DNA of 41,046 nt, taken from assembly GCA_019694575.1 (NCBI GenBank), contig JAIBBR010000034.1, positions 1 through 41,046 on the forward strand. Reading direction: 5' to 3'. The notes beneath the pieces were generated by a model. That model did not search any database, had not been told where the DNA came from, and was given only the letters and a program-made list of their open reading frames with translations. Both the position numbers and the translations under genes were made by a program. Below, piece by piece: positions 1 through 41,046 of the stretch. Numbering within the stretch: the first letter of the stretch is position 1; each line of letters opens with the position of its first letter. The stretch is from Myxococcaceae bacterium (GTDB lineage Bacteria; Myxococcota; Myxococcia; Myxococcales; Myxococcaceae).

Positions 1-1
1 T

Positions 2-1990
2 TGCAACAAGGGCGTCATTTTTCACAACATTACTCCCGCGCATTTCTATGCCGGCACGCAACTCGCCCAGGCGCTCACTTCGGGGCGCGCGCAGCTCGCG
101 GCGCTGGCCGCGCACGTCAAGCTCGCCATCGGGGTGTCGCAATTCAATGTCGAAGAGCTGAAGGCGGCGGGGTTCAAAAACCCTCACCGCGTGCCGCTGT
201 TCATCGAGCCTGAGCGTTTTTCAGCCGCGCGTGCTGACGCGAAAATGCTGCGGCGGTTGAAGAGCGATGCGCCCTTGATGCTCACCGTTGGCCGCGTGGT
301 GGCGCACAAGCGCACTGACGACGTGCTGCGCCTGCATGCCGAGGTTCGCCGCTTAGAGCCGAAGGCGCGGCTGGCCATTGTCGGCGGCTTGAAGGCGCCA
401 GAAGCCTTCGCGCGCCGGGTGTTGAAAGAAGCCAAGCGCATTGGCGGGGTGAGCTTCTTGGGCCGTGTGTCCCATGCCGAGTTGGTGGCGGCCTACCGCG
501 CGGCCGACGTTTACGTGTCGATGAGCGAGCACGAAGGTTTCGGCGTGCCGCTGATAGAAGCGATGGCCTCTGATTTACCGGTGTTGGCTTTCGCCGCCGC
601 GGCGGTGCCCGAGACCATGGGCGGGCGGGGCATCGCCTTCACCGAGAAGCACTTCGCGGCGCTGGCCGAGTTGGCGTTGATGCCGCGCTACGACGCCAAG
701 TTGAAGGCGAAGCTCGTCGCTGGCCAACGCAGACGTTTGACTCAGCTCTCGTCGACAGTGGCCGAAGCAGCGCTCGAAAAAGCGTTGCGGCCTTTCGTGA
801 CGGCCCGCGCACCTGCCCGAAAGCGTGCGCGCGCCAAAGTGGCAGTGGTGGTGCAGCGCTTTGGCAAAGACATTACCGGAGGCGCCGAAGCCCACGCGCG
901 CCAACTCGCCCTGCGCCTGGCCAAGCACGTCGAGGTGCACGTGTTGACCAGCACCAGTGTCGATCACCTGAAGTGGGACGACACGTTGCCCGTGGGCAAG
1001 AGCCGAGACAGCGCTCTCACCGTGCAGCGCTTCGCTCCCTCTGCGCCGCGCGACATGCGCGCCTTCAACCGCCAGTCGTCACGGCTGTTCGGCCGTGCGC
1101 AAGACGGCCTGCACGAAGAGCACTGGGTGGCCGAGCAGGGCCCCCGGCTCGACGGCCTGCTTGCGCACTTGAGCGCCAACGCCGACGACTACGACGCGTT
1201 CATTTTTTTCACGTATCTCTACGCGCCGACCGTGTGGGGCCTGCCGATGGTAGCGAAGAAGGCGCTCTTGGTGCCCACGGCGCACGATGAACCTCCGTTT
1301 CAATTCGACGTGTTTCGCGAGGCGTTTGAACGCCCACGCCTGTTGCTGTGCAACACCCCTGAAGAAGAAGCGCTCATTCGAGCGCGCTTTCGCAAAGCGG
1401 CGCCGTCGAAGGTGGTGGGTGTGGGCATCGACGCGCTGCAAGGCCGGGTAGAGCGATTTCGCCGCGCTTTTGGCATCGACGGGCCGTACTTGCTCTATGT
1501 CGGTCGCATGGAGCCCGGCAAAGGTTTGCCCGAGCTCACCGCCTTTCACCGCGCGCTTGAAAAGCGCTACCACGATGCGCCCTGGCTGCTTTTGGCGGGG
1601 GGCGGTGATTACGTGCCGAAAGGCCCGCGCATTCGCGTGCTGGGCCGCATCAGTGAGCAGCACAAGTTCGACGCGTTGTCGGGAGCGATGGCCGCGGTGG
1701 TGCCCTCGAAGCTCGAAAGCCTGTCGCTGCTGGCGCTCGAAGCCTTCGCCAGCGGTACGCCGGTCATCGGCCACGAAGGCAGCCCGGTGGTGGCAGGGCT
1801 GGTCAAACGCAGCCACGCCGGCGCCGTGTACGGTTCGGCGCAGAGCTACGCCCAGGCCGTGCGCGACGTGGGAGCGAGCCGGCCCACGCTCTCAAAGAAC
1901 GCGCATCAATTTGCGCGTGCCTTTCGTTGGGACCGGGTGATTGCTACGTACCGTGCTGAAATCGAGCACATTCGCCGGAGCGCGCGATGA
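2..1990 (+). CDS. Double-domain GT4-type glycosyltransferase (5' end outside window)
   Basis: The reading frame is open from the first bases of the window, so the gene starts upstream; 662 codons are visible. It holds two glycosyltransferase units in tandem. The first is the C-terminal part of a GT4/GT-B fold, with an SEHEGFGVPLIEA block (E-x7-E donor-sugar signature) near nt 527-565. The second is complete: it starts near nt 836 with VVVQRFGKDITGGAEAHAR, has LLYVGRMEPGKG near nt 1490, and a donor-site block ending in LALEAFASGTPVIG. GT4 enzymes transfer sugars from nucleotide-sugar donors, here probably to a lipid-linked O-antigen or exopolysaccharide in the cytoplasm. The stop overlaps the next ATG by 4 nt (ATGA), and a Wzm/Wzt-type exporter follows, which supports a polysaccharide role. 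The first in-frame start inside the window (GTG 134) is internal, because conserved sequence precedes it. Acceptor and linkage cannot be read from the sequence. Confidence 0.9.
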   Translation, partial: CNKGVIFHNITPAHFYAGTQLAQALTSGRAQLAALAAHVKLAIGVSQFNVEELKAAGFKNPHRVPLFIEPERFSAARADAKMLRRLKSDAPLMLTVGRVVAHKRTDDVLRLHAEVRRLEPKARLAIVGGLKAPEAFARRVLKEAKRIGGVSFLGRVSHAELVAAYRAADVYVSMSEHEGFGVPLIEAMASDLPVLAFAAAAVPETMGGRGIAFTEKHFAALAELALMPRYDAKLKAKLVAGQRRRLTQLSSTVAEAALEKALRPFVTARAPARKRARAKVAVVVQRFGKDITGGAEAHARQLALRLAKHVEVHVLTSTSVDHLKWDDTLPVGKSRDSALTVQRFAPSAPRDMRAFNRQSSRLFGRAQDGLHEEHWVAEQGPRLDGLLAHLSANADDYDAFIFFTYLYAPTVWGLPMVAKKALLVPTAHDEPPFQFDVFREAFERPRLLLCNTPEEEALIRARFRKAAPSKVVGVGIDALQGRVERFRRAFGIDGPYLLYVGRMEPGKGLPELTAFHRALEKRYHDAPWLLLAGGGDYVPKGPRIRVLGRISEQHKFDALSGAMAAVVPSKLESLSLLALEAFASGTPVIGHEGSPVVAGLVKRSHAGAVYGSAQSYAQAVRDVGASRPTLSKNAHQFARAFRWDRVIATYRAEIEHIRRSAR

Positions 1991-2430
1991 ACCTTTTGGG
2001 CAAAGACATTTCTTCTGAAGCATTGTTGACGCGCATCGGTGAAAAACTGTTGGCGCGAGGGCTGGCTTCTCCTGCCAACGGGCCGATTCGCTTCGAAGGC
2101 GTCGAGCCGCGGGTTGACCCGCTCGCCTTCAATTTAGAAGCGATGGCCGAGCATGCCGACGTCACGCGCCCGTTGCCGCTGGAGTCGCACCGCCAAGGCT
2201 TGGGCCGCGCGGTGCTGTGGAGCAAGCGGGTGTTTCGCGCCACCTGCCAAGTGTTGATCAACGAAACGTTGGGTCGGCAACGGGTCTTCAACGGTCATGT
2301 GCGCGACGCCTATGCGCAGCTTTCGGCCGAAGTGGTGGCGCTGCGAGCCCAGGTCGAAGCGCTGCAGAACCAAGCGGCGGCGTCAGTGCCGGCACCAGTT
2401 GCTGCTAAAACCCCTCGAAAAAAGAGATGA
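1987..2430 (+). CDS. Small polysaccharide-cluster protein with C-terminal coiled coil
   Basis: A 147-residue protein whose ATG overlaps the stop of the glycosyltransferase by 4 nt, indicating translational coupling. The middle carries LPLESHRQGLGRAVLWSKR, followed by an FN-containing segment and a heptad-like helix (LSAEVVALRAQVEALQNQ). From memory, a similar LPxxSHRxGLGRxVxxxKR stretch plus coiled coil sits at the N-terminus of some methyltransferases and glycosyltransferases in bacterial surface-polysaccharide clusters, so this may be a stand-alone version of that accessory region, perhaps for membrane or partner association. The C-terminus is Ala/Pro/Lys-rich. No catalytic motif is seen and no signal peptide. 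The function is not known; the link to polysaccharide synthesis rests on context and the motif. Confidence 0.75.
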   Translation: MNLLGKDISSEALLTRIGEKLLARGLASPANGPIRFEGVEPRVDPLAFNLEAMAEHADVTRPLPLESHRQGLGRAVLWSKRVFRATCQVLINETLGRQRVFNGHVRDAYAQLSAEVVALRAQVEALQNQAAASVPAPVAAKTPRKKR

Positions 2431-2496
2431 ATTTTTGAGGGGCGAAGTGGGCAGCTTGAAGTGGGGTAATCGTTCTTCTAAAGCACGTGGCGACAC

Positions 2497-3273
2497 GTGA
2501 TTCGAAACCTGCGAGAAATTTACCAGTACCGAGCGCTGCTCTTCACCATGACGGCCCGAGAGCTGAAGGCGCGTTATCGCGCTTCGGTGCTGGGCTTTCT
2601 GTGGACGTTTCTGAACCCCACGCTGAACATGTTGGTCTTCGCCGTGGTGGGGCAATTGATGGGGGCGTGGCAGCCCAAGTACCCCTTCTTTTTATTCGTC
2701 GGCCAACTGCCGTGGATCTACTTCGCCACGTCGATCATCGCGGGTGCGAGCGCCATTAGCGACCGCCGCGATTTGCTCACCAAGGTGCGTTTTCCCGCGC
2801 AGGTTTTGCCGAGCGTGGTGGTGCTCACCAACCTGGCCAACTACATGCTCGCGCTGCCGTTGCTGCTCGCGCTGGGGTTGTTCTTTGGCGATTTTCCCAC
2901 GTGGCACGTGGTGTACTTTTTGCCGGTGGTGTTGCTGCAAACCGTGTTGACGCTGGCCATCGTGTACGCGGTCTCGGCGTTCAACGTGAACTTTCGCGAC
3001 TTGCAGCACATCGTCGCCAACGTGATCACGATGATGTTCTTTTTGACCCCCATCATCTGGACGGTGCAGGGCAAGCCCGACTGGGTGCAGAAATGGGTGC
3101 CGATTTTGAACCCGATGGCGACGTTCGTCATCGCCTACCGCGACATTTTCTATGATCACCGCGTGCCTGACCTGCAGGCGATCGCCGCGTGGGGTGGGGT
3201 GTCGCTGTTGTTGTTGTGGGTGACGTCGCTCATCTTCGAGAGCCGGCGCGAAGAATTCGCGGAGCTGGTGTAG
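2497..3273 (+). CDS. ABC-2 type polysaccharide exporter permease (Wzm-like)
   Basis: A 258-residue integral membrane protein starting at GTG 2497. It begins with the amphipathic stretch MIRNLREIYQYRALLFTMTA, then RELKARYRASVLGFLWTFLNP, the typical N-terminus of O-antigen/teichoic-acid ABC permeases (Wzm, TagG, KpsM). About six hydrophobic segments follow, and the length is normal for the family. With the ATPase that starts 2 nt after its stop it should form the inner-membrane exporter that moves undecaprenyl-linked polysaccharide to the periplasm. The 66-nt gap before the start holds nothing striking. The family call is secure; the exact polysaccharide is unknown. Confidence 0.92.
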   Translation: MIRNLREIYQYRALLFTMTARELKARYRASVLGFLWTFLNPTLNMLVFAVVGQLMGAWQPKYPFFLFVGQLPWIYFATSIIAGASAISDRRDLLTKVRFPAQVLPSVVVLTNLANYMLALPLLLALGLFFGDFPTWHVVYFLPVVLLQTVLTLAIVYAVSAFNVNFRDLQHIVANVITMMFFLTPIIWTVQGKPDWVQKWVPILNPMATFVIAYRDIFYDHRVPDLQAIAAWGGVSLLLLWVTSLIFESRREEFAELV

Positions 3274-3275
3274 CC

Positions 3276-4538
3276 ATGACCGCCGCCATCGTTCTTAAAG
3301 GCGTCACCAAGTCATTCAAGAAGAGCGCGGCGCGGCGTGCCGAGTACACCACGTTCAAGTCTGAGCTGCTCCGCTGGGTGCGGGGCGAAAAGCGCGGCGA
3401 TTTGACGCCGGGCCGCATCGAAGCCCTCAAAGGTGTCGACTTGGAAGTGCCGCAAGGCAAGACGGTGGGCATCGTCGGCCGCAACGGCTCGGGCAAGAGC
3501 ACACTGCTCAAGTTGATTACCGGCATTTACGCGCCCACGTCGGGCACGGTGCAGGTGAATGGTCGCATTTCAGCGCTGCTCGACTTGGGCGCTGGCTTTC
3601 ACCCCGACTTCACCGGCCGTGAGAACATTCTCATCAACGGCATCATTCTGGGCATGAGCCGCGCCGACGTGCGCCAGCGCATGTCGCAGATCATCGAGTT
3701 TGCCGAGCTGGGTGACTTCATTGACGAGCCGGTGCGCACCTATTCGAGCGGCATGTTCATGCGCTTGGCTTTCGCCGTGGCGACTCACGTCGACCCCGAA
3801 ATTTTGATCATCGACGAAATTTTGGCGGTCGGTGACGATCACTTTCAGCGCAAGTCGCAAGCCAAAATGTATGAATTCAAGGCGCAGAAAAAAACCATCG
3901 TGCTGGTGACACACGACTTGGGCACCATCGAAAGGTGGTGTGATCACGCCGTGTGGATCGACGGCGGCGTTACTCGCCAGGTGGGTGCGCCTGCCGCGGT
4001 GGTGGCGGCGTACCGCGAAGCCGTGCACGTGGCCGAAGCGCAGAATGCGCGCACCGGTGATTCGGCGTTGCTCGCGCCTGGCCTGGCGTTGCCGGCTTTG
4101 CCCGGCGAAACGACCGTCGCGCAAGCCGAGGGAAAAATCGAGGTTGTCGAAGCGTGGCAGCAGGGAGCGGTGGCTGACAGTTACCGCCCCGGAGCATCGC
4201 TCGAGGTGAGAGTGACTACCGAGTTGAAGGCCGCCAAAGCGTGGGTTTTGGAGCTCGAATTGTGCCGCCCCGACGGCAGCGCGTGGTTCACCGCCCGTTG
4301 TCCTTTGCCCGCTGAACGTACCGGGCACGTTTTGGCCACCTGGTCGGCGAAAGAGCTGCCGTGGTTATTCGACGCGCTCAAACTCAAGTTCAAGTTGCTC
4401 GACGGTGACGCCGTGGTGGCAACGGCCAGCCACACGTTGCCCATCGTGGGCGGCAATTCAGGTGTGAAAGAGCACGTGAAGCAAAGCTGGCATGTCGATG
4501 GTGCCGGTGCCGTGGTTCGTCGAGAAGCGGTGGCTTGA
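3276..4538 (+). CDS. Polysaccharide ABC exporter ATPase with C-terminal binding domain (Wzt-like)
   Basis: A 420-residue protein. ATG 3276 lies directly after the permease stop, whereas a longer in-frame extension would overlap the permease and is unlikely. The nucleotide-binding domain has Walker A GRNGSGKS (residues 68-75), signature YSSGMFMRLAFA, Walker B ILIIDEILAVGD and an H-loop histidine in VTHDLG. It is followed from about residue 280 by an extra beta-rich domain of about 140 residues (VEAWQQGAVADSYRPGASLEVRV region), matching the C-terminal carbohydrate-binding domain of Wzt proteins. In known systems that domain recognises the modified non-reducing end of the O-antigen before export. 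Together with the Wzm-like permease this defines an ABC-dependent rather than Wzy-dependent polysaccharide pathway. Confidence 0.93.
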   Translation: MTAAIVLKGVTKSFKKSAARRAEYTTFKSELLRWVRGEKRGDLTPGRIEALKGVDLEVPQGKTVGIVGRNGSGKSTLLKLITGIYAPTSGTVQVNGRISALLDLGAGFHPDFTGRENILINGIILGMSRADVRQRMSQIIEFAELGDFIDEPVRTYSSGMFMRLAFAVATHVDPEILIIDEILAVGDDHFQRKSQAKMYEFKAQKKTIVLVTHDLGTIERWCDHAVWIDGGVTRQVGAPAAVVAAYREAVHVAEAQNARTGDSALLAPGLALPALPGETTVAQAEGKIEVVEAWQQGAVADSYRPGASLEVRVTTELKAAKAWVLELELCRPDGSAWFTARCPLPAERTGHVLATWSAKELPWLFDALKLKFKLLDGDAVVATASHTLPIVGGNSGVKEHVKQSWHVDGAGAVVRREAVA

Positions 4539-4575
4539 AGAAGTGCCGGTAGCTCAGAGGTCTCGGGTGGACACG

Positions 4576-5049
4576 ATGTGGCAAACGAAGACGGTCGCCT
4601 TTCGCTTCAGCCTGCTCGCTGTCTCTCTTTCTTACTTGAGCTGCACGCATTCTCGGCCTGCCTCCCCGGAGTGGCCAGCTGAATGCCAGGCGGCCGACAA
4701 GAAGTTTGAGGCTGTCGTCCAAGGTCTGCAGGCGTGCACCACTCCAACAGATTGTCGTTGCGTCGATACCCGTGCCTATATGGCGCCCTGCTGGACGCCC
4801 GTCGCAGGCGGCGCGTCGATTGCGGGGCTGTTGAGTGAGTTGCGCGATCAGTGCGGTCTCTTCAAGCGAGGTTGCGCACAGTTCGCCGCGGCAACCTGTG
4901 AACGAAATCTTTGTGTCTGCAAAGAAGGACAAGCACCGGCAGGCGACACAGTCTCTCGACGGGGGAGCGAGTCTTCGGCAAGGCCTATGCGGTTCAGTTT
5001 TTTCTTCAAGCTGCTGGAGCAGCGTCGCTCCGAAGAGGGCAATTGGTAA
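4576..5049 (+). CDS. Cys-rich predicted lipoprotein, unknown function
   Basis: A 157-residue protein if ATG 4576 is used. That start gives a clean lipoprotein signal peptide ending in LSYLSC with acylated Cys23; a longer in-frame start at 4492 would overlap the Wzt gene and bury the signal. The mature part has nine further cysteines (about residues 37, 54, 60, 62, 72, 93, 100, 108, 113 and 115, some in CxC pairs), suggesting disulfide bonds in the periplasm or outer membrane. I do not recognise the family. Small Cys-rich lipoproteins of this style are common in myxobacteria. The C-terminal 40 residues are polar and less well patterned. Confidence 0.6.
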   Translation: MWQTKTVAFRFSLLAVSLSYLSCTHSRPASPEWPAECQAADKKFEAVVQGLQACTTPTDCRCVDTRAYMAPCWTPVAGGASIAGLLSELRDQCGLFKRGCAQFAAATCERNLCVCKEGQAPAGDTVSRRGSESSARPMRFSFFFKLLEQRRSEEGNW

Positions 5050-5092
5050 ATGCGTTTGAAGCGCAAGATTTTTTACTGAGAGCGTTCTCTTC

Positions 5093-5626
5093 GTGAGCCC
5101 AAAGCGAAATGTGACCGCGGTGTTGCTGCCGGGCTTCGGAGGCACCGCGCGACAACCGTTGCTCCTTCTGCTCGCGAAGAAACTGCGTGCGGCGGGTTTT
5201 GAGGTAGCGCCGCTGACTTTGAAACGGCGCAAGCCTGACGCGACGCTCGAAGTTGAGGTTGCGCAACTCGAGCGCCATGTAAAAGGACAAGGTGTTTGGT
5301 TGGGCCGTTCTTTTGGCGGGCGTGTCTGTGCGCGCTTGGCGGTGAAGTCGCCGCCGCGGGCCTTGGTGTTGCTCGGCTTTCCGGTGCGGCCTTTCGGTAA
5401 AAAGCGCCCGCTCGATGAAGCGGCGCTGCTTCAACTGCGCTGTCCCACGTTGCTCTTGCAGGGAGACCGCGATCTGCTCGCGCCGCTGTCGGTGCTCCGT
5501 CGCCTGGTGAAGCGCAACCCGCGGCTCACTTTGGAGATTATTGAAGGAGCCGCCCATGCTTACGGGCGGCATCAGAGTCGTGTTGTCGAGCGCGCCGTGC
5601 AGTGGCTCGAAGAGATTGGTGTTTGA
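5093..5626 (+). CDS. Small alpha/beta hydrolase (dienelactone hydrolase/KANL3-Tex30-like)
   Basis: A 177-residue cytoplasmic protein from GTG 5093. It has the oxyanion-loop motif LLPGFGG (residues 11-17), nucleophile elbow GRSFGG with Ser73, an acid candidate in LLQGDRDLLAP (Asp125 or Asp127) and a C-terminal histidine in EGAAHAYG (His155), so a complete Ser-Asp-His triad can be assigned. Short hydrolases of this form (about 180-220 residues, no lid) occur in many bacteria and resemble the KANL3/Tex30 group; their substrates are mostly unknown. The preceding lipoprotein ends 43 nt upstream, so the two could be cotranscribed, but no functional link is evident. Confidence 0.82.
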   Translation: MSPKRNVTAVLLPGFGGTARQPLLLLLAKKLRAAGFEVAPLTLKRRKPDATLEVEVAQLERHVKGQGVWLGRSFGGRVCARLAVKSPPRALVLLGFPVRPFGKKRPLDEAALLQLRCPTLLLQGDRDLLAPLSVLRRLVKRNPRLTLEIIEGAAHAYGRHQSRVVERAVQWLEEIGV

Positions 5627-5629
5627 CCG

Positions 5630-5968
5630 TCACAACAGTCCGGCGCTCATTTCTACGAACTCAGTCAAAGGCACTTCATTGCCTCGTAAGTAGTAATGCG
5701 TGTTCGGTACACGTGTGTACGCAGTGCATGGGCCGTTGCCAGCTTTTTGGTAGATCTGCCCCGTGTGCTCGGCGCCCGTTCTGAAAATTTGGGTAACTCC
5801 AAAGGAGCCAACGTAGCTCCACTCAATGATGTATGCAGCGGCAGAAATGCTTCCCGTGGACGGATCGACCCGTGTCTCATTGGGTGCAAAATTGGAATAA
5901 CCCAACCGTTCACCTTGGCAATTTGAATCAGCGAAGCCTGAGGCCTGGCGTTAGTCGCCCACGCTTGC
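5630..5968 (-). pseudogene. 5'-truncated remnant of a secreted protein gene
   Basis: On the minus strand an open frame runs from just after a TAA near 5968 down to a stop at 5630. Its translation is protein-like (RQASGFADSNCQGERLG, then NETRVDPSTGSISAAAYI, IFRTGAEHTGQIYQK and a final EVPLTEFVEMSAGLL). It has no ATG, GTG or TTG until a TTG at 5905 that cuts into the conserved-looking part, and no signal peptide. The tail (xxYYLxGxEVPxxxFV) resembles the C-terminus of a secreted myxobacterial repeat family as I recall it. I read it as the 3' end of a gene whose 5' part was lost by rearrangement. It faces the hydrolase gene tail to tail, 3 nt apart. Confidence 0.5.
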
Positions 5969-6002
5969 AGACAACCTCTTGCTTACGTATGGATGCAGGC
6001 CC

Positions 6003-6176
6003 GTGACTATCGCGTACGTCGTTGCAGCTCTGATCAGCGCCGCCCCCGCCGCCACCGCTGATGCCGGAACGGTGTCATTCCTCGCCGACGCCTTGCCACT
6101 CTTTTCAGGGTGTAGGTCGATGACGTGGGCCGAAATCGACAAGGACATGCGTAAGAGTCTCAAAAAGCTGGGCTGA
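6003..6176 (+). CDS. Possible short secreted protein or gene fragment
   Basis: From GTG 6003 a 57-codon frame encodes a hydrophobic Ala-rich start (MTIAYVVAALISAAPAATADA, signal-peptide-like), followed by GTVSFLADALPLF and a charged end WAEIDKDMRKSLKKLG. A TTG start at 5979 in the same frame is also possible. The polar end looks like a true protein C-terminus, but no family is recognised and no good Shine-Dalgarno sequence is present. It may be another fragment of the rearranged patch between 5.6 and 6.2 kb. Low confidence. Confidence 0.25.
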   Translation: MTIAYVVAALISAAPAATADAGTVSFLADALPLFSGCRSMTWAEIDKDMRKSLKKLG

Positions 6177-6235
6177 CATCACCACTTAGAGCTGGTACCC
6201 AAGCAAGCAGGAGTAGTCAGTGCGGGAGCGATCTC

Positions 6236-7027
6236 ATGAAGTCCCTGGAGGTTTTGTATTCGGTTCTTGCGGGTGCCGCGATCGTGGCCGTGTTTTCGAT
6301 TCTCGGCCGTCAGGCCTTCGAGGATCTCCAGCGTTTCGGCGATACACCGTTGCCTGTGGACATCATCGGAGCCGTTCGGGAGTCCGATGCCGGCCGCCAG
6401 TGGGTTTCGGTTCACGATGCGCCCTGGAACTGCGGCGAATCTGTTCGTGTGGGGCACACCTTTTTCCCGGCCCACATCGACGGCTTCGACGTAGTTGCTC
6501 GCTATGATCACGATGTGACTTGCAGCGAGGTCGTGCGCCAACCTCTTGAAGGCATCATTGAGGTCGTCGAGCAGGAGGACTTTGAGCGGTTCAAGCAGCA
6601 GGGGTTGACCTCGAAGGAGATTGGCAATGTTCGGCTTCTGAGCGTGTGCGTTGATTGCGGCAAGGACAACGCTCGGCTCGGCGTCATCATTTGCGGCGCA
6701 TTCATTCTTCTTGGGCTGGGAATTTATCCCCTACGCCGGGCCTTACTGGCGGCGTACAGAGGTTGGACTTCGAGTATCAACGATGCATTGAGGAGCCCAC
6801 CGTCTGAAAGTGCGTCGGCCGAGAAGAAGCTACGCATCAGGGGCGCCGTCACCCTGCTCGTCGGGATTCTCGCCTATGCGTTCGGTCGTGACTACGTGGT
6901 GTGGCGGGCAGTTCCCTTGCACTGGATCGGCATCGTCGGAATCACCTTTGGCCTTGTGTATGTGCTGTTCCCGCAGAAGTTGCGAAGGCTGATGGCCCAC
7001 GCTGAGAGCAGACGCCAAGGGAAATGA
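6236..7027 (+). CDS. Unknown membrane protein with a Cys-containing periplasmic loop
   Basis: A 263-residue protein starting at ATG 6236, with GGAG about 10 nt upstream. Predicted membrane segments lie near residues 5-24, 147-167, 201-217 and 227-246, leaving a soluble region of about 120 residues between the first and second helices. That region has four cysteines (C66, C96, C138, C141, the last two as CVDC), suggesting disulfides or metal binding outside the cytoplasm. A short charged linker (SPPSESASAEKKLR) separates helices 2 and 3, and the C-terminus is basic. No family is recognised. Its wording and codon use look less typical of the neighbours, which fits an accessory gene. No operon partner: both flanks are non-coding or degenerate. 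Confidence 0.65.
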   Translation: MKSLEVLYSVLAGAAIVAVFSILGRQAFEDLQRFGDTPLPVDIIGAVRESDAGRQWVSVHDAPWNCGESVRVGHTFFPAHIDGFDVVARYDHDVTCSEVVRQPLEGIIEVVEQEDFERFKQQGLTSKEIGNVRLLSVCVDCGKDNARLGVIICGAFILLGLGIYPLRRALLAAYRGWTSSINDALRSPPSESASAEKKLRIRGAVTLLVGILAYAFGRDYVVWRAVPLHWIGIVGITFGLVYVLFPQKLRRLMAHAESRRQGK

Positions 7028-7290
7028 GGAAGTCCGATGGTCCCGTTTGCAACGGAACAATCACACTTCAGTGAATCCGAAGCCGAAAAACCCGCGGTAG
7101 CGTCTGAATGTCGGTGTCTGCTCCACGCATCGGAGACATCTCGAGACTCTCCAGCGACCCGGTAACCTGTGCTGCCCTCTTGAGCCCCTAATTGCGGGGC
7201 AAAATGCGCTGGCGCCCAAAGCCGACCAAGGCGACAATCGTCGCGTGAGTACCGAGCAGGTGGTTCTTTCGACAGGGGGCAACCCTGGCC
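7028..7290. other. Intergenic region with small hairpins
   Basis: No convincing gene is seen here on either strand. Two short inverted repeats are present: CCGTT-TGC-AACGG at 7043-7055, just after the stop of the membrane-protein gene, and GCCCC-TAATTGC-GGGGC near 7187-7203. Neither is followed by a T-run, so factor-independent termination is only possible. The region presumably also holds the promoter of the 7291 gene, but no clear -35/-10 pair could be read. Confidence 0.4.
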
Positions 7291-9555
7291 ATGACTGAGC
7301 AGGCACCCGTTCAAGTCTTTGTGCGCAACGAAAAAGGCCATATTTGGGGCCCGCTCGAGCCTGGCACGGTTGAGTTGTTGATTGGCAATGGCACCATCGC
7401 CGGCCGGTTGCAGGTGTCGCTCGACGGAGAGCGATACGTCTTTCCTGGCCGGGTGCCGCACGTGCGACAGGCGTTTCCCCGCGACCAGTGGGGTGACGTC
7501 ATTGCTGAAGGCGATGACATTGCGACGGGTACCGCGACGCCGGGGCCCGCGGCAGCCGTGGCGCCCAATGCAGGAGCCGCTGCGAAACCTGCGGCCAGCA
7601 TGCCGATGGCGGGCCCTGGGGCAATGAAGAACGCGCAGGTGCGCAGGTCTCCCACGGACAGCGGTGTTCACCGTGCCATCGTCGACCGCAAGCCGCTCGA
7701 CTTGGGCACCAAGGTGCAGGCGCCTCCGCCCGCGGCTGACGCGCAGGTCATCAACATGAGTGGTGTGGCTGGGCCTCCCTCAGTCAGCTTGGGCTCGCTG
7801 GGTGGCGCTCAAGTCATCAACATGTCAGAGGCCAAAGCGCCCGTCGCGCTCGGCGATGAGCCTGAAGAGGTGCCTGACGCTGGTGACTTGTCGCAGCACT
7901 CGCCAGTGCGGCTCTATTATTTGGCAGCGTCGACCAACGCCACCGGCCTGCTCACGTTGGTGCTGCCCGACCGCACGCTCGATATTCACTTTCGCAAGGG
8001 CAACCCTGAATACGTGAATTCGTCACACCCAGGCGATGCGTTGGGCGCGTACCTGGTGGCGCAGCGCATGATTACCGAAGCGCAACTTGCGACGGCTTGG
8101 CAAAAAGCGTCGTCATTTGGAGGCGAGTTGACAGCGGCGCTTTTCGGCTTGGGGCTGCTCAACCCGGGCACCGCCGTGCAGCATTTGGTTCAGCACGCTT
8201 CGGGGCTGTTGTTTCAAGCGCTGGTGGCTGATCACGGCACCTTCAAATATGAGCGCAAAGACTTGCCGGCCGCCAAAGCGATGCCGCTGGGTAACCGGTG
8301 GAGCATTTTGTCCGACGCGGTGCGCCGCTTTCCCATTGCTGAGTTGAAGCGGCGTTTGGGCGACGCCATCGAGCTGCCAATCATGAAGGCCACTGGCCAA
8401 GTCGCGGTGAGCGATTTGCGGCTCACGGCGCAAGAGGCGAGGGCGCTCGCAGTCTTTGACGGGGCGCGCTCGGTGGCCCAGTTGCTCAAAGCGTTGCCGC
8501 AAGAAGCTGACCATCTGGTGCGCACGGCGTTCTTCTTGAAAGAAGTCGACGCGGTGTCGTTCGCGGCGATTCGGCCCCGGCCGCCATCTCCGAGCGGGTT
8601 GCATGCGGTGGTTGAGCCGGTGGTGCCTCCGCCGCCCGCGCCTCTGGGAGCTGTTCCGTTGGGCGATGACCCTGTGCCGACCCCTTCGTGGATGGCAGCG
8701 GTAAAGCTCGATGTGGCCAAGCCCGTTGCGAAATTGCCTACCCCGGTGCCGTCGATACCGCCGGTGAAAGCTGTTGCGCCGGCGGTCGCCCCGGCCAAAC
8801 CTGTCGCCGCGGCTGCTGCCAAACCGGCGCCGACTGCGAAGGCGGTGCCCAAGACCGCGACACCGCCTTTGCCCGTCGACTTGCAGGCCGAGCTGGCGAA
8901 CGTGGTGGCCTTCGTCATGAAGATGAACGAGCAGAACCACTTCGAGGTGCTGGGGTTGCAGCCCAACGCCGCGCCCAACGAAGTGAAGATGGCTTATTTC
9001 AAGCTCGCCAAGGTGTACCACCCCGACACCGTGCCACCTGGCGCGCCAGAGGGGCTGGGCAAGGCGAAAGCCGACGTGTTTGCCCGCATCGGTGAGGCCC
9101 ACCGGGTGCTGTCAGACGACAAACAGCGGGCTGAATACGTTGAAGCGCTCAAGGCCGGCAACGTGGGCGAGCAGGTTGACGTGGGCACATTGCTCGCTGC
9201 TGAAGAGAGCTTTCAAAAGGGCATGATTTTGGTGAAGTCGCGCAAGTTCCCAGAAGCGCTCAAATATTTAGACGAAGCGATTGCCGCCAACCCCGACGAG
9301 GGCGAGTACTACGCGTGGCGCGGGTACGCGCGCTTCTTTTTGAACGCCGACAAGAAGGTAGCCCAGGCCGAAGCACAGAAAGACATTCAGCAGTGCACCG
9401 CGCGCAACCCGAAGGTGGCGGCGGCGGCCTATTTCTTGGGCCATATTGCCAAGCTGGTGGGCGACAACACTGCCGCCAAGAATCATTTCAAGCACTGCTT
9501 AGAATTGAACCCTGAGCATCTTGATGCCCAGAGAGAAATGCGTTTGATGAAGTGA
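7291..9555 (+). CDS. GYF-like/DUF4388-like/J-domain/TPR multidomain protein
   Basis: A 754-residue cytoplasmic protein. Residues about 8-70 (KGHIWGPLEPGTVELLIGNG) resemble a GYF_2-type domain. A long Ala/Pro-rich linker follows. Residues about 206-300 (VRLYYLAASTNATGLLTLVL, HFRKGNPEYVNS) match the DUF4388/PATAN-like module common in deltaproteobacterial regulatory proteins. Residues about 549-620 form a J-domain with YHPD at about 576-579, the motif needed to stimulate DnaK ATPase. From about 636 to the end there are TPR-like repeats (EALKYLDEAIAANPDEGEYY; NHFKHCLELNPEHLDA). Such fusions are characteristic of myxobacteria. The likely role is a scaffold that recruits Hsp70 to protein complexes, but no partner can be named. 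ATG 7291 starts the conserved GYF-like part, with no strong Shine-Dalgarno sequence. Confidence 0.85.
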   Translation: MTEQAPVQVFVRNEKGHIWGPLEPGTVELLIGNGTIAGRLQVSLDGERYVFPGRVPHVRQAFPRDQWGDVIAEGDDIATGTATPGPAAAVAPNAGAAAKPAASMPMAGPGAMKNAQVRRSPTDSGVHRAIVDRKPLDLGTKVQAPPPAADAQVINMSGVAGPPSVSLGSLGGAQVINMSEAKAPVALGDEPEEVPDAGDLSQHSPVRLYYLAASTNATGLLTLVLPDRTLDIHFRKGNPEYVNSSHPGDALGAYLVAQRMITEAQLATAWQKASSFGGELTAALFGLGLLNPGTAVQHLVQHASGLLFQALVADHGTFKYERKDLPAAKAMPLGNRWSILSDAVRRFPIAELKRRLGDAIELPIMKATGQVAVSDLRLTAQEARALAVFDGARSVAQLLKALPQEADHLVRTAFFLKEVDAVSFAAIRPRPPSPSGLHAVVEPVVPPPPAPLGAVPLGDDPVPTPSWMAAVKLDVAKPVAKLPTPVPSIPPVKAVAPAVAPAKPVAAAAAKPAPTAKAVPKTATPPLPVDLQAELANVVAFVMKMNEQNHFEVLGLQPNAAPNEVKMAYFKLAKVYHPDTVPPGAPEGLGKAKADVFARIGEAHRVLSDDKQRAEYVEALKAGNVGEQVDVGTLLAAEESFQKGMILVKSRKFPEALKYLDEAIAANPDEGEYYAWRGYARFFLNADKKVAQAEAQKDIQQCTARNPKVAAAAYFLGHIAKLVGDNTAAKNHFKHCLELNPEHLDAQREMRLMK

Positions 9556-9576
9556 TGCAGTAAGAGGCCGCTGCAC

Positions 9577-9864
9577 ATGGCGCTCAGTGGAAAACAGCGG
9601 CGGGCTTTACGGGCCTTGGGTCATCACCTCGACGTGGTGGTGCAAGTGGGTCAGCAGGGTTTGACCGAGGGGGTGGTGAAGGCCACGGCCCAGGCATTGG
9701 CAGATCACGAGCTGGTGAAGGTGAAGTTTCCCGAGGGCCGTGAAGAGCGCGTTGAAATGGTGAAATCGCTCGCGACAGAGACGGGCTCTGAAGTGGCACA
9801 AACGTTGGGCAGAACGGCGCTTTTTTACAAGCGGCGGGCGAAGAAATCGAAGATCGCGATTTAG
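9577..9864 (+). CDS. yhbY: CRS1/YhbY-type RNA-binding protein
   Basis: A 95-residue protein with the complete YhbY/CRM fold: N-terminal LSGKQRRALRALGHHL, the GxxG-type loop VQVGQQGLTEGVVKAT, then ELVKVKFP and LGRTALFYKRR near the end. In E. coli YhbY associates with pre-50S ribosomal particles, so a role in ribosome assembly is likely. The length is normal for the family. ATG 9577 follows the stop of the J-domain gene by 21 nt; GAGG at 9564-9567 may act as its ribosome binding site, so the two genes may be cotranscribed. Confidence 0.92.
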   Translation: MALSGKQRRALRALGHHLDVVVQVGQQGLTEGVVKATAQALADHELVKVKFPEGREERVEMVKSLATETGSEVAQTLGRTALFYKRRAKKSKIAI

Positions 9865-9908
9865 GTGTCAGACTTTACATGTTGTCGTTCGGCTGGCGCT
9901 TCTGATGG

Positions 9909-11177
9909 TCAAGGTTGCACCGCGCGCAACGCCGTCGACACCGCTTCTGTCACCGTCACACTCAGCGACGGGGCGAAATATTGCCGGTTCGACTCGCCGC
10001 TTTTCGCCGACACCGCTGCCTCGGGCTCCAAGTACCCAAAGTAGCCATTGGTGAGTGAAATGCCGGCGGCTGACGGGGCGCTCGCGCCCAACGTCTGCGC
10101 GCTGGCTGCCGAGAGCTCGAACGGAGCCGACCACCACATCAGCTCGCCCAGCCGCAATGCCTGCACTTCGCCTTGAAACGAAGACGACAGACACATGAAA
10201 TTTTCAGCCGGCATGCGAAAGAATGCTCCCACCAACCGCGTGGCGTCGGGCCGTGGCAGCACGAAGCTCACCGTGCTCGCTTTAAGTGACACGTTTGAAA
10301 CGGGCGCCGAAAAGGTGATTGCCTTCATCAACCCGTTCAGCACGTCAGCAAATGCTTGCGGTGTCGTCGAACCACCCACCACCTTGGCGTTGCCTCCCGC
10401 GCTTTGCAGCACCAGGGTAATGCCTGCGCTCGAGGCCTGCGCCGTGGCGAAGAGCCCCGGGTAGTCAGGGTTGAGCAGCCCGTGATCTCTCGGCACCAAA
10501 GTCGGGTGCGCCGACAGCGCCACCAACTGCGCGATGGGCCCGTTGTCGTCTTGAAACCGCGTCACCCGAAAAGAAGTGTCGACGTGGTCGCCGCTCCGGG
10601 CGGCGACGTGGCCTTCGAGCGAGGCTTGCCCGCTCGAGACAGTGGCCGGGCGCAACGACTTGGCCGCCAGGCGCAGCGCCTGCACTGACGCGGTGACCCA
10701 CGCGTCGCGGTCGCGGTGGCGGTAGACGCCGGTGCCTGCCAGCTGTGCCATTGGCCGTGGGTCATAGCCGCCCATCGACGAATGGGTGTGGGTTGCACTC
10801 ACCCACACGCCATCGAGCTTGGCGTCATCGCGAATGGCTCGCGTCATTTCGTCAGTGACGAGCAGCGTGTCGAGCGTTACCCAACCGACACGCGCTTTAC
10901 CGGCTTGCACCACCAATGCCCGGGCCTGAAGCGAAATTTCGGCGCGGCTCGCCGTCGGCCGAAAAGGCCCATAGCCTGCCACCGTGACGGGAAAATCGGG
11001 CTGCAAGACAACTTGCGCCGCGCCTGCCGAGAGTGGGCCTTCTGCGCTCACCGTTGAAATGATTTTGGCAGCCTCGGGAGTGGGTACCCGGCACCAATTG
11101 ATTGACGCGAGCGCATAGGCGCCACCGCCGGCTAGCAAGACCGCCATCGCCAACGCTTTGAGGCGTGCCTTCACCAC
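9909..11177 (-). CDS. Neutral/alkaline ceramidase-like hydrolase, membrane-anchored or secreted
   Basis: A 422-residue protein read from GTG 11177. Residues 5-28 form a hydrophobic signal or anchor segment. The body resembles the N-terminal domain of neutral/alkaline non-lysosomal ceramidases: a GAAQVVLQPDFPVTVAGYG start, DTLLVTDEMTRAI, and the zinc-site-like SATHTHSSMGGYD (His130 and His132), then SAHPTLVPRDHGLLNPDYPG and LQSAGGNAKV. It is shorter than full ceramidases (600-700 residues) and lacks the C-terminal domain. Known members hydrolyse N-acyl sphingosine; many bacterial homologues have unknown substrates. It lies 48 nt downstream of the caspase gene on the same strand and could be the last gene of the sigma-factor operon, acting in the cell envelope. 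Confidence 0.8.
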   Translation of the reverse strand: MVKARLKALAMAVLLAGGGAYALASINWCRVPTPEAAKIISTVSAEGPLSAGAAQVVLQPDFPVTVAGYGPFRPTASRAEISLQARALVVQAGKARVGWVTLDTLLVTDEMTRAIRDDAKLDGVWVSATHTHSSMGGYDPRPMAQLAGTGVYRHRDRDAWVTASVQALRLAAKSLRPATVSSGQASLEGHVAARSGDHVDTSFRVTRFQDDNGPIAQLVALSAHPTLVPRDHGLLNPDYPGLFATAQASSAGITLVLQSAGGNAKVVGGSTTPQAFADVLNGLMKAITFSAPVSNVSLKASTVSFVLPRPDATRLVGAFFRMPAENFMCLSSSFQGEVQALRLGELMWWSAPFELSAASAQTLGASAPSAAGISLTNGYFGYLEPEAAVSAKSGESNRQYFAPSLSVTVTEAVSTALRAVQP

Positions 11178-11225
11178 GTGAAAAGGGCGTAGCGGTTTCT
11201 GCGCAGCATCGCAACAACGCGGCCC

Positions 11226-12815
11226 TTAGAAGCTCAACGCGGCGCCACCGGTTACCGTGGGCAGCCAGTACACCTGAAGCTTCGACTCGACGCTCAAGAA
11301 GGTAAATGGGCTTTCGGCATCGAGCGTCAAGCCCAGTGGCCCATACACCATGACGCGCAGAGTGGCCCGCGGGCTGACGCTGGCTCCCAACCCGGCAAGC
11401 AGCTCTGATTCAGCAGAGGCAGAAGGGCGATATTGCCAAAACAGTGAGGGCCCCGCTTCGGCGCCGACCCCCAACCACACCCGGCTCCACTGCCAGGCGA
11501 AGCGGTAGCCCGCGCGCAGTTGCCCGGTGCCTTCGCTGGCGCGCAGCCGCGTGTCTTGGGCGGTGCCGGCAAGCAGCGAGAAAGAAAAACCCGAACTGTC
11601 GGTAGGCTCGAAGCTGGCGCGGCCCATTACCTTCACGCCCACGCCGGTGAGCACACTGGGCATCACGCCAAAACCCAACGAAAAAACCGATTTCGAGGGC
11701 GATGTTGGCGAAGGTGAGCGCAGCTGCGTCTCGAGCCCGCCTCCTTTGGCCGCGGCGGCGATGGAGGTTGACGAAGAGAGCGGGGTGAGCTCAGACCACT
11801 TCACGGTGCGGCGTGCTTGGTCTACCAACGAGAAACGGGTGCCGAATGACTGGCCCCCTTTAATCACCCGCAGACCATACATGCCGGGCGCGAGCGCGAT
11901 TTCACGTTCAGGGCCGGCTCCGAGTTCGACCACCACCTGATCTCTGGTCAAATCGCTCACCAACGTGCGTTCGGCACCGCCGGGTAACACCAACGAGGCA
12001 GAGGGTCGCAGCAGCGAGGCCAACACCAATTCGCCCTGGCCCGAAAGCTTGTAATCGTACGAAGGGTGCTGCGCGCCGACCGGCATCATCGACGTGGCCG
12101 ACACGGTGCGATCATACGCGTAGCGGTATGCCTCGGCCAGGGTGACAAGCTTGTCTCCTGAAACGTCAGCCGCGCCGCGCAACCCTGAAATCAAGTTGTG
12201 GGTGAAGTAGCTGCCCATCACTTCACTCGACTCGAGCGCCGCCTCGTCGGCCGCGCTTGAGCTGATGAAGGCTTCGCCGCTCGCCACCAAGGCGTCGGTG
12301 AGTTTGATGGTGAACGGTTCTGCTGGGCGGCCGCCCTTTTCACGAAAGCCCGCGCCGCTCTTGCAGGCGTCGACAATCGCCACGCGCAAGTCAGCGCCGG
12401 TACCGGCCAGCATTGCTTTCAAGCGGGCGTAAGCCAGCTTGTCGTTGCCCATTTCAATCGACTCGCCGTCGCTGTGGCCCGAGAAATAGAAAAGCAGCAC
12501 CGAACGGGTGTCGATAGAACGCTCAAAAAAGGCGACGCGCTCTTTTGCTTCGGCAATCGCGCGCTCCAAGTCGCCCACCCGGCGGCCTTGCAACAGCATC
12601 ACGTCATCAGACGCTACGTCGCCCAGCTCAACCAGCACCCGGGCCATTTTACCGGCGTCGCTTTCGGCGAAACGCAAAGGAGGCATCGCGCCCGTGCCGG
12701 CGTTGTTGCCCACCACAATGGCGATGCGCTTCGACTCGGCCCCACTGGGCGTCGAGCCGAGCAGAGCGAAGCACAACGCCAGCGCCGCGGCGCCCCGAAC
12801 AGAGGCCGTACTCAT
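11226..12815 (-). CDS. Secreted caspase-family (C14) peptidase with beta-barrel-like C-terminus
   Basis: A 529-residue protein with a signal peptide (residues 1-26, ending near SGA). Residues about 29-260 are a caspase p20-type domain: RIAIVVGNNAG start, catalytic dyad His114 in YFSGHSDG and Cys151 in VDACKSGA, preceded by DLRVAIV. After a short beta-rich stretch (about 270-340) and a Ser/Thr linker comes a C-terminal region of about 170 residues with alternating hydrophobic and polar residues, ending in a terminal Phe (GGAALSF), as in outer-membrane beta-barrels recognised by the BAM complex. Prokaryotic caspases usually cut after Arg, Lys or Asp; the target is unknown. ATG 12815 overlaps the anti-sigma stop by 4 nt, so expression is tied to the sigma factor. 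Confidence 0.87.
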   Translation of the reverse strand: MSTASVRGAAALALCFALLGSTPSGAESKRIAIVVGNNAGTGAMPPLRFAESDAGKMARVLVELGDVASDDVMLLQGRRVGDLERAIAEAKERVAFFERSIDTRSVLLFYFSGHSDGESIEMGNDKLAYARLKAMLAGTGADLRVAIVDACKSGAGFREKGGRPAEPFTIKLTDALVASGEAFISSSAADEAALESSEVMGSYFTHNLISGLRGAADVSGDKLVTLAEAYRYAYDRTVSATSMMPVGAQHPSYDYKLSGQGELVLASLLRPSASLVLPGGAERTLVSDLTRDQVVVELGAGPEREIALAPGMYGLRVIKGGQSFGTRFSLVDQARRTVKWSELTPLSSSTSIAAAAKGGGLETQLRSPSPTSPSKSVFSLGFGVMPSVLTGVGVKVMGRASFEPTDSSGFSFSLLAGTAQDTRLRASEGTGQLRAGYRFAWQWSRVWLGVGAEAGPSLFWQYRPSASAESELLAGLGASVSPRATLRVMVYGPLGLTLDAESPFTFLSVESKLQVYWLPTVTGGAALSF

Positions 12816-13558
12816 AGCGACTCTTTCATCACCGGCAACAACAACACGTGCGCGTTTTCAACGCGAGGCGCGGTTGGGTTCGCGGTCAGTGCGTTCTTCA
12901 CGGTCTGTGCGGTGACCGGCGCCAAACTGAACACGGCGACCAGTGTTTCAGGCCCCACCGTGGCGTCGAGCTCGATGCTGCCCGGCACTTCACCGCGGCG
13001 AACCGCAGCGCTCTGCTGACCGCCATAGGGGTAGAACACGGTAAACACGCCGGCCGCGTCTTGCGAGGCGATCATCAAATAGTTGGCAGTGGCCGGGTCG
13101 ACCACGAAACGAATGCGGTCTTTCGGTTTGAGCGGAGTGCGCACGGTGACGGTAAATTGCCCGCCCGAGGGCCGCTGGGCCACCACGTCGAAGGTGGGTA
13201 CCGAAGGCCCCTTCACGCCTACGTAGGCGGGCGTGTCGGTGGCTTGAGGTGTCAACACCAGCGCCAACACGGCCACCCCAGCCAAACTCGCCGCGGGAAT
13301 GAGCAGCTTCCACTTTTGCGTCAGCTGCGTTGTCCACGGCACGGGCGCCAAGGTCGCTTCAATTTTGGGCAGGGTGCGCGGTAGCACAAATTGCTCGAAG
13401 CGCGCTTTGTCTTCTTGCAGTGTCTGCCACTCGGCTTGGCACTGGGAGCACGAATCGATATGGGCCCGGGCGCTGCGCGCTTGTGCAGGCTCGAGCGCCG
13501 CCAGTGAGAGCAGGTCGATGGTTTCACTCGACAAGTGCTTGGGAGTCGAGGGCGTCAT
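12812..13558 (-). CDS. Zinc-type anti-sigma factor with DUF4384-like periplasmic domain
   Basis: A 248-residue protein from ATG 13558, which overlaps the sigma factor stop by 4 nt; a longer frame without that coupling would overrun the sigma gene. The N-terminal cytoplasmic part carries the ZAS signature H-x3-C-x2-C (His33, Cys37, Cys40), used by anti-sigma domains to bind zinc and hold their ECF sigma factor. A single membrane segment covers about residues 84-103. The outer domain (LKPKDRIRFVVDPATANYLM, then GVFTVFYPYGG) resembles DUF4384, a beta domain often found near or fused to caspase-like proteins. The layout suggests that an envelope signal releases the sigma factor, possibly through the caspase encoded next. 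Confidence 0.86.
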   Translation of the reverse strand: MTPSTPKHLSSETIDLLSLAALEPAQARSARAHIDSCSQCQAEWQTLQEDKARFEQFVLPRTLPKIEATLAPVPWTTQLTQKWKLLIPAASLAGVAVLALVLTPQATDTPAYVGVKGPSVPTFDVVAQRPSGGQFTVTVRTPLKPKDRIRFVVDPATANYLMIASQDAAGVFTVFYPYGGQQSAAVRRGEVPGSIELDATVGPETLVAVFSLAPVTAQTVKNALTANPTAPRVENAHVLLLPVMKESL

Positions 13559-14067
13559 GGAGCCACGTCGCCCTCGCGCGCCAAATATTTTCGGCAGCGC
13601 TGTGAAAATTCGCCCAACCGGTTGATGACCGTACGCCGCGAAATGCCCAGCGTCTTGGCGACCTGCTCTTGCTCCAAACCGTCGACGTAATAGAGCACCG
13701 CCGGTGCACGCAGGTTTTCTGGAGCACGGGTAAGCAGCCGAAGGGCCAGGTTTTTGTCGATTAACTCGGGTTCGGGGTGCTCTGACGGCACTTCGGGCAA
13801 TTCGGCGGCGGGTTCGGCATGCCGGCCGCGGTCGCGAATCACATTGAGGCAGTAATTTGTCGAGACGCGGTAAATCCATGACAGGGCTTCGGCCTCGGGA
13901 GGTGCCGATTCGATGTGTTTCATCACCCGCATAAAAACCTCTTGGGTGGCGTCTTCTGCTAACGAGTCGTCTTTCAACAGCCGTCGGCACCGCGAATAAA
14001 TCGTGGGTCCGTACTTTCGATAGAGCGTCGTGATGCGCTCATGAGAAGTGACCCCCAGGCTCGGCAA
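13555..14067 (-). CDS. ECF-type RNA polymerase sigma factor
   Basis: A 170-residue group IV sigma factor. Region 2 includes LYRKYGPTIYSRCRRLLKD and the -10-binding DATQEVFMRVMKH helix, followed by WIYRVSTNYCLNVIRDR. Region 4 has the helix-turn-helix VLYYVDGLEQEQVAKTLGIS followed by RRTVINRL. The first usable start in the frame is TTG 14067, with GAAAGG about 9 nt upstream. It is the first gene of a coupled operon with its anti-sigma factor and a caspase. It probably activates its own operon; a candidate promoter lies upstream. Which other genes it controls cannot be read here. Confidence 0.93.
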   Translation of the reverse strand: MPSLGVTSHERITTLYRKYGPTIYSRCRRLLKDDSLAEDATQEVFMRVMKHIESAPPEAEALSWIYRVSTNYCLNVIRDRGRHAEPAAELPEVPSEHPEPELIDKNLALRLLTRAPENLRAPAVLYYVDGLEQEQVAKTLGISRRTVINRLGEFSQRCRKYLAREGDVAP

Positions 14068-14112
14068 GACGTGAAACCTTTCTATCGAAAGAATGAAAAA
14101 AGGCAGCGAGAT

Positions 14113-14136
14113 GACGCGGTAAGTAAGTGTCTTACA
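14113..14136 (-). promoter_or_regulatory. Candidate ECF promoter for the sigma/anti-sigma/caspase operon
   Basis: On the minus strand TGTAAG (14136-14131) is followed 14 nt later by CGTC (14116-14113), about 45 nt before the TTG start of the sigma factor. This resembles the TGTAAC/CGTC type of bipartite promoter used by several ECF groups. The match is by eye and the motif is short, so this is tentative. A GTAAG/CTTAC inverted repeat overlaps the same place. Confidence 0.28.
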
Positions 14137-14236
14137 GCACCTGGTGAGACGCGAGGGGCCCTGGCGTGGCCGTTCTCGTGGGCTGAAAAGAAAAGCCGTG
14201 ATGGATCGAATCGTTCTGCCGCGTTAGAGAACCCCT

Positions 14237-15592
14237 ATGTGCGGCGTTTTCGGCATTTTTGGCCATGAAGAAGCGTCGAATCTGACGTACCTGGGGCTGC
14301 ATGCGCTCCAACACCGCGGGCAAGAGTCAGCCGGCATTGTTTCGTCGAATGGGCAGGCGCTGAACCTGTTTCGCGACATGGGGCTGGTGGCCGACGTCTT
14401 CACCGCTGAAGTCATTTCGAAGCTCGAGGGCAAGAGCGCCATTGGGCATGTGCGCTATTCGACGGCGGGGGTAAGTAAGCTCAAAAATGCCCAGCCGTTC
14501 ATGGTCACCTATGCCGGTGGTCAGCTGGCGGTGGCGCACAACGGCAACTTGGTGAACAGCGACGCGCTGCGCAGGTCGCTCGAGCAATCGGGAGCGATTT
14601 TTCAGTCTGATTCTGACACCGAGGCGATCATTCACCTCATCGCGCGCTCGAAGCGCTCGACGTTGGAAGAGCGGGTGGTCGAAGCCCTGTCTCAAGTGCA
14701 GGGGGCTTACAGTCTGTTGTTTTTGAGCGAAAAGAAGCTCATCGGCGTGCGCGACCCGTTTGGTTTTCGCCCGCTGGTGTTGGGTAAGGCGAAGAGTGGT
14801 TACGTGCTGGCGTCTGAGACCACCGCGCTCGACTTGATTGAAGGCGAACTGGTTCGAGAAATCGACCCGGGCGAAATGGTCGTCATTGACGAAGACGGTG
14901 TGCACACCTCGCGGCCGTTCGCCGCTGTGCGCAAAGGCCGGTGCATTTTCGAGCAGGTCTATTTCGCGCGGTCAGATTCGACGTTGTTTGGTTTGTCGGT
15001 GTACGAGACGCGCAAAAAGCTCGGCATACAGCTCGCCAAAGAACAGCCTGCTGAAGCCGACTTGGTCATTGCGGTGCCCGATTCGGGCGTGGCCGCGGCG
15101 ATTGGTTACGCCCAGCAGTCGGGCATTCCCTACGACGTGGGTTTGATTCGCAGCCACTACGTAGGGCGCACATTCATCGAGCCGCAGCAGTCGATTCGGC
15201 ACTTCGGGGTGAAGTTGAAGTTGTCGGCGGTGCGGGCGACGTTGAAGGGCAAGCGGGTGGTGGTGGTTGACGACTCCATCGTGCGCGGTACGACGTCGCG
15301 GAAGATTGTGAAGATGTTGAAGGCCGCCGGAGCAATTGAGGTGCACTTGCGCATCTCGAGCCCGCCCATCACCTGGCCTTGTTACTACGGCATCGATACG
15401 CCTTCGCGTAAGGAGCTGATTGCCTCGTCGCATTCCATCGAGGAAATTGCCACGTACGTGACCGCCGACAGCTTGGCGTATTTGTCGCAAGAAGGCTTGG
15501 GCACGGCGGTGAATGACCCGAGCGCGGCGACTTTCTGCACCGCGTGTTTTTCGGGCCAGTATCTGACGCCGTTGGCGGTGGCGCCGCAGTAG
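14237..15592 (+). CDS. purF: Amidophosphoribosyltransferase, first committed step of purine synthesis
   Basis: A 451-residue cytoplasmic enzyme that transfers the amide nitrogen of glutamine to PRPP, giving 5-phosphoribosylamine. The frame begins MCGVFGIFG, so Cys2 becomes the N-terminal nucleophile of the glutaminase domain; [14 protein letters not shown] follows. The phosphoribosyltransferase domain has the PRPP motif [14 protein letters not shown] near residues 340-353. Cys236 (GRCIFEQ), Cys382 (CYYGID) and the FCTAC pair (Cys434, Cys437) match the ligands of the 4Fe-4S cluster of the Bacillus-type enzyme, so the oxygen-sensitive cluster form is expected. There is no propeptide, unlike B. 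subtilis PurF. It is transcribed divergently from the sigma factor, with about 170 nt between them. Confidence 0.97.
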
Positions 15593-15841
15593 AGGGCTCC
15601 GCATTGTGTTCCACTGCATGCGACGCTCGAGCAATTCGCCGCAGGTAACGAAGCGGTTCGCCAGCCCGGGGGTGATTCGGTATCGGAGCAGCTCGCGTCG
15701 GCCAGCCCCGCCGTGGCAAACAGCCAGGTGCGCTCGGCCAAGCTCGAAGTCGCGAAGGCTCTGTACTCCCTGGTCGGCAAGTGGGTTGTGCTCTTGGCGC
15801 TGTTTTTCGTTCTGTATCGCTGGTTCTTCCACGCTGCCTAA
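15593..15841 (+). CDS. Possible small tail-anchored protein in frame after purF (no standard start)
   Basis: Directly after the purF TAG the same reading frame stays open to TAA 15839-15841. The product looks like a real protein: a polar, Ala/Ser/Gln-rich stretch (LEQFAAGNEAVRQPGGDS), then KLEVAKALYSLVGKWVV and a membrane helix LLALFFVLYRWFFHAA at the very end, that is, a tail anchor. No ATG or TTG exists in this frame; a CTG (15614) or a late GTG (15713, giving 42 residues) are the only candidates. It could use an unusual start, be a remnant, or extend PurF by stop-codon readthrough. No homologue is recognised. Confidence 0.3.
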   Translation, partial: RAPHCVPLHATLEQFAAGNEAVRQPGGDSVSEQLASASPAVANSQVRSAKLEVAKALYSLVGKWVVLLALFFVLYRWFFHAA

Positions 15842-16243
15842 CGCCAAGGCCCGAAAGAAGAGAAGCCGTAGCTCGCGGTGCGTGCTGGTTTCGTACACCG
15901 GCGCCCACTTTCAGCACGCAGCTTTCCTCAACAGTCCGCCTTTCGACAGCTGACATCAACGAAGTCTCTCAAGCTCCATGCGTCGATGAGAGCACGGTGG
16001 CTGCCAAGAAACTGACGAGGCATTCAACCCGCTCTCGTCCCGTTGAAGCCAAGCTCGCGACCTTCACCGCCGCCGGTGCACGAATGTTTTTTGAGGCCCG
16101 TGCGCGGGGTTTGCTTTGAGGAGCCAAGCGGGGTCGTGATGCGCGGCTTGGGTGCCTTTTCGCACCTTTGCTCGGGCTGGCTGGTTCCCGTTCGCCGTTA
16201 AGAGCCAGGAAACGACTGAATAGCGCTTCGGTCGCGGCCAGGT
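15842..16243. other. Intergenic stretch without a recognised gene
   Basis: About 400 nt between the tail-anchored frame and the TetR regulator. Open frames exist on both strands but their translations are Arg/Ser/Pro-rich and lack any family resemblance, start context or signal. No tRNA fold, repeat array or mobile-element end was seen. Confidence 0.4.
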
Positions 16244-16259
16244 TGCCTTCTGGAAGGCA
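16244..16259. repeat. Short hairpin upstream of the tetR-type gene
   Basis: TGCCTT-CTGG-AAGGCA forms a perfect 6-bp stem with a 4-nt loop. It lies 5 nt before a second, longer palindrome and about 60 nt before the regulator's start. It could be part of a tandem operator or an attenuator; no T-run follows it directly. Confidence 0.4.
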
Positions 16260-16263
16260 CTTC

Positions 16264-16291
16264 CGCAAAAAGATCATTTGATTTTTTTGCG
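16264..16291. promoter_or_regulatory. 28-bp palindrome, candidate TetR-family operator
   Basis: CGCAAAAAGATC and GATTTTTTTGCG form a 12-bp inverted repeat (one G-T pair) around ATTT, ending 25 nt before the start codon of the TetR-type regulator. TetR proteins bind such palindromes as dimers, usually over their own promoter, so autoregulation is the simplest reading. As RNA the same sequence would form a stem rich in A-U, and a terminator for upstream transcription is the main alternative. Confidence 0.5.
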
Positions 16292-16316
16292 AACCAGCCC
16301 TTTGAAGGACGTACCC

Positions 16317-16925
16317 ATGCCCAAGCTCCACACCAAAACTGTCGCCTTGCGCCGTGAAGCAATTGCTGCGGCCGCCAAGAGGTGCTTTTTGCGGCACGGC
16401 TTTCACGGCGTGAGCATGCGCGACATCGCCGACGAAGCCTGCTGCTCACTGGGAAAGCTCAATGTGCATTTCCCCGATAAGATTTCGATTTATCGCCACG
16501 TGTTGCGCACGGTGTCGAACGAGTTCCTGCATATCTCCAACCCGCTCATCGGTTACTTGTTGGGAGGCAAGTTCCCGGCAGATCTCGAGAAGCTCGCCTC
16601 TGCGACACGCGTCACGGTGGAGCGTTACGATGACTATTACCGGCTCGCGTATCTCGATGCCGCCGAGTTCGGCGGGCGGCACGTGCGCGACGTGTTCTCG
16701 AACCTCGAAGAGCGCTTTCGGGGCATGGCCTCTGGCCGGCTCGAAGGTCATTTTGCCGGTGGGCTCGAGAAGAGTTTTGCCCTCACCGCTGCCTATCTGT
16801 CTTTCATGAACTACTTCATGCTTTCGAGGCACTTCGGGGCCACCCAGGTCTTCCGAGGGGGTGATGATCAAGAAGCCATTCGCAAGTGGGTACACTTGTT
16901 TCGCCGTGGAATCGGCAAATCGTGA
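16317..16925 (+). CDS. TetR/AcrR-family transcriptional regulator
   Basis: A 202-residue DNA-binding regulator. ATG 16317 is chosen because GAAGGA sits 8 nt upstream (16303-16308); an in-frame start at 16278 would lie inside the upstream palindrome. Residues about 11-57 form the TetR DNA-binding domain (AAAKRCFLRHGFHGVSMRDI, then ADEACCSLGKLNVHFPDK with the helix-turn-helix). The first recognition-helix neighbour carries two cysteines (ACCS). The ligand domain has many aromatic residues (ERYDDYYRLAYLDAAEFGG), and the ligand is unknown. No obvious target gene is adjacent on the same strand. Confidence 0.88.
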   Translation: MPKLHTKTVALRREAIAAAAKRCFLRHGFHGVSMRDIADEACCSLGKLNVHFPDKISIYRHVLRTVSNEFLHISNPLIGYLLGGKFPADLEKLASATRVTVERYDDYYRLAYLDAAEFGGRHVRDVFSNLEERFRGMASGRLEGHFAGGLEKSFALTAAYLSFMNYFMLSRHFGATQVFRGGDDQEAIRKWVHLFRRGIGKS

Positions 16926-16958
16926 GCGGGCGCCAGCGCGAGGCTTACAGCGCCTTTC

Positions 16959-17388
16959 CTATGCTTCGCGCGTACGGCGTTTCTGACGCGTTGGCTTCGC
17001 CAGCGCCACCCAAGCACCGAGGAGCGACAACGCCTTTGCCTCGGACAATTGGGCCGCTGCGGCCCGCACCTCACGCGTCACCCATTTGGGAAAAGGTGTG
17101 TACACATTGCGATGCGCGCCTGACGGAGTGTGCTCCTCGACGATGACTGTGAGCTGCTCAGGCGTGAATCGCTTCGCCAGCCGCGCCAACGCGGACCAAA
17201 GTCGCCGGTGCACGAATGTCTTTTGCCACACCCAACGCTCGAAAAATCTCTTTGCCGCGTTCGTGCGCCCACCAGCTGCCGCGAATCGGTTCTCCGGCAA
17301 TCGCCTGCGCCAAATTCGGCACCGGACCTTTGCCCGAAGCCAAGACCACGCCGTGTTTTTCAACGAATACCAATGGGTCGAGGGCCAT
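16959..17388 (-). pseudogene. Frameshifted conserved gene of unknown function
   Basis: Two open frames together make one protein-like sequence. The first, from ATG 17388, reads MALDPLVFVEKHGVVLASGK, GPVPNLAQAIAGEPIRGSWW and AHERGKEIFRALGVAKD, and then loses sense. In the next frame the sequence resumes at about 17212 with TFVHRRLWSALARLAKRF, then EEHTPSGAHRNVYTPFPKWV to a stop at 16959. From memory these halves belong to one conserved protein of about 150 residues, in which roughly a dozen residues normally sit between them. So an out-of-frame deletion near 17211-17217 is likely, giving a broken gene. ATG 17388 overlaps the RluA stop by 1 nt (TAATG). An assembly error is the alternative. Confidence 0.6.
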
Positions 17389-18356
17389 TACGGCACATAC
17401 CCGCCGCTGAATTCACGCAAGTCATCAGGCCAAGGCGCTTCGAAGGTGAGCGCTTCTTTTGTCATGGGGTGCTCCAGCGACAACCGCCATGCATGCAACG
17501 CATGCCGCTTCAGCCGCAATTTCAACCACGCCTCTTCCTCGAGGCATTTTTTTGAAAAGCGATCGAAATAGCCCGGGTCAGGCCCATATATTTTGTCGCC
17601 GACCAGGGGAAAACCGGCGCGCTGCAGGTGAACGCGAATTTGATGCTGTCGCCCCGTTTCGGGAAAACACTGCACCACTGCGAACTTCGCTCTGTCACGC
17701 TCAAAGCGGTGCAGCACTTGAAAACGCGTCTTCGCCGACCTGCCATTCTCTTCGTCAATGCGCACCGCGATGCGAATCAGCTCGGTGCCTTCGGCGATTG
17801 CCGCTTCTACCTCGAACGAATCTTTCGTGGGCTGACCTTCGACCACCGCGAGGTACTCTTTCTTCACCCCACCGCCCACGAATTGCGCCATCAACCGCCG
17901 GCTCACTTCGCTGCTCTGCCCGCAAACCAGCACGCCTGAGGTCTCACGGTCTAACCGGTGCGCTGGGTCTGCCCGCAATGAATCGCCATAGCGCGCTTTC
18001 AGCTGCTCCACCAACGTGCCGTGGTGATACCGCGCCGAGGGGTGCACCGGCAGCCCCGCGGGTTTGTTCACCACGTACAGCGCGTCATCGCGAAAGAGCT
18101 CAGTCGTCGCATGTGCCGCCGGCACTTCAGGCTCGGGCAACATTTTGCGCCGCAATTGAAACGTGAGCCCTGGTGTCAGCAACGTCGAAGGTTTCATCGG
18201 CCGCGGTGCCACCAATTCACGCGCGATGATGCGCTGCACCCGCGTGCGTGACAGCCGTTGAATTTTTTCGCACAGGTATTTATCGAGCCGCCAACCCGCG
18301 TAATTGGCCTCAACGGTAAAATTCATTTCAATCCAATCAGACGCTTCGTCGCTCAT
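17388..18356 (-). CDS. RluA-family 23S rRNA/tRNA pseudouridine synthase
   Basis: A 322-residue enzyme converting uridine to pseudouridine in structured RNA. ATG 18356 is preferred over a far upstream in-frame start that would overlap the divergent gene. Residues about 12-70 form an S4-like RNA-binding domain (GWRLDKYLCEKIQRLSRTRV). The catalytic domain has VVNKPAGLPVHP, the family motif HRLDRETSG with catalytic Asp136, then GVKKEYLAVVEG, ETGRQHQIRVHL and LVGDKIYGPD. Which uridines are modified (RluA, RluC or RluD type) cannot be decided from the sequence. Its stop overlaps the start of a frameshifted downstream gene. Confidence 0.92.
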   Translation of the reverse strand: MSDEASDWIEMNFTVEANYAGWRLDKYLCEKIQRLSRTRVQRIIARELVAPRPMKPSTLLTPGLTFQLRRKMLPEPEVPAAHATTELFRDDALYVVNKPAGLPVHPSARYHHGTLVEQLKARYGDSLRADPAHRLDRETSGVLVCGQSSEVSRRLMAQFVGGGVKKEYLAVVEGQPTKDSFEVEAAIAEGTELIRIAVRIDEENGRSAKTRFQVLHRFERDRAKFAVVQCFPETGRQHQIRVHLQRAGFPLVGDKIYGPDPGYFDRFSKKCLEEEAWLKLRLKRHALHAWRLSLEHPMTKEALTFEAPWPDDLREFSGGYVP

Positions 18357-18456
18357 CGCTGGAAATGCTGCTTTATGCCCACGAAAGGGCCTGGCGCAAA
18401 CCGGCGTGTGTTCCCTCGACCTTCGCTCCCAGCGAGGTATGTTCCCTCGCCTGCCC

Positions 18457-19533
18457 ATGCGAGCTCTCTTCTGTACTGTCCTTTTGTTTTCTGCCGCGGT
18501 GTCGCACGCGGCTCCCCGCATCGCCATTGTCGACGTCGACGGCCCTTCGTCGATGATTGGCCTGGCGTCGCAAATGACCCAGCAGGTGGTCAAAGCCGCG
18601 CAAGCGCAGCAGCTTTCGATCATCACCCCACGCGAAGTGCGCTCGCGGCTCGACGACAAAATTTTCGCCGAGCTACAAAAGTGCAACGGCCGCCCGAGCT
18701 GCGTGGCTCAATTTTTGACGGGTATCGGTGCTGACCGGGCGGTGGTGGGGAGCATTACCCGCGATACCGAGAGCTACTTGGTGAAGCTGTTCTACATCGA
18801 CCTGAAAGACTTCAACGTCATTGCCGATATCGATCGCTCGATTCTCATCGCTTCTCGCCGGCTCCAGAGCGACATCGAAGCCGCGATTCCCGGCATGTTG
18901 CGCGGTGAAAAAGAAGCCCGCGGCAAAATCACTCTCACCAGCAATGCGCCCAAGGCGACGGTGTTTCTCAACGGCGAACCGGCTGGCGTTACTCCGCTCG
19001 AGCTCGAGCTCAAGCCCGGTAAATACAAAGTGCGCATCGAAAAGAAGGCCTACACCTCTGTCGATCGCTTCATCGCGGTCGAGGCGAACCAGAGCACCCA
19101 AGAAGACGTGCGCCTCACCCGCATTGTCGGTCAGCAGACCGAAGAAGAAGCGTTGCCTGCGCTGCAAGCCGCGAATGCTGCCCCGCCTGAAACCCCTGGC
19201 ACTCCCATTTCGGCACGCACATGGTTGGCGGGAGGCGGCACGCTTGTTCTCGCTGGCCTGGGCGGCATGTTCGGCGCCTTCTCTTCGGCCGCCGAAAAGC
19301 GCTTGCGCACCGGCTATGATTCAGACACGCAGCGTTACCAAGGCACCCGCGTCGAAGCGATTCAGGCGGTGAACGATGCACGGCTCGCCAATGCGCTCTT
19401 CATCGCCGCGGGCGCGGGAGCCGCGGTCACCGGCCTTTTCATTTACTGGGACGTTACCGACGCGCCGGCCCCCAAAGTGTCGGCGGCCGTCACGCCCGAG
19501 GGCGCCGCGGTCACTTTGGGAGGCTCATTTTAA
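18457..19533 (+). CDS. Secreted PEGA-domain protein
   Basis: A 358-residue protein. ATG 18457 gives a clean signal peptide (LFCTVLLFSAAVSHA); an ATG at 18439 is also possible, but the AGG before it is too close. The N-terminal domain (APRIAIVDVDGPSSMIG) looks like the TolB-N/curli-type fold often seen before PEGA domains in myxobacteria, with a C-x5-C loop (KCNGRPSCVAQF). Residues about 157-220 form a PEGA domain (ATVFLNGEPAGVTPLELELK, PGKYKVRIEKKAY). Two C-terminal hydrophobic helices (about 256-276 and 313-332) suggest a membrane anchor. PEGA domains are thought to bind surface ligands. It is the first gene of a four-gene operon, its stop overlapping the next ATG by 1 nt (TAATG). Confidence 0.8.
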   Translation: MRALFCTVLLFSAAVSHAAPRIAIVDVDGPSSMIGLASQMTQQVVKAAQAQQLSIITPREVRSRLDDKIFAELQKCNGRPSCVAQFLTGIGADRAVVGSITRDTESYLVKLFYIDLKDFNVIADIDRSILIASRRLQSDIEAAIPGMLRGEKEARGKITLTSNAPKATVFLNGEPAGVTPLELELKPGKYKVRIEKKAYTSVDRFIAVEANQSTQEDVRLTRIVGQQTEEEALPALQAANAAPPETPGTPISARTWLAGGGTLVLAGLGGMFGAFSSAAEKRLRTGYDSDTQRYQGTRVEAIQAVNDARLANALFIAAGAGAAVTGLFIYWDVTDAPAPKVSAAVTPEGAAVTLGGSF

Positions 19534-20381
19534 TGCCACTGCCAGACAAGCGCTTCTTCATCGTCGCTCTCGCGGCCAGTTTGTCGTGCATCACGCAGCT
19601 CGACCCCGACAAGGGCAGCTACGTTTGCGCCGCCGATAGCGACTGCGGCGCCGGCTACGAATGTATCAACCAAGCCATGGGCCCGCCGCGCTGCTTCAAG
19701 CTGGGGCAATGCGCCGAAGTCGAAGAATGCAATGGCCGCGACGACAACTGTGACGGCCGCGTTGATGAAGTGTTTCCCACTCAGGGCATGGCCTGTTCGA
19801 CGAAAGCCTTGGGCGCCTGTGCAGCCGGCACGTTGGCCTGCGCTGACGCCGGTATTTTCTGCGCGCAGACGGTCGAATTGAGCACCGAGCGTTGCAACCA
19901 AAAAGACGACGACTGCGACGGCGAAACCGATGAGTCATTTGATCTGCTGACCGACAATGCGAATTGCGGCGTTTGCGGCCACGCCTGCCTTTCGGGTACC
20001 GACTGCGCACAGGGCCAGTGTCACGAAAGCCGCTGCAACGACGGTGTCGACAACGACGACGGGGGGGGTACCGACTGCGACGACGTGTTCTGCGCTTCTC
20101 GCGGCTGCGGCAACGGCTTGAACTGCGGCACCCGCGGCTTCGTGCACGACGGCGGGTTGTCTGACGGCGGCGACGCCGGTGCGCCCGTCGATGCGGGCGC
20201 AACAGACGGAGGCCCTGACGCCGGCACCGTTTACCGTTGCGTTCCCATCGAGGCCGACTGCGCCAATGGAGATGACGACGACGGCGATGGTCTCGTCGAC
20301 TGCGCCGACCTCGATTGCGCGGGAAAAACGTGCGTCTTCGGCACCGTCTGCTCTCAACAAATGTGTCCTGGCCCCGGTTGA
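19533..20381 (+). CDS. MopE-like Cys/Asp-rich lipoprotein
   Basis: A 282-residue protein with a lipoprotein signal ending in AASLSC (Cys19). It contains repeated Cys/Asp motifs of the MopE type: CNGRDDNCDGRVDE (66-79), CNQKDDDCDGETDE (121-134) and the degenerate CNDGVDNDDGG (from 168), which look like calcium-binding loops held by disulfides. A low-complexity Asp/Gly/Ala stretch (about 205-230) separates a last C-x-C rich part with DDDDGDGLVDCADLDC. Such modules are abundant in myxobacterial surface proteins. A metal-binding or structural role at the outer membrane is likely, but no activity can be assigned. Confidence 0.8.
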   Translation: MPLPDKRFFIVALAASLSCITQLDPDKGSYVCAADSDCGAGYECINQAMGPPRCFKLGQCAEVEECNGRDDNCDGRVDEVFPTQGMACSTKALGACAAGTLACADAGIFCAQTVELSTERCNQKDDDCDGETDESFDLLTDNANCGVCGHACLSGTDCAQGQCHESRCNDGVDNDDGGGTDCDDVFCASRGCGNGLNCGTRGFVHDGGLSDGGDAGAPVDAGATDGGPDAGTVYRCVPIEADCANGDDDDGDGLVDCADLDCAGKTCVFGTVCSQQMCPGPG

Positions 20382-20416
20382 ACGGCGGGGCAGCCAACCG
20401 TTATGAGGTCACTGTG

Positions 20417-21694
20417 ATGCCACGCAAATGCACGAGCGCACGGGTGGGTTGGGCGAAGCAACCGTTGTTGCTCGCGGCCATGGTATTGACCACGGCGGCC
20501 CAAGCTCAAATTTCTGCGCTGGTGCAAACCGAGCCCTTGCCGGGGGGCCCTTCTGCACGCACCCATGCATTGGTGTGGCTGCACCCCACCGATTCGGCGC
20601 GCAGCGTGGTGTACGGGTCTGACGATATTTTGGGTGGCCTCTACGCGTATGACCTGAACGGTCAGACGTTGGGCAAGCCGGTGTTGGAGCAGGTGTACGG
20701 CATTGATCTGAAACAAGGTGTCGCCTTCAACGGCGGCGCTGTCGATTTGATGGCAGTGGCTTCGGCGACGGGGCTGCGGTTTTTCTCAGTCGGCCTCGAT
20801 GGAGGTTTGTCGCCAGTGCAAGCGAGCGCGGTAACGCCAGGCGCGGTAACCGCCACGGCGTTGATGCGCCCGTTGAAAAATCTGCCGATGTCGTTGTGGG
20901 TGGCTTACGACTCGGGCGGTGTCACCCAATACACGGTCACTGAAGCGCCGGTGGGCAACCAGCTGCAGGCGACGCTGGTGGCCACCTACGCGTTCCCCGG
21001 GAGTGTAACGGGGCTGGCCGCTGACGATGCGACAGGCCGTTTGTACGCGCTGGGCACGTTTGGCGTGTTTTACCTCGAGAGCAGCGAAGGCTCTGACGGC
21101 GGTTTTCCTGACGCTGGCGTGGTCGACGAGCAGCTCGTTGGCATGGGGCCGCTGTCGATTTTTCGTCAGAAAGACGGCCAGGGGTTGGTGTTGGTGCCCA
21201 ACCCCCTCTCTGACGTGGTCAACGTCTACGGGCCTGCCGAGCCGTTAAAGGCCAACCACAGTTTTCGCATTGACGGTGACGCGGGGGTGGGAGCGGCGTT
21301 GCGCACCTCGGTGGCCGTGGTGATGCCCACTGCGATGGGCGGCCATTTCGACGGCGGTTTGCTGGTGACGTTCGACAAAGAGACGGCGCGCTTTAAGTTT
21401 GTCGACTGGGCCCAGGTCGCGGTGGCCACTGGCTTGCCGCTCAACACGGGTTTCAACCCACGTGTTCCGCTCGTTGTCCCAAACGATGACGCAGGCATGG
21501 GCGGCGGTGCTGGCGGCGGCACCGGTACGGGTGGTAGCACGGGTGGCGTGGGTGGCACGGCGGGTGGCAACATTCGGCCCCCGGTGGGTGGCGGCGATGG
21601 GCAGCAGCCGTTTTGTCAGTGTGCCACAGGGCCGGGTGGGTTGTGGTTGTCGTTGGCTGCGCTCTTCTTCATGCGAAAACGTCGGCGAGATTAA
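20417..21694 (+). CDS. Phytase-like beta-propeller protein with MYXO-CTERM-like tail
   Basis: A 425-residue secreted protein. ATG 20417 has GAGG 8 nt upstream and gives a signal peptide (LLLAAMVLTTAAQA, cleavage near residue 30). The body resembles beta-propeller 3-phytases: HALVWLHPTDSARSVVYGSD, GGLYAYDLNGQ and YGIDLKQGVAF correspond to the first propeller blades and calcium sites. Family members release phosphate from phytate or related phosphoesters, but some acidic calcium ligands appear changed, so activity is uncertain. After a Gly-rich linker (about 360-398) the C-terminus has cysteines (FCQCATGPGG), a hydrophobic helix and MRKRRRD, the layout of a MYXO-CTERM surface-sorting tail. The next gene, a 5'-nucleotidase, starts directly after the stop. 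Confidence 0.78.
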   Translation: MPRKCTSARVGWAKQPLLLAAMVLTTAAQAQISALVQTEPLPGGPSARTHALVWLHPTDSARSVVYGSDDILGGLYAYDLNGQTLGKPVLEQVYGIDLKQGVAFNGGAVDLMAVASATGLRFFSVGLDGGLSPVQASAVTPGAVTATALMRPLKNLPMSLWVAYDSGGVTQYTVTEAPVGNQLQATLVATYAFPGSVTGLAADDATGRLYALGTFGVFYLESSEGSDGGFPDAGVVDEQLVGMGPLSIFRQKDGQGLVLVPNPLSDVVNVYGPAEPLKANHSFRIDGDAGVGAALRTSVAVVMPTAMGGHFDGGLLVTFDKETARFKFVDWAQVAVATGLPLNTGFNPRVPLVVPNDDAGMGGGAGGGTGTGGSTGGVGGTAGGNIRPPVGGGDGQQPFCQCATGPGGLWLSLAALFFMRKRRRD

Positions 21695-23464
21695 ATGCGC
21701 AGGTCAGCCCTTCTTTTCTTCTTTCTCTTCGCGTGCCGCACGCCCCATGCGTTGGCCCCCGCTGCAGATGACACGCCCATTCACCTCACGCTCATTGGCA
21801 CCAATGACTTTCACGGTTGGGTCGAAGGCCAGAGCGAAGTGTTCGGCGACGCCACCTTGCGTTTCGGCGGCGCGGCGACTTTGGCGAGCTACGTCGCCAT
21901 TGCCCGAGAGAAAAACCCCGGCGGAGTACTGTTGCTCGACGCGGGCGACTTGTTTCAGGGCACCATTGCTTCGAACATCACCGAAGGAGCGGTGGTAATC
22001 GACATGTTCAACGCGCTTCAATACGACGCCGCGGCGATTGGTAACCACGAGTTTGATTATGGGCCGGTAGGACCGCTGCCGGTGCCAGGCGATTCGTCAC
22101 ATGACCCGTTTGGAGCGCTCAAAGCCCGCATCGCCCAAGCCAAGTTTCCACTGCTTTCCACCAACATTTACGAGCTCGACTCGCGGCGGCGCCCGGCTTG
22201 GTTGCCAGGAGAAGGGTGGACCATCGTCGAGCGCAAGGGGCTGAAGATAGGGTTGTTCGGGTTGACCACTCCGCAGACGCCGGTCACCACCATGCCCATC
22301 AACGTGGCGACGCTGAAGTTCAACGCGCTGGGGCCCGAAGCCATCAGCGCGGCCAAAGCGCTGCGTGAGCACGGGGCCGACGTGGTGGTGGCGTTGGTGC
22401 ACGCCGGCGGCAAATGCGCGTCGTGGGCTGACCCGTACGACGTGTCGACCTGCGATTTAGAGAGCGGCGAGGTGTTTCAGATGCTCAAAGAAGTGCCCGA
22501 AGGCACTGTCGACGCGGTGATTGCGGGCCACACCCACCAGGTGATGGCGCACTTCATTCACGGCACGCCGGTTGTTGAAAGCGCGGGCCTGGGCCGTGGC
22601 TTTTCGATGATTGAGCTCTATGTCGACCCGCAGAAGCGCAAGGTTATGCCCGAAGCCACGCGCCTGGTGCCGACGATCGGCGTGTGCGAGACGGTTGATG
22701 AAGCGACGGGCAGTTGTGACCCTGCTGTGCTGCGCAAGCGCGAGGGGGTATCGCTGGTGCCGGCCAAATGGCAGGGTCAGGTCATTCGCCCCGACCCCAC
22801 GCTGCAAAAGCTGCTCGCTCCGGCATTGAAGCAGGTGTCTGACGTGCAGCGCCGCCCATTGGGTGTGACCGTGCCGAAAATGGTAGGCCGCAACTACGAA
22901 GCCGAGAGCGGTCTGGGCAGCTTGCTCGCTGATTCGCTGCGCACGCTCGAAAAGGCCGACGTGGTGCTGCTCAACCCTGGCGGTTTGCGAGCAGATTTGA
23001 AGCCAGGCGAGTTGACCTACGGAGCGGTGTACGAAGTGCTGCCCTTCGACAATGCCATTGCCACCCTCACTTTGAACGGCGATGAGCTGATGGCGTTGTT
23101 GCGCGCCGCGTACGGCGGGAAAAAAGGCGTGTTTCAGGTGTCGGGTTTGCAAGTGACGCTCGAGCGCTGCCCCGGCCCCGGCCGGCTGCTCGGTGCGACG
23201 CTCGAGAACGGCCAGGCCATCGACCCGGCGCACATGTACCGGGTGGTGATGCCCGACTTCTTGGCCCGTGGCGGCGATGGGCTGATGAACACGTTGAAGA
23301 CCATTGACCCGGCCCGGGTTGATTTGGGCGGTAACCGCCCGCTCAACTTTCGCGATGCCCTGGTCAGTTATTGGCAAAAGGGCAGGGCGCCGCTCGTGTC
23401 GCCCGCGCTGGGCCGGGTGTCGCTCAAAGGCGACGCCTGTCACAAAGAAGCACTGGGCCAATAG
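21695..23464 (+). CDS. 5'-nucleotidase/UshA-family metallophosphoesterase, lipoprotein
   Basis: A 589-residue protein with a short lipoprotein signal (FFFLFAC, Cys14). The N-terminal metallophosphoesterase domain has the metal-site motifs GTNDFHGW (Asp38, His40), DAGDLFQG, GNHEFDYG and VIAGHTHQ. The C-terminal 5'-nucleotidase domain includes AESGLGSLLADSLR, LLNPGGLRADLKPGELTYG and VLPFDNAIATLTLNG. The enzyme should remove phosphate from nucleotides or other phosphate esters outside the cytoplasm. Its ATG follows the stop of the phytase-like gene with no gap (TAAATG), so both are coupled, and a joint role in recovering phosphate from organic matter or prey is a reasonable inference. Confidence 0.92.
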   Translation: MRRSALLFFFLFACRTPHALAPAADDTPIHLTLIGTNDFHGWVEGQSEVFGDATLRFGGAATLASYVAIAREKNPGGVLLLDAGDLFQGTIASNITEGAVVIDMFNALQYDAAAIGNHEFDYGPVGPLPVPGDSSHDPFGALKARIAQAKFPLLSTNIYELDSRRRPAWLPGEGWTIVERKGLKIGLFGLTTPQTPVTTMPINVATLKFNALGPEAISAAKALREHGADVVVALVHAGGKCASWADPYDVSTCDLESGEVFQMLKEVPEGTVDAVIAGHTHQVMAHFIHGTPVVESAGLGRGFSMIELYVDPQKRKVMPEATRLVPTIGVCETVDEATGSCDPAVLRKREGVSLVPAKWQGQVIRPDPTLQKLLAPALKQVSDVQRRPLGVTVPKMVGRNYEAESGLGSLLADSLRTLEKADVVLLNPGGLRADLKPGELTYGAVYEVLPFDNAIATLTLNGDELMALLRAAYGGKKGVFQVSGLQVTLERCPGPGRLLGATLENGQAIDPAHMYRVVMPDFLARGGDGLMNTLKTIDPARVDLGGNRPLNFRDALVSYWQKGRAPLVSPALGRVSLKGDACHKEALGQ

Positions 23465-23556
23465 AAAACGGTCGGTGAGTGCTTGCGAATGCGGAATGCG
23501 GTGGTGTGCACGGGGTTGATCAGCCGCAGCCCCGACTTTCAATAAAAACGACAACA

Positions 23557-23584
23557 AAAACAGCCATATGATACTGGTTGTTTT
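23557..23584. terminator. Candidate terminator or operator hairpin after the phosphatase operon
   Basis: AAAACAGCCA and TGGTTGTTTT form a fully paired 10-bp stem (one G-T pair) around TATGATAC. It sits 93 nt after the 5'-nucleotidase stop. The U-rich right arm (TTGTTTTC) fits a factor-independent terminator. The stem is AT-rich, so an operator for the zinc-ribbon gene downstream is also possible. Confidence 0.4.
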
Positions 23585-23719
23585 CTTAAGTCAGATCGCA
23601 TGTCAGCCCTGTGCTTTAGAGTGCATCGCGTGTTTTGGCCGGGTCCCGAATTATCGGGTGGGTGCTGTTTGCCTTTAGCAAAGCTTCGCTGGTTTGACGT
23701 TCTTGGGTGGGAGGAAAAC

Positions 23720-24148
23720 GTGCTCTACAAAGTAACCCCGATGATGACGCCTTCGCCGGCGAAGAAAGAGGCGAACGACGAAGCGGTTCCCAAAGAGGCG
23801 CGCAAGCGACGCAAGTCGGCGGTTTATGATCACGAAGGCAATGAAGTGCTCATCACCATGATGTGCCTGAAGTGCAAGGCGATGAAGCCTTTGACCATGT
23901 TCGGTCTGCGCAAAATGGCCGACGGCGCCATTCGCAACCAACCGTGGTGCCGTACTTGCCGCTCGGGTGCGTCGAGCGCGCGCAAGAAAGAACAGCGCGA
24001 GCACGCTGCCGACGAAGCGTTGGTGCAGGCACATGACGCTGAAGCGTTGGCCGTGCCGGTTGCCGCGCCGATGCTCGAAAATTTAGCAGCGCCGGGTGAA
24101 CCCGAGCCGGTGGTCGCCGCCGAAGCGCAAGAGCCCGCCACGGCGTGA
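23720..24148 (+). CDS. Zinc-ribbon protein, unknown function
   Basis: A 142-residue protein. GTG 23720 is chosen because GGGAGG lies ideally upstream (about 23708-23713); an in-frame ATG at 23600 would add 40 residues of poor composition. Two CxxC pairs (Cys49/Cys52 and Cys77/Cys80) frame KPLTMFGLRKMADGAIRNQP, a C-x2-C-x24-C-x2-C zinc ribbon like those of HNH-type and other small nucleic-acid-binding proteins, but no HNH catalytic histidine pair is seen. The N-terminus is Lys/Arg-rich, the C-terminus is Ala/Glu-rich and probably disordered. Its stop overlaps the CoA-transferase start by 4 nt (GTGA). Confidence 0.72.
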   Translation: MLYKVTPMMTPSPAKKEANDEAVPKEARKRRKSAVYDHEGNEVLITMMCLKCKAMKPLTMFGLRKMADGAIRNQPWCRTCRSGASSARKKEQREHAADEALVQAHDAEALAVPVAAPMLENLAAPGEPEPVVAAEAQEPATA

Positions 24149-25341
24149 CCGCTTCAGGGGCGTTGACGGGCCTTCGCGTGTTGGACCTGTCGCGCGTGCT
24201 TTCAGGCCCTTATTGCACCATGTGCCTCGGCGATGCCGGGGCCGAGGTGATTAAAGTCGAGCAGCCGGGCAAAGGTGACGACACCCGTGCATTCGGCCCG
24301 CCTTTCGTCAACGGTGAGTCGACTTATTTTCTTTCTGTCAATCGCCACAAGAAATCAGTCGCCATTGACTTGAAGCACCCGCGCGGGGTTGAGCTGGTGA
24401 AAGCGCTCGCCCGCCAAAGCGACGTGGTGGTTGAGAATTTTCGGCCCGGTGTCGCCGCGCGGCTGGGGCTGGGTCACGAAACACTGCGCGCCGAAAATGC
24501 GCGCTTGGTTTACTGCTCGATTTCAGGTTTTGGCCATGCGGGCTTGCCCCAATATTCGTCGCTGCCCGGTTACGACGCGGTGGTGCAGGGGTTGGCGGGG
24601 TTGCAAGACATGACGGGCATGCCTGACGGTGCTCCCACGCGCGTCGGAGTGCCGATGTCTGATTTGCTTTCGGGCATGGCTGCTTTTCAGCAAGTGTTGC
24701 TCGCCCTGTTGCAACGGCAGAAAACGGGCGAAGGTGCTTTTCTCGACGTATCGATGCTCGATGCCACGGCGGCGGTGCTGACGTTTCACGCTGCCGCGGC
24801 GCTCAACGCGGGTACCCAACCTTCACGGCAAGGCAACCGGCATTCGTCGATTGCGCCGTACGAAACCTTTCAGGCCTCTGACGGCTATTTCAATTTGGCG
24901 GTAGGCAACGACGGGCAGTTCGTCGCGCTTTGCGAATTGCTGAGCAGGCCCGAGTGGGTGGCCGACGCGCGCTTCAAAACCAACCCCGAGCGTGTGCGCC
25001 ACCGCGACGCGCTGTCTTGCGCGTTGAAAGATATTTTCAAAACGCGCACCGTCGATGCGTGGGTGGCGGCTTTGAGCGAGCACGGCATTCCCGCGGGGCG
25101 CATTCAGCGTGTCGATGAAGTGGTGAAGCACCCGCAGCTTCACGCGCGCGGCAAGGTGATTGAAGTCGAGCACCCCGTTGCCGGAGCGCTCAAGTTGCTT
25201 GGCTCGCCGGTGAGCAGCACCACGACGGTACTCGCGCCACCCACCTTGGGCCAGCACACCCGCGAGGTGTTGATGCAGACATTGCAGCTCGACGTGGCCC
25301 AGGTCGACGCGCTGTTGGCCGAACGCGTCATTGCTGCCTGA
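24145..25341 (+). CDS. Family III (CaiB/BaiF) CoA-transferase
   Basis: A 398-residue enzyme that moves coenzyme A between carboxylic acids. The N-terminus GLRVLDLSRVLSGPYCTM and the GAEVIKVEQPGKGDDTR block are typical, as are SVNRHKKSVAIDLKHP and VVENFRPG. The catalytic aspartate is probably Asp173 in GVPMSDLLSGM. C-terminal motifs YFNLAVGNDGQF and HGIPAGRIQRVDEV are present. Length and motifs agree with a functional enzyme similar to alpha-methylacyl-CoA racemase and formyl- or carnitine-CoA transferases; the substrate cannot be told apart. GTG 24145 overlaps the previous stop. A bidirectional hairpin follows. Confidence 0.93.
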   Translation: MTASGALTGLRVLDLSRVLSGPYCTMCLGDAGAEVIKVEQPGKGDDTRAFGPPFVNGESTYFLSVNRHKKSVAIDLKHPRGVELVKALARQSDVVVENFRPGVAARLGLGHETLRAENARLVYCSISGFGHAGLPQYSSLPGYDAVVQGLAGLQDMTGMPDGAPTRVGVPMSDLLSGMAAFQQVLLALLQRQKTGEGAFLDVSMLDATAAVLTFHAAAALNAGTQPSRQGNRHSSIAPYETFQASDGYFNLAVGNDGQFVALCELLSRPEWVADARFKTNPERVRHRDALSCALKDIFKTRTVDAWVAALSEHGIPAGRIQRVDEVVKHPQLHARGKVIEVEHPVAGALKLLGSPVSSTTTVLAPPTLGQHTREVLMQTLQLDVAQVDALLAERVIAA

Positions 25342-25348
25342 AAAACCG

Positions 25349-25382
25349 AAAGCCGCCTCCGGAATGACCCGAAAGCGGCTTT
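25349..25382. terminator. Bidirectional factor-independent terminator
   Basis: AAAGCCGC (25349-25356) and GCGGCTTT (25375-25382) form a perfect 8-bp stem, with A-runs and T-runs on its edges for both directions. It lies between the CoA-transferase stop and the 3' end of the tRNA gene, which run towards each other, so it can end both transcripts. Confidence 0.75.
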
Positions 25383-25392
25383 GGAACAACTG

Positions 25393-25465
<73 letters not shown>

Positions 25466-25494
25466 GGTGCTACACCGTCGCAAACGGCAAGGGG

Positions 25495-25523
25495 CTGATA
25501 GTGGACGCTTTTTGGCAAGTCAA
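25495..25523 (-). promoter_or_regulatory. Sigma-70-type promoter of the tRNA-Ala gene
   Basis: On the minus strand TTGACT (25523-25518) is separated by 17 nt from TATCAG (25500-25495). This is 5/6 and 4/6 of the consensus at optimal spacing, about 30 nt before the mature tRNA 5' end at 25465. Confidence 0.65.
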
Positions 25524-25595
25524 GCAACGTTCACCCAAGGTATCTTCAATTGACTCCATGGCGTGCGAGTGTCATAAAAATTTCCCAGATTTCAA

Positions 25596-27971
25596 ATGGC
25601 TGCCCCCTCTACGAAGACGTTGAGCCCGGCTGAGCTCGCCAAGCTAGAACACGCGTTCGCGACCGACCCGGGTTCAGAAGCTTACAAGCCTTTGGCCGAA
25701 GCCTATTTGGGCATGGGTCGCTTCATGGAGGCGATGGTCGTCTGCAAAAAGGGTGTGAAAGCGCACCCCAATGTGGCCGACCCCCGGTTGCTGTTGGCGC
25801 GGGTGTACGCCGAGCAAGGCAAAGACAAGAAGGCTTTAGAAGAATTGCAGGGCGCGCTCCAGGTGGCGCCTGACGACAAAGCCACCTTGCGAATGACCGG
25901 CGTGCTGCAGGTGAAGAACGGCGAGGTCGACGCCGGCAAGTCGAACCTGCTCAAAGCGTGGAAGATCGACCCTTCTGACGCCGACACGCTTGAAGCGATG
26001 AAAGCGAACAACGTCGACGTGCCCCAGGCTGCCACGCCACCTCCTCCGCCCGCGTCGGGCTCGCAACCTGCCTACGCCCCTGGGGTGTTGCACCAGGCTG
26101 TCGTCGACCGTGTTTCACCCCAAGTGGCCGCGCAGGCCAATGGCACCCCGGTGGCTCATGCGCCGCCGCCTGCTCCGCATCACCAAAGGGCCCACAAGAG
26201 CCAGGGCTCAGCGCCCGCGCCTCGCCCCGTCAAACGGCAGCACTACGAGACACAAGAACACGAGATTTCGTCAGAAATTAGCGAAGTGCCGTCATCGGTG
26301 ATGCGGCGTCAACGGGGGCCCAGTGGTTGGGCCAAGGCGATTTTTCCCGTGCTGCTCATTGGCAGCGTGGTGGGCATTGGCGGTTATTCATACTTGGGCA
26401 AGCAGACCGCTGAGCGCAACCGCAAGGTGAACAAGCTGCTCAGCCAAGCGACTGATCAGCTAAAGCACGACAGCTACGACTCTTACCAAAAGGTCTGCGA
26501 GCTGGGCAGCGCCGCGCTCGATCTCGACCCTAACCGCGTGCAAGCCCACGGTTATCTCGCTTATGCCTGGGCGATTCGTTGGGGTGAGCACCGTGGCGGT
26601 GATGATGCGCGCCGCAAAGCCGAAGAGCACCTCAAGGCGGGGCTCAAAGAGAAAGAAGACTCCTCGCACCTCTATGCAGCCCAAGCGCTGATTACGCACT
26701 ATTCGGGCAAGAGCGACGAAGCGGCCAAAGCGCTCGCCAGCAAAGTCGAAGCGTTCAACCAAGAAGGCCGCAAGAGCTCACTGCTTTATTTGACCTTGGG
26801 CATCATTCAAATGAACAGCGGCGATTTAGACCGCGCCAAAGAAAGCTTGGAGCAAGCGCAGCAGCTTGCTTCTGATGACCCGCGTGTTTATGCGGCGTTG
26901 GGCACGTTGCAGCGCCGTCGCGGGCTCGATGGCGAGGCGGCGAAGAACTTCACCTTCGCATTGAAGTACGAGCGGGCGCACCCTGATTCGATGCTGGGTT
27001 CGGCGTTGTTGATACTCGATCAGCCTGACCCCGGCCGCAGTTACGTGAATGCCGCGAAAATGGTGAAGGCGTTGGTTGATGCTGATCCCCCTCCGTCGCC
27101 GCGGCAATTGGCGACCGCCCACATGGTGCGGGCGCTGCTTGTTTCTCGCGTGGCTGCCGACTTGCCGCTGTACCCCGACACCAAGTTTCAAAAAGAGCTC
27201 GAAGAGGCGACTGGCGTGGGCCGTGACCGTGACAAGGCCCGCGCTGAAGTGGCCAAGGCTGAAGACCTGGCCATGGGCCTCGACAACCAGAACCCCGAGC
27301 TGCTGCTGATTCGCGGCAAGCGCCTGGTGTGGGAGCAGAACATCGACGCCGCGGTGGTAGAAATTAAAAAGGCGATCGCGATGGACGGGCAACGGGCACA
27401 CTTTCACGTCGAGTTGGCCAAGGCGCTGATGAAGAAAGAGGGCGGCGAAAAAGAAGCCGAAGCCGCGCTCAACAAGGCGCTGCAGTTGGTGCCCGGCAGC
27501 CCCAAGCTGCTCACCTTGCTCGCCCAGGCGCAGTACCGGCAGAAGCGTGTCGACGACGCGATTCGCACCTATGAAATGGTGTTGAAAGACCCCAAGGCGA
27601 AGAACCCCGAAGCGCGCTATGCGTTGGGCCGTATTTACCGCGACGACAAGAAGAACCTCGACAAGGCGATTGAGTATCTCGCGCAGGCGGCCAGTGAGTA
27701 CTACGGCGAAAGTGGCATGGTGGCGCGCGCCTTCGACGACTTGGCGCTGGCCTACGATGCCAAGGGCAACGCCAAGAGCGCGAAAGAATCGTTCGAGCGT
27801 TCACTCCAGTCAGACCGTGATTTCGAAGACGTGTACTGCCATTACGCGGCGTTCATTTCTCGCAAGCCCGACGCCGACGGCAAAGAGCGGCTGAAAACGT
27901 TGGCTACTGACTACCTCAAGCTGAACGATCGCGGCGCCTGTGCCGAGCAGATGAAGCGCTTCACCCAGTAG
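25596..27971 (+). CDS. Large TPR protein with one central membrane segment
   Basis: A 791-residue protein. Residues about 10-135 form TPR-type helical repeats (SEAYKPLAEAYLGMGRFMEA; DPRLLLARVYAEQGKDKKAL). A Pro/Ala/His-rich linker follows (about 148-230), then a membrane helix near 246-266 (IFPVLLIGSVVGIGGYSYLG). The region from about 280 to the end is a long TPR array (RVYAALGTLQRRRGLDGEAA; ARYALGRIYRDDKKNLDKAI). No enzyme motif is seen. Such proteins act as scaffolds at the inner membrane. The family is common in myxobacteria but I cannot name the ortholog. No strong Shine-Dalgarno sequence precedes ATG 25596. The next gene starts 17 nt after its stop. Confidence 0.82.
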   Translation: MAAPSTKTLSPAELAKLEHAFATDPGSEAYKPLAEAYLGMGRFMEAMVVCKKGVKAHPNVADPRLLLARVYAEQGKDKKALEELQGALQVAPDDKATLRMTGVLQVKNGEVDAGKSNLLKAWKIDPSDADTLEAMKANNVDVPQAATPPPPPASGSQPAYAPGVLHQAVVDRVSPQVAAQANGTPVAHAPPPAPHHQRAHKSQGSAPAPRPVKRQHYETQEHEISSEISEVPSSVMRRQRGPSGWAKAIFPVLLIGSVVGIGGYSYLGKQTAERNRKVNKLLSQATDQLKHDSYDSYQKVCELGSAALDLDPNRVQAHGYLAYAWAIRWGEHRGGDDARRKAEEHLKAGLKEKEDSSHLYAAQALITHYSGKSDEAAKALASKVEAFNQEGRKSSLLYLTLGIIQMNSGDLDRAKESLEQAQQLASDDPRVYAALGTLQRRRGLDGEAAKNFTFALKYERAHPDSMLGSALLILDQPDPGRSYVNAAKMVKALVDADPPPSPRQLATAHMVRALLVSRVAADLPLYPDTKFQKELEEATGVGRDRDKARAEVAKAEDLAMGLDNQNPELLLIRGKRLVWEQNIDAAVVEIKKAIAMDGQRAHFHVELAKALMKKEGGEKEAEAALNKALQLVPGSPKLLTLLAQAQYRQKRVDDAIRTYEMVLKDPKAKNPEARYALGRIYRDDKKNLDKAIEYLAQAASEYYGESGMVARAFDDLALAYDAKGNAKSAKESFERSLQSDRDFEDVYCHYAAFISRKPDADGKERLKTLATDYLKLNDRGACAEQMKRFTQ

Positions 27972-27987
27972 GGTAAGTCACTTCACC

Positions 27988-28668
27988 GTGAAAACCACAT
28001 TGATGGCAGTCGCTTTGTTGGCAACCCTGCCCACCTGGGCGGGTGGCTCGGTTGCGGGTACGGTAACCTTCAAAGGCACCGCTCCTCAATTGCGCAAAAT
28101 CGAGCGTACTGACGCGGCCTGCACGGGCGCGGTCGATGATCCGTCGTTCATCGCCAGCAAAGACGGCAAGGCGCTCGCCAATGTGCACGTGCGTCTGCTC
28201 GATGCGCCGGCGGGGCCGGTACCCACCACACCGGTGAGCGTCAATCAAAACGGCTGCATGTACGTGCCGCATGTGCAAGGCGCCGTCGAGGGCCAGAAGA
28301 TCGCCGTGAAAAACAGCGACATGACGATGCACAACGTGCACGCGTGGGGCAAAAAGGAGGACCAAGAAAAGTCGCTCTTCAATGTGGCCCAGCCTCCCGG
28401 CCCCCGCATTGTCGAAAAAGACCCCAAGGCCTCTGACGTGGTGAAATTGAAATGCGATGTCCACCCGTGGATGACCGCCTACGTCATTTATTCGAAGAAT
28501 GCGTACTTCGCGACGACCGACAGCAACGGAAAGTTCGACATTACCGGGGTGCCGCCCGGCGAGTACACCGTCGAAGCGTGGCACGAGACCTTGGGCACGG
28601 TGACCGCCAAGGTCAAAGTCACTGAAGGCGCGGCGGTTGATCCGAAGCTGACGTTGAGTGTGAAGTAA
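27988..28668 (+). CDS. Secreted cupredoxin-like protein with carboxypeptidase-regulatory-like end
   Basis: A 226-residue protein from GTG 27988 with a signal peptide (LMAVALLATLPTWA). The core has features of a type-1 copper site: MHNVHAWG (His115 and His118) and the Cys-His-Met cluster CDVHPWM (Cys156, His159, Met162), plus the NGCMYVPHV segment seen in related methylamine/plastocyanin-like proteins. The last 50 residues (ATTDSNGKFDITGVPPGEYT) are a carboxypeptidase-regulatory-like beta sandwich. It is probably periplasmic, for electron transfer or copper handling. The heme A and heme O synthase genes just downstream fit a link with cytochrome oxidase, although a separate promoter for those genes is possible in the 142-nt gap. 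Confidence 0.8.
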   Translation: MKTTLMAVALLATLPTWAGGSVAGTVTFKGTAPQLRKIERTDAACTGAVDDPSFIASKDGKALANVHVRLLDAPAGPVPTTPVSVNQNGCMYVPHVQGAVEGQKIAVKNSDMTMHNVHAWGKKEDQEKSLFNVAQPPGPRIVEKDPKASDVVKLKCDVHPWMTAYVIYSKNAYFATTDSNGKFDITGVPPGEYTVEAWHETLGTVTAKVKVTEGAAVDPKLTLSVK

Positions 28669-28810
28669 GGCTCTGCGCCTCAAAAATCAATTAGACAGAC
28701 TAAGTGGGGGCCTTAAGTCCAGGCAGGCTGGGCAACAAGGGTGGCTTGCCGCATGCCGGCCGAGAAGAGTAAGGGTCGGCCTCGCACGCGCAGTACGAAA
28801 GGCCGCTCCA

Positions 28811-29758
28811 ATGGGAGTTCATCGCTTCGCTGTCTCGCTGGCCATCGCCACCTTCGCCCTCACCGTTTTTGGCGGCTTGGTCAGCACCACCGGTTCTGGT
28901 CTCGCGTGTCCCGATTGGCCGCTGTGCGAAGGCCAGTGGATACCGCAGATGGTCAACGGCAAAGAATTCGAACACACCCACCGGTTGGTGGCGTCTTTCG
29001 TCGGGGCGATGACCTTTGGCCTGATGGCGCTGCTCTTCAAACACCGCCGGCGCGAGCGCTTCTTGGTGGGGGCCGGTATCGTTGCGTCGGTGCTGGTGGT
29101 GATTCAGGCGTTGCTCGGCGCGCTCACCGTGAAAATGAAACTGCCTTGGTATGTGTCGTCGACCCACTTGGCGGTGGCGAGCACTTTTTTCGCGCTCACG
29201 GTGTCGCTCGCCTTTTGGACCCGCCCCGAAGACAAGCCGTTGCCGCGCGGTGAAACTGACGGAGCGTACTTGCGCTACATCTACCCCTTGGTGGGCCTCG
29301 TCTTCGCGCAGCTGGTGGCCGGCGGCGTGATGCGGCATTTGAAAGCGGGCTTGGCGTGTGGCTTCGAAGTGCTCACGTGTCAGGGCGCGCTGTGGCCAGT
29401 GTCAGAGACTTATTTCGGCACTCACATTCACATGGTGCACCGCACGCTGGGCATGCTCGCCGGCATCGGGGTGATTGCTTTGGCGGTTGGTTTGCTGCGT
29501 GCGCCCGGTGTTTCGGCGGTGAGCAAACGCCTGGCCGGCACGCTTGGCGTCGGTGTGGTGTTGCAAATCGTTCTCGGGTTCGCTTCGGTGCTGTCGTCAC
29601 GCGATATCGCGGTGATGACCGTGCACTCTTCGTTGGGCATCGCACTGTTCGGCGGGTTGGTTTCGCTGGTGTGGTTGGCGCGGCCGGCACATCGGGTAGC
29701 AGGTGCCCCGGGCGTCGCGGTGCGTGACGGGTTACCCAAGCTCGAGACCGCCTCGTGA
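28811..29758 (+). CDS. ctaA: Heme A synthase (COX15/CtaA family)
   Basis: A 315-residue membrane protein with about eight transmembrane helices that oxidises the C8 methyl of heme O to give heme A for aa3-type oxidase. It has a cysteine pair in the first outer loop (Cys33, Cys39 in GLACPDWPLCEG), the EFEHTHR motif with the conserved glutamate and histidine, STHLAVA, HMVHRTLG and TVHSSLG carrying the other heme-binding histidines, and a second cysteine pair (LACGFEVLTC). This is the Cys-containing B. subtilis-like type. Its stop overlaps the next gene's GTG by 4 nt. Confidence 0.95.
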   Translation: MGVHRFAVSLAIATFALTVFGGLVSTTGSGLACPDWPLCEGQWIPQMVNGKEFEHTHRLVASFVGAMTFGLMALLFKHRRRERFLVGAGIVASVLVVIQALLGALTVKMKLPWYVSSTHLAVASTFFALTVSLAFWTRPEDKPLPRGETDGAYLRYIYPLVGLVFAQLVAGGVMRHLKAGLACGFEVLTCQGALWPVSETYFGTHIHMVHRTLGMLAGIGVIALAVGLLRAPGVSAVSKRLAGTLGVGVVLQIVLGFASVLSSRDIAVMTVHSSLGIALFGGLVSLVWLARPAHRVAGAPGVAVRDGLPKLETAS

Positions 29759-30663
29759 GAGCTGAGCCAATGGAATTGACGGCACAAGCGCTCGCTCCCA
29801 AGCGCACCGTGGCCGTGGCTGACTTGGTGTCGCTTACCAAGCCTCGGCTGTCGGGCTTGGTGCTCTTCACCGCTGCGGGCGGCATGTGGCTCTCGGGCCG
29901 TTCGCTCAGCGTGAGCACCTGGCTTTTGACGCTGCTCGGCACTGCCGGCACCGTGGCCGCGGCGAATGCCTTCAATTGTTATTGGGAGCGCGACATCGAC
30001 GCGCTGATGACCCGCACCCAACGGCGCCCATTGCCGATGGGCCGGTTAGACCCGACCGTGGCGTTGATGTTCGCCTGGTTTTTAACGGCCGTTTCCTTGC
30101 CGCTGCTCTTCATGGGCGCCAATGCGTTGACCGCGCTGCTCGGCGTGATGGCGATGGCGTCTTACGTGTTGCTCTACACCCCGCTCAAGGCGCGCTCCCA
30201 CTGGGCGATTGTGGTGGGAGCGGTGCCCGGTGCGTTGCCTCCGCTCATGGGGTGGACCGCCGCGACCGGTTCGCTTTCGTCACCTGGTTGGGCGCTGTTC
30301 ATGATTCTCTTCGTGTGGCAGCTGCCGCATTCTTTGGCCATCGCGTTGTTTCGCAAGCAAGAATATGCGCGTGCTGGGTTGACCAACGTGCCGCTCGAAT
30401 TGGGTGACGATGTCGCCCGCAACCACGCGCTCATCTACAGCACGTTGCTGTGGCCAGTGAGCATGCTGCCGTACAGCACGGGCATTGCCGGTGTCGGCTA
30501 CGTGGTGGTGGCGGTGATGTTGGGCATCGGCTTCTGGTCAATGGCCTTCTACGGCCAGTGGAAACACCTGGGGGCCACCTGGGCCCGCAGGTTCTTCTTC
30601 GCGTCGTTGGTGTACCTTACCGGCTTGTTTCTAGCCTTGGGTCTCGACGGCGGTCCGCGCTAA
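29755..30663 (+). CDS. ctaB: Protoheme IX farnesyltransferase (heme O synthase)
   Basis: A 302-residue UbiA-superfamily membrane enzyme that attaches farnesyl to heme B, giving heme O, the substrate of the heme A synthase encoded just upstream. The first prenyl-diphosphate/Mg site is NCYWERDIDALMTRTQRRPL (from residue 74); SLTKPRLSGLVLFTA precedes it, and YTPLKARSHWAIVVGAVPGA and the WQLPHSLAIA-x-FRKQEY block follow. Length and helix number are normal. GTG 29755 overlaps the ctaA stop by 4 nt. Confidence 0.96.
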   Translation: MRAEPMELTAQALAPKRTVAVADLVSLTKPRLSGLVLFTAAGGMWLSGRSLSVSTWLLTLLGTAGTVAAANAFNCYWERDIDALMTRTQRRPLPMGRLDPTVALMFAWFLTAVSLPLLFMGANALTALLGVMAMASYVLLYTPLKARSHWAIVVGAVPGALPPLMGWTAATGSLSSPGWALFMILFVWQLPHSLAIALFRKQEYARAGLTNVPLELGDDVARNHALIYSTLLWPVSMLPYSTGIAGVGYVVVAVMLGIGFWSMAFYGQWKHLGATWARRFFFASLVYLTGLFLALGLDGGPR

Positions 30664-30675
30664 ATCGGCGCTTTC

Positions 30676-31650
30676 GTGACGGAGCTCCTCGCGGTCGACA
30701 ACCTTTCGTGTACCCGTGGCGGGCGAACGCTGCTGCATGGGGCGACATTCGCCATCGCGCCGGGCGAAATGTTTGGAGTGCTTGGCCCCAATGGTGCCGG
30801 TAAGTCGACTGTGCTGCGCATTTTGATGGGGCTGTGGCATGCGCAGGCTGGCTCGGTGACGTTTCAAGGCGCGCGGTTGCCACCTCCGTATGACGCGTTG
30901 CGGGCGCAGGCGGGCGTGGTGTTTCAACGCGCTACGCTCGATGACTTGCTGACCGCGCGTGAGAATTTGCTCGCCAGCGGGCGGCTCTATGGGGTGCGCG
31001 GGCCGCGGTTGAACGAGCGGGTGACAGAATTGTTGAAGGTGGCGGGGCTTGTCGATCGCGCCGACGAGCGCGTCGTCACCTGGTCGGGTGGCATGAAACG
31101 CCGACTCGAGCTGATGCGCGCGCTGTTGCACCGCCCCAAGCTCTTGCTGATGGACGAGCCGACGTCAGGCCTCGATGAAGCGGCTTTCAGAACTTTTTGG
31201 GTGCAGGTGAGCCGGCTGCGCATGCAAGAAGGCTTGTCGGTGTTGGTGTCGACACACCGGCCCGATGAGGCACAAAAGTGCGATCGTCTCACGGTGCTCG
31301 ACGAAGGCAAGCAGCTGGTGACCAACACCACCGCCGTGCTTTCGCGGTACGTGGGCGGCGACGTGGTGACGCTCGAGGTCGAGTCGCCCGACGTCACCGC
31401 GGCGGTGCTGCGTGCGTCGCTCAAGGTCGACGCCCGGGTTGTCGACAACACGGTGCGTATCGAGCACCCCGAAGGGCACGCGTTGATACCCCGGGTATTC
31501 GAAGCGCTTGACAGGGGCACAGTGAAGGGCGTGACATTGCGGCCTCCTTCGTTGGCCGATGTTTTCTTTCATCTCACGGGCCGAGCGTTGTCGTCGCGCG
31601 TTTCGAACGAGCCCGAGCCAATGACCATTCGCACCGAGGGGCAGCCATGA
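30676..31650 (+). CDS. ABC transporter ATP-binding protein (ABC-2 type)
   Basis: A 324-residue ATPase from GTG 30676, 12 nt after ctaB. Walker A is GPNGAGKS (37-44), the Q-loop VVFQRATLDD, the signature WSGGMKRRLELMRAL, Walker B LLLMDEPTSGLD, and the H-loop STHRPDEA. A C-terminal domain of about 90 residues is typical of ATPases of drug, heme-related or Nod-type ABC-2 exporters. It pairs with the permease that overlaps it by 4 nt. Location in the heme A operon suggests an oxidase assembly or heme-related function, but the transported compound is unknown. Confidence 0.92.
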   Translation: MTELLAVDNLSCTRGGRTLLHGATFAIAPGEMFGVLGPNGAGKSTVLRILMGLWHAQAGSVTFQGARLPPPYDALRAQAGVVFQRATLDDLLTARENLLASGRLYGVRGPRLNERVTELLKVAGLVDRADERVVTWSGGMKRRLELMRALLHRPKLLLMDEPTSGLDEAAFRTFWVQVSRLRMQEGLSVLVSTHRPDEAQKCDRLTVLDEGKQLVTNTTAVLSRYVGGDVVTLEVESPDVTAAVLRASLKVDARVVDNTVRIEHPEGHALIPRVFEALDRGTVKGVTLRPPSLADVFFHLTGRALSSRVSNEPEPMTIRTEGQP

Positions 31651-32432
31651 ACGCGGCAGCCGAATGGGCGACGGTGCGGGTGCTGTGGGCGCGCGATGTG
31701 AAGCGGTTTTTTCGGCAACGCAGCCGCGTGGTCGGTGCGTTGTTGCAACCGGTGATTTTTTGGTTGGTGATTGGGTCGGGTTTTCGCTCGAGCTTTCGCC
31801 TGCCAGGTATGGAAGACCTCGACTACGCGCAGTACTTTTTTCCCGGCGTGCTGGCGATGGTGCTGCTCTTCTCGTGCATTTACGCCACGGTGACGGTGAT
31901 CGACGACAAGGCGCAAGGCTTTCTGCTCGCGGTGATGGCAGGGCCAGGCTCGCGCTGGGCGTTGGTGATGGGCAAGTGCGCGGGCGCGGTGAGCATCGCG
32001 CTGATGCAGGCGGCCGCTTTTTTGCTGCTGTTGCCCTTTGCTGGAGCGCAGGTGGCGGGGGTCGACTGGTTTTATTTGGTGACGGTGATGCTGGTTTCGT
32101 CGCTGGCGATGGCGGCGGCCGGCTTGACGATGGCGCTGTGGCTCGACTCTCAGCCTGCCTACCTGGCGTTGATGAGCGTGGTGCTGATACCCGCGTGGGT
32201 GCTGTCGGGGGGCCTTTTCCCCTTGAAAGGCGCGGGGCCGGTGCTTTCGGCTTTGATGACGATTAACCCCATGCGTTTTTGTGTCGAAGGTTTGCGGCGG
32301 GCGCTCTATGGCGATGGCGCGGCATTGACCATCGGCTCACTGGCAGAAACCCGCTATGAAGTGTGGGTTTTGCTGTGGTGGGCGTTGGGTTTCGTGGCCA
32401 GCGCCGCTTGGGTGGCGAGCGATCGCAAATGA
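31647..32432 (+). CDS. ABC-2 type transporter permease
   Basis: A 261-residue membrane protein with about six helices. The N-terminus (VRVLWARDVKRFFRQRSRVV), the YAQYFFPGVLAMVLLFSC segment and the signature region IPAWVLSGGLFPL followed by INPMRFCVEGLRRALYG match ABC-2 permeases. ATG 31647 overlaps the ATPase stop by 4 nt, so both are made together. It ends the ctaA-ctaB-ABC gene group; a different set of genes follows after 93 nt. Confidence 0.92.
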   Translation: MNAAAEWATVRVLWARDVKRFFRQRSRVVGALLQPVIFWLVIGSGFRSSFRLPGMEDLDYAQYFFPGVLAMVLLFSCIYATVTVIDDKAQGFLLAVMAGPGSRWALVMGKCAGAVSIALMQAAAFLLLLPFAGAQVAGVDWFYLVTVMLVSSLAMAAAGLTMALWLDSQPAYLALMSVVLIPAWVLSGGLFPLKGAGPVLSALMTINPMRFCVEGLRRALYGDGAALTIGSLAETRYEVWVLLWWALGFVASAAWVASDRK

Positions 32433-32470
32433 GCCGGTTTTGGGGTGGGCTGGGGTGAAGTTATTGAAAA

Positions 32471-32488
32471 CACAAGCAAGTTCTTGTG
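32471..32488. promoter_or_regulatory. Inverted repeat upstream of the PqqD-like gene
   Basis: CACAAG and CTTGTG form a perfect 6-bp inverted repeat around CAAGTT, 37 nt before the PqqD-like start and 38 nt after the permease stop. It could be an operator for the peptide operon. A T-run is lacking, so a terminator is less likely. TTGAAA just upstream has no matching -10 hexamer. Confidence 0.35.
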
Positions 32489-32525
32489 CCGGTGGGGGCT
32501 TCGCAGTACACCGCGCATTCTATCG

Positions 32526-32831
32526 ATGACTGACGCAGTCGGTGAAAACTTGGCTCAGATTCCGCGCATCAAAACAGACACGTTGGTGCAAAAGGTTGGC
32601 GACACGTGGGTAGCGGTGGGCTCCGACGAGACATTGCATCTTTTCAAAGACGAAGGTGGTCCATCAGAAGTGGGGGGCCGTATCGTCGAATTGATCGACG
32701 GCCGGCGTTCGGTGGAGCAAATTGTCGATACATTGTGTGAAGAATTCGAAGTGCCTCGCGAGCAGTGCGCGAGTGACACGCTGAAGTTTATTGGGGTCTT
32801 GATAGGTAAAAATATTCTCGTCGTCTCGTGA
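32526..32831 (+). CDS. PqqD-like protein (RiPP recognition element)
   Basis: A 101-residue protein if ATG 32526 is used; an in-frame GTG at 32445 adds 27 residues that do not look conserved. The fold-defining pattern of PqqD is present: IKTDTLVQKVGDTWVAVGSD (beta strands), LHLFKDEGGPSEVGGRIVEL (helix 1), IDGRRSVEQIVDTLCEEFEV (helix 2) and the last helix LKFIGVLIGKNILVV. PqqD proteins and their relatives bind leader peptides of ribosomally made peptides and bring them to the modifying enzymes. A suitable precursor, an HprK-like protein and a peptidase-like protein are encoded a few kb downstream on the same strand. The partner assignment is inference. Confidence 0.85.
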   Translation: MTDAVGENLAQIPRIKTDTLVQKVGDTWVAVGSDETLHLFKDEGGPSEVGGRIVELIDGRRSVEQIVDTLCEEFEVPREQCASDTLKFIGVLIGKNILVVS

Positions 32832-32911
32832 ATGTGCGAGCGGTGCGTCGTCACGAATTGGGAGCCGGCTCGCAAGGCCAGTTGCTGGCTTCACCTCGAA
32901 GGGGGAAGGCA

Positions 32912-35900
32912 ATGCTGCGGTTAGGTTTGCGAATGAAGTTCACTTTGGCGCTCGGCGCGTTGTCGGTGGTGGCCGCGGGTTGCCACGGCTGCGATTCTCC
33001 TCCTGAAGAGTGTGAAGACGTGCTGGTCAGCTTCACTGCGCCGACCGATGGCGCGATGGTGGGAGCGTCGGCCGACGTCACCCTCAAAGTTCAGAACAAG
33101 AGCGGGGGCACCGTCGACCTCGAGAGCGCCAAGTTGAAGACGCGCCTGGTCGCGGCTTCTGACTATCACGCGCCCGTTGACGGTGCGATTAACGGTGACA
33201 GCGTGTCGTTCTCGGCGGTGCCGCTCGAGGTGGGCGCCAATTTGCTCACGGCCACGGTGTTGCAAAAGGGCAAAAGCTGCACGGGCACCGAAACGATTAC
33301 GGTGGTGCGCACCGAAATGTCGGCGACGCCGAAAGTGACGGCCTTCACCTTTCAAGGCGACGCGAACAACGACAAAACGCTCAACGCCATGGAGTTGCCA
33401 GGTATGACGCAGGTGGTGGCGCAGCTCGCGGTGACAGACGGTGAGGGCGGCACGGTGTCGGTGAAGAACATGAGTGGCAGCGGAGCCGAGGTCGGTACCG
33501 GCACGGTTGAAAATGGCGCCGCGAACGTGACGTTGTCGTTGCCCACCGGTATGGACGGTTCGTTCATTTTGTTCGCCCAGGTGACGGCGAATGGCAAGAC
33601 CAACGACACCACGGTGAACCCCGCCTCGCAGGTGACGCTGACGATTGACCGCACCGGCCCCGCGGTGTCACTGACGTCGCCCTCGAAGTTGATACAAGGG
33701 CCTGCTGACGACGCCGACATGATGAATACGCCGTTCCAACTGCGCACGTTGGCAATGGCGACGGGCGACGTGGCCACCATTGAAATTGCGATTACCGACG
33801 GTACCCATCAGCAGACCACCGGAGCGGTGCCGCCGTCGAATGGCGCGGTGTCTCGTGACTTCGACGTGCCCGCCGCGGGCACGGTGCAGTACACGGTGAC
33901 CGCGACCGCGCGCGACGCCGCGGGCAATTCTGCCACCGACAGCAAAATGGTGACGGTTGACTTCGACAAGCCCACGGTCGACATCGTGTCTCCGACGGCG
34001 GCGGGTGGACCGTACATGATGTTTACCTTGCCTCTTTCAGTCAACGTGACCGGCGCTGACGGGCAAATGGTGAGCATGTTCACCACGCTCAACAGCACGC
34101 GCCGGTTGCTTGGCCAGCTGGCGGTGGCCAATGGCATGGCCACGGGCAGCGCGAACTTCTTGCCGGGTACGCAGTTGGTCGAAGCTGAAGTGACCGACGC
34201 GGCGGGCAATGTGTCGTCAATTGATTCAGAGACCATTGTGGTGAACCCGTCGACGGGTTGCCCCTTGGTATTCACGCTGCCCTCGAGCAGCCCGGCCTCG
34301 CTCGGTCGCACGGCCGACTTGAACGCCGGCATGCCCGACTTGCAATATGCCTTTGAGGTTGCGTCGTCGGCCGCTTGCGCGGGTAAAATAGTGACGTTGT
34401 CAGTCGCGGGCAGCAATTCGACACTGGCGACCGGTACCACTGACAGCATGGGTGTGCTTCGTTTCAACGTGGTGTCGCTGCCCGACAGCGCGGGCCAACA
34501 GGTCACCATTGATGCCGAAATCGACGATGGTGCCGGTAACAAGACCAAGGTGTCGACGATCATCATCGTCAACCTGTCGACGCCGGCCATCACCCAGCCG
34601 GTCAACAACTCGGTGTTGAACGTGGGCCTCGATTTAGACCTTGCGACGCCTGGCGTACAGCGTGCGCTCTCGTACTCTCCCAATTTGCCGGTGGGTGCGG
34701 TGGCCGCGATTTGCAGTGACGTGCAAATTGCTGGAGCCACCATGGGCGCTTGCCCTGACGGCAGCGGCTTTTTGCTTGCCAACATGGTGGCGCAGGCCGT
34801 GGCGTCATTCACTTTTCCCGACGGTGTTTACAAGCTGAAGCCGGTCTTCACCATCGGCACCAGCCACGACACGGGTGACTACAATGCATTCGTCGTCGAC
34901 AGCGTGCGCCCCAAGGTAACGGCGGTCACCTTCATGAACGACACCAACAATGACAAAAAATTGAATGCCGCAGAGCAGGCGACGGGCGCTCCAGTGGCGG
35001 TCATCAGCTTGATGGGGGTACCCGATGGCCGTTTGGTGACGGTGCGCAAGACGAGTGATAACGCGGTGGCGGGTACAGGTAGCTCGGCGGGTGGTTCTGC
35101 GGCGATCACCTTGTCGGGCCTCATGGTGACCAACACCACCGAAGCTGACTACGCGTTGGTCGTCGAAACGTCTGACGGTGCCAACAACACCAACAAGACT
35201 TCAAACCCGTCAATGGCCGACCCGCTCAACAGCGAAGCCTTCGTCACGTTGCGCGTCGACCGTGTGGCCCCCGCCGTGACGCTGACTGCTCCCAACAAGG
35301 CGCAAATGGGCATTGCCGATGACGGTGATGTCGCGGCCGCCTACCAGCTCAATGTGTCAGCGCTCGTTCCGGCAGACGTGGGCACCAACGGCGTGAAGAT
35401 TCAGCTCGGTGGTGCAGCGACCCAGATGGTCGACGTGACGCCCACGGGTGGAGTGGCCTCTACGGTGTTCAACGTGTCGTCTGCTGGCACGTTGGCGTAC
35501 ACCGTCACGGTGACCGCGACCGACTCCGCGGGCAACGTGAGTACGGCGGTGGTGTTCAACGTCACTGTCGACAACGAAGCTCCGCAGGTGACGTTGGTCA
35601 CCCCCAACGCCGGCGGCAGCCCGTACCCGTCATTTGCAATTTCGACCTTGGTCAACGTGGTCGGCGCGAATGGGCTGAACGCCGTCATTTTTGCCAAGGC
35701 TGACGCCAACCCCGACGCTCAGCTCGACACCTTACCGATCAACATGGCCGGCGTGGCTTCAGGTACCGTGACCTACCCCGCGGGAACACAAGTTGTCGTG
35801 CGCGCCGAAGTGACTGACTTGGCCGGCAACAAAGGCCAAAGCAGCCAAACCATCGGCGTAGCGGGCATGGGTTGCTCGGTGACGTTGACCAACCCGGCGA

Positions 35901-38320
35901 CGAGCCCGGTGTTTTTGAACAAGAGCAATGACGCGGTGCCGGCAACGGCGGCAGTGCTCGACTACACGCTCACCGGCAACAGTGCGAACTGTTTCAACGA
36001 GGCCGTCGCGCTCTATACCGGCCCCATGGGCAGCCAGACGCTGCTTGCATCGACTACCACCGATGCGATGGGTAACTTCAGCTTTCCCCTGCAGTTGGCG
36101 GCGGGAACGCACTCTCTCGAAGCGCAGATGAACGTGGGGCAGCCCACCAGTGACCGTGTCGATGCCACGGTCGACTTGACCGACCCGGTGGTGACTGGAG
36201 TGAGCCCGTCGGCGGCGAACCTGTTCTTTGTGAACCCCAACAACGCCAACCTCGTGGCACCAGCCAACCCAGCCTATGTGGCCGATACGCAGACCGGCAT
36301 GGCCGATGCGCAATACAACCAAGTGTTGACGGTGACGGGCGCCATTGGCGGCACGGTGAGCGTCGTTTACAACGGCGTGGTACGCGCGGGCCCGCAAGCC
36401 ATCGCCGCTGATGGTCAAATCACCATTCCGGTGACGTTGCCGCAAGGCACACAAGGGCAACTGGCCGTTGAAGTGCGCGACCAAGCAGGCAACGTGGTGA
36501 CCACGACTGCCAACGCCAAGGTCGACGTGCTCGCTCCGGGGGCGACCAACCCGATGGCTTCGTTGGTGGTGGGCCAAGAGCGTACCGCCCAGCTCTCGAC
36601 GAGCTGGTCGGGTACCTTTGACGACGGTGCTTCGGCGAGCGCCGGCGATCAACCCGTGGCGTACGACGTGCGGTGGACGACGGCGGTGGTGGCCTCGGGT
36701 GGTTTGGCGAGCAGCGATGAATTCTTCAGCGGAACGAAGGCTTTTCCCCAAGCCATCGTCAACCCGCCCGACCCGCTGAGCTTGACCTTCGATGTGCCGC
36801 CGTTGCTTTCGAACCCCGGGCTCGCGGCCGCTCAGAACTTGAACTCGTACTACGTGTACGTGCGAGCCCGCGACGATGTGGGCAACTACTCGCCCTTCGT
36901 GGCGGGTGTCAAAGTCGACAACACGTTGGCGGCGACGGTGCTGAGCAACCCCGGCTTGCCCGACGGCGGTGCAACCGCTGGTCTGTTCGGCATTGTGATG
37001 TCGTCGAAGGGCAGCGTGAACAACGACAACTTCGACGATCTCGTGGTGGGCACCGACAACGCGGTGAACACCGGCAACATCGCGTACGTTTACTATGGCT
37101 CGGCCGCTGGCCTTAGCAGCGGCAACCGGCAGGCGATTAGCTGCCCAAGCTGCACTGCCAACCCTGATGGTGGCAGCCCCACCGTGGCCGCGCACGTGTT
37201 CGGCGGCGACGTGTCGATGGGCAACGTGGGCGATGACGCTTCGGGAGCGAAGAGCGACGTATTGGTGGGGGCCCGTGGTGGTTCACTTGTCTACTTGTTC
37301 TTCGGTACCGGTACCGGAGCCACGCTCGATCTTGGCGCTTCGAACGTCATCAAGTTTCAGGGCATCGTCGGTAACGAGCTCGGTCGTACCGCGCAAATCA
37401 TCGACGACATCAACGGTGACGGGCTAGACGAGATCTTGATGGCGGCTCCCCGCGCCAATGGCGATCGCGGCAATGTGTATCTCTTCTACGGCCGTTCTAT
37501 CGCCGCGTGGAAAATGCTCGCGCAACCGGTCAACGTGCCCACCACTGCCGACCGGGTCTTCTCGGGGCCGACCACCCCGGCTCAGGCGTTCTTGGGTAGA
37601 AACCGCGGCGGCATGAGCACGATTGGCCAGGCCTCCCCCGACGGTGGCTTTGCTGACTTTTCAATTCCGGCGTCGCGCCAACGCTCGAATAAGCTGTTCA
37701 TTTTCTCATCGCAGAATGTGGCCGATGCGGGAGCGGGCACCGTGTTCACCACGGGCACTGACATGGCGAACCCTGATCAGTCACTGCAGACGATGGCGCC
37801 GCCGACGCCTGACTCGGCTGACTCCATTTTGGGCTACGGGGCGCGCGCGGTTGGCCAGTACAACCTTTTTGGCGGCGCGGCGACCGACTTGGTCGTGGGC
37901 CATTCGGCGATTGGCAACGTGTTCGTCTATGCCGACCGCGTGGGTGCGCTCTTTCCCTCCACGCCGACGCTCACCATTCAACCCCGAACTGGTTGCAACG
38001 TGGTGACGCCCTCGGCGCAGTGCGGCTTTGGCCACGACATTCAGGCCACCGACTTCACTGGTGATGGCCGGCGTGACCTGCTCATTACCGAGCAGTCAGT
38101 CAACGGCAGTGCGTGGCTCTTTGTGCAACGCGCTCTCAGTGGGCAAGAGTTCGACCTCAACGCGGGCGCGGGTTTCTGGCAGTCGCGTCTTCTTTCTGTC
38201 ACGAGTGGCTTCATGTCCAACGTCTCCAGTGGTGACTTCAATGGTGACGGTAAACGCGACTTGGTGGTATCTGACCGCGTCGACGGAAGTGGAAAGGTAT
38301 TCGTATGGCAGCAGCCGTGA
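32912..38320 (+). CDS. Giant lipoprotein with Ig-like super-repeat and C-terminal FG-GAP repeats
   Basis: A 1802-residue protein from ATG 32912, chosen because GGGGGAAGG precedes it and the signal peptide follows (LALGALSVVAAGC, acylated Cys24); a start at GTG 32828 would bury the signal. A Cys-rich N-terminus (CHGCDSPPEEC) is followed by many bacterial Ig-like/HYR-type beta domains with DAAGN- and DLAGN-type loops. A block beginning PKVTAFTF near nt 33329 recurs as PKVTAVTF 1581 nt later, so a multidomain unit of about 430-527 residues is duplicated. From about nt 37000 there are FG-GAP/integrin-alpha-like repeats with calcium loops (DINGDGLDE, DFTGDGRRD, DFNGDGKRD), probably a beta-propeller. 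It should sit on the outer-membrane surface and bind a ligand or another cell. Its 3' end overlaps the precursor-peptide gene by 16 nt. Confidence 0.88.
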   Translation: MLRLGLRMKFTLALGALSVVAAGCHGCDSPPEECEDVLVSFTAPTDGAMVGASADVTLKVQNKSGGTVDLESAKLKTRLVAASDYHAPVDGAINGDSVSFSAVPLEVGANLLTATVLQKGKSCTGTETITVVRTEMSATPKVTAFTFQGDANNDKTLNAMELPGMTQVVAQLAVTDGEGGTVSVKNMSGSGAEVGTGTVENGAANVTLSLPTGMDGSFILFAQVTANGKTNDTTVNPASQVTLTIDRTGPAVSLTSPSKLIQGPADDADMMNTPFQLRTLAMATGDVATIEIAITDGTHQQTTGAVPPSNGAVSRDFDVPAAGTVQYTVTATARDAAGNSATDSKMVTVDFDKPTVDIVSPTAAGGPYMMFTLPLSVNVTGADGQMVSMFTTLNSTRRLLGQLAVANGMATGSANFLPGTQLVEAEVTDAAGNVSSIDSETIVVNPSTGCPLVFTLPSSSPASLGRTADLNAGMPDLQYAFEVASSAACAGKIVTLSVAGSNSTLATGTTDSMGVLRFNVVSLPDSAGQQVTIDAEIDDGAGNKTKVSTIIIVNLSTPAITQPVNNSVLNVGLDLDLATPGVQRALSYSPNLPVGAVAAICSDVQIAGATMGACPDGSGFLLANMVAQAVASFTFPDGVYKLKPVFTIGTSHDTGDYNAFVVDSVRPKVTAVTFMNDTNNDKKLNAAEQATGAPVAVISLMGVPDGRLVTVRKTSDNAVAGTGSSAGGSAAITLSGLMVTNTTEADYALVVETSDGANNTNKTSNPSMADPLNSEAFVTLRVDRVAPAVTLTAPNKAQMGIADDGDVAAAYQLNVSALVPADVGTNGVKIQLGGAATQMVDVTPTGGVASTVFNVSSAGTLAYTVTVTATDSAGNVSTAVVFNVTVDNEAPQVTLVTPNAGGSPYPSFAISTLVNVVGANGLNAVIFAKADANPDAQLDTLPINMAGVASGTVTYPAGTQVVVRAEVTDLAGNKGQSSQTIGVAGMGCSVTLTNPATSPVFLNKSNDAVPATAAVLDYTLTGNSANCFNEAVALYTGPMGSQTLLASTTTDAMGNFSFPLQLAAGTHSLEAQMNVGQPTSDRVDATVDLTDPVVTGVSPSAANLFFVNPNNANLVAPANPAYVADTQTGMADAQYNQVLTVTGAIGGTVSVVYNGVVRAGPQAIAADGQITIPVTLPQGTQGQLAVEVRDQAGNVVTTTANAKVDVLAPGATNPMASLVVGQERTAQLSTSWSGTFDDGASASAGDQPVAYDVRWTTAVVASGGLASSDEFFSGTKAFPQAIVNPPDPLSLTFDVPPLLSNPGLAAAQNLNSYYVYVRARDDVGNYSPFVAGVKVDNTLAATVLSNPGLPDGGATAGLFGIVMSSKGSVNNDNFDDLVVGTDNAVNTGNIAYVYYGSAAGLSSGNRQAISCPSCTANPDGGSPTVAAHVFGGDVSMGNVGDDASGAKSDVLVGARGGSLVYLFFGTGTGATLDLGASNVIKFQGIVGNELGRTAQIIDDINGDGLDEILMAAPRANGDRGNVYLFYGRSIAAWKMLAQPVNVPTTADRVFSGPTTPAQAFLGRNRGGMSTIGQASPDGGFADFSIPASRQRSNKLFIFSSQNVADAGAGTVFTTGTDMANPDQSLQTMAPPTPDSADSILGYGARAVGQYNLFGGAATDLVVGHSAIGNVFVYADRVGALFPSTPTLTIQPRTGCNVVTPSAQCGFGHDIQATDFTGDGRRDLLITEQSVNGSAWLFVQRALSGQEFDLNAGAGFWQSRLLSVTSGFMSNVSSGDFNGDGKRDLVVSDRVDGSGKVFVWQQP

Positions 38321-38466
38321 ACCCAGAGAAGCCGGCCTCTATTCAGAAGAAGCCGTATCGCAAGCCGACTTTGGAGACCGTGCGTCTTGAGGCTCCTTCT
38401 CTGCTGACGATTACATGCCCCGAAGGCCAACAAGACTGCGGTGGTTTTTGTGACTTTACGTGCTGA
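38305..38466 (+). CDS. Candidate RiPP precursor peptide with YxxPxL leader and four-Cys core
   Basis: A 53-codon gene overlapping the end of the giant lipoprotein gene. GGAAAGG (38291-38297) lies 7 nt before ATG 38305, supporting that start; GTG 38317 (GTGA overlap) is an alternative giving 49 residues. The leader-like part IQKKPYRKPTLETVRLEA contains Tyr18-x2-Pro21-x-Leu23, the motif that lasso-peptide and related leaders present to PqqD-like (B1) proteins. After LEAPSLLTIT comes a core-like end with Cys38, Cys45, Cys49 and Cys53 (C-x6-C-x3-C-x3-C, Cys last). The PqqD-like gene upstream and the HprK-like and S26-like genes 3 nt and 0.75 kb downstream make a modified-peptide product likely. 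Whether the modification is a disulfide, thioether, phosphate or macrocycle cannot be seen. Confidence 0.72.
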   Translation: MAAAVNPEKPASIQKKPYRKPTLETVRLEAPSLLTITCPEGQQDCGGFCDFTC

Positions 38467-38469
38467 CGC

Positions 38470-39225
38470 GTGACGTTGCTTTGGTGTGGGCCATTTAAGG
38501 TCGAAGTCGACGACTCTGTACTCGCGCTCGCCGGTGACCGTTGTTTGCACCGTTCCTTCATCACCGAGGGAGCGGCCGATTTCTGTTTGAAGCGCGTAGC
38601 GACGCATTCACCGGGCGCGCGGCCACTCAAGGCGCAGCATTCGAGTGACGGCTGTGTCGCGCTCAAGGGCAATACGCTTGAAGCGCACCTGCCTGACACC
38701 CTGTACCCCGCAGAACTCGCGCTGCGGGTGCTTTACCAAGTGGCGTTGGCCCGGGCTGGCGCAGTGCTCGCACACAGCGCCGGCATCGCCGTTGGCGAGC
38801 AAGCCGTGGTTGCGCTCGGCTTGAGCGGAGCAGGGAAGACCACGTTCTCAACCCTCGCCGTCGAATACGGAGGTGCCCGGCTGCTTTCTGACGAAATCTG
38901 CGCGCTCTTCCCCGACGGGCGCGTGTACGGCACTCCGTTTCGCTCTGACGGTCAATGCACACCCACGCCCGAAGTCGCGCAGCTCAAATCGATTCTCGTG
39001 CTGCGCAAAGAGCCCTTCGAGCGCATTGAACCCGTCAACACGAGCACGGTATTGCCAGCGCTGTTGACTCAAACGTACCGACCATTCGTGGCCGAAGAGC
39101 TCAGCGCTACCGAGGCGTTCGGCCGCTTGTCTGCCACCGCGGCGCAGGTAGGCGTGCGCGCCTTCGCCTTTCGCAAACACCCCGCTGCGGGCCGCTTCAT
39201 CGCCGACTGGGTGCGAAATGGATGA
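38470..39225 (+). CDS. HPr kinase/phosphorylase-like ATPase
   Basis: A 251-residue protein from GTG 38470, 3 nt after the peptide stop. It has the P-loop GLSGAGKTT (117-125), preceded by HSAGIAVGEQAVVAL and followed by GARLLSDEICALFPDG, the HprK-type acidic motif, and the late VAQLKSILVLRK segment. HprK-like proteins of this size without the N-terminal HprK domain are found in lasso-peptide and other PqqD-associated clusters; in paeninodin-type clusters such a kinase phosphorylates the precursor. Whether this one phosphorylates a Ser or Thr of the neighbouring peptide (for example Thr35, Thr37 or Thr52) is a hypothesis. Its end overlaps the next gene by 8 nt. Confidence 0.82.
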   Translation: MTLLWCGPFKVEVDDSVLALAGDRCLHRSFITEGAADFCLKRVATHSPGARPLKAQHSSDGCVALKGNTLEAHLPDTLYPAELALRVLYQVALARAGAVLAHSAGIAVGEQAVVALGLSGAGKTTFSTLAVEYGGARLLSDEICALFPDGRVYGTPFRSDGQCTPTPEVAQLKSILVLRKEPFERIEPVNTSTVLPALLTQTYRPFVAEELSATEAFGRLSATAAQVGVRAFAFRKHPAAGRFIADWVRNG

Positions 39226-39955
39226 AGTCGCACAAGTCCTGAAGGCCAGCCCCGAAGGCGCCACCGTGTGGCTCGCGGTGCGCGGCCGCAGCATGGCTCC
39301 GCTGTTGCGCAGCGGAGATAAGTTGAAGATTTACCGGTGCAGCCAACGGAGCCTTGAAAAAGGCGACATCGCGATTTTGTTGCGTCAAGACGGCACGCTG
39401 GTGGCCCATTTGGTGACATGCCCCGAGCCGCTGCAGACGTCGACGTACTGGGGTGAAGCTGACGTGCTGCCCGCAGAAGCCTTGGGCCGTGCCGTCGCGG
39501 TGCGCCGGGGCCGTACCCTGTGGCGCATTGGTTCAATCACCCGCAGCGGCATTTGGGCCGGGCATCGCTGGTTGCAGAACCCCAAAATTCACCAAGCCGT
39601 CGACGCCCTGCGCACCGGGTTGATGGCGCCGCAGACGGCGTGGCTGCGCGCGCGCATGCTACGGCCCACGGTACGCACCCTGCGCGCCGATGAAGTGAGC
39701 CCATTGGTGACGTTCTTGGGAGACCGGGGCCGCACGCCTGCAGTGAGCACGCTGATTAAATGGTGTTCTGAAGGCGCGGTGGCCGGAGCGTTCGACAAGG
39801 CGTCGCGGTTGTGCGCCGTCGCCGTGTGGGACGCGGGCAAAGTAGCCTTCATCGAGTCGCGGGTGTGGGTGCGTGGGTTGGAAATCGAAGCGCAATTGGT
39901 GGCTGAGCTCGAAACGCAAGCAGCGCGGCGCGAGCCGGTGCCCGATGAGCACTGA
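39218..39955 (+). CDS. S24/S26 (signal-peptidase-like) protein with extra C-terminal domain
   Basis: A 245-residue protein. The N-terminal part has VRGRSMAPLLRSGDKLKIYR, the S26/LexA-type box with the SxM nucleophile Ser25, then KGDIAILLRQDGTLVAHLVT with a histidine (His64) where bacterial LepB has lysine; a Ser-His arrangement is known from SipW/ER-type signal peptidases. No strong membrane anchor is evident. The C-terminal 90 residues (VRTLRADEVSPLVTFLGDRG; then VWVRGLEIEAQLVAEL) faintly resemble a GNAT acyltransferase, with an RGxxI segment, but this is uncertain. In PqqD/HprK gene neighbourhoods such peptidases are plausible leader peptidases. It overlaps both neighbouring genes. Confidence 0.72.
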   Translation: MDEVAQVLKASPEGATVWLAVRGRSMAPLLRSGDKLKIYRCSQRSLEKGDIAILLRQDGTLVAHLVTCPEPLQTSTYWGEADVLPAEALGRAVAVRRGRTLWRIGSITRSGIWAGHRWLQNPKIHQAVDALRTGLMAPQTAWLRARMLRPTVRTLRADEVSPLVTFLGDRGRTPAVSTLIKWCSEGAVAGAFDKASRLCAVAVWDAGKVAFIESRVWVRGLEIEAQLVAELETQAARREPVPDEH

Positions 39956-40865
39956 GGGCGCGGCGGCGGCGCCTTTTTCGTCACGCGCTGGCAACCCATT
40001 CATCGCCGACGGAGCGTTGCTCGCCATCACCCTTTTGTGGGGCGTCACCTTCGTCACGGTGAAAGACGCGATGGCGCTGGCCGACCCGGTGTCATTCGTG
40101 GCGATGCGCTTCGCTTTGGGAGCTGCCGTCACCGCGTTGATTGCCCGTCGCGCGCTCAGGTCGGCCGCGCTTTGGCGTACCGGCTTTTTTCTCTCGGTTT
40201 TTCTCTTTTTGGGCTTCATTTTTCAAACCTGGGGGCTCAAGCACACCACGCCGTCGCGCAGTGCCTTCATTACCGGTTTGAGCATGGTGATGGTGCCGTT
40301 TGCGTCGTGGTGGCTGTCGAAGCGGCGGCCCAAGGCGGTGGCGATGCTCGGCACCGGTATCGCGGTGGCGGGTCTGTTCATTCTCACCAACGCCGGTACC
40401 GACGGGTCGGGCCTCAACCTGGGTGACGGCCTCACCGTGCTGTGTACTTTCGCCTATGCGATGCACATCGCACTCACCGAGAAGTGGGGGCCAGCGCACG
40501 CTCCGATTGCGCTGGTGACTGCGCAGCTCACCGGTGTGGCGCTGCTGGCGTTGCTGTGCCTGCCCTTCGTCGACCTCCAGGTGTCACCGTCGCGCGATTT
40601 GTGGCTCGCCGTGGCCATCACGGGCGTGCTGGCCACGGCGGTCGCGATTAGCATTTACACCTGGGCGCAAGCGCGCACCTCGGCGGTGAAGGCGGCGCTG
40701 ATGTTCTCGCTCGAGCCGGTGTTCGCGGCGCTGTATTCTGCGGGTACGGGCCGCGAGGTGCTCGGTCAGCGAGAATACGTCGGAGGTGCGCTCATCATCG
40801 CCGGTGTGCTGGTGGCCGAAGTAGGAGGAGCGCTGCTGCGGCGTTCAAGCCAGCCCGTTCATTGA
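39945..40865 (+). CDS. EamA/DMT-family transporter
   Basis: A 306-residue membrane protein from ATG 39945, which overlaps the previous gene by 11 nt. It has about ten hydrophobic segments in two EamA halves: the first has LLAITLLWGVTFVTVKDAM, AMRFALGAAVTALIARR and FQTWGLKHTTPSRSAFITGL; the second has AYAMHIALTEKWG, WAQARTSAVKAALMFSLEPV and GGALIIAGVLVAEVG. Members export amino acids, metabolites or drugs. The overlap implies cotranscription with the peptide genes, so a role in exporting a product or precursor is possible, though peptides are not the usual DMT substrates. It could equally be an unrelated gene read from the same message. Confidence 0.9.
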   Translation: MSTEGAAAAPFSSRAGNPFIADGALLAITLLWGVTFVTVKDAMALADPVSFVAMRFALGAAVTALIARRALRSAALWRTGFFLSVFLFLGFIFQTWGLKHTTPSRSAFITGLSMVMVPFASWWLSKRRPKAVAMLGTGIAVAGLFILTNAGTDGSGLNLGDGLTVLCTFAYAMHIALTEKWGPAHAPIALVTAQLTGVALLALLCLPFVDLQVSPSRDLWLAVAITGVLATAVAISIYTWAQARTSAVKAALMFSLEPVFAALYSAGTGREVLGQREYVGGALIIAGVLVAEVGGALLRRSSQPVH

Positions 40866-40912
40866 GTGGGTGCGCTCGCCGTCAGCGACCAAAAATGGGC
40901 TGCGTTCCTCAC

Positions 40913-40929
40913 ACGGGAATCTAACCCGT
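40913..40929. repeat. Small hairpin after the transporter gene
   Basis: ACGGG-AATCTAA-CCCGT, a 5-bp perfect stem 47 nt after the transporter stop. There is no T-run behind it, so termination by this hairpin alone is doubtful. Confidence 0.3.
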
Positions 40930-40969
40930 ATCGGTCACCGGGGGGAGAGGGAACACCGCGTGACTTCTG

Positions 40970-41006
40970 CCGATAACTGAAGAGTTTCGACGCTTTTCAG
41001 AATCGG
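40970..41006 (+). promoter_or_regulatory. Leader hairpin touching the ribosome binding site of the last gene
   Basis: CCGAT-AA-CTGAAGAG pairs with CTTTTCAG-A-ATCGG around TTTCGACG, with one G-U pair and a small internal bulge. Its 3' arm ends directly at the AAAGGAG Shine-Dalgarno sequence (41007-41013) of the gene starting at 41021. The structure could regulate initiation, but no known riboswitch or thermometer class is recognised. Confidence 0.4.
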
Positions 41007-41020
41007 AAAGGAGCCACGCG

Positions 41021-41046
41021 GTGAAAACAGACTGTAACGTGTCCCA
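41021..41046 (+). CDS. Start of a gene cut by the window end
   Basis: GTG 41021 follows AAAGGAG (41007-41013) at good spacing and opens a frame (MKTDCNVS) to the window end. Only eight codons are visible, so nothing can be said about the product, except that it lies in the same direction as the peptide operon and has its own 155-nt leader with a strong hairpin. Confidence 0.45.

Follow-up and report, generated by a model that had tools for sequence, protein, structure and literature searches.

A Myxococcota gene cassette with a probable LPP-like RiPP core and a giant surface lipoprotein

The 41,046 nucleotides analysed here (hereafter the window) make up contig C57 of a 5.28 Mb genome, assembled in 220 contigs and 98.9% complete. 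Its plus strand carries, in order, genes for a PqqD-like RRE protein, a giant FG-GAP/Ig lipoprotein (LP), a small peptide, an HprK-like kinase, an S24/S26 peptidase and an EamA transporter:

32526..32831, + strand: PqqD-like discrete RRE, predicted leader binder (ATG start, 101 aa, PF05402 E 5.7e-14)
32828..38320, + strand: LP, giant surface lipoprotein (ORF of 1830 aa; Ig-like and FG-GAP repeats)
38305..38466, + strand: precursor peptide, 53 aa, 4 Cys (a [YW]xxP peptide conserved 3′ of LP)
38356..38373, + strand: YRKPTL leader motif, residues 18-23, predicted RRE-binding site (conserved in aligned peptides)
38377..38379, + strand: codon of Thr25, position 8 from Tyr; candidate phospho-acceptor or RRE contact (Ser/Thr in 35/39 distinct peptides)
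38470..39225, + strand: HprK/PEPCK-fold P-loop kinase, 251 aa (His102, P-loop 117-125 and Asp141-Glu142 invariant)
39218..39955, + strand: S24/S26-like Ser-His-Asp peptidase with truncated GNAT (PF00717, 4.8e-5; structure model)
39945..40865, + strand: EamA-type transporter, possible exporter (ATG start, PF00892 E 5.2e-33)

From LP onward the genes are spaced by overlaps of 16, 8 and 11 nt and one gap of 3 nt, and the coordinates agree with the tight, same-strand packing that an earlier note on this DNA had described. The 16-nt overlap is that of the peptide gene with the LP stop. The peptide ATG has a Shine-Dalgarno sequence, GGAAAGG, 7 nt upstream. The LP reading frame opens at 32828, but translation more likely begins at the ATG at 32912, which has AGGGGGAAGG upstream of it. 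Simple scans for promoters and terminators gave no excess over shuffled sequences.

The region 5′ of the cassette (27988-32432) harbors genes reading as heme A/O synthase (CtaA/CtaB-like) and as a DrrAB-like pair of the ABC-2 transporter type. The CtaB-like cluster also adjoins the RRE gene in loci L087, L088, L090 and L092. The ABC transporter is not kept beside the cassette in relatives, and was rejected as a part of the system. A tRNA gene lies further upstream on the minus strand (25393-25465, Rfam). At the other end, the ~125 bp of 40921-41046 are found again where several further contigs end, and are probably a repeat at which the assembly broke. Other contigs of the same genome hold a second S26-PqqD pair (C190; L165 2129-2775) and a second HprK-like gene (C93; L105 9528-10337).

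The RRE gene is the conserved first gene of the cassette. Its family profile matches the lasso RRE TbiB1 (5v1u, 3.8e-8) and PqqD (5sxy, 4.3e-7). The LP gene always separates the RRE gene from that of the peptide. LP displays FG-GAP (E 2.4e-18) and bacterial Ig-like Big_13 (E 8.9e-9) domains and a lipobox, AAGC; a lipobox-like motif is found in 50 of 55 homologues. A literature search combining FG-GAP and PqqD in myxobacteria found no related paper.

For comparison, 98 relatives were searched with the kinase and the peptidase, and 195 genomes of the phylum with the RRE profile, and the loci were then read. Genes in these GC-rich loci were called with a simple script, and the calls were read through as a check. 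Families here are the GTDB families of the phylum, labelled f1, f2, f3 and so on, and loci carry L numbers. The window's own family, f1, is taken as Myxococcaceae in the GTDB sense because its named members include Hyalangium versicolor and Citreicoccus inhibens. The order PqqD-LP-peptide-HprK, usually followed by S24/S26, occurs in f1, f3, f7, f9 and f11. The f2 cassette also has HprK at the expected place, and no S26 gene was identified adjoining it (L140); in f24 the RRE, LP and peptide are present. A small [YW]xxP ORF lies directly 3′ of LP in all 47 loci in which the LP 3′ end is present, spread over seven GTDB families, starting no more than ~75 nt from the LP stop and often overlapping it. 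The earlier note had proposed that the RRE, the YxxP precursor, the HprK-like kinase and the S24/S26 peptidase form one cassette tied to a surface lipoprotein, to be checked by the neighbourhoods of other Myxococcota. Both the conserved order and the co-occurrence of the genes support this proposal, and the co-conservation that it called for was found.

Within f1, none of 58 genomes has the cassette-type HprK and lacks PqqD (Fisher 3e-13; 2e-6 at the genus level), and PqqD and S26 also co-occur (Fisher 6e-6); shared ancestry is uncorrected in these tests, as in the E-values given throughout. The three f1 genomes with the RRE and no strong kinase match are fragmented or incomplete assemblies. 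Myxobacterial genomes are gene-dense, and in genera g5 and g17 the genes for HprK and S26 are not next to the others but at another locus or some way off, as might be expected if unrelated genes had merely been packed side by side. Yet in these genera they still co-occur with the set, so that co-occurrence is kept where linkage is lost, and the order is conserved over families. Because the [YW]xxP peptide follows LP in 47/47 loci of seven families, the gene set is not a chance one; the comparative data refute chance neighbourhood, to which we assign almost no probability.

The window peptide displays the motif Y18-R-K-P-T-L23 and cysteines at residues 38, 45, 49 and 53, in agreement with the YxxPxL leader and C-terminal cysteines read earlier from the letters. 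It has no Pfam or NCBIfam match, and the peptides of five relatives have no NCBIfam match. An alignment of 42 peptides from seven families shows that Y/W1, P4 and a hydrophobic residue at position 6 are conserved; the leader motif appears in 3.6% of shuffled peptides. Position 8 from Tyr is Ser/Thr in 35 of the 39 distinct peptides, against a Ser/Thr background of 14%. A hydrophobic pair follows about 14-19 residues from Tyr, with a Ser/Thr exactly three residues on in 22 of 31 scored peptides. By its substitution pattern the peptide is under purifying selection, dN being well below dS in most close pairs (e.g. dN 0.03 vs dS 0.21).

The rest of the peptide is hypervariable, and the number of cysteines ranges from 0 to 8 among relatives. 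Four cysteines are therefore not a trait of the family, and the weight that the earlier note had placed on them as a defining feature was not borne out. The same range led us to reject them as a lanthipeptide or sactipeptide signature, and with the cores so variable no single chemistry fits all. Many f1 peptides do carry 2-8 Cys in the C-terminal part, as would a disulfide-bonded, secreted Cys-rich factor for which the RRE is only a chaperone and the kinase a processing switch. However, the f9 and f11 peptides from the same cassette have 0-1 Cys (their termini are of the YQGF/YGxF type), so that cysteine chemistry is not the common function, and we regard such a factor as improbable.

The model of the kinase (pLDDT 93.6) has the PEPCK/HprK fold. 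Compared with solved structures, among which no LPP or lasso kinase is listed, it matches PEPCK at 1e-8 and HprK/P at 3e-4 in Foldseek, with a VIA Z of ~13 to PEPCK over the whole model. His102, the P-loop and Asp141-Glu142 are invariant. The match to HprK_rel_A (2.6e-6) is below cut-off. In L145 (f9, 9356-10513) an HprK-like kinase and an S26-like peptidase with Cys at the Ser position are joined in one ORF.

The peptidase model (pLDDT 88.2) has two domains, the peptidase at residues 4-99 and a truncated GNAT at residues 149-241. The former resembles the LexA C-domain (best row residues 13-99, Z 10.8, 84 aligned, 2.5 Å), and the latter resembles GNAT proteins, best Ard1/NatA (Z 12.9, 92 aligned, 2.5 Å). 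The C-terminal part of a relative's peptidase matches PF00583 at 1.1e-12, and the acetyl-CoA motif of the window GNAT domain looks degenerate. The triad S25, H64 and D82 is conserved in the cassette copies of the peptidase; in the f9 enzymes and in that of L150 (f11), Cys replaces the Ser. Among the nine S26-GNAT copies lacking partners the triad is damaged in six. The partnerless copies without the catalytic Ser and/or His are L062, L064, L065, L066, L103 and L104. Of the partnerless copies, L104 is an additional one in a cassette-bearing genome, and the others are in cassette-free genomes that are probably of Corallococcus or Myxococcus type.

EamA adjoins many f1 cassettes and those of f3 (L138) and f7 (L143), and is also kept beside S26 in the cassette-free genomes L100-L103. 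These neighbourhoods tie it weakly to the cassette, of which it may be an exporter. In f7, f9 and f11 a radical SAM gene (PF04055) comes after the kinase, directly 3′ of it in L143 (13325-14494), L146 (9747-10769), L150 (3683-4696) and L149 (12799-14991). Those of f9 and f11 are similar to YydG, a peptide epimerase (6e-16 and 1e-21, both below cut-off), and the L149 ORF also matches methyltransferase families. The window cassette has no radical SAM gene.

Several known systems share parts with the cassette. Paeninodin-type phosphorylated lasso clusters have in common with it an RRE, a [YW]xxPx[LV] leader (YxxPxL in the window) and an HprK-like kinase (PMC13381572), and the best NCBIfam match of the RRE, below cut-off, is lasso_PqqD_Bac. 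The cassette might thus descend from such a cluster by loss of the cyclase and the B2 peptidase. The earlier note had seen neither enzyme, and the genome agrees with it: PF13471, the B2 peptidase, is absent from the 98.9%-complete genome, and the cassette has no Asn-synthetase-like cyclase, the two full-length matches (C220 and C108) lying in polysaccharide-type loci. A lasso cluster was rejected on these grounds. Moreover, the set without cyclase is the same from family to family and hence stable, not in decay; a degraded lasso cluster is very improbable.

The SynChlorMet cassette of NCBIfam (ScmC/ScmD/ScmE/ScmF), on which no paper was found in the literature searched, likewise has HprK-like, PqqD-like and radical SAM proteins. 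The matches are weak, of the window RRE to ScmD and of relatives to ScmC and ScmE/ScmF, all below cut-off, and radical SAM is absent in the window. The HPr-rel-A and HPr-rel-B systems (TIGR04352, TIGR04355) share an HprK-related kinase; the window kinase scores 26.7 bits for TIGR04352 and 20 bits for TIGR04355, against cut-offs of 200. A defence system was rejected, there being no PADLOC match for the RRE, peptide, kinase, peptidase or EamA.

The closest likeness is to the linear polyphosphorylated peptide (LPP) RiPPs, encoded by lppAKBSDN in Paenibacillus alginolyticus (Popov 2026, PMC13381572). There LppB, a discrete RRE, LppK, which is HprK-like, and LppS, which is SipW-like with the triad S29/H68/D93, phosphorylate and cleave a YxxP precursor (PMC13381572). 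The myxobacterial cassette shares four core parts with it: the YxxP precursor, the discrete RRE, the HprK kinase and the Ser-His-Asp leader peptidase. Neither has a cyclase, and in both the precursor has a conserved N-terminal part and a highly variable C-terminus. The RRE counterpart in the window is seen in PF05402 and the TbiB1/PqqD profile matches, and that of the kinase in the predicted fold and the invariant residues. For the signal-peptidase-I-like enzyme the window has the triad S25/H64/D82 in a fold of the S24/LexA type. The YxxPx[VL] motif with a variable C-terminus is present in the window peptide (YRKPTL) and in the 42 aligned peptides.

The differences are also clear. The LPP precursor consensus is YxxPxVLxHQxIxFETxxS, with a phosphorylated Ser at position 19 (PMC13381572), whereas the window peptide reads YRKPTLETVRLEAPSLLTIT, has Ile rather than Ser at 19, and departs from the consensus beyond YxxPx[VL]; the leader consensus of the cassette has Ser/Thr at 8 and no HQ motif. 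An NTP-transferase is absent from the cassette, the two PF14907 matches being on other contigs, one of them with polysaccharide-type genes. No MsbA-like exporter is present in the cassette as read up to the contig end at 41046, the transporters on either side being EamA downstream and the unconserved DrrAB-like pair upstream, and none was noted in relatives. In turn, the cassette alone has its RRE and precursor genes separated by that of a giant FG-GAP/Ig lipoprotein, and it adds a peptidase-GNAT fusion, EamA or, in three families, radical SAM. The host of LPPs is Bacillota (PMC13381572), as opposed to Myxococcota here.

As its cassette has neither NTP-transferase nor MsbA exporter and its leader follows the consensus only in part, the window is filed as LPP-like and not as LPP. 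The earlier note had held that the set fits no standard class and may be minimal or new. Since the core matches the Bacillota LPP RiPPs (PMC13381572), the system is not wholly unclassifiable; its lipoprotein and some further parts are new. By this comparison it appears to be an LPP-like RiPP system with new parts, not a proven member of the LPP class.

Some of the genomes hold a second, paralogous cassette with the order S26-PqqD-beta-propeller surface protein-peptide-HprK (L162 4284-9587, L163, L164 and L168). Presumably these genomes are of Archangium type. The paralogous peptides (L162, L164 and L168) read YEPPAVLWEQPFVALAQVS and agree with the LPP consensus in several places, among them Ser 19.

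We propose the following path. The PqqD-like RRE would bind the leader through Y18-x-x-P-x-L. The HprK-like kinase would phosphorylate a Ser/Thr of the precursor, either at position 8 (Thr25) or after the L-L/L-F pair (Thr35/Thr37), and the Ser-His-Asp peptidase would cut the leader near the hydrophobic pair. In relatives with an intact GNAT the new N-terminus may perhaps be acetylated, and in three families the radical SAM protein would add another change, YydG-epimerase-like in f9 and f11. The core would then be exported, conceivably by EamA, and at the cell surface it would act together with the co-translated lipoprotein or be displayed by it. We infer binding, phosphorylation and cleavage from homologies and conserved residues. 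For surface display, the fixed position of LP and the frequent overlap of its gene with that of the peptide suggest that LP is the surface partner of the peptide, which is the most economical reading.

The peptide could also have another role, as an intracellular regulator or adaptor that the kinase phosphorylates on the position-8 Ser/Thr; PqqD would read this state and control the lipoprotein or its export. In favour of this, the gene for LP is never parted from that for the peptide and often overlaps it, and it is the RRE-binding segment, not the core, that holds the best conserved Ser/Thr. However, the set is accompanied by a Ser-His-Asp peptidase that is itself conserved, three families have radical SAM genes added to the cassette, and C-termini that are hypervariable and in many cases rich in Cys typify cores and not regulators. 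Such a regulator seems unlikely. We prefer biosynthesis, and consider it probable that the cassette represents, within Myxococcota, a branch of LPP-like RiPP biosynthesis that serves the giant surface lipoprotein. More tentatively, it may represent a phylum-wide RiPP class in which the peptide, phosphorylated, cut and maybe capped by the peptidase-acetyltransferase fusion, is not a free product and serves as a dedicated partner, bound or displayed by the giant lipoprotein of the same operon.

The 2026 description of LPPs confined them to Bacillota and gave their role as unknown (PMC13381572), and a related cassette is now found in seven myxobacterial families, fixed to one giant surface lipoprotein. 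A role as surface partner is a testable hypothesis for phosphorylated leader peptides. The families also point to a modular scheme, with GNAT and radical SAM enzymes added to one RRE-kinase-peptidase core. Tests in cultured strains look possible, as the carriers of the cassette probably include Stigmatella aurantiaca DW4/3-1 and Archangium gephyra. In L166 (2291-11147), from another family, a radical SAM protein and an S26-like protein occur with a small protein that has a WxxPxL motif.
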